DNA of 48,952 bases from a virus. The notes beneath the pieces are model-generated. The model was not told where the DNA came from, ran no database searches, and was given only the letters and a program-made list of their open reading frames with translations. Where the stretch lies: the IMG/VR virus record IMGVR_UViG_3300012210_000002, positions 1-48,952 of that record. One strand, 5' to 3'. The position numbers and the translations under genes were made by a program. Positions 1 to 48,952 of the stretch are shown piece after piece; the stretch's first letter is position 1, and each line of letters opens with the position of its first letter.

Positions 1-123
1 ATGCTACCGCCGCAGACATTCTACGTGTAAACTGTGCTTTTTGTTTTGCCAAGAAGTCTTCGACCTTTTCTTTGTTTACTGTGTCGAACTTCCAAATCTG
101 TGGCCCATAGCTTAGAACATCAA
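1..123. repeat. Left copy of 123-bp terminal direct repeat
   Basis: Bases 1-123 are identical to 48830-48952. The reading frame of the terminase large subunit continues correctly through the join and stops at a TAG made of base 1 and bases 48829-48828, so the two ends are one sequence seen twice. The likely explanation is assembler overlap on a circular or circularly permuted phage genome of 48,829 bp. A true 123-bp physical terminal repeat is possible but cannot be told apart here. Confidence 0.95.
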
Positions 124-1882
124 GCAAGTCGATAAGACTCTTCCGTTGTCCATAAGCCTCGGCTTCTTCTTTAACCTTATCACAATTTGCTTCGTCTAAC
201 CAAATCTCGTGTGCTTCGATCATAGGGATAAAGTTTTCAATCCGTTCTTGTTTTGCTCCCGCGTGTTGGGGAGTCTTTAGTGGGAGGAATGTGATTCCAG
301 AAAGTTCAGGGCGATCATACTTGTGGTCTTCTACGAACTCATTCAAGTGGTAGAGCAGATATTTTTGCGCGGCGACAGCCTCGACATAGACTTTCCGAAG
401 CTTCCACTTCACCGCAAAGAAAAAGATTTTCTGAACAAACTGTTTTATACCACAAGCCTCAGCCCATTGATCCAGCACATGTACTCTACGAGGATTACGC
501 TTTACTCCTGTCACCGCGATAGCATGACGACACCGGCCATCTTTACCAACTTCCTGTCCCATGTGTGATCCGCCGTGGTTAGGATCTACAACCATGTAGC
601 GATCATAGCTAGGACTAAGAACATACACATCCGGCTCTACGTTACCATCAGCAACCTTGTGGCGGAGCACTGTGCGGTACTGAGATACTGGCGCGGTTTC
701 AAAGAGTCTTGCTCGTGCTGGCGGCAGCTCTTTAGGAACCGAAAGTGCATTGTTAATCTTGCTAAGACTAAAGTACCGAAAGTCTCCAACATTGATCTTC
801 ACCTTGCTTGGATCAATTGGAAAATTAAGAAACTGACAAGAAAAATGATAACTACCAAGACGGCGCTTCCATTTAAGTAAAAGCTCTTTAGTCCACTCTT
901 CCGGGAAAATACAGTCACCAAAAGGATGTAGACTACAGCAACCGCCGAGAGCAGAGTGAGTAGTCCATGAGAAGTAAGGTTCTTCAGCTCGAATATGAGA
1001 GTTAAGATCATCATGACTCCAGCGGTTTCCTACTACAATTTCGTCAAAGTCTCTTCCAGGGTTATCTGGATCTCTGTCGGTTGCTCCAACCAGAATCTGA
1101 TGGTAGTCAATAGTATCTGCCATGACGATGGATGATTTGCGAGCTTCTCTTCCAACAAGATCATCTTCGACAATGACATTATAATGCCTAGATTGGAGAG
1201 CCGCTCCAACTCCGATAAAATCAAAAGTACCTTCTCCTTGGCCTCTTCCTGCTGGAGTTCTGAGTTGATGTAAAGACTCGTTGGTCCAAGTTTCTTTCTC
1301 TGTAGGAAGAATTTCAGGAAAAAGATGACGAAAGAATGTATTGTTCTCATAGTGATTCGCTATGCGAGTGCCGAGTTTTCTGGCATTAACTATCGTCTCA
1401 GACACTAGGAGGATTCTGATATCCTGGCTATGTGTACGGTGCATCCACGTAATGTAAAGATCACTATAGCCGATACTGGTAAAGAAATCTTCTTCCCGTC
1501 TTCCGAATGGAAGGGCTCTCCAACAAGGGAAACATTCCGAGTAAACTGTACTTTTGAAGTGATCTCTAGGTACTTCAATGCCATCTTTTAACCCGTCTTT
1601 CATTACGGTGAGGCACATTTGGTAGTGTAAGTTACGAGCCTTATCTGGATTCTTTGAAAAGCGATGCTTGCCGAGGACTACTGTGCTAAAATAATAAAGA
1701 TCCATAAGAGCGTTAGCCTTATAGATCATTTTCTTCTCAGCGGGATCATTGGTAATGTCTGTGGGAATTAGGTTATAACCTAAGATTGTCGATCGCGGAA
1801 CATAGTTCTCACCAGTAGAGCCTAGCTCTAGACTATCTAATGCGCGGAGTGCGTCTCTTACTTTCTGCTCTACTTGGGCCAA
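1..1882 (-). CDS. terL: Terminase large subunit (TerL), spanning the contig ends
   Basis: Translating the minus strand gives an open frame of 627 codons from a TTG at 1882; its stop is completed across the contig join at 48828. The ATPase half shows a Walker A variant PRDHFKST (residues 105-112) and a Walker B stretch VIVEDD (236-241). The C-terminal RNase H-like nuclease half shows VVDP with Asp433, VYVEA with Glu501, and Asp585/Asp588 in SLIDLLDVLSYG. The protein pumps DNA into the prohead and cuts concatemers. The start is uncertain: there is no in-frame ATG before 1729 (576 aa) and only a weak purine-rich stretch before the TTG. A strong terminator lies just upstream. The downstream gene starts on the base after the stop. 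Confidence 0.93.
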   Translation of the reverse strand, partial: MAQVEQKVRDALRALDSLELGSTGENYVPRSTILGYNLIPTDITNDPAEKKMIYKANALMDLYYFSTVVLGKHRFSKNPDKARNLHYQMCLTVMKDGLKDGIEVPRDHFKSTVYSECFPCWRALPFGRREEDFFTSIGYSDLYITWMHRTHSQDIRILLVSETIVNARKLGTRIANHYENNTFFRHLFPEILPTEKETWTNESLHQLRTPAGRGQGEGTFDFIGVGAALQSRHYNVIVEDDLVGREARKSSIVMADTIDYHQILVGATDRDPDNPGRDFDEIVVGNRWSHDDLNSHIRAEEPYFSWTTHSALGGCCSLHPFGDCIFPEEWTKELLLKWKRRLGSYHFSCQFLNFPIDPSKVKINVGDFRYFSLSKINNALSVPKELPPARARLFETAPVSQYRTVLRHKVADGNVEPDVYVLSPSYDRYMVVDPNHGGSHMGQEVGKDGRCRHAIAVTGVKRNPRRVHVLDQWAEACGIKQFVQKIFFFAVKWKLRKVYVEAVAAQKYLLYHLNEFVEDHKYDRPELSGITFLPLKTPQHAGAKQERIENFIPMIEAHEIWLDEANCDKVKEEAEAYGQRKSLIDLLDVLSYGPQIWKFDTVNKEKVEDFLAKQKAQFTRRMSAAVA

Positions 1883-1901
1883 GGCTTGCTTTCTTAAAAA
1901 T

Positions 1902-1931
1902 CAGGGAGCCCTAACGAGACTGGGCTCCCTG
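1902..1931 (-). terminator. Strong intrinsic terminator upstream of terL
   Basis: A 10-bp perfect stem (CAGGGAGCCC / GGGCTCCCTG) with a 10-nt loop is followed on the minus strand by A and five T. It sits between the beta-sandwich gene and terL, about 20 bases before the terL start, so it should limit readthrough into terL and the structural operon. Confidence 0.85.
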
Positions 1932-1945
1932 GTGTTGAGAATATT

Positions 1946-2425
1946 CTAAGCAACCTGACTCATCGTACCGCCGGTTACGTCTGTGACTTCAGAGAATGTA
2001 CCAGTCACAGTGGCGACAGAGCCGTCGGTGTTGGTGTAGGTCCAAGTGAGAGTGAGAGTCACGGGCTCAGTGGCAGAAGGGTTGATGGTGTTGGTGAAAG
2101 TAAGGCCGGTAGGATCGGTTGGGTCGAGCGTGATTATATCCGCCGCGTCTGCACTGGAGACTACGGCTTGTGCTGCGAAGGTTTTGACACCAGCGGGAAG
2201 AGGAGACACTACAAACTTCGGGCTATTTCCTGGCTTCAATGCAATCATAAGATTTCCTGTCCGGCAGATTATACCGCCTGTTACATTGTGGGAGGGCTTA
2301 GTGTTTTCGAGAATCTCGTGGAGAGTTTTTTCTTGCTCCTCTAGTTCCTCAAGGACTTTGTGCTCAAACTTGTGCTCGCGTTCTTCTTCGAGTCTTCGTT
2401 CGTGTTCGTCGTGTGACTCGTACAC
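1946..2425 (-). CDS. Hypothetical protein: charged helix plus beta-sandwich domain
   Basis: 159 aa from a GTG at 2425 with GGAG seven bases upstream. Residues 1-45 are almost all Glu, His, Arg and Lys in a pattern suited to a coiled coil or extended helix. The rest is Thr/Val/Ser-rich with alternating hydrophobics and looks like an immunoglobulin-like or other beta-sandwich fold. I do not recognise a family. It is the last gene before the terminator at 1902-1931. A role as a capsid-surface or adhesion accessory is possible but only inferred from the domain type. Confidence 0.75.
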   Translation of the reverse strand: MYESHDEHERRLEEEREHKFEHKVLEELEEQEKTLHEILENTKPSHNVTGGIICRTGNLMIALKPGNSPKFVVSPLPAGVKTFAAQAVVSSADAADIITLDPTDPTGLTFTNTINPSATEPVTLTLTWTYTNTDGSVATVTGTFSEVTDVTGGTMSQVA

Positions 2426-2437
2426 TTGAGACTCCTG

Positions 2438-2629
2438 CTACTTGGAAGTGAGTTTTGTAATCTCAGCTTTTGCGGTGGTGATGATATCGTCGTCGATGGT
2501 GTTCGCGGCGTAGAGAATATCAGCCAGGGGCTTCAACGCATCCGCGTTAGCTTTTTGAATGCCGTTGTAGATTTGTGAGAAAATTTGAATTCCCAGAGCA
2601 GAGAGGTTCGCAATCTCGATAGGGTCCAT
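2438..2629 (-). CDS. Small hypothetical helical protein
   Basis: 63 aa, mostly helical, with a hydrophobic N-terminal third (IANLSALGIQIFSQIY) and a charged C-terminus. No signal peptide or clear membrane span. Its ATG overlaps the TAA of the lipoprotein gene by one base (TAATG), so the two are probably translationally coupled. Function unknown. Confidence 0.7.
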   Translation of the reverse strand: MDPIEIANLSALGIQIFSQIYNGIQKANADALKPLADILYAANTIDDDIITTAKAEITKLTSK

Positions 2630-3111
2630 TACTTGCCTCCTAGAATGGTAGAGATCACACTAAGAGCCGTGCGAGCACCAATCATAGCGATGTCAAAGTC
2701 TTGTTTTGCAGTGGCGGATTTTAGATGTAAGTCGCCGTCTGACTGGAGTTGAGAGATTTGAGTAACCGCAGAGTTTGCACAGGTTGCAGCCGCAGCAGGT
2801 GTACTGGCGGCGCTGATACAGGAGTTGACGGTCTTGTCAATCTCCGCGATTGCTTTTACTGACTGTTGGATCAGAAGATGATCCGCGTCGGAGATCACAA
2901 CACAGCCGGAAGGCACTCCAGAAGCAACGCAGGCTTTTCCTTGGTTGTAGGTGAGGATTTCACCTTGCTGGAAGCCTTGTATTACGATCATCGCTTGTTC
3001 TGACGCGGTGGTGGCTTTTTGAAGCTGTGACGTGTTTGCTGGACAGCCGATGAGACAGGCTGTTAGTAGAATCACGATGCCTGTACTTATGATTGTTCCT
3101 AATCTTTTCAT
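2629..3111 (-). CDS. Predicted lipoprotein
   Basis: 160 aa. The N-terminus has MKR, a hydrophobic stretch and two overlapping lipobox matches, LTAC (Cys19) and LIGC (Cys23), as expected for export and lipidation by Lgt/LspA. The mature part is Ala/Ser/Gln-rich and helical, with three further cysteines in the middle. It is preceded by AGGAG at 9-10 bases. In phages, lipoproteins at such positions are usually outer spanins or superinfection-exclusion factors. This one is longer than most outer spanins, so the role stays open. Confidence 0.75.
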   Translation of the reverse strand: MKRLGTIISTGIVILLTACLIGCPANTSQLQKATTASEQAMIVIQGFQQGEILTYNQGKACVASGVPSGCVVISDADHLLIQQSVKAIAEIDKTVNSCISAASTPAAAATCANSAVTQISQLQSDGDLHLKSATAKQDFDIAMIGARTALSVISTILGGK

Positions 3112-3154
3112 CCTTACTCCTAAACTTCAGACTGGTTTAAACAAAGCTCATACT

Positions 3155-3180
3155 CTAAAACCCATGCTGTGATCCAGCAT
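3155..3180 (-). terminator. Possible weak terminator after the 92-aa gene
   Basis: On the minus strand ATGCTG-gatca-CAGCAT forms a 6-bp stem followed by GGG and four T. It sits between the 92-aa gene (stop at 3220) and the lipoprotein start at 3111. Confidence 0.4.
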
Positions 3181-3219
3181 ACGTGTATCGGTCGCCAGCA
3201 TGTTATGAACTCAGGCATT

Positions 3220-3498
3220 TTATTTCTCTGCTAGTTTCTTCTCAAGTGCCTCTGTCTTTGCAGCTTGTCCTTGTTGATAGGACATCCACTCACAGTAACA
3301 ACTCGCCGGACGATCAGTGTCTCCTTGGTAAAGAAACACAGAAGTCTCCGCGTAAGTTTTTCCATTAGCATTACATACAGCCAGATTCACCATAGTATCT
3401 GAATGCACATACGCCACAATCGCCGCGTTTGGTTGTTCATCAGGAGAGCTACCATCCTGGTGAAACCACACTACCCTACCAATCGTAGGCTTAATCAT
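3220..3498 (-). CDS. Conserved-type phage hypothetical protein
   Basis: 92 aa with AAGGAG five bases before the ATG. The body starts MIKPTIGRVVWF, carries AAIVAYVHSD and ends with WMSYQQGQAAKTEALE. I recognise this as a widespread small phage protein that often lies near lysis or terminase genes and has no known function. The start is hydrophobic and beta-rich; the C-terminus is helical. Confidence 0.78.
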   Translation of the reverse strand: MIKPTIGRVVWFHQDGSSPDEQPNAAIVAYVHSDTMVNLAVCNANGKTYAETSVFLYQGDTDRPASCYCEWMSYQQGQAAKTEALEKKLAEK

Positions 3499-3517
3499 TT
3501 CTGCTCCTTCTTAGTCA

Positions 3518-3667
3518 CTACTTCCAGACTAAATGATGAATTAGCTCAAGCACTCCAAACCCAACAACACCTAACAAAGCAAATGCTCCTATAACAGCTA
3601 GGACTATAAATGGTACAAGATATTTACCATCCAGTCCTGAATATGAATTACTACTGCCAAAATACAT
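3518..3667 (-). CDS. 49-aa single-span membrane peptide
   Basis: A short ORF with a good ribosome site (AAGGTGAG, about 3-7 bases before the ATG). The 49-residue product has a polar N-terminus, one long hydrophobic span (about residues 18-44, rich in Val, Leu, Ala and Gly) and a short His/Lys/Trp tail. Size, topology and position between terS and the lipoprotein fit a small holin, pinholin or inner-spanin-like peptide, but nothing proves which. Confidence 0.7.
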   Translation of the reverse strand: MYFGSSNSYSGLDGKYLVPFIVLAVIGAFALLGVVGFGVLELIHHLVWK

Positions 3668-3691
3668 TTGCTCACCTTGCTCGTGGCCGCG

Positions 3692-4441
3692 CTAGTTAAC
3701 ACTCCCACTCTTAGTAGGAAGATTTGCCAACACTGTCTGATCAAACTCTCCCTCGTCCGCCGCGCGCTCAAGCTCCACCAACGCCGCCTGTTGATCTATC
3801 TCCGAGATTGTTTCACAATTCGAGAAAGCTAGGTGAGCCGCAAGCGCATCCTTGGTATGATGGCTCGTACTGCCAGCGGCTGGCGCTGCTGATCGAATAG
3901 CCGCGATGACAGATCGTGAGGCTCTGTCCGTCTCCTCAAAGTCGAAGTGATCTACCGGCTTAATCTCAGTACGAGACACCTTCGCAAATGTTCCTTCACG
4001 GTCCATCAAGTCTTGTGCCAAGGCTACTTGGTGCTTCCGCTCTGCTAGTGTAATCGGTTGCCGTTGTATCTCGTTGGCGAGCAACTGCAACGCTGGCGGT
4101 AGAAGCTGTGTGAGCATTTCCTTGCGCTGTGCTTTGATGACGGAAAGCTGCGCATCATAATCTACAACCACGCCGTGTGTGATCGCCATACGGACAATCA
4201 GGTAGTCCGGCGACTTCATAATGTAAGAGAGTCGGTTGGTTGAAATCACAAGCATCGCCGCGATCTGTGGCTTGGTGAAGCCAGCATTCTCTAGACGGCA
4301 GATGTTCTCTAGTCTCCTTCGACTCTTAAAGTGTGAGCCACCAGCTCCACCTTTTCCAACCCGCTGTCCTAGCTGTCCTGTCTTCCCACTGATGCTACCA
4401 CCATAATGCAATGGTTTCGTGTTACTAGGATTAGTTGCCAT
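3692..4441 (-). CDS. terS: Terminase small subunit-like DNA-binding protein
   Basis: 249 aa from an ATG at 4441, chosen because GAGGAG lies nine bases upstream; a longer frame to 4504 has no ribosome site. An Arg/Lys/Gly-rich start is followed by a helix-turn-helix (ENAGFTKPQIAAMLVISTNR, about residues 57-76) and a long helical region expected to mediate oligomerisation. Small terminases recognise the packaging site and load TerL. terL lies about 1.8 kb downstream on the same strand, which supports the call. No catalytic motif is present. Confidence 0.72.
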   Translation of the reverse strand: MATNPSNTKPLHYGGSISGKTGQLGQRVGKGGAGGSHFKSRRRLENICRLENAGFTKPQIAAMLVISTNRLSYIMKSPDYLIVRMAITHGVVVDYDAQLSVIKAQRKEMLTQLLPPALQLLANEIQRQPITLAERKHQVALAQDLMDREGTFAKVSRTEIKPVDHFDFEETDRASRSVIAAIRSAAPAAGSTSHHTKDALAAHLAFSNCETISEIDQQAALVELERAADEGEFDQTVLANLPTKSGSVN

Positions 4442-4637
4442 CTTGTTCATCTCCTCGATTACGCGGCGACGGCGTCGCTGTATCCTTATATATAGGTGCT
4501 TCATCGGTCAATCCCGCAAACTCCTCGAAATGCTTTCTAAGTGCCTCGCGGAGTGGGCTTTGGTTCTTACTATGTTCTGTCTCATCCCTACTTATAGTCC
4601 ACCCTTGTACTAACTGCTTTTGAATGAGGGTATGCAT
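4431..4637 (-). CDS. 68-aa hypothetical protein, candidate leaderless first gene of the late operon
   Basis: The product begins MHTLIQKQLVQGW and ends in a polar, Asp/Arg/Asn-rich tail that overlaps the terS start by 11 bases. No SD motif at normal spacing precedes the ATG. Instead the promoter -10 box GATAAT ends seven bases before the A of ATG, so transcription should start on the start codon. An upstream GTG/ATG extension to 4754 would cross the promoter and is unlikely. Function unknown. Confidence 0.55.
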   Translation of the reverse strand: MHTLIQKQLVQGWTISRDETEHSKNQSPLREALRKHFEEFAGLTDEAPIYKDTATPSPRNRGDEQDGN

Positions 4638-4643
4638 GCCTTG

Positions 4644-4672
4644 ATTATCCCCTTTCGCCGCAGGCGTGTCAA
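4644..4672 (-). promoter_or_regulatory. Late-arm sigma70-type promoter with inverted repeat in the spacer
   Basis: On the minus strand: TTGACA (4672-4667), a 17-nt spacer, GATAAT (4649-4644). The spacer contains CGCC-TGC-GGCG, a perfect 4+4 inverted repeat that could be an operator. It drives the terS-side operon, and the next ATG begins six bases after the -10 box. Confidence 0.8.
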
Positions 4673-5009
4673 GCCCTAAATGCCCTGTTTTGACTATTTT
4701 CCGCCCTAAAATTACCCATCTTCCACCGCTCCGCGCCCGGCCTGGGTTGCACACTCAGAGTAAGATCATCTTTGGCGCTAGGAGTGCTTTTAATACTATA
4801 GTTTGAGATTTAGGATTTTTATAGAAAATTCGTAGCTGTGCCCCCACCGTTTATATGATCGAAGATCGTTTTTTGAGGCGGAGGTTGAGTCATGAGGGAT
4901 TAGGAGAGCCCTAGTGTTTATCAAAGAGTAAACACTACAGGTTGTGGTATTGACAGGCGTGCTATCATAAGATTACCGCAAGGTATGCGCGGTAGATTCG
5001 AGGGTTAGG
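4673..5009. other. Divergent intergenic region between the two transcription arms
   Basis: No gene seen. It holds a perfect inverted repeat AGTGTTTA-(8 nt)-TAAACACT at 4913-4936. It also holds a small hairpin with a T-run (GATC-gaa-GATC then T6, 4857-4874), and a TTGACA at 4950-4955 that lacks a convincing -10 box at normal spacing. The plus-arm promoter must lie here but I cannot place it with confidence. Confidence 0.6.
4913..4936. promoter_or_regulatory. Inverted repeat, possible operator of the early operon
   Basis: AGTGTTTA and TAAACACT form perfect 8-bp arms around an 8-nt centre. The half-site with one extra base on each side, GTAAACACTA, recurs at about 5426, just upstream of the 5465 gene. 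This suggests a protein-binding site rather than a terminator. Confidence 0.45.
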
Positions 5010-5420
5010 ATGGCTACTCAAGTATCAGATAGGATGGCCGAGCGTGTTAGAGCAAGGGCTGCGCAAGAGTATGACGCGCGGCAAGCTGGCATCGCAGCGG
5101 CCAAGGCAGCAAAGCAAGCGAAGCAGTTAGAGCGTACTCCAGTTGCGCCGCTGGCTAATGTGCCAAAGCTTAAAGCTAGGATGCGCGGTCCACTTGGAGA
5201 ACTAAAGATTAACCGCGACATGCTGGCCAAGGTTGAGTATGCGCCACAGAATGATCACATCGGTCTTGAGTCTATGGGATTTCAGTCTTGTAGACTGGCG
5301 AGCTATGCATTGTGGCTTGGACAGTTGGACATAGCAGCAATTCAGATGGTTCAAGAACACTTGGACTTGAGAATGGGTATCACGCGGATGACGGCATTGA
5401 TTAGCTATTCAATGCTGTAA
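5010..5420 (+). CDS. Hypothetical early protein
   Basis: 136 aa; GAGGGTTAGG precedes the ATG. Residues 1-45 are Ala/Lys/Arg/Gln-rich and predicted helical (a possible coiled coil or nucleic-acid-binding tail); the rest is a compact mixed domain. It is the first gene of the plus arm. No family recognised. Confidence 0.75.
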   Translation: MATQVSDRMAERVRARAAQEYDARQAGIAAAKAAKQAKQLERTPVAPLANVPKLKARMRGPLGELKINRDMLAKVEYAPQNDHIGLESMGFQSCRLASYALWLGQLDIAAIQMVQEHLDLRMGITRMTALISYSML

Positions 5421-5464
5421 GCAGTAAACACTAACCTTATTGCGCGTCGCGCAAGGGAGAGAAT

Positions 5465-5953
5465 ATGTCACAGCCAGAGTCAAAGCAGTTGACTGAGCAA
5501 GTTGCAACTAAGCTTGGAGTAACCTTCAACCCGTTCGACAAACTGTCAGTTGTGGAACTCGTCGCGCTGACCGGCCGCTACACGAAAGCATGGCGGAATG
5601 CTCATAGCGTAGACGTTGCGCTTGCACAAGTGGAATTTTCCTGCTCTACCGAGGAAGCTTGCTTCTATGCTGATCTGAAGTCTACAGCATCAGCCATTAT
5701 TGACCGTGACACTATCAGCACGGTCGGAGACAGCATCGCCGGTCTGGTACGTGGTATCGGCACAGCGCAGAAGGATGTGAGCCTTGGACTTATCAAAGCC
5801 GATTACGATACGCTGAAACCTGAACTCCAGAATGAAGTAGGCAAGCGCGTGCGGGATATCACAAACAAGACTTATGAGTCTGCGACCGCGTCAAAACTGC
5901 TCCAGATTCTGTACACTCACCTAGGAGTACGTGAGAAAGACTGGATGCGGTAG
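5465..5953 (+). CDS. Hypothetical early protein
   Basis: 162 aa with a ribosome site (AAGGGAGAG) upstream. Mostly alpha-helical, acidic, two cysteines, no membrane span or signal. A copy of the motif GTAAACACTA stands in the short gap before it. A terminator follows at 5979. Function unknown. Confidence 0.75.
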   Translation: MSQPESKQLTEQVATKLGVTFNPFDKLSVVELVALTGRYTKAWRNAHSVDVALAQVEFSCSTEEACFYADLKSTASAIIDRDTISTVGDSIAGLVRGIGTAQKDVSLGLIKADYDTLKPELQNEVGKRVRDITNKTYESATASKLLQILYTHLGVREKDWMR

Positions 5954-5978
5954 TAGCATAAAACCCGATGCTACGGAC

Positions 5979-6010
5979 AGAGGCCATGCTGGTATAGGTG
6001 GCCTTTGGTT
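5979..6010 (+). terminator. Intrinsic terminator
   Basis: AGAGGCCA / TGGCCTTT forms an 8-bp stem (one G-U) around a 12-nt loop, followed by TTGGTTTT. It closes the 5010-5953 pair of genes. Confidence 0.75.
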
Positions 6011-6452
6011 TTAGTAAAGAATAGGGGTACACCCCCCCTCTCTCTGTGTTCAACTAGTCATTTTAGACTGCAGGCTTCTCTCAAGCTCTCTCTTTTCAAC
6101 GAGTTGTGAGAGGGTGTCTCCCCTTGCTCGCATAACCCCCCGTCAGAGGGTCAGAAACGGCCTGAAGTCATATAGGGCGAGGTTTGTGCATATTAATGTC
6201 TCAATGCTTTTATGTCTTTACTGTATTAAAAAAAAAAAAATAATAAATATAATAAAGTAAGAACACTAAAGACACTACAACAAACAAGAATACTACAAAG
6301 AAAGCTCTCTCTGTGATGCTAAGGTGCAAAAAGCCTCTTCCTGAGCCGGGAAGGACCACGTGACAGGGGTATAGGCAAGCAAGGAGAGACAGGGTAACAG
6401 AACTCTTTGAAAACAAAAGGGTTACCAGAGGCGGGCAGTTCAAAACGACTAC
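6011..6452. other. Gene-free region with an A13 tract and AT-rich core; possible replication origin
   Basis: No ORF has a ribosome site here. The region has C-rich and CTCTCTCT-type blocks (6028-6140), then a strongly AT-rich core (about 6186-6300) with an uninterrupted A13 (6228-6240) followed by TAATAAATATAATAAA, then a mixed stretch with GGTAAC/GGTTACC. An AT-rich unwinding region next to early genes fits an origin, but I see no clear iterons. It could equally be a regulatory spacer. Confidence 0.35.
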
Positions 6453-6482
6453 TTGACAACCTACCCCCCAAGGGGGTATGAT
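6453..6482 (+). promoter_or_regulatory. Early promoter with C5/G5 inverted repeat in the spacer
   Basis: TTGACA (6453-6458), 18-nt spacer, TATGAT (6477-6482). The end of the spacer carries TACCCCC-caa-GGGGGTA (7-bp arms), running into the -10 box, so a bound protein would block RNA polymerase. It drives the gene at 6512. Confidence 0.78.
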
Positions 6483-6511
6483 TAAAAGAGTTGTTAAGGA
6501 GTGTGTGGATT

Positions 6512-7036
6512 ATGAGTTTTGAAAAAGCACTACAGCGTACAACGCTAGAGATTGAAGGACAGAAAGAATGGACGCAAGCGTATGAGTTGTATTGTAAGCA
6601 GTGTTCTGTGAATGCGCAGATGTTGAAGACTTTGCGCGGGAGAACAGATGACGCGGCGGAGTTGTTGAGGTTTAGGCAGAAGAGAGAGTTTAGCGCCCAA
6701 TGTAAAGAGTTCAACAAAGCTAGTTCTATATGGGCGACACAGCAGATAAATCATAGGTTAAGGCAAAAAGGGGTTAAAGACCCTGTGCTTAGTGTTTTTG
6801 AGCAGGCTAAGATTTTAGAAGTAAAACTCGCAATGACCGGCAGAGATTTAGCAGAGCTTGAGAGGACTCAGAGGATAATCAGTAATACCTCTCCTGAGAG
6901 ACTTGAGGCTATGAGACAAGCTGCATTGTCTTATCAGAGAAATACTACAACAGAAAGCTATGCTAAGTATGATCCCACAAATGGAGATTTTAATCCATTA
7001 CCTGTAAATGAGGAAGAACATGAAGAAGAACTCTAA
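6512..7036 (+). CDS. Hypothetical helical protein
   Basis: 174 aa from the ATG at 6512, which has AAGGAG ten bases upstream; the frame is open a little further upstream but without support. Sequence is highly charged, Gln/Arg/Glu-rich and helical, with two cysteines near residue 30 and an acidic tail (NEEEHEEEL). No family recognised. Confidence 0.72.
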   Translation: MSFEKALQRTTLEIEGQKEWTQAYELYCKQCSVNAQMLKTLRGRTDDAAELLRFRQKREFSAQCKEFNKASSIWATQQINHRLRQKGVKDPVLSVFEQAKILEVKLAMTGRDLAELERTQRIISNTSPERLEAMRQAALSYQRNTTTESYAKYDPTNGDFNPLPVNEEEHEEEL

Positions 7037-7166
7037 ACCTCATTGGGTTGTGAAGCTAGAAAGAATGCTCGAACGTGAGAGAAATGACCCTACTTTCATG
7101 GATTTCAAACCTTTACCACCAGCAAAAGAAGCAGAAGAAACAACAAAACCAAAAGAGAATGCTTAG
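7020..7166 (+). CDS. 48-aa hypothetical protein
   Basis: ATG at 7020 lies inside the end of the previous gene, with AGGA six bases upstream. The product starts MKKNSKPHWVVKLERMLERE and ends in a Lys/Glu/Pro-rich tail. Its last codons form the left arm of the hairpin at 7154-7177, so translation through the stop would open that hairpin. Confidence 0.6.
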   Translation: MKKNSKPHWVVKLERMLERERNDPTFMDFKPLPPAKEAEETTKPKENA

Positions 7167-7255
7167 GTGCATTCTCTAGGGCTCCACCGGTATACTCCTA
7201 AAGAATATTAAAAGTAATTTTAAGGAGTATCGTTTCACTGCTGGAGCCCTAGAGA
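7154..7255 (+). ncRNA. Structured RNA element A (mutually exclusive hairpins)
   Basis: Stem 1: AGAGAATGC (7154-7162) pairs with GCATTCTCT (7169-7177). Alternative outer stem: TCTCTAGGGCTCCA (7173-7186) pairs perfectly with 7242-7255 (14 bp). The two stems share 7173-7177, so they cannot form fully together. An inner stem ATACTCCT (7192-7199) / AGGAGTAT (7223-7230) is nested in the outer stem. Element C (8475-8613) has the same layout with compensatory changes. It could be an attenuator, an RNase III processing site or a small RNA. Confidence 0.65.
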
Positions 7256-7309
7256 GCGCAGCAAAAGCATAGAAAAACGCTGCAGACTCTACAAGGAGAA
7301 AATCGCCAG

Positions 7310-7654
7310 ATGAGAACACCACTCGAACCAATCTTCCACACTTACCTCGATACAGACGGTGAGCTACGTACCGGCTATGACACAAACGCGGAACAGGCAA
7401 GGCTTTTCAGAGAGTATGCACAGATGGAACAACGAGTCTACGAGCAACCGCCGTACGATGATGCTGAGGGTGCTCAAGAATGTTCTGAGAAACTACTCTC
7501 AGAGTATCACAAGGCACTTAACAAGCCTTATCCGTATAGAAACATTCTCAACAGTAGATTCTTTGAGACGTTCTCGAAGATTTTTGGAATCACACTCCTA
7601 GTAATAGGAGCTCTATTCCTCCTCGGAGTTGTGGTTCTAGCATTTATATACTAA
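7310..7654 (+). CDS. Hypothetical C-terminally anchored membrane protein
   Basis: 114 aa; AAGGAG lies about 11 bases before the ATG. Residues 1-85 are polar and acidic with many Tyr and Glu. Residues 90-113 form one hydrophobic span at the extreme C-terminus, which suggests tail anchoring with the N-terminus in the cytoplasm. Such early membrane proteins can alter host envelope functions or exclude other phages; this is inference only. Confidence 0.75.
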   Translation: MRTPLEPIFHTYLDTDGELRTGYDTNAEQARLFREYAQMEQRVYEQPPYDDAEGAQECSEKLLSEYHKALNKPYPYRNILNSRFFETFSKIFGITLLVIGALFLLGVVVLAFIY

Positions 7655-7705
7655 CTCCTAAGCTCAGACAGTAAAGAGCCTAAGAGATTACTTATACTTG
7701 CCTCG

Positions 7706-7753
7706 GAGCCGTAGTCTTTAGTACACATACACAATGTGACAAGGCTACGGCTC
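7706..7753 (+). other. Hairpin element B
   Basis: GAGCCGTAGTC (7706-7716) pairs with GGCTACGGCTC (7743-7753), 11 bp with one G-U. A nested CACAT/ATGTG stem lies in the loop. It stands between two early genes. The sequence after it is only modestly T-rich (AATCTTTA), so it may be a terminator or a processing hairpin. Confidence 0.6.
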
Positions 7754-7778
7754 AATCTTTACAGAAAGGAGAATCTCT

Positions 7779-8003
7779 GTGACGTATAAGCAAATTGCAA
7801 AAGCTCTCAATATCACTCAAACACAAGCACGAGCAGCGTTTAAGAAAGGAATGCGTAAGATTTGGGCAATGAATGAGGTAAATATCATACTTCACACTCT
7901 CCACGCGGCAACAGAAGATACACTGCCTGAGTTAGAAGCGGAATCTCTAGAGTGTAGACAAGACTGGATCATGTTATATTCGCATACGGAGAAAACAAAA
8001 TGA
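7779..8003 (+). CDS. Small HTH protein (sigma region 4-like)
   Basis: 74 aa from a GTG with AAAGGAG eight bases upstream. The N-terminal half (TYKQIAKALNITQTQARAAF then KKGMRKIW) matches the helix-turn-helix pattern of sigma-factor region 4 or related regulators; the rest is acidic and helical. Likely a DNA- or RNA polymerase-binding regulator. Its stop overlaps the next ATG (ATGA). Confidence 0.65.
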   Translation: MTYKQIAKALNITQTQARAAFKKGMRKIWAMNEVNIILHTLHAATEDTLPELEAESLECRQDWIMLYSHTEKTK

Positions 8004-8125
8004 CAACCTTGGTTTTATGGTTTCTGTTAAGCTCTAGCTTTGGTGGCCTTGGCCACTCTGTTGGCCCTCAGCCAGTTGGGCCGATTAGTTATCACGCACC
8101 TTATCCGCTGGCACGGAGAGCATAG
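8000..8125 (+). CDS. 41-aa peptide with hydrophobic N-terminus
   Basis: The ATG overlaps the previous stop as ATGA and CGGAG lies upstream. The product begins MTTLVLWFLLSSSFGG, a short hydrophobic stretch, followed by a Gly/Pro/His-rich tail ending in Arg-Arg-Ala. It may be a small membrane or exported peptide. It could also be chance, but the coupling to the upstream gene supports it. Confidence 0.45.
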   Translation: MTTLVLWFLLSSSFGGLGHSVGPQPVGPISYHAPYPLARRA

Positions 8126-8152
8126 ACAAGGATAAGAATCTCTCTTTTTCAC

Positions 8153-8182
8153 TTGACAAATGCCTCCGGCAAAGCGTATAAT
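8153..8182 (+). promoter_or_regulatory. Consensus sigma70-type promoter with spacer inverted repeat
   Basis: TTGACA (8153-8158), 18-nt spacer, perfect TATAAT (8177-8182). The spacer has TGCC-TCC-GGCA, whose core GCCTCCGGC is very like GCCTGCGGC in the minus promoter spacer at 4650-4666. Confidence 0.88.
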
Positions 8183-8215
8183 CAAGCGAGTAACACAATC
8201 AAGGAGAACAAACAA

Positions 8216-8470
8216 ATGCCAGAATCTACAACCAAACAAACCAACCTCTCCTTCCCTCAAGAGATTGAGGTGACGATAACTCTCAAAGTAAGAGTGCAGG
8301 ATCAAGAAGCAAGAGACTACTGGCTCAACCCAGAGACAGGAGCAGTGTCGATAGACACTCTCGCTGATGTGCTTGATTACTATGATTGGAATGATGAGAA
8401 CATGGTTTCAATTAACAACTTCACCCGGATACAGCTTCAACAGATTCTGAACAGCGAGGCAGCCCTGTAA
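8216..8470 (+). CDS. Hypothetical early protein
   Basis: 84 aa from the ATG at 8216, which has AAGGAG nine bases upstream; the upstream part of the frame overlaps the promoter. After a Thr/Gln-rich start there is a beta-rich segment (IEVTITLKVRVQD) and an acidic helical C-terminus. The pattern recalls small phage proteins with no known role. Element C follows directly. Confidence 0.72.
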   Translation: MPESTTKQTNLSFPQEIEVTITLKVRVQDQEARDYWLNPETGAVSIDTLADVLDYYDWNDENMVSINNFTRIQLQQILNSEAAL

Positions 8471-8474
8471 CAAA

Positions 8475-8613
8475 AGAGAAAGCTTCTGATGCTTTCTCTA
8501 GGACAGTATAGAACAGCAGACCTCTTTGAGTATAGCAGCTCTGGCGAGTGTACAACTATACTCTTTCTCCTCTGCTTCCGCCGCGAGCGGCTGTACTGTC
8601 CTAGAGAGTGCAT
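8475..8613 (+). ncRNA. Structured RNA element C, paralogous to element A
   Basis: Stem 1: AGAGAAAGC (8475-8483) / GCTTTCTCT (8491-8499). Outer stem: TCTCTAGGACAGTATAG (8495-8511) with 8591-8607, 14 perfect pairs plus a G-U and two more; past a 2-nt internal loop ATGC pairs with GCAT. Inside are GCAGA/TCTGC, GAGTATAG/CTATACTC (8528-8535 / 8556-8563) and a small CCGC/GCGG hairpin. Stem 1 and the outer stem share 8495-8499. A promoter begins 14 bases downstream. Confidence 0.7.
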
Positions 8614-8626
8614 TAGCAATGCGAGT

Positions 8627-8656
8627 TTGACAACCTTACAGGGTTTGGGTTAATAT
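8627..8656 (+). promoter_or_regulatory. Early promoter
   Basis: TTGACA (8627-8632), 18-nt spacer, TAATAT (8651-8656). It is placed to give a leader of about 100 nt before the gene at 8764. No convincing inverted repeat in this spacer. Confidence 0.8.
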
Positions 8657-8680
8657 ACTTCTACTTGTAAGGATTAGATG

Positions 8681-8728
8681 GCAGATCAACTCTGCTGATG
8701 CACTCTCTCCAGAAGGAGAAATATCAGC
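8681..8728 (+). promoter_or_regulatory. Structured 5' leader of the 8764 gene
   Basis: Two overlapping hairpins: GCAGA-tcaac-TCTGC (8681-8695), and GCTGAT (8694-8699) / ATCAGC (8723-8728) enclosing TCTCC-agaa-GGAGA (8706-8719). The second sequesters an AAGGAG that is not the ribosome site used at 8747-8753. Role unknown. Confidence 0.5.
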
Positions 8729-8763
8729 ACTCAATACAACCTTTGCAAAGGAGTAATACAAAC

Positions 8764-9441
8764 ATGGCTACAACCACAGCAGGAAATCCTACGGATGCCG
8801 TAGGAGCAATCAGGCAAGACAAAACAACCTACCGGCGATACGTTAAGTTCGGTACAACAGATGATGGACAGGGAAATGTCACGAAGACAATCTCTAAGTC
8901 TAGCATCCTCGGTGAAACAGACAAGAAAGAGCCGGAAAAGCTGAAGGATGGCTCTCCTAATCCACACGCGGGAGTTAGCACAAGCTGGGCTGATGCAGAG
9001 CGTGATGGATTTGAGATGCTCAACGAAAATGACATTGTAGGATACAGTGTTACTAGCTGGGACGGAGCGGAGCTTCTCAACCCTGATCCGGCGATGCGAC
9101 TGTACATCTACAATCGTGGCCTTGCTACATTCCAGACCAGCGTTGCTAACGCTCTGATGAAGTCTCTCAAGGAGAGCGAAGGTGCCGCTGCCGCTGAGCT
9201 GGAGCCTGAGTTCAATGGTGTCACTGTGGACCTCCGTATTGGTACAGACGAGGAAGGTAACTACAGCATCAACAAACAGCCAGCTCGTCGCGCGGTTGAT
9301 CCTGAAGATAAGCTCATCAAGATGCTCAGGGCCACGGGAGCGGACGAAGCAAAGATTGCAGCGGTCCTTGCAATTGTTAGAGCGACTGCAGCTTCTGAAG
9401 CGGCAACTGCTGATGCGAAGGAGGAAGTTGAGGTAGCGTAA
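8764..9441 (+). CDS. Hypothetical early protein, probably abundant
   Basis: 225 aa from the ATG at 8764 (AAAGGAG ten bases upstream). An earlier in-frame ATG at 8698 sits inside the leader hairpin. The protein is soluble and acidic, with a Thr-rich start, a central mixed region and an Ala/Glu-rich tail (DAKEEVEVA). It has its own promoter, structured leader and terminator, so it is a single-gene transcript. No family recognised. Confidence 0.75.
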   Translation: MATTTAGNPTDAVGAIRQDKTTYRRYVKFGTTDDGQGNVTKTISKSSILGETDKKEPEKLKDGSPNPHAGVSTSWADAERDGFEMLNENDIVGYSVTSWDGAELLNPDPAMRLYIYNRGLATFQTSVANALMKSLKESEGAAAAELEPEFNGVTVDLRIGTDEEGNYSINKQPARRAVDPEDKLIKMLRATGADEAKIAAVLAIVRATAASEAATADAKEEVEVA

Positions 9442-9521
9442 GAGATAGAAGTCTGCGTTCCATGCTAATAATCATTGTCAATCAACGAAAGCGGAAAGAA
9501 TTGATCGTTAGTAAGGCAGAT

Positions 9522-9547
9522 CAGGGAGTCTTTGGACGGACTCCCTG
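9522..9547 (+). terminator. Hairpin terminator-like structure
   Basis: CAGGGAGTC-(8 nt)-GACTCCCTG is a perfect 9-bp stem about 80 bases after the 8764 gene. No T-run follows, so it may act as an end-protecting hairpin or a Rho-linked stop. Confidence 0.6.
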
Positions 9548-9628
9548 TGGCTCCAAGATAGTAGCCTTCACGCGGCGGAGCTGAGCGTTTACTAATACTA
9601 TCAGTGTTGAAAACAACACAACAGTGAT

Positions 9629-9666
9629 GGGGTAGAGTCCCTCTGTAATATTTGATACTCTACTCC
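9629..9666 (+). promoter_or_regulatory. Hairpin in the leader of the J-domain gene
   Basis: GGGGTAGAGT (9629-9638) pairs with ACTCTACTCC (9657-9666), ten pairs with one G-U. It lies about 45 bases upstream of the GTG start at 9713. I could not identify a clear promoter in 9548-9712. Confidence 0.45.
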
Positions 9667-9712
9667 ACTCTAACTCTCTTAGTGCCGTCGGCACGGGAAG
9701 CAGGAAAGACAC

Positions 9713-10360
9713 GTGTACGTTTACTACGAGCACCACCGCGATGCGTCAAACAAGATTGTCCTCACAGAGCTACGCTTAAGCTCTCGCAAGGATGGAGTGC
9801 TAGAGATAGTATTCTATCATCCTACAGAGAAAATGGTCTTCGAGGCAATAAAGCCTTTGTTAAAATGGCCACCACTGAGCAACTACAGCTATGAGCCTTC
9901 TCTTAAACTCTGGAGCTACTTCGGACAATACGGCATTGCCGGCACCTATGGTGAGGAAGTTATCAAAAAGATTCAAACTGTAGTTGAAGCTCTCCAAAGT
10001 AATTTCAAAGCCTTCTCTGTAGAAGACCTAGCAGGACAAGCCGTCAATAACAAAGTAGACATGTCTGGTCGTAGCCGCAAGCCTAAGATGAGTGCAGAAG
10101 AGTTCTTCTACAATCATGGAGTGCCGTCGGCTACGCCGACAATGAGTAAAGAACAACTTGAGACTAAGCTCGTAAGTATTCTGAATGTGGATATCTCATA
10201 CTTTGGTTCTTTGTTTTCAAATCAAGACAGAAAGAAAGCTTATCGCTCTGCTGCTTTAAAGCTTCATCCAGACCGTAACAACGGTGATGATAAGGCTATG
10301 ACAGAGTTGAACTTTCTGTGGCAAGAGTATCAGAAATTGACAAAGGAGACTGTAGCATGA
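9713..10360 (+). CDS. J-domain (DnaJ-like) co-chaperone protein
   Basis: 215 aa from a GTG with AGGAAA eight bases upstream. The C-terminal 70 residues have the J-domain signature: a helix with KKAYRSAALKLHPDRNNGDD, including the HPD tripeptide at 185-187, then a helix III-like FLWQEYQK. J-domains stimulate ATP hydrolysis by DnaK/Hsp70. There is no G/F region, zinc finger or substrate domain as in full DnaJ. The N-terminal 130 residues are an unrecognised domain that probably supplies target specificity. The stop overlaps the vWA start as ATGA. Confidence 0.8.
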   Translation: MYVYYEHHRDASNKIVLTELRLSSRKDGVLEIVFYHPTEKMVFEAIKPLLKWPPLSNYSYEPSLKLWSYFGQYGIAGTYGEEVIKKIQTVVEALQSNFKAFSVEDLAGQAVNNKVDMSGRSRKPKMSAEEFFYNHGVPSATPTMSKEQLETKLVSILNVDISYFGSLFSNQDRKKAYRSAALKLHPDRNNGDDKAMTELNFLWQEYQKLTKETVA

Positions 10361-11181
10361 CCCACGATCTAACAATCCCACCTAAAGGTGGATACCACAC
10401 GCGACCTGATCCCAAACGTGAAGCAATGGCCGCAGCGAAAGCACAAGCACAGCAAGCTAAGGGCGAGCCAGTGCAAGCTCTTGTCAAATACATTCCACCC
10501 GGCGAATGTGCAGAACGTATTCGCTGTGTTTTTGATGACAGTGGTTCTATGGGCAGTCAAATAGAATACGCGAAGAAGGGTGTAGTGGAGTTTCTGAGAA
10601 ACTGCATCCCGAATCAAACAGCAGTGGCCATTCACTTCATGAACACCACGCCGCCGATAGCTTTGCAAAGTGATTTGATAAAGCTCGGTAACGATGTTCT
10701 TGAACGCGAACTTGCTTCTGGCGGGACTCCGTTTTTTAACACCCTGAAGCAAGCGTTGCAATCAACTCCAGCATTGACAAGGCTTGTCGCTTTCACGGAT
10801 GGCTCTCCCACAGACCAGCTCCAAGCTGAAGAAACTTCTGAAATGCAAGGATTTTACGGACATGGACTAAGAGATAACGCTTGGACCGCATCAGCAGATA
10901 TTATCATCAAGATTGCCAGAGACATTGGTGAGAGTACAAGCAAGGAAGATGTAGGTAATCCATGCATCCCCATAGACACGGTATTCTTCGGTAACGCGGA
11001 GTGGGCAAAAAGAGAAATGGACTTACTTCGCTACCTCAGCAACCAGACCGGCGGATACTTTCTTCATTTCGATCCTTCTAAGCCTGGCATCTGGAAGCAG
11101 ATGAAATATCTTGCTCCAGTAAACAGGCTTATGCTTGCAAGCGAAAGCTTCAGAGCTGAAGTTGAGAAAGGTGGCAAGTAA
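10357..11181 (+). CDS. von Willebrand factor A (vWA) domain protein
   Basis: 274 aa from the ATG overlapping the J-domain gene stop (AAAGGAG upstream). A complete MIDAS metal site is visible: DDSGS (Asp60, Ser62, Ser64), the Thr in ASGGTPFF and the Asp in AFTDGSPTD. vWA domains mediate metal-dependent protein binding and often work with AAA-type ATPases. The N-terminal 50 residues are basic and low in complexity. Its place between a J-domain protein and an FtsK-like ATPase suggests a shared complex; this is inference. Confidence 0.85.
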   Translation: MTHDLTIPPKGGYHTRPDPKREAMAAAKAQAQQAKGEPVQALVKYIPPGECAERIRCVFDDSGSMGSQIEYAKKGVVEFLRNCIPNQTAVAIHFMNTTPPIALQSDLIKLGNDVLERELASGGTPFFNTLKQALQSTPALTRLVAFTDGSPTDQLQAEETSEMQGFYGHGLRDNAWTASADIIIKIARDIGESTSKEDVGNPCIPIDTVFFGNAEWAKREMDLLRYLSNQTGGYFLHFDPSKPGIWKQMKYLAPVNRLMLASESFRAEVEKGGK

Positions 11182-11459
11182 TGCCATGTGGCGGAATTTA
11201 TCCATGTCTTAATCCCGAATCTAAGAGTATACAAGACGTACTCTCACCCAATTTAGGTGGCTGCTGGGTTTGTTCACATGGAGGAGCTTTACATTTCATG
11301 GATGAGTGGGATACATTTATCCATGCTAGATGTGCTTTGAGAGAGCTGTCGAATCCAGATAGCGATACTCACATAGTTATTGAGCATGGACATTCTGTAG
11401 AACTAAACTTCAGCCTTGAGAACGAAGCTGGTAGAAAGGCGGTGGAGAGTGGAAAGTAA
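11181..11459 (+). CDS. Cysteine/histidine-rich small protein
   Basis: 92 aa, TAATG overlap with the vWA gene. Two N-terminal cysteines are followed by CWVCSHGGALHF and FIHARCA, giving a likely Cys-x2-Cys...His/Cys zinc site. The remainder is polar with several His. Function unknown; it belongs to the vWA/FtsK gene cluster. Confidence 0.68.
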   Translation: MPCGGIYPCLNPESKSIQDVLSPNLGGCWVCSHGGALHFMDEWDTFIHARCALRELSNPDSDTHIVIEHGHSVELNFSLENEAGRKAVESGK

Positions 11460-11598
11460 GAAATGTCCTACCTGCGGTGGAAAACTTAAAACCCACACTA
11501 AATGGCTAAGTGACGTTCATCTAGAGATGGCTAAGAACTACAAAAAAGCTCTAGCTCACTTAGCTAAGATCAGGAGGCTTCAAAGTGCTCCCAAGTGA
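11449..11598 (+). CDS. 49-aa basic protein with CPTC motif
   Basis: Probable GTG start at 11449 with GGTGGAG upstream, overlapping the previous gene by 11 bases; an ATG at 11416 has no ribosome site. The product has one CPTCGGK knuckle and a Lys/Arg/His-rich helix. With only one Cys pair it would need a partner or a dimer to bind zinc. Its end overlaps the FtsK start by 14 bases and contains that gene's ribosome site. Confidence 0.55.
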   Translation: MESKKCPTCGGKLKTHTKWLSDVHLEMAKNYKKALAHLAKIRRLQSAPK

Positions 11599-12802
11599 GT
11601 CAGCAAAACTCGCAGCCTCTGCTCTAGCAGAGTATCCTCCGACAGTCCAAGCACAAGCAAGCCTTCTCTCACGGAGGCTTGTCCTCTTTGGCTTCGCGGC
11701 ACTCTTTAGTAAGTGTATTGAGGGTCCAGTAGTCCGCACGTACATCTTTAAACCTATTGGTGATGTTAAATTCTCTAACATCCTCAACAAAGCTGAAGAA
11801 ATTGCCGGCGCACTCTCTGTAGAATCTGTGCTTATCAACCGCAACCTTGGGGACTTGGAAATCTCCGTTCCGCGTGAAGACAGACAAATCATAAAGTTCG
11901 ACGCCTGTCTCCATACTATGATGACCTCACCAGAGACTCAAAACATGGCCCTTCCCTTGCTAATGGGACAAAACAAAGTAGGAGAACATCTCTATGCCGA
12001 CCTTGCCGCACAACCTCACATGCTCGTTGCAGGTGCGACAAATTCCGGTAAATCTATCTTCACAGCCCAACTTATATGTTCTCTTTCTCTGTTTCGTAGC
12101 GAGCGTGAACTTGAGTTTATTCTTGTGGACACAAAGAGCCTTGACCTTGTATTATTCAAAGGTCTTGAACACGTCAAGTACGTCCTCAGCACAATCGAAG
12201 ATATCAGAACCGCCTTGCAGAACCTACTCGAAGAAGTCCGGCTCAGAAATACTCAAATGAGTGGGCTGGTAAGGAATATCAGAGAATGGAACGGTCTGCA
12301 CGAAATCAATACTCCAAGTTATAGTGGTAGTATTGATTATATAAACTCTAAAAAGCTCAAGTACAAAGTCTTCATCATGGACGAACTCGCGGATGTAGTT
12401 GATCAGGATGAAGCAGTGCTCAGACAGTATACTAAGCGCGAACGTCCAACCTCAATACTTGAACTACTGAAAACTATTGCCCAAATCAGCCGCGCTGCTG
12501 GAGTTCATCTGATTCTTGCTACTCAACGTCCAAGTGTAGACATAATGCCGGGCTCAATCAAAACAAACTTCCCAGCGCGCGTCTCGTTCAAGTTGCCCAC
12601 CCGCACTGACAGCCAGGTTATCCTTGATGAGAACGGCGCGGGGTCTCTACTAGGAATGGGAGACTATCTATATAAGATAGCAGGCAGTGATACTATCCGC
12701 CGCGCACACTCTGCCTATGTCTCTATCACAGACATAGCAACAATCATTAGCCAAAATGACAGCATAAGGAGGTTTTATCATGGGTTACAAGAAAAAGTCT
12801 AA
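11585..12802 (+). CDS. Soluble FtsK/SpoIIIE-type DNA translocase ATPase
   Basis: 405 aa from a GTG with a perfect AGGAGG seven bases upstream. Walker A GATNSGKS (150-157), the FtsK-type LVDTK motif, Walker B KVFIMDELAD (261-270) and an arginine-finger/sensor region with LATQRPSVD are all present and in FtsK order. The N-terminal membrane domain and the C-terminal winged gamma domain of cellular FtsK are absent, so it is a free motor. It may move DNA during replication or packaging, or act with the vWA protein. Confidence 0.9.
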   Translation: MLPSESAKLAASALAEYPPTVQAQASLLSRRLVLFGFAALFSKCIEGPVVRTYIFKPIGDVKFSNILNKAEEIAGALSVESVLINRNLGDLEISVPREDRQIIKFDACLHTMMTSPETQNMALPLLMGQNKVGEHLYADLAAQPHMLVAGATNSGKSIFTAQLICSLSLFRSERELEFILVDTKSLDLVLFKGLEHVKYVLSTIEDIRTALQNLLEEVRLRNTQMSGLVRNIREWNGLHEINTPSYSGSIDYINSKKLKYKVFIMDELADVVDQDEAVLRQYTKRERPTSILELLKTIAQISRAAGVHLILATQRPSVDIMPGSIKTNFPARVSFKLPTRTDSQVILDENGAGSLLGMGDYLYKIAGSDTIRRAHSAYVSITDIATIISQNDSIRRFYHGLQEKV

Positions 12803-13211
12803 TGAAGTTATAATTAAGAAACTTTTAGATATAAAACTTGTAACTGACAACGGCTGCTGGATTTTAGCAAGATCAAGAAACGGTGACTATGCAACAATAG
12901 GATTTAACGGAGAAACTTGGTCTATTCATAGATTAAGTCTTTTTCTGTTCAAACCAGAAGAATATAGAGAAGGTCTTGATGTGTTACATTCATGCGATAC
13001 TCCAGCGTGTTTTAATCCAGATCATCTTTCATCAGGTACAAAGTCAAAAAATCAATTTGATTCTGTTGAGCATGGTAGACATGCAAATCACAGAAAAACT
13101 AGCTGCCCTAAAGGACATGAGTATTCTGAAGAGAATACTTATTTAAACCCAAGTGGCAGACGTCAATGTAAAATTTGTAACAACCAAAGGAGGATGTACC
13201 AAAATGCCTAA
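12780..13211 (+). CDS. HNH homing endonuclease (copy 1)
   Basis: 143 aa, overlapping the FtsK gene by 23 bases with AAGGAGG upstream. The N-terminal part has CWILARSRNGDYATI and IHRLSLFLFKPEEY; the HNH core is LHSCDTPACFNPDHL; a zinc-binding tail has SCPKGHEY and CKIC. It is clearly paralogous to the gene at 22197. The gene is visibly more AT-rich than its neighbours, as expected for a mobile free-standing homing endonuclease. Confidence 0.88.
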   Translation: MGYKKKSNEVIIKKLLDIKLVTDNGCWILARSRNGDYATIGFNGETWSIHRLSLFLFKPEEYREGLDVLHSCDTPACFNPDHLSSGTKSKNQFDSVEHGRHANHRKTSCPKGHEYSEENTYLNPSGRRQCKICNNQRRMYQNA

Positions 13212-13443
13212 GTACGGTGGAACCGCAATCGTAACAGCAACCTTTATTCTTGAGTTCGATAAGTATGATTCTATCGAAGCCGAGGATAGTGTCGAAGCAC
13301 GTGAACTAATGCAAGAAGAAATGCGCTCCTACGTCATGTCAGGAGATGCTTTCAGGGACAAGAATTTTCAAATCGAAGACATTACTATCGACGATGTCTG
13401 TGAATACGAGGCCGAACCTGAAGAAGAGGCGGAAAGCTCGTAG
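13204..13443 (+). CDS. Hypothetical acidic protein
   Basis: 79 aa from the ATG at 13204; the ribosome site AAAGGAGG lies within the end of the HNH gene. The sequence pattern (beta strand TAIVTATFILEF, central helix, acidic Glu-rich tail) resembles small phage proteins of unknown role. The gene is probably the original neighbour of the FtsK gene before HNH insertion. Confidence 0.7.
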   Translation: MPKYGGTAIVTATFILEFDKYDSIEAEDSVEARELMQEEMRSYVMSGDAFRDKNFQIEDITIDDVCEYEAEPEEEAESS

Positions 13444-13462
13444 TGTTAATATGCAAACCCCG

Positions 13463-13504
13463 AGGGCCGGTGGAGGCTTGACCGGCCCTTAACCCCTTTC
13501 GGGT
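13463..13504 (+). terminator. Double hairpin after the FtsK operon
   Basis: AGGGCCGGT-(9 nt)-ACCGGCCCT is a perfect 9-bp GC-rich stem (13463-13489). It is followed by a short ACCC/GGGT hairpin (13492-13504). There is no T-run, but it sits between a gene end and a new promoter. Confidence 0.6.
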
Positions 13505-13521
13505 CATCGGTTTAGGCCAGT

Positions 13522-13550
13522 TTGACATCGGCCATATATGACCGTAAAAT
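13522..13550 (+). promoter_or_regulatory. Leaderless-type promoter with palindromic spacer
   Basis: TTGACA (13522-13527), 17-nt spacer, TAAAAT (13545-13550). Spacer bases 13529-13544 (CGGCCATATATGACCG) form a 16-bp near-perfect palindrome with one mismatched pair. The ATG of the next gene starts seven bases after the -10 box, so +1 and the start codon should coincide. Confidence 0.85.
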
Positions 13551-13556
13551 AGCCCT

Positions 13557-13790
13557 ATGAGCGACCGAATGACCCCGACGACACTCCACATCCTCCCCGA
13601 CCAAGCGGAGGCCTTACGCGAGTCGTATCCTACTTTGAACAGTGGAGCTATAGTAAGAGCATTGCTAAGACTCTACTACGGGGATAAGGAAGTTCACTCG
13701 AAAGCTTTTGTGTTAGCTGTGGAAGAGATGGAAAGAGCTGTAGCATCACAGAGAAGAAATCAATTCAAAGAAAAGACTCAAGCAGCATAA
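13557..13790 (+). CDS. Small possible ribbon-helix-helix regulator
   Basis: 77 aa. The start is TPTTLHILPDQAEALRESYP then NSGAIVRALLRLYYG, which fits a short beta strand plus two helices as in RHH/Arc-type DNA-binding proteins. The C-terminus is a basic helix. No ribosome site precedes the ATG; the promoter -10 box is only six bases away, so the mRNA is probably leaderless. The palindrome inside its own promoter fits autoregulation. The RHH assignment is by pattern only. Confidence 0.6.
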   Translation: MSDRMTPTTLHILPDQAEALRESYPTLNSGAIVRALLRLYYGDKEVHSKAFVLAVEEMERAVASQRRNQFKEKTQAA

Positions 13791-13818
13791 TTCCTAGGGA
13801 CAAAGGAGAAACCACAGA

Positions 13819-14613
13819 ATGCCAGAACAAAATGACTGGGAAATCTCTGACTTAGCAGGTACTGAAGGTGGTGAAGACTTCAGGAAGCTTGAAGAACTAG
13901 AACCTGAATCCGAAGCTTTAGAAGCCGACTTTCCAATCTCAGGTGAGCCAGAGCTTTTAGCACAGATTCCAACAGACAGCCTTTCAGGCTCCTCAACAGA
14001 AGCAGAGCCACCGGAGACTCCACACCTAACCTCAACAGTATGTGATTGCTGCTTAGAACTAAACCTCACACACCCTGCACAGATCATAACCTGTGAACAC
14101 TGTGAACAAGCATTCTGCTTTCATTTCGCTTCAAGTATAGACGCTCGCTACTGTGTAAACTGCATGAGTGATCTCACAGTAACAAAGCAGACGATCACTA
14201 AAGAATATATACACCGTGATGAGCAAGAGCATATAACCTCAGTGTACAGACGCCGCGCACGCGAGGTAAAGATAGGCGGTTTGAGCTGGTTATTCGCTCA
14301 GAGGAAGATTGTGGATCTCAGTGATGTAGAGTTGGATATGAACATCGAGTATCATCGGAACCTGTTGGTCTTGTTGATTGATGAGCAGGAACGCCGTCGC
14401 ACGGCTCGGATGCACAGATACGCTGGAATGAAGAGTAAGGGAGTGTCTATTCCTACTCCATCCGGCGGAGCCTCAGTAACACAGACAACAGTGAAAAAGA
14501 CTCGGACGATGAGTAAGAACAAAGCACAAGAGCAATTGAACGCATTACTGGCATCTATGGGTGCGGGTGTTGATCTTAACGCAATAGCCGCCATTCTGAA
14601 AGGCGTAAAGTGA
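13819..14613 (+). CDS. Hypothetical protein with a double zinc-binding module
   Basis: 264 aa. An acidic, low-complexity N-terminus (1-70) leads to a cysteine-rich module, about residues 76-121: CDCC, then CEHCEQAFCFHF, then CVNC. The spacing is reminiscent of FYVE/B-box/RING cross-brace zinc folds. A helical region and a basic Ser/Thr-rich linker follow, with an Ala/Leu-rich C-terminal helix. Cross-brace zinc domains are uncommon in phages. Target unknown. Confidence 0.7.
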   Translation: MPEQNDWEISDLAGTEGGEDFRKLEELEPESEALEADFPISGEPELLAQIPTDSLSGSSTEAEPPETPHLTSTVCDCCLELNLTHPAQIITCEHCEQAFCFHFASSIDARYCVNCMSDLTVTKQTITKEYIHRDEQEHITSVYRRRAREVKIGGLSWLFAQRKIVDLSDVELDMNIEYHRNLLVLLIDEQERRRTARMHRYAGMKSKGVSIPTPSGGASVTQTTVKKTRTMSKNKAQEQLNALLASMGAGVDLNAIAAILKGVK

Positions 14614-14852
14614 GACAACCTCATCACAAGCCTAGAGATAACAAGCAAGAAAAAGCAAGACTTTCTCTAGGCTTGTGCATCAGGTGTGGTGGTAAGAAAC
14701 GAGCCAAGTTTCAGACATGCTTAGCTTGTGCTCTGATTTACTCTCTCAAACACGCGGAATGGAGAAAGAAAAATGCCAACAGGAGTGTACAAAAGGAAGA
14801 AACCTTCCAAACTTGCAAAGAAAATCAAACTACACTCAACAACTGTGTCTAG
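14610..14852 (+). CDS. Small zinc-ribbon protein
   Basis: 80 aa from a GTG overlapping the previous stop (GTGA). A basic N-terminus precedes CIRCGGKK...CLAC, a four-cysteine zinc knuckle, then a Lys/Arg-rich helix. This is a common phage small-protein type, probably nucleic-acid-binding. Its first codons carry the 14-bp inverted repeat at 14625-14677. Its last 80 bases overlap the next gene in another frame. Confidence 0.62.
   Translation: MRQPHHKPRDNKQEKARLSLGLCIRCGGKKRAKFQTCLACALIYSLKHAEWRKKNANRSVQKEETFQTCKENQTTLNNCV
14625..14677 (+). repeat. 14-bp inverted repeat sharing the TCTCTAGG motif
   Basis: CACAAGCCTAGAGA (14625-14638) and TCTCTAGGCTTGTG (14664-14677) are perfect 14-bp arms around 25 nt. 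Elements A and C also use 14-bp arms made of TCTCTAGG plus six variable bases, but here the conserved octamer faces the loop. It lies inside coding sequence. Confidence 0.6.
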
Positions 14853-15129
14853 GTTTGAGTTTCCGCAAACTATGACAGTAACACAGCCTGAGCTGAAAGC
14901 AGTGGCAGAGAAAACTCTTGAGTTATTGGATGAAGTAAACCACCCTTCTCACTATACCTTTGGACGTTTCGAGGTTATAGAAGTGCTTGAGGATTGGTTT
15001 CCTGATGATCCTTTGCTTTGGCAAACGGTAAAGTACCTCGTCCGCGCAAAGCATAAGGAAAACTTTCTACAAGACTTGAAGAAAGCACAGTTTTATCTCA
15101 ACAGACGTATAGAGTCAGAAGAAAAGTAA
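14773..15129 (+). CDS. DUF3310 family protein
   Basis: 118 aa. The C-terminal part has the DUF3310 signature: VNHPSHYTFGRFEVIEVLED, LWQTVKYLVRAKHKEN and LQDLKKAQFYLNRR. DUF3310 proteins are widespread in phages, and some are reported as nucleotide-metabolism or host-modifying factors; the function here is unknown. The N-terminal MPTGVYKRKK start has GGAGAAAG upstream. A shorter start at 14872 would leave only the conserved domain. Confidence 0.85.
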   Translation: MPTGVYKRKKPSKLAKKIKLHSTTVSRFEFPQTMTVTQPELKAVAEKTLELLDEVNHPSHYTFGRFEVIEVLEDWFPDDPLLWQTVKYLVRAKHKENFLQDLKKAQFYLNRRIESEEK

Positions 15130-15137
15130 GGAGAGAA

Positions 15138-16193
15138 ATGAAACCAACCAAGCGACTGATAGCTTTCTTAGCAACCAATCCTCTCCCGTGGGTGTACTAC
15201 GATGAGAAGTTAGGGAAGCTTATAGTTATAGTGGACAATCACTTAATGCAGACCTATCGCGGTTGTGCATCAAACTTCTTCACAGCAAACGTGGAGGGAT
15301 ACCATAAGAAAAGTGCCATCAAGGAAAACGAAAAACAGCGTGTGTGGAACTTAGAATTCGGCATCATCTTACATAAAATGCTTGAACTTTACTATCAAAA
15401 CTTCCGCAAGCCTAGCTTTGACGCGACCGCGTGGGCTACAGAGAGAGCTATTAAAGAATGGTCCGAAATGAACATGAATGTTCACGCAGAAGATAAAGAA
15501 TTCAAGATGATCGGAGGAGTTCACGGGTTTGTGGGACTACTCATTCAATATTGCACAGTAATGACACCACAGAATGAGCATCTAAGAATCCTTGGCTCTG
15601 AGATTAGCTTCGGCAGGAACAAAGAGGTTCCTCTATATATTGGGCCAGACCTTGAGATTTATCTCGCAGGGCGCATGGATTTGATCGTGGATGATGGATA
15701 CTTTATTTGTCCAATGGATCACAAGTCTGAAGGACTCTTTCGCGGCGATCCTGCTTTGAAATACGAGACAGAAGAAGGACCAACAGGCTACATATTCGCT
15801 CTCTCAAAGATTCTACCATCGTTTGTACCACCAGATCAGATTCTTAAGCGTGATTGCTCGAAGATTCTGATGAATCTTATCCAAAAGAAACCAACAGACA
15901 ATCCTCAAGAGCGTTTCAAACGCGCTCCAATCAGAAAGACAGCGTGGCAACTTGAGCAATATAGAATGAGAATGTGTTCTACAGTTGTGCATCTTATTAA
16001 GGACTTGGAACGCTATACTCAAGGAATTCCAGCTCCGCGAAATACTCTAATGTGTTCAAATTGGTTTCACAAAGATTGTGTATTCAGAGATGTCCACAGA
16101 CAAGGCAGCGCAGAAGGAGAAGCGGCGACGCTTCAGAATGGGTACATCAAACTTCCAATATGGAACACCGAGGCGATCTTACCAACAACGTAA
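15138..16193 (+). CDS. PD-(D/E)XK nuclease of the Cas4/RecB family
   Basis: 351 aa, TAAGGAG upstream. Motifs in order: GIILHKMLELYY (His79), Glu155, GRMDLI (Asp181), then MDHKS with Asp194 and Lys196 forming the D-(E/D)-x-K metal site. Cys43 and a C-terminal CSNWFHKDC pair could ligate an iron-sulfur cluster as in Cas4/AddB, but only three candidate cysteines are obvious. It lies upstream of a Sak4-like ATPase and an ssDNA-binding-like protein, so a DNA end-resection or recombination role is likely. Confidence 0.85.
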   Translation: MKPTKRLIAFLATNPLPWVYYDEKLGKLIVIVDNHLMQTYRGCASNFFTANVEGYHKKSAIKENEKQRVWNLEFGIILHKMLELYYQNFRKPSFDATAWATERAIKEWSEMNMNVHAEDKEFKMIGGVHGFVGLLIQYCTVMTPQNEHLRILGSEISFGRNKEVPLYIGPDLEIYLAGRMDLIVDDGYFICPMDHKSEGLFRGDPALKYETEEGPTGYIFALSKILPSFVPPDQILKRDCSKILMNLIQKKPTDNPQERFKRAPIRKTAWQLEQYRMRMCSTVVHLIKDLERYTQGIPAPRNTLMCSNWFHKDCVFRDVHRQGSAEGEAATLQNGYIKLPIWNTEAILPTT

Positions 16194-16202
16194 GGAGAAA
16201 CT

Positions 16203-16472
16203 ATGAAACTAGATGCGAAATTCTACGGAAACATCTTCAAAGCTAAGGACGACAGTATAGTGCCTGAAGATCTCAATATTGTCGTCTTCTTAGCAAAGGA
16301 CAATGCTTTTGCTTCAATACTACCAAACTACTATCAGAGATGTGTTGAATTAAGTTGTGACATGGAACAACTTGAAGCAGTTGCCGCGATGATGGACAGA
16401 TTGTGGAGATGGAGAGATGAAAATCCAGACAAGTTGAAAAATCCAGATGCGGCTGACGATAAGTTTTGTTAA
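16203..16472 (+). CDS. Conserved-type phage hypothetical protein
   Basis: 89 aa, AAGGAGAAACT upstream. The sequence KDDSIVPEDLNIVVFLAKDN, then a helical middle and RLWRWRDENPDKLK, resembles small proteins found beside phage recombination genes. I know no function. Soluble, acidic. Confidence 0.7.
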   Translation: MKLDAKFYGNIFKAKDDSIVPEDLNIVVFLAKDNAFASILPNYYQRCVELSCDMEQLEAVAAMMDRLWRWRDENPDKLKNPDAADDKFC

Positions 16473-16507
16473 GAATAATAAAGGAGCAGGAGAATAGGAG
16501 CTTCACA

Positions 16508-16978
16508 ATGGCAACGAAAACGTACACTTTACTCACCACCATGCCAACAGGGGTTGGTCCTGGTAAGATGCCAATCAAGCAGTGCAGTGCCGTGCTGGAC
16601 AACCATTTGCAATGTTGGAATGCCTCTGCATTCTTAGTAAGAACTCTCGACTCGGCAGGGAAGCCAACAGAATACCAACTCTGCCGCCGTCACGCAATGA
16701 TTGAACAAGTTCTAGAAGATCAACCACAGACAGCACAAGCCCTTGCTTCTACAAGCGATGCTAAGGAAGTAAAGGTTGAGGAAGTGAAGACTAAGACAGT
16801 TAGCGAGTCTAAGTCGTCATTCACACCAGCGCCGGCGAAGGAGCAACAAGAGTCTGAGCCAGAAGATATCCAGTCAGAAATGGAACGTAAGATTGCTTCT
16901 GATGCAGAATCTTTAGCCACTCCTGCTAAGCCTCTACTCGTCCCCAAAACCTCAAAACCCGCAGCATTTCAACCATAG
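16508..16978 (+). CDS. Hypothetical protein with N-terminal Cys/His site and disordered tail
   Basis: 156 aa from the ATG at 16508 (AGGAGCTTCACA upstream). Residues 1-65 hold three Cys and a CRRHAM motif that could bind zinc; residues 70-156 are Glu/Lys/Ser/Pro/Ala-rich and look disordered. It is next to the Sak4-like ATPase. Possibly an interaction scaffold for DNA-processing proteins; inference only. Confidence 0.65.
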   Translation: MATKTYTLLTTMPTGVGPGKMPIKQCSAVLDNHLQCWNASAFLVRTLDSAGKPTEYQLCRRHAMIEQVLEDQPQTAQALASTSDAKEVKVEEVKTKTVSESKSSFTPAPAKEQQESEPEDIQSEMERKIASDAESLATPAKPLLVPKTSKPAAFQP

Positions 16979-17002
16979 CCTCAGAAGGAGCAGGATCTTT
17001 TT

Positions 17003-17836
17003 ATGGCTACAACCGCAATAGCTACGCTGCCACCAAATCCTTTCGCTAACATGTCCAAAGGAATGCGTTCTGAGGATATACAAGCAGAGGATTTTCTAAA
17101 GATCGCAATCATAGGAGAGCAGAAGTCGGGGAAGTCTTGGTTCGCGGCGACCGCACCAAAGCCAATTCGTTACTACGACTGGGACAACCGCAAGGAATCT
17201 TTGGAGGGAAAGCCGGGGCTTTACATCAGCTCAACTCCGGCTCTTACTATGCTGGATGTGGAAACAGATCTTAGCGTTATGAAAGCAAACAAGATCAAAA
17301 AGCTTCCACTTCCGGCAACCATAGTCCATGACACAGTAACATTCATGCGTAAGGCTATGGAAGATGAACTTCGTAGGCAAAACCCAAACAGTAACCTCTT
17401 TCGCGGCATCAAAGTAGGTAATTCTACAAGTGTCTACGTCGGTCAAGGATGGGATGTAGTCAACGGAATACAGAACTACATGCAGTATCTTATCGACGAA
17501 TACACTGGACTCGGCATCAACCAGATTTTTGTCTTCCACGAGCGTGACGAGAAAGACAAAGCTGAAAGCACAGCAGAAAAGCCAAAGTACACAGGAAAGA
17601 TTACCATCGATCCTCAATACTTGGTTGGGATGCTCAGTAAGTTTAACGAAGTATACCACATCACAGTAGATGCGACAATCCCTACAAAAATCAAGTACGT
17701 AACCGAATGCCGGCCAACTAATGATTTCAAGTCTTCTACTACCATGATGCTTGATGCTAAAGAGCCGCCGGACATCATGGGGATGATTGCAAAGCATCGA
17801 GCGAAGAGACTGACTTTAGCAAATACAGCTAAATAA
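17003..17836 (+). CDS. Sak4-like RecA-fold ATPase
   Basis: 277 aa. Walker A is GEQKSGKS (38-45); a Walker B-like ATIVHDTV strand and a FVFHERDE segment follow in the order seen in phage RecA-like single-strand annealing ATPases (Sak4/AAA_24). These proteins anneal or remodel ssDNA with their cognate SSB. The next gene looks like that partner, and an exonuclease is upstream, giving a typical phage recombination cassette. Confidence 0.8.
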   Translation: MATTAIATLPPNPFANMSKGMRSEDIQAEDFLKIAIIGEQKSGKSWFAATAPKPIRYYDWDNRKESLEGKPGLYISSTPALTMLDVETDLSVMKANKIKKLPLPATIVHDTVTFMRKAMEDELRRQNPNSNLFRGIKVGNSTSVYVGQGWDVVNGIQNYMQYLIDEYTGLGINQIFVFHERDEKDKAESTAEKPKYTGKITIDPQYLVGMLSKFNEVYHITVDATIPTKIKYVTECRPTNDFKSSTTMMLDAKEPPDIMGMIAKHRAKRLTLANTAK

Positions 17837-17879
17837 CCAAAAACACACAAAACCACAAACAGAAAGAAGGAGCAGAACA

Positions 17880-18413
17880 ATGGCATTCCAGATGAACTTC
17901 AGCAAAGAGGAACTCTCCGGCAAGCCCCCACTACCGGCTGGTTGGTATACTGTGCAACTCAAAAGCTTTAAGCCAAAGGCTGCAAAGCCTAAGAACGGGG
18001 AGACAGAGAGCGGTAGTCTCAGCCTCAACGCGGAACTCGCTGTCATTAACCATCCTGAACACGATGGCCGTAGAGTCTTCGCTGGTCTTAATACGAAGAT
18101 GGCTTTTATGTGGCCAGATTTCGTTCATGCTACAGGGCTTCAGATGGAAGAAGTAGCAAACGCAGACGCGGGAACAGAGAAAGCGTCATACACTATTCCC
18201 GGTGTGTTCGAGAATGCGGATACCGATCCAGAGCATCCTGAAAATTGGAAGTACCTTGGGCCATTGCTCAACAAGACGATGGAAGTAGAACTTGCAGAGA
18301 TTCCGGCAAGCGGAGGCTTCAAAGCAAAGAATGAGGTGCGTCAATATAAGTGTGCAGTACCCGGATGTACTGAGAAGCACTCCACTAACCTGATCTTCAC
18401 AAAGAAAGACTAA
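17880..18413 (+). CDS. ssDNA-binding-like protein (DUF669-type)
   Basis: 177 aa with AGAAGGAG upstream. The N-terminal region (LPAGWYTVQLKSFKPK) and beta-rich body resemble DUF669 ssDNA-binding proteins, which often follow Sak4 genes. The C-terminus has CAVPGCTEKH, a possible partial zinc site, instead of the usual acidic SSB tail. It probably coats single strands during replication and recombination. Confidence 0.7.
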   Translation: MAFQMNFSKEELSGKPPLPAGWYTVQLKSFKPKAAKPKNGETESGSLSLNAELAVINHPEHDGRRVFAGLNTKMAFMWPDFVHATGLQMEEVANADAGTEKASYTIPGVFENADTDPEHPENWKYLGPLLNKTMEVELAEIPASGGFKAKNEVRQYKCAVPGCTEKHSTNLIFTKKD

Positions 18414-18422
18414 GGAGCCACG

Positions 18423-18635
18423 GTGTTCCAAGACAAAGCTTCACAGTTCAGAGCAGCAGGTATGATCAATACCACTTCCCCAATGAGTAGTATTAACCAG
18501 CAAAAAATCTATTCATGCTTACGCTGTGGAGCTTTAGTTTTGGAGGTTAGCAGAGAACAGCATTTGGAGTGGCACATTCTTCTAATAAACGACTTTCTCA
18601 ACGTAGCAAGCTGGCTTGATCCGGGGGAAGTATGA
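18423..18635 (+). CDS. C2H2-type zinc finger protein
   Basis: 70 aa from a GTG with AAGGAG six bases upstream. CLRCGALVLEVSREQHLEWH is a Cys-x2-Cys-x11-His-x3-His finger. Similar short fingers are common in phage replication operons, where their targets are unknown. The stop overlaps the next ATG (ATGA). Confidence 0.72.
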   Translation: MFQDKASQFRAAGMINTTSPMSSINQQKIYSCLRCGALVLEVSREQHLEWHILLINDFLNVASWLDPGEV

Positions 18636-18799
18636 GCATCCACTGGCAATGCGAATACTTTGATTCTCGCGGCAAACGCTGTGAAGCTCAAGCTGTGTGG
18701 AGACTTCACTACGCTATGGATCATCCATTCGATCATATTAATTGCTGTCAGAAGCACAGAGTAGAATACCACAGTGCCTACAGAGTGGAGGCGTTATGA
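18632..18799 (+). CDS. 55-aa Cys/His-rich protein
   Basis: Coupled upstream and downstream by ATGA overlaps. Two spaced cysteines (QCEYFDSRGKRCE) are followed by HPFDHINCCQKHR, giving a likely C-x8-C...C-x2-H zinc site. This pattern is typical of small phage zinc proteins of unknown role. Confidence 0.65.
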   Translation: MSIHWQCEYFDSRGKRCEAQAVWRLHYAMDHPFDHINCCQKHRVEYHSAYRVEAL

Positions 18800-19023
18800 G
18801 TTCACTGTCACAAACAATAGCAATGTGCATAGCTGAAAGCTTGCCTGAGCCTGCTGTGAGACTGGAGGGTGAAATCATACCAGAAGGCTGGTCTGTGACT
18901 GAGGGAGAAAAGAAGTGGTATCTAAGATATCGGCAAGGCAGTTCTATAATACTACTGAAGATTCCTCGGCTGAGAGATGGAAGTAAACTTGAGGTTGGTT
19001 TATTCAAGGGAAAGGAATTGTAA
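18796..19023 (+). CDS. Hypothetical small protein
   Basis: 75 aa from the ATG at 18796, which overlaps the previous stop. Helical start followed by a beta-rich, basic C-terminal half (KKWYLRYRQGSSIILLKIPR). No family recognised. Confidence 0.62.
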   Translation: MSSLSQTIAMCIAESLPEPAVRLEGEIIPEGWSVTEGEKKWYLRYRQGSSIILLKIPRLRDGSKLEVGLFKGKEL

Positions 19024-19024
19024 A

Positions 19025-19225
19025 ATGGCCTATCACAATCTAAGCGAATGTACCTTAACTCCAGCGGAGCATCTGGAGGAAGCAGGAAGAATAATCGAAA
19101 TGCTTGCTGACTACGGAGACGAGCTTGCTCCACATGAGACTAAGTTTATCTACGGATTACAGAGTTCTTGCTCAGTAAAGCAGTTGTTCTGGCTTCGTGA
19201 TATCAAAGACAGGGTGATGGGATGA
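19025..19225 (+). CDS. Hypothetical small helical protein
   Basis: 66 aa from the ATG at 19025, one base after the previous stop. Acidic helical sequence with HLEEAGRIIEMLADYGDEL and a C-terminal KQLFWLRDIKDRVM. This pattern recurs in small phage proteins, often with no annotation. Its stop overlaps the next ATG. Confidence 0.65.
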   Translation: MAYHNLSECTLTPAEHLEEAGRIIEMLADYGDELAPHETKFIYGLQSSCSVKQLFWLRDIKDRVMG

Positions 19226-19401
19226 GATGGACGTATGCACAGGTATCATTATCAGGCTACCTTAATGGTAGCCACGAAGAACTAAAACAAAAATTTTGTG
19301 AAGCTATGAATATAGCCTGCACATACTTAGAAGCTGAGCTCAAACACAAAAGTATTAATTATAATTTTACACAGTTTAAAACTGATGATGAGGAAAGCTA
19401 A
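19222..19401 (+). CDS. 59-aa hypothetical protein
   Basis: ATGA overlap upstream and TAATG overlap downstream. The product begins MRWTYAQVSLSGYLNGSHEE, is polar and helical, and ends DDEES. The tight coupling on both sides supports it as a gene. Function unknown. Confidence 0.58.
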   Translation: MRWTYAQVSLSGYLNGSHEELKQKFCEAMNIACTYLEAELKHKSINYNFTQFKTDDEES

Positions 19402-20498
19402 TGCCCTATATTAAGCCAAAAGGCAGCCCAAACGCTAGGATCTGGTGTATTTTCAATCACCCATTCTCTAGCGATACAGAGAAAGGTTCTCTCTTGTCAG
19501 GAGGCCTCGGATTTGTCTACGAGAAAATGTTCAAAGAAGCTGGCCTCGACATGAATTCCGTCTACTTCACAAGCCGCGCGCCGGATACTGATGTGAAGGA
19601 TGGGTTTGTAAATCTTGACGCAGACCTAAATCACTACAAACCACCAATCATCCTCGTAGCTGAAGACATCGCCGGTTGGTTCTTACCAGAGCTTCGAGAA
19701 AAGAATGGAATCTCTACAAGTCCAGGCCAAATGGCTAAGTATGCGGGGAGTCTTTTAAGCACAGATAAGCTGAGCTATCCACACTACATGATGCCAGTGT
19801 ACAGCCCGATGAGAGCTGTCCAAGATTGGCAAGAGAGAAACATCACAACCTACGTAGACTTCCAAAAAGCGCGGGATGAGTTTGAGTATTGGAAGCGCCA
19901 CGGCACATTACAGCCATTGCCAACGCGAGTATTGAAATTTCACGATATGGATATGGATGAACTTATAACTTATCTGGATCGCTTTAGCAATGCTAAGATT
20001 CTATCCGATGATATTGAAAATCCAGTATACAGTAGTAAACAGTACGCTCCTCACCCTGGATACGCATTTTTACTTGGTTTATCGGATTCGCCAGATTTTG
20101 GTATAAGTTTCAAGTTGTTCAGAGAAAAACCAATTGAGAATCGCGAACTCTGGAGACGATTGGATAAATTGCTGTATGAAGTTCCTATTCTAATCGGGCA
20201 GAATATCTTTAACTATGACGCGCTTCATCATAATGCCATAGGCTTCCGCGTGAGGTTAGAGAGATTACAAGATACGCTGATTCGTCATCATATCTTATGG
20301 CCAGAGTTGAGTCATAAGCTACAGTTTCTAACTCGCCAATACACGAGAGAGCCGTTTTATAAAGATGAGGGCAGCCATTGGACTATGAAGAGTTTGGATA
20401 GGTATAGACGGTACAACGCCCTCGACGCAGCAGTCACAATGGAAGTGTACTTGGGACAGGAACAGGAATTCAAACAAAAACCGCACTTAGCAGCGTGA
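19401..20498 (+). CDS. UDG-like domain fused to a DnaQ/PolA-type 3'-5' exonuclease
   Basis: 365 aa. Residues 1-100 follow the uracil-DNA glycosylase fold pattern (IFNHPF, SGGLGFVYEKMFKEAG, SVYFTSRAP), but the catalytic GExPG motif is not preserved. Residues 190-355 are a proofreading exonuclease: Exo I-like DDIEN, Exo II NIFNYDALHHN, Exo III YNALDAAV. SPO1-type phage polymerases have the same UDG-like N-terminus, but attached to the polymerase. Here the polymerase domain is a separate gene 0.2 kb downstream, so the two probably assemble. Confidence 0.75.
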   Translation: MPYIKPKGSPNARIWCIFNHPFSSDTEKGSLLSGGLGFVYEKMFKEAGLDMNSVYFTSRAPDTDVKDGFVNLDADLNHYKPPIILVAEDIAGWFLPELREKNGISTSPGQMAKYAGSLLSTDKLSYPHYMMPVYSPMRAVQDWQERNITTYVDFQKARDEFEYWKRHGTLQPLPTRVLKFHDMDMDELITYLDRFSNAKILSDDIENPVYSSKQYAPHPGYAFLLGLSDSPDFGISFKLFREKPIENRELWRRLDKLLYEVPILIGQNIFNYDALHHNAIGFRVRLERLQDTLIRHHILWPELSHKLQFLTRQYTREPFYKDEGSHWTMKSLDRYRRYNALDAAVTMEVYLGQEQEFKQKPHLAA

Positions 20499-20510
20499 AG
20501 GAGACTATGG

Positions 20511-20702
20511 ATGTACAAGACTTGCCAACTCTTAGTATGGCTGGAAACACCACCAGGCTCTCCAAAAGCTAACACCTACTGCCAAAGACCAGCAGGGCAT
20601 GAGGGAAAGTGTTCTCCAGAGAAACTACTTGGGGATCATACGCCAGAAGAGCAAAAGGAAATCTTAGCTAGGACTCATGTTAGTTGGGGAACGAATGGCT
20701 GA
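20511..20702 (+). CDS. Small zinc-knuckle protein
   Basis: 63 aa between exonuclease and polymerase genes. Cys5 and YCQRPAGHEGKCSP form the common phage pattern C...C-x5-H-x3-C, likely one zinc ion. Its end overlaps the polymerase start by eight bases. It might be a polymerase accessory, given its position only. Confidence 0.65.
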   Translation: MYKTCQLLVWLETPPGSPKANTYCQRPAGHEGKCSPEKLLGDHTPEEQKEILARTHVSWGTNG

Positions 20703-22200
20703 TAGAATAACAAACGCTTATGAGCACCAACTCCAAGCCGCGTACTACCACATAGGAAACCGCGGGATTTGCGTCAATACGGATCGCATTGCGGAAGCAC
20801 AAGCGATAGTCTCAGCGGAAATACACAGACATCTAGCAATCGCCTCTCAGCAATGGTCATGCAAAGTATTTATCGGAGCTGAGAATAATCCTCCAGAAGA
20901 CCGTATCAAAGGCTCAGACTTCTCCGGCGCGGTGAATCTCAATGCTACGCAGGGAAAGTATCGTCTCCTAGACAAACTCAAAGCTCTTGGCTACACCGTT
21001 CCAAAAGTCTCCGCGAAGAACGATGATGGAGAGTGGGAGTCTAAGGAAAGCACTAACGAGCTTGTACTCCGTAAGATTCTCCAAACAAACCAATTCGGCT
21101 ACCCCGGCGGTGATCCTGCCGTCAAAGCTATCCTCAAAGTCAGAGAATACAGCAAACTAAAGGAGAGTTATCTCGATGCATTACTTTTTAAGCGAGATGG
21201 ATTGTGGCTGTGGCTCTCTAACTATAACGTGGCGGGAACCACAAGTGGACGGCGGAGTTGTCGTAAGCACACGTTTGGTTATGGAGGAAATTCTCAAACA
21301 TTTCCTAAACACTCCGATATCGCTCATATTGCCAGACGGTGCTACACTGCGAGGCCAGGTAACGTTTTACTTATGGTCGATCAAATCTCCGCCGAAGACT
21401 GGCCAGTCTCAGCCTTGAGTGAGAATCACAAAGCTCTCGCGGAGTTGAGAGCAGGAGTAGATCGACATACTAAGCTAGCTTCAGAACTTTTCAACTTACC
21501 TATAGCTTCAAAAACTCCGAAAGAATGGAAAGAGTCTATGGAGAGGTACCTCGGGAAGAAGACTAGACACGCTACCAACTACGATGAACGCGCTGGCATG
21601 ATGTCAGAGTCTCTCATCAAAGAAGGCTTCTTCTACCCAGTGCCACAGTGTCAAGTTCTACTTGATAGAATGGGCGTTCTTGATCCTAATGTGAAGGGAA
21701 TCTTTCATAAATGGGTCAAGGAACAAATCTCAAAAAAACACATGCTCACAACTCCATTTGGGAGAGAAAGGCAGTTCCTCAGTGCTAGACCCAATGATGA
21801 GAATAGCTCCGTTTTTAAGGAAGCTTACGCTTACATTCCCCAATCAGTCATCGGTGACAATACAGGCTTTACCGTCCTTAAGCTGGAGAGCAATTATCCA
21901 ATTCAAGAACGAAGCATCGTTCAAGAAGGACATGATTCTATTGTGCAAGACGTTAGAGCCGATGTTGAAACGGTGTACAAATATCTACTTAGAACAGCAG
22001 GGGCTTTTGTACGAAGTATTTCCTTCCACAACGGAATCTCGGTTGAAATCCCAATTGAAGGCGAGCTTGGATTTGATCTCAACACAACCGTTAAAATCAA
22101 AGAATTCTCCCTCGTCGGTGTTAAAGAAGCGCTCGACCGTCTCAAAGAAGAAGTCCATCAGCAAGAAGTAGCCTCTGGAAAAGTAATGGAGATAGCATGA
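20695..22200 (+). CDS. Family A DNA polymerase, polymerase domain only
   Basis: 501 aa from the ATG at 20695. Motif A is LLMVDQISAEDWPV with the catalytic Asp. The O-helix (motif B) reads KKTRHATNYDERAG, with Tyr at the position of Phe762 of E. coli Pol I and His where Lys758 would align. Motif C is EGHDSIVQDV, with HDS instead of HDE. There is no exonuclease domain; proofreading is probably supplied by the 19401 gene. It replicates the phage genome. Confidence 0.9.
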   Translation: MADRITNAYEHQLQAAYYHIGNRGICVNTDRIAEAQAIVSAEIHRHLAIASQQWSCKVFIGAENNPPEDRIKGSDFSGAVNLNATQGKYRLLDKLKALGYTVPKVSAKNDDGEWESKESTNELVLRKILQTNQFGYPGGDPAVKAILKVREYSKLKESYLDALLFKRDGLWLWLSNYNVAGTTSGRRSCRKHTFGYGGNSQTFPKHSDIAHIARRCYTARPGNVLLMVDQISAEDWPVSALSENHKALAELRAGVDRHTKLASELFNLPIASKTPKEWKESMERYLGKKTRHATNYDERAGMMSESLIKEGFFYPVPQCQVLLDRMGVLDPNVKGIFHKWVKEQISKKHMLTTPFGRERQFLSARPNDENSSVFKEAYAYIPQSVIGDNTGFTVLKLESNYPIQERSIVQEGHDSIVQDVRADVETVYKYLLRTAGAFVRSISFHNGISVEIPIEGELGFDLNTTVKIKEFSLVGVKEALDRLKEEVHQQEVASGKVMEIA

Positions 22201-22685
22201 GTGATAAGCCAATGTTAAAAATCAAAACAAAACAAGAGATTGAACTGGCCAAGTTTGAAGAAATTAAATCAAGGTTGCTGAGTCGTCGTATTGTTTTAAC
22301 TGATGGATGCTGGCTATTTACTGGAACAATAACAGATAGAGGTTACGGACAGATTTGGTTTAAGAATGAGCCTTGGTATACACATAGATTAAGCATGTTC
22401 TTATTTAAACCAGAAGAGTATAAAGAAAGTTTAATGGTGCTTCATACTTGTGATATTGAAAAGTGTTTTAATCCTGAACATTTATTTTCAGGCACAGGAT
22501 CGGATAACAAACAAGATGAAATTGCAAAAGGTAGGAACTGGCATAGCAGACAAACTCATTGTCCTCATGGACATGAATTTACACCTGAGAATACTCGTGT
22601 AAGAACAAAAGGAAGAAACTCCAGAGAGTGTATCATTTGTATCAAGAAGAGAGCCAATTTTAACTATTTAACGAAAGGTCTGTAG
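22197..22685 (+). CDS. HNH homing endonuclease (copy 2)
   Basis: 162 aa, coupled to the polymerase gene by an ATGA overlap. It shares with the 12780 gene the segments HRLSMFLFKPEEY, LHTCDIEKCFNPEHL and HCPHGHEF plus the CIIC tail. The gene is AT-rich relative to its neighbours. Free-standing HNH genes often sit beside polymerase or helicase genes and cut phages lacking the insertion. Confidence 0.88.
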   Translation: MSDKPMLKIKTKQEIELAKFEEIKSRLLSRRIVLTDGCWLFTGTITDRGYGQIWFKNEPWYTHRLSMFLFKPEEYKESLMVLHTCDIEKCFNPEHLFSGTGSDNKQDEIAKGRNWHSRQTHCPHGHEFTPENTRVRTKGRNSRECIICIKKRANFNYLTKGL

Positions 22686-22689
22686 CACA

Positions 22690-23961
22690 ATGGCTCGAAT
22701 CTTACGTAAGGCTTGGCATGACGTGTATTTCGACTGTGTCGAGCCGCACTGTGACATGCCCCACAACTTCATCACTTGGAGTGCTTTGTCACTACTCGGT
22801 GCTGCATTGAAGAATAGTGTTTTCTTCGACATTGGTACTTACACGTTGTATCCTAATATGTTTGTCGTTCTCGTAGCACCACCAGGGATTGGTAAAGGTA
22901 CAGCGATGAACATCATTGAAGATATGAACAATACGAACAAACTCAACAAAGTTGTCAACACTCTTTCTGATCGTATCACAACAGAAAAGATTATCGAATC
23001 CATAGCAAACGGTTGGGCTCAAGCACCGAAGCTTCAAGGAATGCAGTTAGTAATAGGCGCGATGGAGCATAGCTGTCTTATCTTCTCTACAGAGCTTCGC
23101 ACTCTACTAGGAGGCTCTAATTGGATGTTAGAGTTTCTTGAAGAAGCATGGAGCAAGACAAGCTTTGATTACCAGACCAAAAACAAGGGAAGCGCCTTCA
23201 TGGAGGATTCATGCTGCTCTTTGCTCGCCGCGTCTGTTCCAGATGTATTGAGAAATATAAAAAGAGAAACACAGATTATCATCACCGGTGGCTTTGCATC
23301 TAGGTGTCTTTTTGTCTACGCAGAAGAACCTAGTAAAGACCTCCCCTTTCCAGAGTCTTTGAAGAAAAACAAGAAGTCCAAAGCTCTGTGGGACAATTTA
23401 ATTCTCGATCTCAAAGAAATCTCCAACCTTCGCGGTGAGTTCAAGATGGCGCCGGATGCGAGAATCATTCTAGAAAAATATCTCACCGCAAACAAAACAC
23501 ACACTCAAAACGCAGACTCAGAAAGTGAGGCTAACTTCCGAGCGAGAGTAAAAAGCCATGTCATCAAGCTTGCTATTGCTTTCTCCGTATCTAAAGGAGA
23601 CAGCCTCACACTGGATAAGTTTGATGTGTCTAATGCGATAGCTGAAATTGACAAAGTCATCGGCAATGTCAAAAAACTCTTCCGAGGAGTGGGTGATTCG
23701 ACGGACGCACCAAACATCTCCCGTGTCCAAAGCTTCATCGAAAAGCACGGAGCGACTACAAAGAAAGAAATCTTCAGCACAACCTACCGCCACATGTCTT
23801 GGGAGGATTTGGATCGTATTCTTTGGATTCTTGAGAGCCTAGACTTCTGCTCTAGGGTTGAGAGAAACAAAATGTCTTTCTACACAATCACACCCAAAGG
23901 TGCGGCATCAAATAAAGCACAAGCTGTAGCACAAAGTAACGGAAAGGTTACGGTACCATGA
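22690..23961 (+). CDS. DUF3987-like replication ATPase
   Basis: 423 aa. The N-terminal FDCVEPHCDMPHNFITWSAL and Walker A APPGIGKGT (63-71), followed by a SLLAASVPDVL region, match the DUF3987/YfjI-type P-loop proteins found in phage replication modules and often paired with primases. The C-terminal 90 residues look like a winged helix (KKEIFSTTYRHMSWEDLDRI). It is the likely replicative helicase or helicase loader, since no DnaB-type gene is present. A primase domain is not visible. Confidence 0.75.
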   Translation: MARILRKAWHDVYFDCVEPHCDMPHNFITWSALSLLGAALKNSVFFDIGTYTLYPNMFVVLVAPPGIGKGTAMNIIEDMNNTNKLNKVVNTLSDRITTEKIIESIANGWAQAPKLQGMQLVIGAMEHSCLIFSTELRTLLGGSNWMLEFLEEAWSKTSFDYQTKNKGSAFMEDSCCSLLAASVPDVLRNIKRETQIIITGGFASRCLFVYAEEPSKDLPFPESLKKNKKSKALWDNLILDLKEISNLRGEFKMAPDARIILEKYLTANKTHTQNADSESEANFRARVKSHVIKLAIAFSVSKGDSLTLDKFDVSNAIAEIDKVIGNVKKLFRGVGDSTDAPNISRVQSFIEKHGATTKKEIFSTTYRHMSWEDLDRILWILESLDFCSRVERNKMSFYTITPKGAASNKAQAVAQSNGKVTVP

Positions 23962-24497
23962 CACAACAGAGTTTGGCAGAAGCGGCAGTGGAAGTAATGA
24001 ACAGAGTTGACGCGGAAAATCAAGCTAAGTCCGCGCAGGAGATAATGCTTGACGGCAGCAACAAAGTAAGCTTTCCCGGCTTTCCATACACGTTCGAGGC
24101 TATGCATGAGAAAATTCTCGTTTCTATAGATATTTTCAAATCAGGCTACGAGTGTAAAGAATGTAAAGGCAAAGGAAAGATCGAGACTAAAGTAGGAAGA
24201 GAAGCGGTGTTCGTAGCTTGTGCCGCCTGTCACGGACGTGGAGCTTTGATTGTACTGCCAGAAACATCAAAGAACCTTCCCACAACCGGCATAGTTGTTT
24301 CTATGGGAACAGTCGCTAAAGAAAAAGCCAGCTTCAAAGTAGGCGATCGTATCCTCTTCGGTGCCTATGCGGGAACGATGATTCCCACTAAGATTGGCCT
24401 GATGTTCAAATACATGGACTGGTACCTTGGAGTAGTAAAGATCGAGGGAGCATCAGACTTAAGTGCATTTGATTTCATTCTTCAAGCTGATGAATAA
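23958..24497 (+). CDS. GroES-like co-chaperonin with an inserted DnaJ-type zinc finger
   Basis: 179 aa, ATGA overlap with the ATPase gene. Residues 50-60 (HEKILVSIDIF) match the first GroES strand. Residues 111-179 match its core: GIVVSMG, KVGDRILFGAYAGT and a DWYLGVVKIEG strand. Between them, where GroES has its GroEL-binding mobile loop, are two DnaJ-type repeats: CKECKGKG (66-73) and CAACHGRG (88-95). This looks like a phage co-chaperonin whose mobile loop has been replaced or extended by a zinc-bound substrate-binding module. Confidence 0.78.
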   Translation: MTQQSLAEAAVEVMNRVDAENQAKSAQEIMLDGSNKVSFPGFPYTFEAMHEKILVSIDIFKSGYECKECKGKGKIETKVGREAVFVACAACHGRGALIVLPETSKNLPTTGIVVSMGTVAKEKASFKVGDRILFGAYAGTMIPTKIGLMFKYMDWYLGVVKIEGASDLSAFDFILQADE

Positions 24498-24548
24498 GAA
24501 GACTCTTACTAAGTGAACGGCGCTGCTGCGCAATGAGGAGGTGATTGC

Positions 24549-24773
24549 ATTGACAAACAAATTAAGGCTAAGCCGAAATCTCATCAATTCAACTGGATCG
24601 CGCCAGAGCAAACACAACCAATCGACGATTATTATGAGTGCCCAAGCGGGTTGCATCTTTGGGTGCAGACTGATGTCGATCATACTGTGCGCTATCTCTG
24701 CGTTTCCAGTAATTATGCAGGCTCAGCCCCAGATTGTCGGCGCAGCCCCACGCCCGTAAGGCTGGCCGCATGA
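24549..24773 (+). CDS. Hypothetical protein with apparent AUU start
   Basis: A 74-codon frame with protein-like composition (KPKSHQFNWIAPEQ, YYECPSGLHLWVQ, HTVRYLCVSS) has no ATG, GTG or TTG at its start. A near-perfect Shine-Dalgarno sequence, GAGGAGGTGA, lies seven bases before an ATT at 24549. AUU initiation is known for infC. The alternative frame from the overlapping TTG (69 aa) is less protein-like. A frameshift or sequencing error is also possible. Confidence 0.45.
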   Translation: MDKQIKAKPKSHQFNWIAPEQTQPIDDYYECPSGLHLWVQTDVDHTVRYLCVSSNYAGSAPDCRRSPTPVRLAA

Positions 24774-24809
24774 GAGGACGGGCATTAATTTCTAAGGAGG
24801 CTTCTCACC

Positions 24810-25457
24810 ATGTCAATACTCTTGATGACTCTTTCAGGACTAGAAGCTGGTCCTTGGGCTCAGCAGTCTGGGCCGTCAATCAACCCAGTAACAGCCGATT
24901 GGGGAGATGCTCAGAGTCTCTCTGATGGTTCTTTTGTTTTATCAATCTGGAGTTCTAAGCCTTACGGGGCTAGGCTTTGGAATCAAGTAAACAAACTGCT
25001 GTTCAAATCTACCTCTGTGGTTTCTAGTTACTCATTCAAGGTAACAGCAACTACTAAACTGTACGGACAAGTAATCGAGACAGACACAAAATTCACAGAC
25101 GACGCCGGCTGGACTTATCCAGGAGATTTTCAGTGGAACATCGGAGAAGGCTGGGCAGCACAGAGTGGAAATCCTTGGTTTGATCTTGGGATTAAGATGC
25201 CGGAACCTGTTAATGGACAGGAAGTTAAGGTGTCAATTCACAGAATCATAGACTACAAAGCACACATTATAACCACTACACAGGTTGATGTTGATGGAAT
25301 AAATTACAAACCAACAACTCTTATAGCTATTCCAGCAAAGCAAATGTCTCCGGTATGGGCTAGTATGGAGATAGTAGATCAGCTTCAGATGTGTACAAAC
25401 AGACTAGTAGGAGGTTATAGCGTGGGGTTTAATTATATGGGGCATGTGTTGAGTTAA
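24810..25457 (+). CDS. Hypothetical beta-rich protein, last gene of the plus arm
   Basis: 215 aa with AAGGAGG upstream. Rich in Ser, Thr, Trp and Tyr with alternating hydrophobics (SYSFKVTATTKLYGQ, EVKVSIHRIIDYKAHII), suggesting a beta-sandwich or lectin-like fold. No signal peptide and no catalytic motif I recognise. It might bind carbohydrate or another beta-rich partner. It is the last early-arm gene before the shared terminator. Confidence 0.68.
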   Translation: MSILLMTLSGLEAGPWAQQSGPSINPVTADWGDAQSLSDGSFVLSIWSSKPYGARLWNQVNKLLFKSTSVVSSYSFKVTATTKLYGQVIETDTKFTDDAGWTYPGDFQWNIGEGWAAQSGNPWFDLGIKMPEPVNGQEVKVSIHRIIDYKAHIITTTQVDVDGINYKPTTLIAIPAKQMSPVWASMEIVDQLQMCTNRLVGGYSVGFNYMGHVLS

Positions 25458-25485
25458 GAGAAAATGTAATTGAATATAGACATTT

Positions 25486-25517
25486 AGAAAGCCCTCCAGT
25501 AATAAGGAGGGCTTTCT
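25486..25517. terminator. Bidirectional terminator between converging arms
   Basis: AGAAAGCCCTCC-(8 nt)-GGAGGGCTTTCT, a perfect 12-bp stem with A-rich and T-rich ends on each strand. It can stop both the plus replication arm and the minus structural arm. Confidence 0.92.
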
Positions 25518-25550
25518 TAGGTTTGTACTTAGGGACGTGCGACGGATGCG

Positions 25551-27713
25551 CTAGTTCACGATATGGTAGCTAATGCAAAGTGGATTTGTCGCGATCACAC
25601 CATTGAATGTGATTTGGAAACTCGTTGATACTGTACGAGCAGTCACTGCAATCCCGCCGACTAAAGTTGCCAATGTTGAATTACACGTGGTAGCGGCAAT
25701 GGTCACTGAATCATCTGTTTGAATGAAAATCTCGCTTGCCGCTGTGATTGCTGTCGTATTCACTGTCACAGTGGTTGAGCCTGCCGCGATTGTTACTGCA
25801 CCCGCTGCTGCGCTACCACAGACTGCCGGTGATGCTGCGTTTGCACAGTTAGTCGTCGTTGTAACTTTAGGTATTGTTACGGTTCCTGTCAGCGTAGGCC
25901 CTGCGGAGAGAACCACGGTGCCCCCAGTACCAGTTACCGTTCCCGCTATGATGTGACCTGACGCGTCAGTTCCTAGCGCGGCGGTGCTGATGATGGCGGT
26001 TGAGTTCGGCATTAAAGCGGGCGTACCAGCAAAATCGGGCCATGTGACATGACGCGATACTGTGGCTGCTGTGTCTTGATACGTGTAGGCGGTATTCGAA
26101 TTAAGCAGGTAAATCGATGCTGCACCGAACGCAGCAGCATTGCCGGAAAAAGGACATACGGACGATATCAGGGATGTGACTAGGCAGAAGTTAGTTCCAG
26201 TGAACCGCGTGACAATTGAAGTTGTGTCGAAAACCGATGCCCCATTGTTGAGCCAGATAATTCCCGATTGAGAATTGAGGTTATTGTAGCCCCAACCGTA
26301 ACTAGCCGAGATATTGCTGGGAACAGGACGTGATGTAGCGTGTCCTTTCGATGCTGCGGCACCGCCAAAGGTAGTGTTGATCAGGTTGGCGATCAAATAT
26401 TGTGCAGTCGCGCTCTGGTGGATATTATCTCCATTCATGAGCGTTGGGTCCGCTGGATCAATGTCCAGCGAGTCGAGGTCAATCAATTGTGACCACGGCG
26501 TTGAGCCCGAAAGAGACGTTCCCTTGAGCAGTGCATTGAATTGTTGCTCGGATGCGGAATAAGCGGCTATCTGAGGCGCAATTCCGGCCATGTCCGTCAT
26601 GGCGACAGGCGTGCATCCATCCGTTTTAGCTTGAGTCATGTAGGACGTATAGGCACTAACTAAAGCTGACGCGGAAGTGCCTTGAAAGCGGATGTCGTTG
26701 TACCCTGTCCACAGAAAAAGTAGCACAGGGTTAGTGACTGTCGATGTTTGACACCACTGCTGCATCGTTTTCCCGGTCGCAACGTGGACCGGAGATGTTA
26801 CAGAAGTATATTGCGTGACGTAATTCGCCATGTACTCACCACTAACAGCGTCGTCATAGATGGAAGTTCCGGCACGCGTTCCGATCAGATTAGTGCTGCC
26901 AAGGACGCCTGTAGAACACCACGATACTGATGCTCCACCGATAGCCGTTCCGGCTGTGCGTGAATCTCCCTCGCACAGAACGGTCAAGGTTGCCGGGAGC
27001 ATGGCTGAGACAGCAAGTGACGAAGAACCGATTGTGACATTACCGTTGGCGCAGACGCTTCCGGCCGGCGCGCTCGCAGGGCAGGCCGTGCCAGACGCCA
27101 CGTTGCCGGCGCAGAAGACTCCGTTCGATCCATCTGGCGTACACCCCGGATATGGCGAGCCACTAGAGCATGCCGCCCAAGCACTACCAGAGTAACATCT
27201 CTGACCAGGAGTTGTGACATTATAGTAAGTTGCTCCAACTACTAACTGATTAGCAGCTTCTCCGTCGTTGTAACCATAAGTACCACTTCTGGCTATGAAT
27301 CTAGGCGCAGTTATAGAAGCTGTAAGCGCGGCGCTGATATTTTGCGAAGCTCCAGCGGTAGAGAACTGGTAAGCGGAGCACGGTGCTGAAGTGTTAGAAC
27401 ACACTGAAAGTGTCCACCCACTCCCGAATGGAGTCACGACAGAGGAGTCATACACAGTAACAGCCAAGACTCCAGATCCGTTTAAAGTTCCATTCTGAGA
27501 ATAAACCGCCGGATCAAGCGAGGCACCGTTAATCTTATACTGTGAAGGACTAAAAAACCCAGGCCCAGGCTTGAAGTTGATACTCCAAGTACCATTAGCC
27601 CATGTTGTACCATCTGAGTCTACGACGGTAGCTGAGAGAGCTGTTGTTTGAGCAGAACTAATCCCTAATAAGACAACTGACAAAAAGCAAAGAGCCAAAA
27701 GTTTTTTCATCAA
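25551..27713 (-). CDS. Secreted appendage-like protein with SGNH/GDSL esterase domain
   Basis: 720 aa with AAAAGGAG upstream. Residues 1-21 are a classical Sec signal peptide (KK, hydrophobic core, SSA cleavage before Gln). Residues 22-180 are paralogous to the N-terminus of the next gene. An SGNH hydrolase follows: GDSR (Ser251), the Gly in SGEYM, GYND (Asn339) and DNIH (Asp429-His432). Such enzymes deacetylate or cleave surface glycans. The C-terminal part is a repetitive Thr/Ala-rich beta domain ending LCISYHIVN, like soil-phage tail fibres. A signal peptide is very unusual on a virion protein. Confidence 0.85.
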   Translation of the reverse strand: MMKKLLALCFLSVVLLGISSAQTTALSATVVDSDGTTWANGTWSINFKPGPGFFSPSQYKINGASLDPAVYSQNGTLNGSGVLAVTVYDSSVVTPFGSGWTLSVCSNTSAPCSAYQFSTAGASQNISAALTASITAPRFIARSGTYGYNDGEAANQLVVGATYYNVTTPGQRCYSGSAWAACSSGSPYPGCTPDGSNGVFCAGNVASGTACPASAPAGSVCANGNVTIGSSSLAVSAMLPATLTVLCEGDSRTAGTAIGGASVSWCSTGVLGSTNLIGTRAGTSIYDDAVSGEYMANYVTQYTSVTSPVHVATGKTMQQWCQTSTVTNPVLLFLWTGYNDIRFQGTSASALVSAYTSYMTQAKTDGCTPVAMTDMAGIAPQIAAYSASEQQFNALLKGTSLSGSTPWSQLIDLDSLDIDPADPTLMNGDNIHQSATAQYLIANLINTTFGGAAASKGHATSRPVPSNISASYGWGYNNLNSQSGIIWLNNGASVFDTTSIVTRFTGTNFCLVTSLISSVCPFSGNAAAFGAASIYLLNSNTAYTYQDTAATVSRHVTWPDFAGTPALMPNSTAIISTAALGTDASGHIIAGTVTGTGGTVVLSAGPTLTGTVTIPKVTTTTNCANAASPAVCGSAAAGAVTIAAGSTTVTVNTTAITAASEIFIQTDDSVTIAATTCNSTLATLVGGIAVTARTVSTSFQITFNGVIATNPLCISYHIVN

Positions 27714-27731
27714 AATTCTCCTTTTAAAGAT

Positions 27732-29954
27732 TCAAAATGCCACTACAATGTAGTTGCCAGATGGAGGTGTTCCAGCGGTTGCATCGCCGCAGAATGCAAT
27801 AGCAACAGTATTCGTTGCAGACACTCTCGCCCATCCTATCCAAAGATGTACCCCAAGTGAGCTTGGCGGCGACACGCTTACCTGCTGTGTAGTCACCAAG
27901 CTCGTATAAGTAAAGGTCTGTTCCATGCAAGACGAAGCCGTAGCCGCTGCCGGAGTAAGTGAGTTGGAAATCTTGACAGGAGATGTGCCTATAGGCAAAT
28001 CCGCGGCTTGAATAGAACTATCCACATAGTTAGTACCATTACCACGCGGATAGTGTCCGGTTGGAGCCACACTATTGATCTGGTATCCATTGATAGAATT
28101 AATAGTCCTAAATGTAAATAATCCTGTATTAGTCCAAGTTGCCAGAGTTTGTGTCACTGGATTATCTACAATTTCTCCGCCATTGCCGTTGAATGGTTCA
28201 ATAGCCATTCGGTTTGGCAAACTATCCAAATAAATATTTGCGACTCCATTGTAAAGACCACCTGGAAAATGGAAACCTCCATTATTATCAAATCCTTCTA
28301 ATCCAAGCGGGGTAGTAGCTCCACCTCCCAAGCAAATATTTGAGGAAGTATATAACCCTTGTTGATAACTATAATAAAACGTAAGTCCGGTAACACTTGT
28401 ATTCAAAAAACATACAGCAGGAGTATTCCCTCCTGAACTATTGCCTTCAACAAAGGCTCCAGTTTCATTTACTAATTCTAAGTTATAAGGAACAGTGACA
28501 GAGGTAGTAAACCAATTACCTACAACTCTTACATTTATCGCATTATGACTAAGAATAATATCATGTGCAGCACTTCCCTCAAAGTAATTTGAAGTTACAC
28601 TAGTACCAACGGAACCTTCGATCTCTAAACCAATTCCTCCTGTTCCACTTGTGGCTTCAAAGTCGTTCCCAATGAATGTATCATTAAGGATTTGAAAACT
28701 ATCCCCAAGAAGGGAAGAATCAAGGAACGCCCCTCGTAGAATACTATTTCCGAAAATGTTTCCCCATGCATGTAATCCATTAGGAGTGTAACTTGAAGTT
28801 GTTCCAGCTTGGTTATACGCGCATGTAAATGGAGTAGAGGTCAAGCACTTCGTCCCCCATACATGCATTCCATAATAATTACCTAATAATTGATTATTAT
28901 ATATATTGACAAGGATAGAACCCTCAATTGCAATTCCAGCGCCTCCCAGACCACTACTGGTAGAGAATCCTTGAATGTTCATATCATGAACGGAGATACC
29001 ATTAGTTGGCAATAAATGGACGCCACCTTTACCTGAAGATGTACCATTAATAATTCCACCTTGAATTACCAAATGTGAAGCACTTGGAGAACCGCCTACT
29101 TCAACTGTATCAATAGAATAACCAGTTCCAGTATAGTTAATTATAGCTGCTGGATCTAAAATAAGATTAAATGTTCCTGGACTATTAAGTGGTATTATTG
29201 TAGATGTAGTAACACTATTATAAGTTCCCGCAGGTACGTAAACAGTGCATGACCATGAACATCCTGTACCAGCCGTATTGATCTTAGCATTAATATCTGA
29301 ACCAGTCTGAAGAGCAGCATTTACAATAGTATTCATAGTTGAAATATTTAATGCCCCTGTAACAGTGCCGCCAATAATAGGAACATAAATTCCAGCCCCT
29401 GTACTAGAACATCCCCAAGGTCCAGCTCCTCCTGGCCATACTCTTAGACAAGCAGTAGTGACATTAAAATAAGTAGCCCCAGGAACTAATTGAATAGAAG
29501 CTTCAGAATCATTATAACCATAGGTTCCAGCAACAGCCAAGAATCTCGGAGCTGTGACTAGTGAGCTAAGTACAGAACTCAAATTTAGGCTCGCTTGAAG
29601 TCCTGTATTAAAGTTATAAGTCATACACTTAGCAGTAGCATTAGGACAAACGGTAAGATTCCACGAACTTCCAGTTGGAGTTATGGCTCCATTCTGATAG
29701 GAACTAAAACTCAAGGTTCCCGCGCCATTCATAGTGCCACCTTGAATCAGCACACTCTGGCTAAGAGGAACTCCGTTGATGTTATAAAGACTAATCGTAG
29801 GCTGTGCTGGATTAGGTGCGAATGCAAGACTCCAGCTTCCGTTGTTCCACGTTTGTCCATCGGAGTCTGTAACGGTAGCAGTAACAGCCGTAGTTTGCGC
29901 AGCAGCAACAGAAACAAGGAACAAAAAACTACAAACCAGTAAAATCTTTCTCAT
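27732..29954 (-). CDS. Secreted appendage-like protein with parallel beta-helix
   Basis: 740 aa from the ATG at 29954 (GAGGAG upstream; a longer frame to 30020 lacks support). Residues 1-20 are a signal peptide (RK, LLVCSFLFLVSV, AAA before Gln). The next 160 residues match the SGNH protein (WNNGSWSLAF, GTYGYNDSEA). Residues about 220-560 have the repeating NGT/GN-Val/Ile-x-Asn pattern of a pectate-lyase-like parallel beta-helix, typical of polysaccharide-binding or -degrading tailspikes. C-terminal beta domain. Paralogue of the downstream gene. Confidence 0.82.
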   Translation of the reverse strand: MRKILLVCSFLFLVSVAAAQTTAVTATVTDSDGQTWNNGSWSLAFAPNPAQPTISLYNINGVPLSQSVLIQGGTMNGAGTLSFSSYQNGAITPTGSSWNLTVCPNATAKCMTYNFNTGLQASLNLSSVLSSLVTAPRFLAVAGTYGYNDSEASIQLVPGATYFNVTTACLRVWPGGAGPWGCSSTGAGIYVPIIGGTVTGALNISTMNTIVNAALQTGSDINAKINTAGTGCSWSCTVYVPAGTYNSVTTSTIIPLNSPGTFNLILDPAAIINYTGTGYSIDTVEVGGSPSASHLVIQGGIINGTSSGKGGVHLLPTNGISVHDMNIQGFSTSSGLGGAGIAIEGSILVNIYNNQLLGNYYGMHVWGTKCLTSTPFTCAYNQAGTTSSYTPNGLHAWGNIFGNSILRGAFLDSSLLGDSFQILNDTFIGNDFEATSGTGGIGLEIEGSVGTSVTSNYFEGSAAHDIILSHNAINVRVVGNWFTTSVTVPYNLELVNETGAFVEGNSSGGNTPAVCFLNTSVTGLTFYYSYQQGLYTSSNICLGGGATTPLGLEGFDNNGGFHFPGGLYNGVANIYLDSLPNRMAIEPFNGNGGEIVDNPVTQTLATWTNTGLFTFRTINSINGYQINSVAPTGHYPRGNGTNYVDSSIQAADLPIGTSPVKISNSLTPAAATASSCMEQTFTYTSLVTTQQVSVSPPSSLGVHLWIGWARVSATNTVAIAFCGDATAGTPPSGNYIVVAF

Positions 29955-29964
29955 CACACTCTCC

Positions 29965-31272
29965 TCAGAGCCAGCCATTGTCTTCAAGAAATTGATAACG
30001 CTTCGCGGTGGACTTAGCAATATCAGTACGATATTGCATGTTGGGGATTTGTATCTGCTCTACAAGTCTTTCACAGCGGCTTGAGGCTTCAGAGATTGAA
30101 TCTCCAATTCCAGTTGGAGCACAGATAAAGCCATAGTTGCCGCTTGTAATAAGGCTTTTCTTATCTTTGGAGAGCTTGGCATCGTACAGATATATACTCT
30201 TGAGTTGTTCAATGTCCTCTGGGTTGATGCCATCGATGGACACATCCTTTGCTTTGGGGATGCGAATCTCTGTGGGATAAGGAGGAATAGTCAAAGTCAC
30301 GCTCATGCCAAACGGAGCTTCCCATTTAATCACCGGCACCTCCATAGCAGCTATTCGCCGGAGTAATTCACCGTAACCGTGGCCATACATAGTAGCTATG
30401 GTGGCATCTGCTAAGTAACCAAATCGTGGCGTCCATTCTAGGCCATAGGCTGTGCCTGGAGTTAGTATAGTATTAAGATCAATCATCCCAGTGAAACCAA
30501 CACTTGCAAGCATGGGGATGCACTTCTTCAATCCATCGCGGTATAACTTGGATTCGTCGGAGATAGCAAAGACTAAGTTGCCACTGCATCCAGTGTTTGG
30601 CCCTTTGCTTTCATTCATGAATTTCTTTTCTTCAAGAGTGCAAGTTAGCATGTAGAAGTCAGTCCCATTAAAAAATCCCGCGACCGAAGCTTCTATTCCC
30701 TCTACAAACTCTTGAAGTATAAACGGAGCATTCTTAGAAAGCTGTGCAAGATGATCCAGATTCTTAACCATATCATCTGCATCCTTCGCTACATAAGTCG
30801 TAGCTACATCTTGCATGTCAGAGCCTATAGTATAAGGCTTATAAACATACCTTCTATCCTCATTCTTCACAAAAGCTTTTGCCTCACTAGTCCCAGTAAA
30901 CTGCCTATACGACGGTACTTTAATCCCACAAGACTCCATAGCTTGAATCCCGGCTTCTCTATCGTCCTCAAGCATATGCTCGAAGGAGCCATCCCCAAGT
31001 GTGGGAGAATCCATTCGTGAAGCATCTGCTTGTTTAGCTCTCCCGGTAAGGTCGAATAAACTGAGATCATAACCTTTATACGAGGGATATCCGAAGCCAT
31101 TTACAGTTCTCCTGTGATCTAGCGATAGCTTCTTGGGGGGTGGAATAAGCCCCCCAAGAACATCCTCGTAATCAGGTTTGGAAAGATAATAGTCAACTTC
31201 GTGACCTTCAGCGAGAAGACGTAGTACGAACCAAGCTCCCATTCCTGTGTAGGAGGACATAGCTATTTTCAC
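29965..31272 (-). CDS. ATP-grasp enzyme, PurD-like
   Basis: 435 aa. An N-terminal Rossmann-like start (KIAMSSYTGMGAWFVLRLL) precedes an ATP-grasp core: YVYKPYTIGS, FILQEFVEGIEASVAGFF, the PurD-type GPNTG motif and LEWTPRFGY in the metal-binding region. ATP-grasp ligases join a carboxylate to an amine through an acyl phosphate. In PurD this makes glycinamide ribonucleotide, but here the lid and C-terminal regions differ and the gene lies among tail genes, so the substrate may be something else, such as a surface glycan or peptide. Substrate not assigned. Confidence 0.82.
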   Translation of the reverse strand: MKIAMSSYTGMGAWFVLRLLAEGHEVDYYLSKPDYEDVLGGLIPPPKKLSLDHRRTVNGFGYPSYKGYDLSLFDLTGRAKQADASRMDSPTLGDGSFEHMLEDDREAGIQAMESCGIKVPSYRQFTGTSEAKAFVKNEDRRYVYKPYTIGSDMQDVATTYVAKDADDMVKNLDHLAQLSKNAPFILQEFVEGIEASVAGFFNGTDFYMLTCTLEEKKFMNESKGPNTGCSGNLVFAISDESKLYRDGLKKCIPMLASVGFTGMIDLNTILTPGTAYGLEWTPRFGYLADATIATMYGHGYGELLRRIAAMEVPVIKWEAPFGMSVTLTIPPYPTEIRIPKAKDVSIDGINPEDIEQLKSIYLYDAKLSKDKKSLITSGNYGFICAPTGIGDSISEASSRCERLVEQIQIPNMQYRTDIAKSTAKRYQFLEDNGWL

Positions 31273-31273
31273 G

Positions 31274-31420
31274 TTACTTCCCTGCTTTCGGCTTTCTCAT
31301 GCTTTCCATTGAGCCACTGCTCTTACTGCTCCCACACTTCGCTTGTGATCCAGAAGCTTGAATCCGCTCCTGTATTGCTTTGGCTTCTTTGAGACTTAGG
31401 TTTGCACTCTGACCGGCCAT
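31274..31420 (-). CDS. 48-aa hypothetical basic protein
   Basis: From the ATG at 31420 (AAAGGAGATAAC upstream); a longer frame to 31525 lies inside the neighbouring gene. Product begins MAGQSANLSLKEAKAIQERI and ends in a Ser/Lys/Gly-rich tail. It overlaps nothing downstream and abuts the ATP-grasp start. Function unknown. Confidence 0.55.
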   Translation of the reverse strand: MAGQSANLSLKEAKAIQERIQASGSQAKCGSSKSSGSMESMRKPKAGK

Positions 31421-31421
31421 G

Positions 31422-33344
31422 TTATCTCCTTTTGATTCCTCTGACACGGAATCTGTTAGTTCGTTTAGGTTGAGCACTACCTTCTCCAGACTCGTCAATC
31501 TGTGTGGGGAAGATATGATGTGCAAGAGGAGAGCCTACTACTGGTACAGTTTGTTTTAAAACATCACGACCAAGAGGGTAAGCACTTTTTCCTTTACCTT
31601 CTTTACTGGCTGCACCGTAGATATCAACTAAGTCTGTGCCGATAGCGCCGACAAAGGGACCAGCTAGTGCAGCTTCGATTCTGTGGCCTTTGATAGCGTT
31701 CAAGTAATTAAAGTATGTTCCGGCGGCTCCGATGTGAGACATGAGGTTGATATAGTTTCCAAGCCATTCTGGAACACTCTTAGCAGAGTACAAATGACCG
31801 TACCCTTGCTTAACTGTTTCCTTCGCTTGCTGTGGAGAACCTGTTGTTAAAAGTTTCTCCGCGCCTCCTAATAATGGAGCCACATTAGGAAACAACACTG
31901 CCATAGTTCCAGCAAACTGTGCAAGTCCTTTGATGTCACCGGATTTGGCCATAATTAGAAGTTCGCGGCGCATGAAAGAAGCTTGAGAGTTTACGAAAGA
32001 ATGATACATAAACCCTGCGCGAGCAAAGACATTCTTGTTCTGCCATAGAGAGTTATCTACACCTTTGTTGAAAAACATTCTGTTGTTAGTGTAGTGGTAA
32101 ATACCTTTCTGAAGTTGTTCTTCATTAAGCTTACCTTTCTGCTTCAGTACATCCAAAGGATCAATCTCCATTTCCTTAAGCCTTGCTTCTGCTATCTTAC
32201 TGCCACTTTCTGCAAAGTTGTGTGCCCAGTAGATAGCTGAGTGAAACCCTACAGAGCCAGCTATGTTAAGCTGCTGCCGGCGAAACCATGTAAAACCAGG
32301 CTGATGGATTGTACGAGCAAGAATCTTTCCCATTGTAGGACTATGTGTCCACTCAGCTACTTTGCCAGTTTCTCCTAGAATATCTCTATAAGTCGCACGC
32401 CAGAGAGTAGAAGCTACAATAGAAGAAGCTTCTACAGTTTTCTCCATCTCATCACGCGACATGCGTAGAAGAGAAGCTCCCATTGCCGGAAGAGGAGAAG
32501 ATGCTGGAAGATTAAAGAATTGTCCCACATGCTTCAAAGAAAGAAACGGAAGCATCATAGTATCAAGAACTCTATGTGCTGTGCGCTCGGCTTCTGTTGG
32601 TTTTTCGTAGGTAGGATTCTCACGTAAGTAAGGAATCTGAGGTTCTTCAATAGAAGCGAGGACTTTGTTTGAGGCTTTGAATGCTTTGTTCATAGAATAC
32701 TTAGAATAGGAAGTATCTATGTTCTTAATTACTTTTGTATCTCTTACTTGGTTAGAGATTATGTCCGCCACACGTTGAGCGTGATTAACCATGCGCGGGT
32801 CTTCGCTAAGTCTCATCTCCGCTATAATTGGAGCGGCGTTCTCAAAGTTTGAACCATAAGAACCAGGTCCAGTGAGTGCTTTGAGCCGCGCTAAGCTTTC
32901 ATTCTTTACCATCATTTCCTGCTGTGTTAATCCAAGATTCCTAGAAACTCCAGCCTTGTCAACATCAGAAGCAAGTATTGAGTGAGTAACTGTCCGAATA
33001 GGATGCCCAGTAGCAACCGCGTGAGTATGATAATCTGCCATAGTAGCAGTCTTGATTGGCAGAGAATTTCTCGCGACATCATCATTTTGATGCCATTGTC
33101 TCAAAGCTGCAATCTTATCAGTCTCCTGTTTAAGAGCTTGGTCATGAAGAAGATTATACTGATTTTGCATTGTCTTAATAGCACGTCCACCTGGAGTAAG
33201 ATCAAGTTCCCACTCTTGATTTCCGGCCATGTTAAGTACGCCGCGACCGACAGAACTTTCTTCTAGCTTAGAAGTTAACTTCTGTGCTCCGCGCTCTACA
33301 GCTTCACCTAGTGGTTTTACTAAGACATCGCCCAGACTACTCAT
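31422..33344 (-). CDS. Internal virion (ejection) protein candidate
   Basis: 640 aa from the ATG at 33344 (AAAGGTGG upstream), overlapping the previous stop by one base. Mostly helical with several amphipathic/hydrophobic helices and a C-terminal region (FARAGFMYHSFVNSQASFMRR) that resembles the end of 'large polyvalent' phage proteins carried inside capsids. The position after the tail-tube genes matches T7-like core proteins that form the DNA ejection channel. No lytic motif seen. Confidence 0.68.
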   Translation of the reverse strand: MSSLGDVLVKPLGEAVERGAQKLTSKLEESSVGRGVLNMAGNQEWELDLTPGGRAIKTMQNQYNLLHDQALKQETDKIAALRQWHQNDDVARNSLPIKTATMADYHTHAVATGHPIRTVTHSILASDVDKAGVSRNLGLTQQEMMVKNESLARLKALTGPGSYGSNFENAAPIIAEMRLSEDPRMVNHAQRVADIISNQVRDTKVIKNIDTSYSKYSMNKAFKASNKVLASIEEPQIPYLRENPTYEKPTEAERTAHRVLDTMMLPFLSLKHVGQFFNLPASSPLPAMGASLLRMSRDEMEKTVEASSIVASTLWRATYRDILGETGKVAEWTHSPTMGKILARTIHQPGFTWFRRQQLNIAGSVGFHSAIYWAHNFAESGSKIAEARLKEMEIDPLDVLKQKGKLNEEQLQKGIYHYTNNRMFFNKGVDNSLWQNKNVFARAGFMYHSFVNSQASFMRRELLIMAKSGDIKGLAQFAGTMAVLFPNVAPLLGGAEKLLTTGSPQQAKETVKQGYGHLYSAKSVPEWLGNYINLMSHIGAAGTYFNYLNAIKGHRIEAALAGPFVGAIGTDLVDIYGAASKEGKGKSAYPLGRDVLKQTVPVVGSPLAHHIFPTQIDESGEGSAQPKRTNRFRVRGIKRR

Positions 33345-36064
33345 CAGAATGACCACCTTTCATGTGAGCCAGTCTTAGTTTGAAGATCAGCTATAATATC
33401 ATCATAGGCCGAGAGATGTTCTTGAGCTTGAGGGCGCGTTCTGAAGTCTGCTTTGGAAAACTCATCCATCCTAAGCTTAGAGAATGCCGCGTGTGTCTTG
33501 AGAGCTAGGGACAACGCTTTAGCATCGCCGGAGAACATATCTTTAAGATTCTTCTGTTCTTGAATACCTTTCTCCACAAGAAGTTGGCGTTGCCACTGAG
33601 TAGTCTTGAACATGTTTGCATTAGAACTTCTGAAAATGTTATACTCTTGTGGCCATCTGCCGGAACCTAGAAAGTTATCCATATGGTTATACATTGCCTT
33701 AGCGTAATACTCAAGCTGAGGCTCTGTAGGAGTGCGACCGTTCATGTAATTTTGAACTTTCATAGTATCAATAAGACGTTGTTCTAACTCCTCACCAAAC
33801 TCTTTAGGCATTTGGCTAGTATAATTATACATGAAAGCTAAGAAGTTTGGATTCTCTTTTCCCGCGAAGGGCTTGTCAATCATTGGAGTAATTAGATCAC
33901 GAGTGCTGCTATACTTTCCAACTCCTTCAAAGAAGACGTTAGCATCTCGTAGAGCATCAGGATAGAAGTGCTTAGCTAAGTCGTGCATGAAATCATGATC
34001 ATCCATGTCCTGAAAGAACTGCTTAAGAGTCTGACTGCGAGACTTAGCTATTTGCTGGTACTGCTTAAGTTGAACTGTGAAGTTTGGATTCACGCTATAT
34101 CGCGCTGAAGGTTCGCCAAATTTATTAACAGAACGTTCACTTCTAATTTGAAAACCAGGATTCTTCTTAATAGCCACCACAGCCGGAGTATCTTTACGCC
34201 TCTCTGCAATATTAGAAGCTTTTTCAACTTTTGTCTGAGCGACTTCTTTCTCGGCCATCTCCGCAGACTTCTGAAGGTCCGCCGCGTAAAGTTTCTCAGC
34301 GGCTTTTTGAATCTGTTCCGGCTTCACTATAGAAGAAGCCCCTGGACGTTTAGCAAGATCGGCTTGGACCTTCTGAACATAAAACTCAAGAGTTGCCGGC
34401 GAATGCTTGAGATTTTGTGTTGCTTTAACTTCCGCCTGCTCACCCATGCCATGAACACGAGTGTTCATTTCTGATCCAGCGTCTACGATAAGTTGAGCAA
34501 GCCTAGAAGATAAGAACTTCTCATTCTCACTTCCAGATTCGATCTCTGAAAGTTTCTTATCTCCCAACAATGATCTTACAAACTTCGCTGATGCTAAAAC
34601 TGGCGACCAGTAAGCAGGATCTCCAGTTTCAGGATCTAGATACCTAGCTTGAATAGCCTTGATTTCTTCTCTGCTATTTCCTTCCATCTGTTCTACGTGA
34701 TGAAGAGCGTCTACATAAATAGAACGTTGTGTAGCAATACCACCTACAAAAAGATTATTCGCTACTTCTGTCTTGTGATCGTCATAAGCTTCTACCGAAG
34801 TAGCTGGTCTTTTACCTTCTTGTGCAAGAACATAAGCATCTTGGCGACGCTTTAGATTTTCAAGTTCCTTGCTTCCACTTGGAAACATGTCTATAAGCTT
34901 CTTTATGCCTACTCCACCAACATCAAACAATCCATGAAAAGCTACAAAACCTACAGCCGATCTCCAAATCTCACCAGGATCGTCTTGCTTACGAACTGCT
35001 ACGCCATAGGCTGTACCTTTTGCCCCGGCCATAAGATAACCTGCTACACGCTTGCCGGTAGGAAAACTCAGCAGTTTTGTTGTCAATCCTGTTCCTTCTC
35101 CTAAAACTCCAGCCGCAGCTCCTCCTAACTCCATAGCAGCGAAGATAGGAGCTTGACCTACTGTCTCTCCTACAAAAGAAGTGGCTTTGTTAAGAACTCC
35201 ATCATGTCCTGGTAGTACGTCCGACCAGAACTGACGGTGATCTTGTTGGTACCGTGCTCCACGTTGAATAAGGTTTTCGTCATACTTTTTATCAGAGACA
35301 AGTTGAGAATCAATCTCTTTAAGCCGTTGATCCCACCTTTGGACAGCCACGTTATTTACATTACTCGCATCAGCAGCCCTATTTGCAAAGATACGTTCTT
35401 TTCTCCACTGAGCCACGGCGTCATTATAGGTATCTCCAAGCATTGTAGTAAGTTTATCCGCCACATGAGCAGTCGCGGCAAGTCCAGAGTCCCAGCCATG
35501 CTTAAGAGAATTTGTCCAGTTGTTTGTGTAGGCATCTTCAATCTTATAATCCAAAGCCTCATCATAAGCTTTCTTAAGCCACAAATCCTTACTCATAGGA
35601 TTCATCCCAAGATGCCCATAAGCAGGACCAATCATTTTATCATAAAAGTTTGAAGCAATTTGTTGCTGCTCTGTGAATGAGATATTAGGCGCAGCCTTAG
35701 CCTTAGCACCTACGGTTGTCCATAAATGAAGATTATGAGCCAGATGATCGTAACCATCTTCAATGAGATTAGGGTTAAGTTTTGTATCTTTAAGAGCGTC
35801 AATCTTTTTAGACTGCTCAAGAGAATGTATTGAATGATATTTATTCTCCGGCACTGGCTTTGGTGCATCTGGACCAAGCTTGATAAAGCTAGAACGATAA
35901 ACATCATTACTTGACGCGGCTGGCTTAGACTCTGTTCTCTGTTCTGTAATCAGCAAAGAAGATGGTACCGAGCCTCCTGGCCTTGCAGAAGCAAGTGGTT
36001 GTTCTCCAGGGTATTTATAACTCTTAGCCCATTCTTGAGGAGTTGCTAGCGGTTCTTGTGGCAT
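33344..36064 (-). CDS. Large internal virion / ejection protein candidate
   Basis: 906 aa, the largest protein. A polar Pro/Ser-rich start is followed by long helical stretches, one Gly/Ala-rich hydrophobic region (AAMELGGAAAGVLGEG... about 300-350) that could insert into a membrane, and helical repeats to the C-terminus. T7-like phages have three such large proteins in this position. No peptidoglycan-cleaving motif recognised. TAATG overlap with the upstream gene. Confidence 0.65.
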   Translation of the reverse strand: MPQEPLATPQEWAKSYKYPGEQPLASARPGGSVPSSLLITEQRTESKPAASSNDVYRSSFIKLGPDAPKPVPENKYHSIHSLEQSKKIDALKDTKLNPNLIEDGYDHLAHNLHLWTTVGAKAKAAPNISFTEQQQIASNFYDKMIGPAYGHLGMNPMSKDLWLKKAYDEALDYKIEDAYTNNWTNSLKHGWDSGLAATAHVADKLTTMLGDTYNDAVAQWRKERIFANRAADASNVNNVAVQRWDQRLKEIDSQLVSDKKYDENLIQRGARYQQDHRQFWSDVLPGHDGVLNKATSFVGETVGQAPIFAAMELGGAAAGVLGEGTGLTTKLLSFPTGKRVAGYLMAGAKGTAYGVAVRKQDDPGEIWRSAVGFVAFHGLFDVGGVGIKKLIDMFPSGSKELENLKRRQDAYVLAQEGKRPATSVEAYDDHKTEVANNLFVGGIATQRSIYVDALHHVEQMEGNSREEIKAIQARYLDPETGDPAYWSPVLASAKFVRSLLGDKKLSEIESGSENEKFLSSRLAQLIVDAGSEMNTRVHGMGEQAEVKATQNLKHSPATLEFYVQKVQADLAKRPGASSIVKPEQIQKAAEKLYAADLQKSAEMAEKEVAQTKVEKASNIAERRKDTPAVVAIKKNPGFQIRSERSVNKFGEPSARYSVNPNFTVQLKQYQQIAKSRSQTLKQFFQDMDDHDFMHDLAKHFYPDALRDANVFFEGVGKYSSTRDLITPMIDKPFAGKENPNFLAFMYNYTSQMPKEFGEELEQRLIDTMKVQNYMNGRTPTEPQLEYYAKAMYNHMDNFLGSGRWPQEYNIFRSSNANMFKTTQWQRQLLVEKGIQEQKNLKDMFSGDAKALSLALKTHAAFSKLRMDEFSKADFRTRPQAQEHLSAYDDIIADLQTKTGSHERWSF

Positions 36065-37419
36065 TATTGTGGCCCCTGTTCTCCACTATAATAAAGTGGA
36101 TCAGTGTAATCAGGCTCACCACCGCCTACGCTGTCAGATTGAGAATCAAAAGATCCAGTACCAGAATCTTCTGGTGTCTCAGCAAGGCCAAAAGTGTTTC
36201 TTAGCCGCGTAGCTTGATCCATGAAATTCTTAGAGTTAGCTTGGTCGATTTGCTGTTGCATCTTAACATACTGAATCTGAGCGTCAATATCCTTGACAGC
36301 TTGTTGATTAACGTTCTTCTCGTTTATCTGATTACCCTTAGAATCTACATACTGAGCAAGACGTGCTTGCTGCAAAGCCACAAGAGTATTACCATCATTG
36401 ATAGCATTCTTCGAGTAAGTAGAAGCTGCTGTGCGAGTTTTGGTGTACATATTCAAAGGATCTGATTCTTTGTCTTTGAATATATCCGCCGCTGTTTGTC
36501 TTGCAGCTCCGGCACGTTCATATATAAGTTTCACGCTATCACTAAAATGTTCCCCTCGCATTTTCTCAGCTTGAGCATAGCGTTGGTTAAGCATTTCTTG
36601 CTGTTGCTGAAACCTCGCCGTCTGCAACATTCCAGCGCCAATCTCTCTAACCTTTGCGGCATCTACAGTTCTATCAGAACGATAAACAGAAGCTTGAAAA
36701 GTCATGTAATCTTTCATCATGTCTAACTTAGCTTTTTGTTGCGCCATAGCAGAAGAGTATCTCGCTATAGCTTGAGGATCAGGAGCCATCGTAGTAGGAG
36801 TGCCTTTGTTAAACTTCTCCGCCGCCGCTGCACGAGCTTTGCCCATTGCTACAGCATCGTGTTGGATAGTCTTGTTCGCGGAAGGGTCTGTGTAGTCGAT
36901 GTTGAAACCCTTCATTATATCCTTGCCGTGCTTGCCAGTGAGAATTGTTCCTTGGATCTGTGTGTTGTGATCATAAGCTTCTTTAGCCTGCTTGTAAGCA
37001 TCGCTATTTTGATCTGGATTAGAAGCCATAATCTGTTTTGCTTGATCTGCAGCTTGCTGTGCAGTGACAAGTTGTTGTGTGGAGGATGCGATCTCTACTT
37101 TCTTTTTGTTGTCTAGCGTGGTTCTCACGGCACCAATAGTATTGAGCGTAGCTGTGATTGAGTTTCCAATGCCTTGAGCACGCGCATTCCCAGCACCAAC
37201 AACTTCGCGGTGATCTAAAGGAGCACCTTGGAACTCTGTTGGCGGTTGCATTAGAGAAGACGGCACTGCTGTAGCATGTCCTCCGGCTACTGGAGTCGTG
37301 GCGGCGATAGCAAGTTTCTGAAGTTCTTGAGTGTTTTCCGAAAAAATCTTATCAAGTTGCTGACTCACGTCAGACATACCACTTTGAGCTTGAGACACCG
37401 AAGAAGGAACTGTACTCAT
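36064..37419 (-). CDS. Internal virion protein candidate, Gln/Ala-rich helical
   Basis: 451 aa from the ATG at 37419 with GGAG eight bases upstream; a GTG one codon earlier is also possible. Composition is Gln/Ala/Asn/Thr-rich with long coiled-coil-like helices (KAREIG-, QQQEMLNQRYAQAEKMRG). It is first of the three large genes. Likely part of the internal core or a tail-length/ejection component; inferred from order and composition. Confidence 0.62.
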   Translation of the reverse strand: MSTVPSSVSQAQSGMSDVSQQLDKIFSENTQELQKLAIAATTPVAGGHATAVPSSLMQPPTEFQGAPLDHREVVGAGNARAQGIGNSITATLNTIGAVRTTLDNKKKVEIASSTQQLVTAQQAADQAKQIMASNPDQNSDAYKQAKEAYDHNTQIQGTILTGKHGKDIMKGFNIDYTDPSANKTIQHDAVAMGKARAAAAEKFNKGTPTTMAPDPQAIARYSSAMAQQKAKLDMMKDYMTFQASVYRSDRTVDAAKVREIGAGMLQTARFQQQQEMLNQRYAQAEKMRGEHFSDSVKLIYERAGAARQTAADIFKDKESDPLNMYTKTRTAASTYSKNAINDGNTLVALQQARLAQYVDSKGNQINEKNVNQQAVKDIDAQIQYVKMQQQIDQANSKNFMDQATRLRNTFGLAETPEDSGTGSFDSQSDSVGGGEPDYTDPLYYSGEQGPQ

Positions 37420-37435
37420 CACTTAACTCCTAACT

Positions 37436-38266
37436 CTACGCAAAAGTAAAAGAATCCAAAGATGGATCGACTGTTGTGGATATTCCTGATGCATCTCCAG
37501 TAAATCCAGTGGCACCTTGAATTTGAGAGCCGCTCATACCGCTGAAGGTAGGAACAGGACTGGTAGTATCAGCACTTGATTTAGCCCCCGCGCCTCCATG
37601 AAGAATAGCACCTGCATCTTGAGATATAGCTCCCATTACATCTCCAAAGATGCTCCAGTTACTAGTAGCAACTTCCTTTTGTGCCGCCGGCTGCATTCCT
37701 TGGAGAATTTGCGCGGTAAGTTGTTCTTGGCTCTGCGTGAGGTTCGCCGACTCTCCAGCTATCGCTGCTGTCTCTTGTGCCTGAAGACTAGCATCTGCAA
37801 TTCCAGCTACGCTAGAGTTTGCTGAAACTCCTCCAGCACCAAGGCTAGCATTCACGTTAGCCTGAGCCTTTGCTTCCTGTGGTTGAAGAGAAGCTATATA
37901 CTGCTGAAGAATCGCGGAGTCTGTGCCACTCATTCCGGCAAGCAAAGACTCAAGCGAACCTCCTACTCCTTTGCCATAGATATCTATAAGCTGTTTTGAA
38001 AGTGCTCCAGTGTCTCCTGCTACATTCGCGCCGGTGGTTGAAAGCCCGCCTACGTTTGGAACAGTAGCGCCAGGGACAGTCGCCACACTACCAGTAGGTG
38101 TAGAACCAAAAGGAACTAGCGGGTTTGTAGCTGTAGGAGAAGCTCCGAGTGCACTAGTAGGAACCGCACCAGGCAACTTAGGACCACCAGTAGGCATAAC
38201 ACCAACTGGAGTTGTCTGGTTATTTCCTGCCGGATTTGAGTATGGAATCATTGTACCAGTAGACAT
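37436..38266 (-). CDS. Virion protein candidate, Gly/Ala/Pro/Thr-rich
   Basis: 276 aa. The N-terminal 90 residues are low in complexity (Pro, Thr, Gly, Val), the middle is an Ala/Gln-rich helical region (QEAKAQANVNASLGAGG) and the C-terminus is Gly/Ser-rich. Similar proteins lie between the neck and the internal core genes in many podoviruses. Function unknown. Confidence 0.62.
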   Translation of the reverse strand: MSTGTMIPYSNPAGNNQTTPVGVMPTGGPKLPGAVPTSALGASPTATNPLVPFGSTPTGSVATVPGATVPNVGGLSTTGANVAGDTGALSKQLIDIYGKGVGGSLESLLAGMSGTDSAILQQYIASLQPQEAKAQANVNASLGAGGVSANSSVAGIADASLQAQETAAIAGESANLTQSQEQLTAQILQGMQPAAQKEVATSNWSIFGDVMGAISQDAGAILHGGAGAKSSADTTSPVPTFSGMSGSQIQGATGFTGDASGISTTVDPSLDSFTFA

Positions 38267-39012
38267 TAGACACTCCCCATCCGCAACCTTAATCTACGAG
38301 TTGTCGTAGATTGGTCACGATTTCGTTGTGAGGTACGCTGAAAGATCAGTCCAGGCGCACCTTCAATTCCAGAACTTGTCTGAAACTTCTGATCTCCATA
38401 AAGCCGCGTATGGATTTCAGTAACTTTGCTGCTGAGGTTAATCCCCTGTGCACACCTCATTGCCGCGCCATACTCCACAATTTCCTGCCATGTATCAGCC
38501 ATTTGGATAGGAGTAGCAAGTACAAATCCATTAACTGTATCAGACAGAGGATGTTGAGTTTGGAATCTCATGTAGAGACTATATGAGTTATCCGGCATTG
38601 AAGCGATGTAGATCAAGTTGTTATTCCGGCTCCAGTAAAGCGGGAGACCTGGAATATTCAACAGAGTTTCAATAGAGTTAATGCTTCTGAACTTCAAATC
38701 ATAGCCAGAGTTTGTAATCGAATTACTGGTGGAGGGAACTTGGTAAGGATTGTTATAAATCCAAAACGAATTAACCTTATTAACATCCAACGCGGTATCA
38801 ACTTCTCCTGTGAAGAAAGAAGGCGCATAGTTATTAACAAACGGTGTAAGCTGAACTGTAGGCCCAGTCACTTCAAGCAACGGATGTTTGTAGTCCTCTG
38901 AGTATTCAAGCACAGTCTTCCTAATATTCTCAAGCACAGTCGCCTGAGTCACTGGCCTGCCCATCAGAAGTATCCCAATCCCACTAAGACAATCGCCGGC
39001 TGTAAAAGCCAT
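38266..39012 (-). CDS. Head-tail adaptor / tail tubular protein A candidate
   Basis: 248 aa. Contains ENIRKTVLEYSEDYKHPLL, followed by WEEI-like DTWQEIVEYGAAMRCAQ and a basic C-terminal tail (TTTRRLRLRMGSV). The length, helical C-terminal region and position before the large beta protein fit T7 gp11-type tail tubular or gatekeeper proteins. Assignment from order and general pattern. Confidence 0.6.
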   Translation of the reverse strand: MAFTAGDCLSGIGILLMGRPVTQATVLENIRKTVLEYSEDYKHPLLEVTGPTVQLTPFVNNYAPSFFTGEVDTALDVNKVNSFWIYNNPYQVPSTSNSITNSGYDLKFRSINSIETLLNIPGLPLYWSRNNNLIYIASMPDNSYSLYMRFQTQHPLSDTVNGFVLATPIQMADTWQEIVEYGAAMRCAQGINLSSKVTEIHTRLYGDQKFQTSSGIEGAPGLIFQRTSQRNRDQSTTTRRLRLRMGSV

Positions 39013-39025
39013 CTCAAGACCTCAC

Positions 39026-39445
39026 TTAAAACACATACACCGTAGCATTAGCTGTAGGATCACTAGGAGCAAGAAAGATACTCTCAGTAGTTGGCGTTGT
39101 TGGCTGCCATACTCGTAAGTCTTTATCGCTGGCGACTAAGTGAACCCCTATTGGTTGACGCGGTTGATTCTGGGAATCCACAAGACCATGTTGAATAGTG
39201 ACTGGAGTTCCTGCTCCAGCGGCCCAGGTGAGCTTATTTCCAGTTGAACCATGAGCACCAATCCTTACTAGTACACCAGAAGCATTACCTTGTGAGAAAG
39301 TATTATAGTTACCTGTCGCATCCTTCTTCGTTGGTACTCCCATATCAACACCACCATTGACAATCTTATGCAAAGACTGTGCCCACCGAAGTGTGCTTGT
39401 AGGAAGCTCACGTGCAAAATCTACTGGATTAAGTGTTTTCGCCAT
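39026..39445 (-). CDS. Small structural protein candidate
   Basis: 139 aa, TAATG overlap with the upstream gene. Helical N-terminus (FARELPTSTLRWAQSLHKIV) and a beta-rich C-terminal two thirds. Probably a virion component such as a neck or tail-fibre-connector protein. No family recognised. Confidence 0.6.
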   Translation of the reverse strand: MAKTLNPVDFARELPTSTLRWAQSLHKIVNGGVDMGVPTKKDATGNYNTFSQGNASGVLVRIGAHGSTGNKLTWAAGAGTPVTIQHGLVDSQNQPRQPIGVHLVASDKDLRVWQPTTPTTESIFLAPSDPTANATVYVF

Positions 39446-41529
39446 TACACTGGCCTCTGTGCAGGATCGAATGAACCATATTCTTGGATCTTAGCATACT
39501 CAATTTTAGCCGTGGCTCCGAAAGTTGAATCCATAGTAATTGTGAGTTGAGGAGAATGAACAGTAAGAGGAGCCCCCGAGGTAGGAAATATCTGAAGTTC
39601 TGTTGGATTCTTGTTTAGAGAATTGAAAACTGCAGGATCAAGAACTATCGTCGAGAAAAGAACTCCGTTAAAAGAAAACTTCAAACTTACCGTTCCAGTA
39701 ACTAGAGCATTCAACGAAATATAGAGAGCATCAATAGTAACATCCCGACCAAGAAGAAGTTCCTCTTGTGGGAATGTAAGTGACGATGAGTTAGAGATTG
39801 CAAACCCGTTATGAGAAATTCCTTCTTGAAGTGTGTACGCAGTAACTTGATAAATAGGAGCTGTAGCATACTGGATCAATGAAGTATTAAACTCCACTCT
39901 ATCCGGGCTTCCTCCAGTAGTACGAGCAAAAACTGCCATGAAAGAAGAAAGCGCATTAAGAATATAAGTAACAGTGGTAACTCCCCAAGTTTGGTTCTCT
40001 GTGTGATAAGTAAAGATGTAGTTACCCACCAAGATAAGAAGAAAAGGAAACTTGTCTCCGCCGAGAATCACAGGATATATAACAGAACCAAGAGGAGAAG
40101 CCGTGTCAGTTAGTTGAGTGAAGAGAAGAGACTTAATCCTCTGGCCTATTGGCTGTAGATTTCCAGCGACTCTGAAAACATCCGCATTTCCTACAAAAGC
40201 TCCAGTCTCACCATACTGTGCTACTAGCTCAGGATTTTGACAACCTTCTCCATTATCTCCGAGAGAGATATGAGCAAACTGAAAAGGATCAGTTCCACTA
40301 CCTAAAGCTGTAGCGTATGAAACGCCTTGAGAACGAATGATGAAAGCTGTGTTGTTTGATACAATCAACCCAATCAATTGATCGTCTATGTCAGCTAATC
40401 CTGCAAACCCAGCACCAGTCACAAATCCTGCTGATGTGACTGGTGCCCATTCGTCTAGATTGTTCGCCGCGCTCCAAGCAAAGATCATGTTTGAGTTCTG
40501 AAGAATAGTCCCAAGAGCAGGATATACACCTAACCCAATAAGTGATCCCGCGAACTTCTTTATGACCCTTACTCCTTGATAAAGAGAAGAAATCTGAAGT
40601 CCAGGAGTTATGGAGGACTTGGAATACTTCAGAATGAAAGGCCCAAGATTTGCAAAGTATAGAACTCCTGCAACGGCAGTGGCTGAAACTGAGTTAAAAG
40701 AAGCCGGGCTACTCACTACCTGTCCGTTGGAGCCTCCTGTAAGAGAAACCCAGTTAATTCCAGAGACTGGGATATAATAAGCCGGTGGAACTCCAGCCGT
40801 GTTAGAGGCTGAGTCGTCCATAATTTGAAGATTGTTTCCGGCTGCTCCAGGAGTTACAGCGGTCAGCACAATACTAAACCCATCGGTAGACGCGACCGCA
40901 GTAAATAAAGTCGAAGCGGAAGCTGCTGTAATCGCGGCGGCTAAGCCTACGACTGCTTGATTCTGTGTTGTCCCAGGAGCATAGCCAAAGGTAACAGTTC
41001 CGACTAAAACTCCAGAAGCTCCATAACTGATTCCAATATAACCAGTATCAGCAAAGCCGGAAGTTTCTCCTAGAGCCACTGGGATAGTAAGAGTTGAAGC
41101 CACAGCTTGGTTGTTTACTGAGAATAGCTTTAGATCTAGAATTTGATTATCAACTATATTATTCTGTGTATCCCACACAGTCAGATAGAATACATACTCA
41201 AAATTAAAAGGAGCCCCACCATGAAGTGTCGCGATGTAGCCTAGTCCATAGTTAAGATAGCCAAAAACTGAGTCATAGAAGTTGCCAAACTTAATCGGAA
41301 TAGCATGAGTTCCATTCCATAAGACAGGAAGATTGTCCAGCGTGACTGAGATTAGAACTAAACTATTATCTACAACTATAAACCCATCCGATGCAACTAG
41401 ACACCGTGGATCTACATACGCCGGCGGAGGTCCAGTATGAAGTCCCATGAAAGGACTCTCTAGACCTCCGTAGGTAATTTCAAGCCCGATATTACCATTA
41501 TCAAGCTTGTCTGTCTTTACATGACCCAC
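39445..41529 (-). CDS. Tail tubular protein B-like (nozzle/beta-propeller) protein
   Basis: 694 aa, nearly all beta with repeating hydrophobic-Gly patterns (FAWSAANNLDEWAPV, AFVGNADVFRVAG, TYHTENQTWGVTTV) as in the propeller-like tail nozzle proteins of podoviruses (T7 gp12, P22 gp10). One low-complexity Ala/Ser/Thr insertion lies around residues 140-250. It likely forms the distal tail tube that opens for DNA release. Confidence 0.75.
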   Translation of the reverse strand: MGHVKTDKLDNGNIGLEITYGGLESPFMGLHTGPPPAYVDPRCLVASDGFIVVDNSLVLISVTLDNLPVLWNGTHAIPIKFGNFYDSVFGYLNYGLGYIATLHGGAPFNFEYVFYLTVWDTQNNIVDNQILDLKLFSVNNQAVASTLTIPVALGETSGFADTGYIGISYGASGVLVGTVTFGYAPGTTQNQAVVGLAAAITAASASTLFTAVASTDGFSIVLTAVTPGAAGNNLQIMDDSASNTAGVPPAYYIPVSGINWVSLTGGSNGQVVSSPASFNSVSATAVAGVLYFANLGPFILKYSKSSITPGLQISSLYQGVRVIKKFAGSLIGLGVYPALGTILQNSNMIFAWSAANNLDEWAPVTSAGFVTGAGFAGLADIDDQLIGLIVSNNTAFIIRSQGVSYATALGSGTDPFQFAHISLGDNGEGCQNPELVAQYGETGAFVGNADVFRVAGNLQPIGQRIKSLLFTQLTDTASPLGSVIYPVILGGDKFPFLLILVGNYIFTYHTENQTWGVTTVTYILNALSSFMAVFARTTGGSPDRVEFNTSLIQYATAPIYQVTAYTLQEGISHNGFAISNSSSLTFPQEELLLGRDVTIDALYISLNALVTGTVSLKFSFNGVLFSTIVLDPAVFNSLNKNPTELQIFPTSGAPLTVHSPQLTITMDSTFGATAKIEYAKIQEYGSFDPAQRPV

Positions 41530-41541
41530 AGGCTTTACCTC

Positions 41542-41817
41542 TTACTTGGTTCCAAGATACAAGTCAATCTCACCAGTGAAAGCTCCACCAAAAGTTAGAG
41601 GTCCAGATAACCATCCTAGTTCCGTAAAAGTTATCTGAAGACTTGCAGCTTCCCACGTCCAAGTATAGACTCTGCCTGCTACATCAGTAATTGTGAAAGT
41701 ATTTCCTGTTGTTCCGCCAGTCCAAGAGCCACCTTTGACTTTGACATTCAAAGTGCCAAAAGGAGTAGTTCCGCTGGTAGTGATTTTCCAAATACGTCCA
41801 GTAAAATCATTTGCCAT
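41542..41817 (-). CDS. Small beta-rich virion protein candidate
   Basis: 91 aa. Short Gly/Thr-rich beta protein (MANDFTGRIWKI..., YTWTWEAASLQITFTE), probably a small virion or tail-associated subunit. Clean start and stop between its neighbours. No family recognised. Confidence 0.6.
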   Translation of the reverse strand: MANDFTGRIWKITTSGTTPFGTLNVKVKGGSWTGGTTGNTFTITDVAGRVYTWTWEAASLQITFTELGWLSGPLTFGGAFTGEIDLYLGTK

Positions 41818-41835
41818 TGTAGCCTCCAGCGACTC

Positions 41836-42558
41836 TTATTGAAGATTGTAGTGAGACTTCACAACCGCGCCATAGAACTTGATTGTTCCGGCGGTACCGC
41901 CTGTGAGGTTGATATTGAGAAGTACATCGGTGTCTGCGGCTGTAATCATTGCTGGTGTAGCAACGGCTACGGATGTAACTTGCGGCTGGGCTCCAATAAT
42001 CACCGGCAATCCATTAGCACCAAGAGCAATAATATTAGTCACCACTGGCGCTACAAGATTTGCAAACACAGTCTTCGTCAATCCCATCGTTGCGGCAACG
42101 GCTGTGGCATCAGTGAGCACTTGATAGATTACATCCACTGAGTCAATCTGGATTCCTTTTGCGTTCAATCCAGTCCCCGGCCCGGCAAGAGTGGCCATTG
42201 AAGTTCCTGAAATCGGAGGAAATCCTTGGTAAAAAGGACTCCCAGATCCCGGTAGTGCTAGTGGGCCAGAAGTATTAGCTACAGCAGAAGGCCCAGGAAC
42301 TGAGGCTCCAGTGCCGAACTGCTCTTGTTCATACTGAGCAGAAGCAAGGAGCAACGCTCTGAGCAGAAGCTCACTCAAAGACTTCGCAAAGATCGCCGCG
42401 CTTCCGGCTGCTACAGTGCGAAACAAAAGTCCCGGCGTTGCAATCGTAGCCGGCAGAGGCGCTGCACCTCCAAGCAACGCAAACTGCTCCGCACCAATAA
42501 ACTGTTGAAGCCCCGGAAAACTTGTACCGCTAGTCCACCTACCATCAGTATGTGGCAT
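41836..42558 (-). CDS. Virion protein candidate, Ala/Gly/Pro/Thr-rich
   Basis: 240 aa. A small N-terminal helical part, a central Ala/Pro/Gly/Ser-rich stretch and a C-terminal beta region with many Val, Thr and Asn (DTDVLLNINLTGGTAGTIKF). Possibly a receptor-binding or decoration subunit. Function inferred only from its place between capsid and tail genes. Confidence 0.6.
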   Translation of the reverse strand: MPHTDGRWTSGTSFPGLQQFIGAEQFALLGGAAPLPATIATPGLLFRTVAAGSAAIFAKSLSELLLRALLLASAQYEQEQFGTGASVPGPSAVANTSGPLALPGSGSPFYQGFPPISGTSMATLAGPGTGLNAKGIQIDSVDVIYQVLTDATAVAATMGLTKTVFANLVAPVVTNIIALGANGLPVIIGAQPQVTSVAVATPAMITAADTDVLLNINLTGGTAGTIKFYGAVVKSHYNLQ

Positions 42559-42572
42559 TTGAAACTCCTTCT

Positions 42573-42584
42573 GCGCTATAGCGC
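42573..42584. promoter_or_regulatory. 12-bp perfect palindrome between virion genes
   Basis: GCGCTATAGCGC is perfectly self-complementary and lies in the 46-bp gap upstream of the 42558 gene. It may be a small operator or hairpin; function unknown. Confidence 0.3.
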
Positions 42585-42604
42585 GATATTGTTACTGCTC
42601 TGTG

Positions 42605-42892
42605 TTAAAGGAGAAAATCTTCAACTTCTTCAGCGAAGTCGGGGTATCGAATCTTTTCTACAGGAACAAACTCTTCCTTTCCATCTGTGAGAACTTGGGC
42701 GATCTTGACATCCCTCTCACCAAGAAGGCCAGGACCACGGACACTATTGCTGTCTTGACACTCCGGTCCTAGCAAAAGCCCACGCTCCCACTTCATATCT
42801 GCGATCTTAGTCTTCTTGTCACATCGATCGCAGTAGTGCCAGGGGCCGGTCAGCCAAGTGTGTCGTAAGCCGGATTGTGCGAAGAAGGTCAT
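42605..42892 (-). CDS. Conserved-type phage zinc protein
   Basis: 95 aa from the ATG at 42892. It begins MTFFAQSGLRHTWLTGPWHY, then has CDRCDKKT and GLLLGPEC, a three-cysteine zinc pattern, and an acidic tail. This is a recognisable small phage protein common next to capsid genes; function unknown. An upstream extension to 42943 has little support. Confidence 0.72.
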   Translation of the reverse strand: MTFFAQSGLRHTWLTGPWHYCDRCDKKTKIADMKWERGLLLGPECQDSNSVRGPGLLGERDVKIAQVLTDGKEEFVPVEKIRYPDFAEEVEDFLL

Positions 42893-42983
42893 TAGTCTTA
42901 GAGTTTTTCTGCTTGCTGAAGTTAGTAGGAGGGAGAATCTCACAGGGAGCAGGAGGCCATGAGAGAAGACCTCCCTCCTAGTA

Positions 42984-43014
42984 CACAGTAAAAAAGCTGT
43001 TAAGCTTCACTGTG
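42984..43014 (-). terminator. Hairpin after the major capsid gene
   Basis: CACAGT / ACTGTG flanks AAGCT / AGCTT around GTTA; on the minus strand the inner stem is followed by a T6 run, so this looks like a partial terminator or mRNA end-stabiliser just downstream of the capsid stop at 43034. It would separate high capsid expression from tail genes. Confidence 0.6.
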
Positions 43015-43033
43015 AACGTCGTTAAAACTAAGG

Positions 43034-43993
43034 CTAAGGGCCTAATGTACCCCAGGTTCCTTGCCATCTAGGACACCACGCTGCTACTCTCATGCGTGTC
43101 TTCTGCTTGATAGCATCCGTGTCAAAGTCGTCATCAAAGTCTGTGGTTGGCATTTCACGGTTGATAACTTCCAAAGCATGATCTGCCTTGTCTGCTACCA
43201 AGAACCATGAACTAGGAGAGTTAAGCCACGGTATTTCCAGGTTTTTGTAGTCTTCTGGAAGCAGGGAGTTGATTGTGTTGTCTGAGGTATATGGCTTGCC
43301 TGGAGAACCGAGAATCTCACGGACTAGGAACCTAAGCTCCGGTGGCGTGATGAGATTAACCCACCGCAGCCGGATTGGGAATCCCATGTTGTCAACCATG
43401 CGTGAGGCGTGATTTGTAGCAAGTTGGAGTCCTGCTACTGAAAAGTCCACATCGACACTAGGACGATTTGGATAAGTACCCGGTGCAGAAATTACTCCAG
43501 CCGCGCCAGGAGCAATCTGAGTGGCCTGCGCTCCACCAAGAAGTGCGTGCTGGTTAGAGAACAGCGGGTTTCCATCAAACGTCGTGACCGCGCTGGTGAA
43601 ACCTTGGTTGAAAACATTCCACGCGATCATTTCTTTGGTGAATGCCGCGCTACGTGCTAGAAGCGTCGGCCCTTTCTTACCAACCAACCCGTACTTATCA
43701 TCATCATACAACTCTTTGGAAGTCCTAATCCCAAGAGAATACGTGAGCGGTTCCACACGCTTTGAAGCTCCCTGCCTCATTTCCGTGTAGTACGTTGAAG
43801 CATCTTCCGGCTTCTCCAAAAGTACAGAGATGCCTGCCATCTCAAGTTCCTGTTCGTACTCAGAATCCGAATCTCCTTCGTGAAAGACCTTCGGGTAATC
43901 TGAGGCTTTGAGCTGATTCTCCAGGCTATCGAAGTAGACCTTCCGAAGCCCCGGCTGCATTAATTGAGGAAATTTTGCTCTTACTTGTGGCAT
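43034..43993 (-). CDS. Major capsid protein (HK97-fold, Mu gpT-like)
   Basis: 319 aa. Pattern matches Mu gpT-like major heads: helical N-arm (KVYFDSLENQLKAS), a central NPLFSNQHALLGG segment and a C-terminal domain with ITPPELRFLVREIL. It forms the icosahedral shell. Scaffold- and decoration-like genes lie upstream on the same strand, as expected. Likely the most abundant virion protein. Confidence 0.82.
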   Translation of the reverse strand: MPQVRAKFPQLMQPGLRKVYFDSLENQLKASDYPKVFHEGDSDSEYEQELEMAGISVLLEKPEDASTYYTEMRQGASKRVEPLTYSLGIRTSKELYDDDKYGLVGKKGPTLLARSAAFTKEMIAWNVFNQGFTSAVTTFDGNPLFSNQHALLGGAQATQIAPGAAGVISAPGTYPNRPSVDVDFSVAGLQLATNHASRMVDNMGFPIRLRWVNLITPPELRFLVREILGSPGKPYTSDNTINSLLPEDYKNLEIPWLNSPSSWFLVADKADHALEVINREMPTTDFDDDFDTDAIKQKTRMRVAAWCPRWQGTWGTLGP

Positions 43994-44011
43994 CGAATAT
44001 CTCCTTCAAGG

Positions 44012-44632
44012 TTAGGCTACCTGAATAGCTGTGGCTAGGAATACAAACTCAACAGGCGCATTGAGAGTTGAACCGTAGGGAAGACCTACGATTTGAAGAA
44101 TGGCGGAGCCGCCGGTTTTGTTCTTGTCAACATACCAAAATCCATTGGCATCTTTAGTCATACCGTACTTCACACCTATATCAGCTTGTGTTGGAGTCCA
44201 ATCTGCCACAACTGCTCCAGCAGCGTTATCAAACAAAGCTTGGAACAAGTTGTCTTGGTTTGGCTCTATGTAGAGTGTACGACCATCCGACACTGGAGTA
44301 CCGAGCGCGATGTTAACACCACTTGGTTGGTTAGGAACACTGCCATAGGTTGCGACAGCAATATTCCCTGTGATCCCTCCAAACGGTGGCACTGGAGCGC
44401 CAACACCTGCACTCCCTAAGTTAAGGCCGAAACTCTCAGATACACCGAGAATCCCAGCAGCTACTGTTGCTCCATCCCACGCTTGCACAGTTCCAGCCCC
44501 GGTAAGCTGTACAGGCGTGCCAAAGAGAAAGGTCTGCCCCGCCGCTTCAGGTTGCGAGCTAGTAAATGGCGTCGTATTCGCCTTATTTTGCACCTGAACA
44601 ATGGCTTGGTGTGTTGTTAGATTTGCAGCCAT
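44012..44632 (-). CDS. Capsid decoration protein candidate
   Basis: 206 aa, Ala/Gly/Thr/Val-rich beta sequence (GQTFLFGTPVQLTGAGTVQ), placed just before the major capsid gene. Phage head-decoration proteins of this size and composition usually lie here. No catalytic motif. Confidence 0.6.
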   Translation of the reverse strand: MAANLTTHQAIVQVQNKANTTPFTSSQPEAAGQTFLFGTPVQLTGAGTVQAWDGATVAAGILGVSESFGLNLGSAGVGAPVPPFGGITGNIAVATYGSVPNQPSGVNIALGTPVSDGRTLYIEPNQDNLFQALFDNAAGAVVADWTPTQADIGVKYGMTKDANGFWYVDKNKTGGSAILQIVGLPYGSTLNAPVEFVFLATAIQVA

Positions 44633-44698
44633 TCTACTCTCCCATTTGTTACTGTTGCGGCAGCGCCTGCTACGCTTCCTTTGGTTGTAGTTAAGTTA

Positions 44699-45337
44699 CT
44701 AAACTATGTCAGAATAAAGCTGTCCATACGAAGGTGCAAAGTCTTCTGCAAGATCGTAAGAACCCTTCAATCTAACACGCGGTGGTTTGTTACGGTTTGC
44801 AAGTTGGTTCAAAGACACTTGGAGTGCCTTTCTACGCTTCCCGTAGAGAATACGCTTATGCACACGCATTGCTACTACGTCTACATAAATGTAAAGCCCT
44901 TCAGAGTCAAAGCGTAGAGGCACCGGAAAGTCTGGATGGATGTGATCTTTCTTGAGAAGCTCATATCCCTGTGCCATGAGCTGTCCAATTCTACGCTGAT
45001 CCCGCGAGGCCCACACACACTCATACTCAGGATCTTTAAGCTTCATATTCATGTAGTCTGGAATCTCGTGCTCAATGACAGGAATGTACATGTCCTGAGA
45101 CATTGCCTGCTGTTCTGTGAGCGTGCCCCAGTTAGGTTCCTTAGGTTTTGCAGCTTCTACAGCAGCAGCCTTTTGCTTATTAAGCACTGCTCGTACTGCG
45201 ACTTCAAGATCCTCCGCAGAAACTGTGGTGTCAGCGGTTACAGAAGCTACAGCCTTGGCTACAGTAACAGGAGAGGCGTTGATAATTGGCTTCTCCGGTG
45301 GTACTCCAACTTGGTCTTTGTGATTGATTTCTGGCAT
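44699..45337 (-). CDS. Hypothetical head-region protein
   Basis: 212 aa. A low-complexity Ala/Val/Pro N-terminus is followed by a compact region (NWGTLTEQQAMSQDMYIPVI, YECVWASRDQRRIGQLMAQG) and a basic C-terminal part (RVHKRILYGKRRKAL). The middle resembles small virion proteins between scaffold and capsid genes. Function unknown. Confidence 0.6.
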   Translation of the reverse strand: MPEINHKDQVGVPPEKPIINASPVTVAKAVASVTADTTVSAEDLEVAVRAVLNKQKAAAVEAAKPKEPNWGTLTEQQAMSQDMYIPVIEHEIPDYMNMKLKDPEYECVWASRDQRRIGQLMAQGYELLKKDHIHPDFPVPLRFDSEGLYIYVDVVAMRVHKRILYGKRRKALQVSLNQLANRNKPPRVRLKGSYDLAEDFAPSYGQLYSDIV

Positions 45338-45338
45338 A

Positions 45339-46061
45339 TTAAACTACACCATCCTTCTCCAACATCTCCAGATAGTCGGAAGTTTTAATTCCCACCTGCT
45401 TTGCTGCACGTTCAATGTCTTTCATGTATTCTGCATCGTAAGGTTTCTTCTCACCTTTAGAGCCAGAATCTCCTGCGCTGCCACTTGAGGTTCCTCGACT
45501 AGAAGATTCAGATCCAGCAAACCTATTCTTAATCTTCCCTTCCGCGATCTCATCTGTGTGCTTTCCCATCACAGTGTGGTAACAATTCTCCACTACTGAA
45601 GGATCATTCCTCGCGGCAATACTTTGACCAGCAATCAAAGCATCAACTTCACGCTTAATATCGCCAGCGTAATACTTGAACTTCTGAGCATCCTCAAACA
45701 CTTCACGCTTGATGTTATCCGCACGAAGCATCATGATCGCGATGGACTGAGACTCTGTAGCCCTACGAATAGCTTCCTTCGGATTCGTGAGCATGAGTTC
45801 CTCAATCTCAGCATCAGTCTCAGCTTGACGTTCTGTGTTGACTTTCTTATTCTTCTCAGCCAACGCATCCGCTACAGCTTTATCTCTTGCTACTTTGTCA
45901 GCTACCTGAAGATTCTTCAATTCCTCAAGCATAGTCTCCAGCTTTCCAAGCTTATCCTTGGTTTCCTTACCTTCTTTAAGCTGGTTGACAATCTCATCAG
46001 GAAGCTCTAGTTGCTCTTCACCCTTTTCGTTTGTCTTCTTCTGCCAGTTAAACAATGCCAT
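45339..46061 (-). CDS. Capsid scaffold protein candidate
   Basis: 240 aa. Highly charged (Lys/Glu) with a long coiled coil (about residues 15-100), a Ser/Gly-rich linker (RFAGSESSSRGTSSGSAGD) and a short C-terminal helix (YMKDIERAAKQVGIKTSDYL). This layout is that of phage scaffolds that guide capsid assembly and leave before DNA packaging. It lies between portal and capsid genes. Confidence 0.75.
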   Translation of the reverse strand: MALFNWQKKTNEKGEEQLELPDEIVNQLKEGKETKDKLGKLETMLEELKNLQVADKVARDKAVADALAEKNKKVNTERQAETDAEIEELMLTNPKEAIRRATESQSIAIMMLRADNIKREVFEDAQKFKYYAGDIKREVDALIAGQSIAARNDPSVVENCYHTVMGKHTDEIAEGKIKNRFAGSESSSRGTSSGSAGDSGSKGEKKPYDAEYMKDIERAAKQVGIKTSDYLEMLEKDGVV

Positions 46062-46379
46062 TTAGATTGAACCTCCTTCTTGAGATGCTTCAAACCTAGC
46101 TTTGTACTGCCCGTGCTTTTCTATTTGTTCTGCGGCAAGTTTAATAACTTCCGGCAGATTTAAAAGAGAAAAGAAAATCTTAAACTTAGTCTGTACAACT
46201 GCTAAACTTACTACAATTCTTTCATTTGTGTCGTACATACTTAAAGTTCTAAACTCTTCCAGAGCCTCGTTCCTTTGTCCTTTAAGAAATTCCAACACTG
46301 GTTGGAACTCCTCCATTCCCCATAACTCCACTAGGGACTTGTGATATGGGATTAGATCCCCCACCTGCTTGATTTCCAT
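46062..46379 (-). CDS. Hypothetical protein overlapping the portal gene
   Basis: 105 aa from the ATG at 46379, which has CAGGAGCAGGGA upstream. It overlaps the 3' end of the portal gene by 98 bp in another frame. Helical (KSLVELWGMEEFQPVLEFLK, EVIKLAAEQIEKHGQ). A shorter start at 46316 would still overlap. Function unknown. Confidence 0.65.
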   Translation of the reverse strand: MEIKQVGDLIPYHKSLVELWGMEEFQPVLEFLKGQRNEALEEFRTLSMYDTNERIVVSLAVVQTKFKIFFSLLNLPEVIKLAAEQIEKHGQYKARFEASQEGGSI

Positions 46380-48222
46380 TCCCTGCTCCTGCTCCCGGTT
46401 GAGGTTGCATTGAGGTTATGATCTTACCTATGTCAGGCAAGATCGTGTCTACATTATCTTTTCCAAAGTTCCTCAGCAACGCTTGCATTGTAACTTTGGT
46501 TGCTAGAAGCATATCGAAGTAATACTCTTTCATCGCCGGCGGTATGTTTGGCTGTGAAAGAGCTTGAAGAATTTGGGCTTGAGAGTTGTAGTAGCGGTCA
46601 AGCCTATCGCTAAGAAGTACGTCATTTTGACGGTCAAGTTCTTTGTTCATGCTAGCACTAGAAGGACGAAGCCTCAATCCTAAAGTGCCTGCTTTAAACA
46701 TTTCCAGGGCTTTCTTTAGCTTCTCAGCGTTAGTTCCGTAGTTCTTGAGCTTCTCTCCAATACCAAAGTGAGAGTACATTGTGAGAAACTTAATTCCAAG
46801 CTTCACATGTGCTCCACGCATATCTCCTGTGCGTAAATTATTTCTATTATTAAACTGTGTCATAACCATTGAAGTACCACCAGTACTATAGATTCCACGC
46901 TTGGGATTAACAATTCCTCCACCTGCACCACCAGTAGCAGGATCTACACCAGTCCTCTGACTTGCAATACTTAAATGGAACTGATCTGGGCCATCAGAAT
47001 AACCGACATCCTGACCAGCTTTAATATGTTCAAGTTCATCTTTACGTGCTGGAATACCGGCGCCGGGAAAAATGTCTAGTAGCGACCCAAGCTTACTCTC
47101 AGGATCAATCCTAAAAAGCCCAAGCATAGCCATGTTTCTATTATTTGTACGCCAGTTATTATTGTTTGAAACTTCCTTTTGTATCATATGAACCATCTCA
47201 GCAAACCCTGTGCCGAGGTAGGATTCATCGTCATAGGCTAGTTTCATGTCTTGGTAGGGGAGCATGTTCTTCGGATAATTATTGAACGCTATCCAGAGAA
47301 TCCTCTCCGACCTTTTATGATACTTAGCTTGAAACGCATACTTATGACCACCAAGGATAAAACTAAACCAGACAGTATAGATATACCACCTAGCAGCTCC
47401 AGTATCAACGCCGGACGAGTCGATAGAAAACTGACTATTGATCTCACGTTCCATCTCCGTTTCTTGTACCGCGTCTGGTTGGTTAACTAAGAAGTCTATA
47501 TCCGACTGCTTATAGTACGGACTCTTAGCCCTCAGATCCTTCACTCCCCATACATCCAAAGAATCGATATGATAAAAACACTTCATGTTCTCTAACTTTG
47601 GAACAGAAGGATCAAAACCAAATCTATTAAGAGGTAACAATTCAGGATGAGGACCATCAATTCTAGTAAAAGTGTCACTCCTAGACACCACCGGCGAAGC
47701 TTCTGCCTGTCCACCAGCAACGTAGACTCGCTCAATCTCCTCCTCAAATTCATAAGGAGTGTAAATAATACCAGTCCCATACTTAATAGCAGAGTGATTA
47801 GCACTCTGTGAGACACGGTAAAGATCAAGTTCTGCAGGGTCATAAGCCATGTCCATGAGGAAGTTTTGGATGATTTGCTTAAGATCCTCACCATCCTTAG
47901 CAGGTAGATCCCCGCTCATTGTTGCTGACCAGAGAGGATCGTACATCCAGATTCCGGCTTGGACTCTAGCAAGGAGTTCATCAGAGCTAGTGCCGATGAT
48001 TGGGATGACAAGATTCGCGGCACCAGGCCAAGGCCAGTCTACGTTTTGATTCTTTGGACGTGCTTTGTAGAGACGGACGTACTCTGGAAGTTTCTCTGTA
48101 CGAAAAGTCTGCAACCGCCGATCTAGATGAGCGATCTTGTCTTTAATGAAAAGACAAATCTCCGCATACTGATCCTCACCGATCTCTTTGGAGTTGACTA
48201 GTGTGGGCGGCTGATAGGGCAT
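46282..48222 (-). CDS. Portal protein
   Basis: 646 aa. The pattern fits portal proteins of podoviruses: an N-terminal tail, WPWPGAANLVIPIIGTSSDELLARV, a central beta/helix wing, a long stem-helix region and a C-terminal Gly/Pro/Asn-rich tail. Portals form the dodecameric vertex through which TerL drives DNA. Adjacent to membrane-protein genes and terL, upstream of scaffold and capsid genes. Confidence 0.85.
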   Translation of the reverse strand: MPYQPPTLVNSKEIGEDQYAEICLFIKDKIAHLDRRLQTFRTEKLPEYVRLYKARPKNQNVDWPWPGAANLVIPIIGTSSDELLARVQAGIWMYDPLWSATMSGDLPAKDGEDLKQIIQNFLMDMAYDPAELDLYRVSQSANHSAIKYGTGIIYTPYEFEEEIERVYVAGGQAEASPVVSRSDTFTRIDGPHPELLPLNRFGFDPSVPKLENMKCFYHIDSLDVWGVKDLRAKSPYYKQSDIDFLVNQPDAVQETEMEREINSQFSIDSSGVDTGAARWYIYTVWFSFILGGHKYAFQAKYHKRSERILWIAFNNYPKNMLPYQDMKLAYDDESYLGTGFAEMVHMIQKEVSNNNNWRTNNRNMAMLGLFRIDPESKLGSLLDIFPGAGIPARKDELEHIKAGQDVGYSDGPDQFHLSIASQRTGVDPATGGAGGGIVNPKRGIYSTGGTSMVMTQFNNRNNLRTGDMRGAHVKLGIKFLTMYSHFGIGEKLKNYGTNAEKLKKALEMFKAGTLGLRLRPSSASMNKELDRQNDVLLSDRLDRYYNSQAQILQALSQPNIPPAMKEYYFDMLLATKVTMQALLRNFGKDNVDTILPDIGKIITSMQPQPGAGAGNGNQAGGGSNPISQVPSGVMGNGGVPTSVGIS

Positions 48223-48516
48223 TTACTTCGCATCCTTTGAGATCATACCAACGTAGACTCTTGCGAGGCCTACGATTATTGTGCCAATGAAGATTTCCTT
48301 CTGTGTGATTCCGATACTCTGCAACTGCGCTGTCGGAACTGCCGCGAAGTATACTCCTGCCGCTATCACAGCACCAAGAACTCCAGAAGCTGTACTCCGC
48401 CAGTTCTTTACTAACGTCGCAGACGTTGGCACTAGCTTCGCTGGCGGCTCAGCAGGTTGCGCTACAGGAGCTTGCGGCGCTGGCTTAAAACTCGAAGTTG
48501 AACTTCCTACACTCAT
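48223..48516 (-). CDS. Small membrane protein, holin candidate
   Basis: 97 aa. A Pro/Ala/Ser-rich, probably disordered N-terminus (1-35) precedes two hydrophobic segments (about 45-60 and 74-92) separated by a short polar turn, with a charged KDAK end. Two-span hydrophobic proteins of about 100 aa are typical phage holins. Its neighbour 48513 is also a membrane protein, so the pair may act together. Confidence 0.6.
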   Translation of the reverse strand: MSVGSSTSSFKPAPQAPVAQPAEPPAKLVPTSATLVKNWRSTASGVLGAVIAAGVYFAAVPTAQLQSIGITQKEIFIGTIIVGLARVYVGMISKDAK

Positions 48517-48827
48517 TTACATTCTTCCTCGCTTTTAAATTTTACTGGCCTCTCACCACTAATCTCCGACCATCGGTTCTTGTGGATGAAATATGCTGTC
48601 CCAGTAGCACTCAGCAAATGCAGTGTACGGTACAGCCATATATAGTAGAAACTCGAAGTTTCCTCAGGCTCCGGCATCCCGCCTATAACAGCACTAGATA
48701 CCCAAAGCAGAATAGAAATATCAAACCAAGGATTGCTCACAGGTAATCCACTCGATTCTATAAGAGAAAATATAAACATAGCGACGGCTGAGGCTTTTAT
48801 TACCAGCATTAACCCTAGTCTCAGCAT
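48513..48827 (-). CDS. Small membrane protein next to terL
   Basis: 104 aa; its ATG follows the TAG of terL directly. Two to three hydrophobic segments (about 3-22, 36-50 and 62-80), then a basic/acidic C-terminal tail. Possible holin, antiholin or envelope-modifying protein; not distinguishable by sequence alone. Confidence 0.6.
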   Translation of the reverse strand: MLRLGLMLVIKASAVAMFIFSLIESSGLPVSNPWFDISILLWVSSAVIGGMPEPEETSSFYYIWLYRTLHLLSATGTAYFIHKNRWSEISGERPVKFKSEEECK

Positions 48828-48952
48828 CTATGCTACCGCCGCAGACATTCTACGTGTAAACTGTGCTTTTTGTTTTGCCAAGAAGTCTTCGACCTTTTCT
48901 TTGTTTACTGTGTCGAACTTCCAAATCTGTGGCCCATAGCTTAGAACATCAA
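48828..48952 (-). CDS. terL: 3' end of terL (second copy of the contig overlap)
   Basis: These bases repeat positions 1-123 and add the last two bases of the TAG stop. They encode the C-terminal 41 residues of the terminase large subunit and are part of the same gene as 1-1882. Confidence 0.93.
   Translation of the reverse strand, partial: DVLSYGPQIWKFDTVNKEKVEDFLAKQKAQFTRRMSAAVA
48830..48952. repeat. Right copy of 123-bp terminal direct repeat
   Basis: Identical to bases 1-123; marks the point where the assembled circle was opened. Confidence 0.95.

Follow-up and report, generated by a model that had tools for sequence, protein, structure and literature searches.

The window, a 48,952-base virus record at its full length, encodes a member of the GroES/Cpn10 family in which a DnaJ-like zinc finger takes the place of one part only of the mobile loop, its N-terminal arm. 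The protein, here called zf-GroES, is a co-chaperonin by family and not a DnaJ; it is the finger that is DnaJ-like. The architecture, recognized by the outer cysteine motifs together with the fold, was found in 51 distinct proteins of IMG/VR phages. An earlier note, made from the letters of the sequence, had described a GroES hybrid in this 179-residue reading frame, with repeats running C66-K-E-C69-K-G-K-G73 and C88-A-A-C91-H-G-R-G95, and the frame and both repeats are as it gave them. Positions of the features are collected in Table 1.

Table 1. Features of the zf-GroES locus and of the J-domain gene (window coordinates)
Feature	Position	Strand	Basis or remark
zf-GroES gene, 179 aa	23958..24497	+	Pfam Cpn10; family profile against PDB GroES; Foldseek; 51 homologues
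Shine-Dalgarno-like GGAAAGG	23941..23947	+	10 nt 5' of the ATG, read from the sequence
DUF3987 primase/helicase-like gene	22690..23961	+	same neighbour of zf-GroES throughout the clade
Family-A DNA polymerase, polymerase part	20677..22200	+	marker of the phage clade
N-terminal extension, residues 1-44, not in GroES	23958..24089	+	helix 4-25 predicted, low confidence
First GroES strand, residues 50-58 (HEKILVSID)	24105..24131	+	counterpart of IRPIHDRVLILID in relative L136
Predicted outer zinc motif a, CKECKGKG, residues 66-73	24153..24176	+	C66 and C69 invariant
Predicted outer zinc motif b, CAACHGRG, residues 88-95	24219..24242	+	C88, C91 and G93 invariant
Mobile-loop tripeptide IVL, residues 98-100, predicted GroEL contact	24249..24257	+	directly 3' of the finger
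Mobile-loop C-terminal arm and GroES core, residues 101-165	24258..24452	+	profile, model, loop spacing; short roof loop Gly117-Gly129
J-domain protein, 215 aa, HPD at 185-187	9713..10360	+	PF00226 5e-7, 30.2 bits, above cut-off

The GroES assignment came from profiles and from models. Pfam Cpn10 (PF00166) matched residues 97-144 of the window protein at E=1.6e-8, with 34.9 bits against a curated cut-off of 21.1, and 22 of 23 relatives matched at E<=0.01. PHROGs classed the protein as co-chaperonin GroES (7.6e-6). When the family profile was compared with solved GroES chains in the PDB, E-values ran from 3.9e-11 to 6.5e-9; the alignment started exactly at the IVL/IVIP tripeptide and continued ungapped through the whole second arm of the loop. 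Single-chain structure prediction, one of the checks proposed by the earlier note, was done by AlphaFold with the family alignment; the window protein was modelled at pLDDT 72 and L034, a relative with four motifs, at 81.5. In a Foldseek search of the PDB with the window model, all 13 matches at E<=0.001 were GroES/Cpn10 chains, and T4 gp31 (1g31) was matched at E 0.018. The L034 model also retrieved GroES, with gp31 at rank 5, and so agreed with the window model in having the GroES beta-barrel. The alignment of the window model with GroES chains extended over about 125 columns, enough to include both the first strand, which precedes the finger, and the core that follows. In relative L136 the strand ahead of the finger, IRPIHDRVLILID, is very near the canonical GroES N-terminus. 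The GroES-like fold that had been read from the sequence is thus borne out, and there is indeed a GroES match within 111-179, the stretch first given as the core; the match begins, however, at residue 97 and takes in 98-110, the half of the loop that had been counted as replaced.

That half of the loop is what changes the interpretation. The tripeptide following the finger is wholly hydrophobic in 47 of the 51 zf-GroES proteins, and in the window protein it is IVL, as in E. coli GroES. From the residue after the tripeptide (Pro in the window protein) to the next conserved Gly the distance is 10, the GroES spacing, in 50 of the 51. The claim that the finger stands in place of the mobile loop, and full replacement of the loop generally, was therefore given up, since the tripeptide and the downstream arm are present. 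What the finger displaces is the connection from the first strand to the tripeptide, which in GroES is some ten residues long. In GroES, the IVL tripeptide contacts helices H and I of GroEL, and the L27A mutation abolishes GroEL binding (PMC3514286). Because the last CxxCxGxG motif is followed at once by the tripeptide and by a C-terminal arm spaced as in GroES, zf-GroES has probably kept GroEL binding, and the likely arrangement, judged from sequence, is that GroEL is recruited through the normal contact with the finger alongside.

The roof is a second departure from bacterial GroES. From Gly117 to Gly129 the chain leaves no room for the roof beta-hairpin, this loop being about 6 residues shorter than its E. 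coli equivalent. A roof hairpin is not required of a co-chaperonin, since T4 gp31 also has no roof loops, along with a longer mobile loop and a larger chamber (PMC6318259). Four relatives (L024, L058, L062 and L066) have a long insertion at the roof position, so that loop and roof are both remodelled in them.

The finger itself was examined across the family. C66, C69, C88, C91, G93 and P101 were invariant in the 35 relatives aligned. The Pfam domain DnaJ_CXXCXGXG (PF00684) aligned with residues 65-98 of the window protein at 9.7e-5, with 23 bits. Profile comparison, which the earlier note had suggested for both halves of the hybrid, thus came out unevenly, with Cpn10 above its curated cut-off and the DnaJ zinc domain below its own (32.7). 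In L034 the same domain is found at full length (1-65/65) at residues 40-100 and Cpn10 takes over from profile position 22 at residues 101-150; the Pfam reading of L136 is similar. These two readings and the invariant cysteines support the proposal of a DnaJ-like finger inserted at the mobile loop.

Over the 51 proteins, the span across the outer motifs varies from 24 to 95 residues and the number of motifs from 2 to 6. Most relatives have four or more CxxC-type motifs, and nine family members are minimal, with two motifs only; the window protein has two motifs and one site. The inner cysteines, which were counted by script and in four proteins by eye, number 0, 4, 5 or more per protein, never 1-3. 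The inner set is thus there as a whole or missing as a whole, and a tree from which the finger had been left out gave at least 6 changes of it. In DnaJ, motif 1 pairs with motif 4 and motif 2 with motif 3. Because the outer cysteines are invariant and the inner set is all-or-none, the data match a pair of nested zinc sites; the sequences predict an obligatory outer site and a modular inner site in the DnaJ layout. Zinc binding is what the invariance of the four outer cysteines suggests. PMC4428491, citing Linke 2003, reports that DnaJ cannot do without zinc centre I in binding substrate, or without zinc centre II in its interaction with DnaK. By its motifs the window protein has the outer, centre-I-like site only and is without the inner, centre-II-like one.

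The likeness to DnaJ has its limits. zf-GroES shares with the DnaJ zinc domain the CxxCxGxG motifs, the nested pairing pattern and, in four-motif relatives, the full domain length; it differs in that the window finger scores under the curated cut-off and has the outer site only. A type I DnaJ has four CxxCxGxG motifs and two zinc centres, and the zf-GroES chain gave no match to the J-domain (PF00226) and lacks the DnaJ C-terminal domains as well. Profile and fold searches also matched the finger weakly to single-site DnaJ-like hairpins, namely those of anti-TRAP, BSD2 and UvrA; the UvrA zinc hairpin superposed over 35 residues at 1.1 A in Foldseek (E=0.3). We know of no hairpin of this type fused to a GroES fold. 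Given the sub-cut-off DnaJ score and the resemblance to such single hairpins as those of anti-TRAP and UvrA, the analogy with DnaJ argues weakly for client binding.

The family was gathered by IMG/VR scans with the window protein, with growing alignments and with the neighbouring DNA polymerase, and the candidates were then scored by profile. The search for homologues with the same insertion, which the earlier note had also called for, thereby yielded the 51 proteins. All 45 true relatives of the polymerase with at least 3 kb of sequence downstream encode zf-GroES, and the two polymerase matches without it are only 24-26% identical in the polymerase. The clade keeps its gene order: the split polymerase, the primase, zf-GroES, and then convergent tail genes. 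In the window the zf-GroES ATG (23958) falls within the last bases of the DUF3987 primase gene, which runs to 23961, the overlap being 4 bases. An assembly or frame artefact was ruled out, the gene being in the same place in 45 relatives. Against relatives dN was 0.22-0.37 with dS saturated, and zf-GroES is for that reason considered to be under purifying selection. Neither promoters nor terminators were found near the gene beyond what chance would give. The exact 123-base direct terminal repeat of the window (1-123 and 48830-48952) indicates a complete circular assembly. A relative contig, 3300018013_000015, has its ends joined by an overlap of the same length (123 bases), within its zf-GroES gene.

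A second, different phage lineage (L027, L034 and L041) has zf-GroES just ahead of the genes for the terminase large subunit and portal. Outside IMG/VR, two scans able to detect close relatives only found none in 84,980 bacterial and archaeal genomes, and a bacterial origin of the architecture, as far as close relatives can reveal one, was set aside on that result. Close-relative scans of plasmids (L041 as query) and of phage isolates (P0001, L041 and L045 as queries) likewise gave only plain GroES or unrelated matches, none bearing a finger. A match in a giant phage, L071, was rejected as a cysteine-repeat protein without GroES; this gene (909-2441 of L071, a 642-kb uncultured phage) encodes a protein ending in about ten DnaJ-like CxxCxGxG repeats. 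Each zf-GroES phage has one Cpn10 gene. No phage-encoded GroEL was found in 25 records, and no phage-encoded Hsp70 in 18.

The clade does carry a J-domain, on a separate protein from the finger, which is joined to GroES. The J-domain forms the C-terminal end of the 9713-10360 product, with YRSAALKLHPDRNNGDD, and its PF00226 match was 9.8e-9 when searched per genome. A J-domain protein was found in 28 of the 34 records tested, with the HPD intact in 28 of 28. Within the window's clade the count was 28 of 32, the four misses being incomplete records of 34-36 kb; both records tested from the second lineage were without it. The aligned J proteins have no DnaJ-type CxxCxGxG repeats. J-domain proteins are a known kind in phages, but here they are near-universal in genomes of about 48 kb. 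According to PMC3486835, gene 057w of a T4-related phage encodes a J-domain protein that acts on host DnaK; this protein resembles the 9713-10360 product, and no link is made there to a zinc-finger co-chaperonin. The 9713-10360 product is a putative Hsp70-side partner of zf-GroES, and the two may work together. The end of the J-domain gene is overlapped by 10318-11181 (+), whose product is von Willebrand A-like (PF25106, 20.1 bits, under the cut-off) and contains DDSGSMGS, a stretch that resembles a metal site.

Our preferred reading, to which we give a probability of about 0.5, is that zf-GroES works as a co-chaperonin with the host's GroEL and bears on its loop an extension that is clamped by zinc and probably contacts clients. 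The phage protein would cap GroEL supplied by the host and would grip it with the usual hydrophobic mobile-loop tripeptide, IVL, while the loop's other arm would be rebuilt as a zinc-clamped beta-hairpin of DnaJ type. Each subunit, of which there are presumably seven, would thereby hold out a small, stiff knob at the place where the lid meets the chamber. Most likely the knob would contact and position phage clients entering or trapped in the chamber, in the way of DnaJ zinc centre I; it would also lengthen and order the loop, which the longer loop of T4 gp31 does by other means. The phage J-domain protein may pass the same clients on from host Hsp70. The best-supported part of this proposal is the lid for host GroEL held by the ordinary contact; with that contact made, the finger would sit where lid and chamber meet, next to the place at which GroEL holds its clients. 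That finger length ranges between 24 and 95 residues speaks for a constant base bearing a surface for varied partners, and the nine minimal members indicate that the base alone can suffice. Two points sit awkwardly with the preferred reading: a purely geometric role of the finger as loop spacer fits poorly with that range of lengths, and zf-GroES is in the replication module of the window's clade, away from the head genes.

The main rival to client contact combined with loop ordering is that the hairpin is clamp and spacer only, stiffening and lengthening the loop, adjusting how tightly GroEL is bound and making the cage larger or more open for large phage proteins, with no contact to clients. 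The invariant outer clamp adjoins the tripeptide, and the nine two-motif members suggest that the clamp alone is needed; in gp31, further, a longer loop goes with the lack of a roof and a larger chamber (PMC6318259), and the roof of the window protein is short too. A fixed geometry would, however, badly tolerate a distal part of such varied length and motif number (2 to 6), and glycine-rich DnaJ-type motifs have been retained where a simple hairpin would serve. The predicted major capsid protein of the window (319 aa, 43034-43993) is, moreover, not oversized for a normal cage. We regard a clamp without client contact as possible, with the odds clearly against it.

A second alternative divides the work of DnaJ between two proteins: the J protein would bring clients to host DnaK and zf-GroES would receive them at GroEL, joining the Hsp70 and Hsp60 systems. 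The separate protein with an HPD makes such a two-protein link to Hsp70 possible. Its near-constant presence in the clade, where it was missed only in the 34-36 kb fragments, speaks for the division, as does the lack of DnaJ-type repeats in the aligned J proteins; among J-domain-bearing records of other, unrelated viruses, moreover, only 1 of 18 has a Cpn10. On the other side, 13.6 kb separates the two genes in the window, and the second lineage has the finger and, in two records tested, no J-domain. The centre-II-like site, reported as the DnaK-interacting one of DnaJ, is absent from the window protein and has been repeatedly lost or gained in the family, and a direct handshake of the window protein with DnaK is thus disfavoured. 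A dedicated relay of this kind is, in our judgement, doubtful.

That the GroES fold has been repurposed, giving a zinc-finger protein of replication or packaging that binds nucleic acid or a phage enzyme, is improbable. Gene position is what suggests it: zf-GroES overlaps the primase gene and follows the split DNA polymerase throughout the clade, and in the second lineage it comes just before the terminase large subunit and portal. Some phage zinc hairpins, those of Q-like antiterminators, also score weakly against the window protein. Such a protein would have no reason to keep the tripeptide and the exact loop spacing, which nearly all members do, and the GroES barrel is otherwise intact. Least probable is a redox switch in which zinc release on oxidation toggles capping, or an inhibitor that jams host GroEL. 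Four-cysteine zinc centres of the Hsp33 type can act as redox switches, and this precedent speaks for the idea, the analysis itself giving no pointer to it. Against it, the CxxCxGxG glycines are largely kept, as in a structural element, the cysteines of the inner site disappear all together, and there was no other sign of redox control.

Compared with known co-chaperonins, zf-GroES shares with bacterial and mitochondrial GroES/Cpn10 the beta-barrel, the first strand, the tripeptide, the spacing of the loop arm and the KVGD strand, and it differs from them in the finger of about 24-95 residues in the loop's N-terminal arm, in the N-terminal extension and in the short roof. With T4 gp31 and similar proteins it shares being phage-encoded, the GroES fold, a lengthened mobile loop and the lack of a roof (PMC6318259); the window protein has this combination as far as its sequence and model indicate. 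There is no close sequence relation to gp31, and the gene context is different. The gp31 loop is extended by just a few residues and is not known to contain a metal site; co-chaperonins of the gp31 type serve in folding the major capsid protein. The nearest isolate sequence, outside the family, is the plain GroES of the Bacteroides phage SJC03 (L069, P0002/P0003), whose profile alignment (5e-10) runs from the tripeptide onward. It has 87 aa and no insertion, and is encoded beside the phage's own GroEL, unlike the zf-GroES genes. No description of a zinc finger in any GroES was found in the literature searched, which included few subscription papers, and the claim that the architecture is absent from described phages agrees with this; on that literature, zf-GroES is a previously undescribed variant of phage GroES/gp31. 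Entries named 'uncultured virus' also include co-chaperonins of 139-158 aa.

GroES is among the most conserved parts of the chaperone machinery, and its mobile loop must touch GroEL. The presence of a finger inside that loop, with the tripeptide kept, in whole phage lineages suggests that the loop tolerates a folded domain. zf-GroES is thus a natural tool for asking if a co-chaperonin can select clients and, together with the J-domain protein, it offers a small system with separable parts in which the passage of clients from Hsp70 to Hsp60 can be tested. These phages may be changing the way in which two chaperone machines of the host deal with phage proteins.

Several other genes of the window deserve mention. 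The family-A DNA polymerase is split into exonuclease and polymerase genes (19401-20498 and 20677-22200, +), an arrangement kept in the clade. Two similar endonucleases of the HNH/His-Me homing type are encoded at 22197-22685 and 12780-13211 (+), the first between polymerase and primase. An FtsK/SpoIIIE-type ATPase (11585-12802, +; PF01580 4.9e-28) is present in this 48-kb phage. A tail protein is assigned to 33344-36064. Two paralogous fibre-like proteins (25551-27713 and 27732-30020, both -) have apparent Sec signal peptides (MKKLLALCFLSVVLLGISSAQTT...); L001, L002 and L003 have relatives of this pair, and Sec-like signal peptides are odd for phage tail proteins. Within the structural block, 29965-31272 (-) encodes a PurD-like ATP-grasp protein (PF01071, 2.8e-12) that is conserved in the clade.
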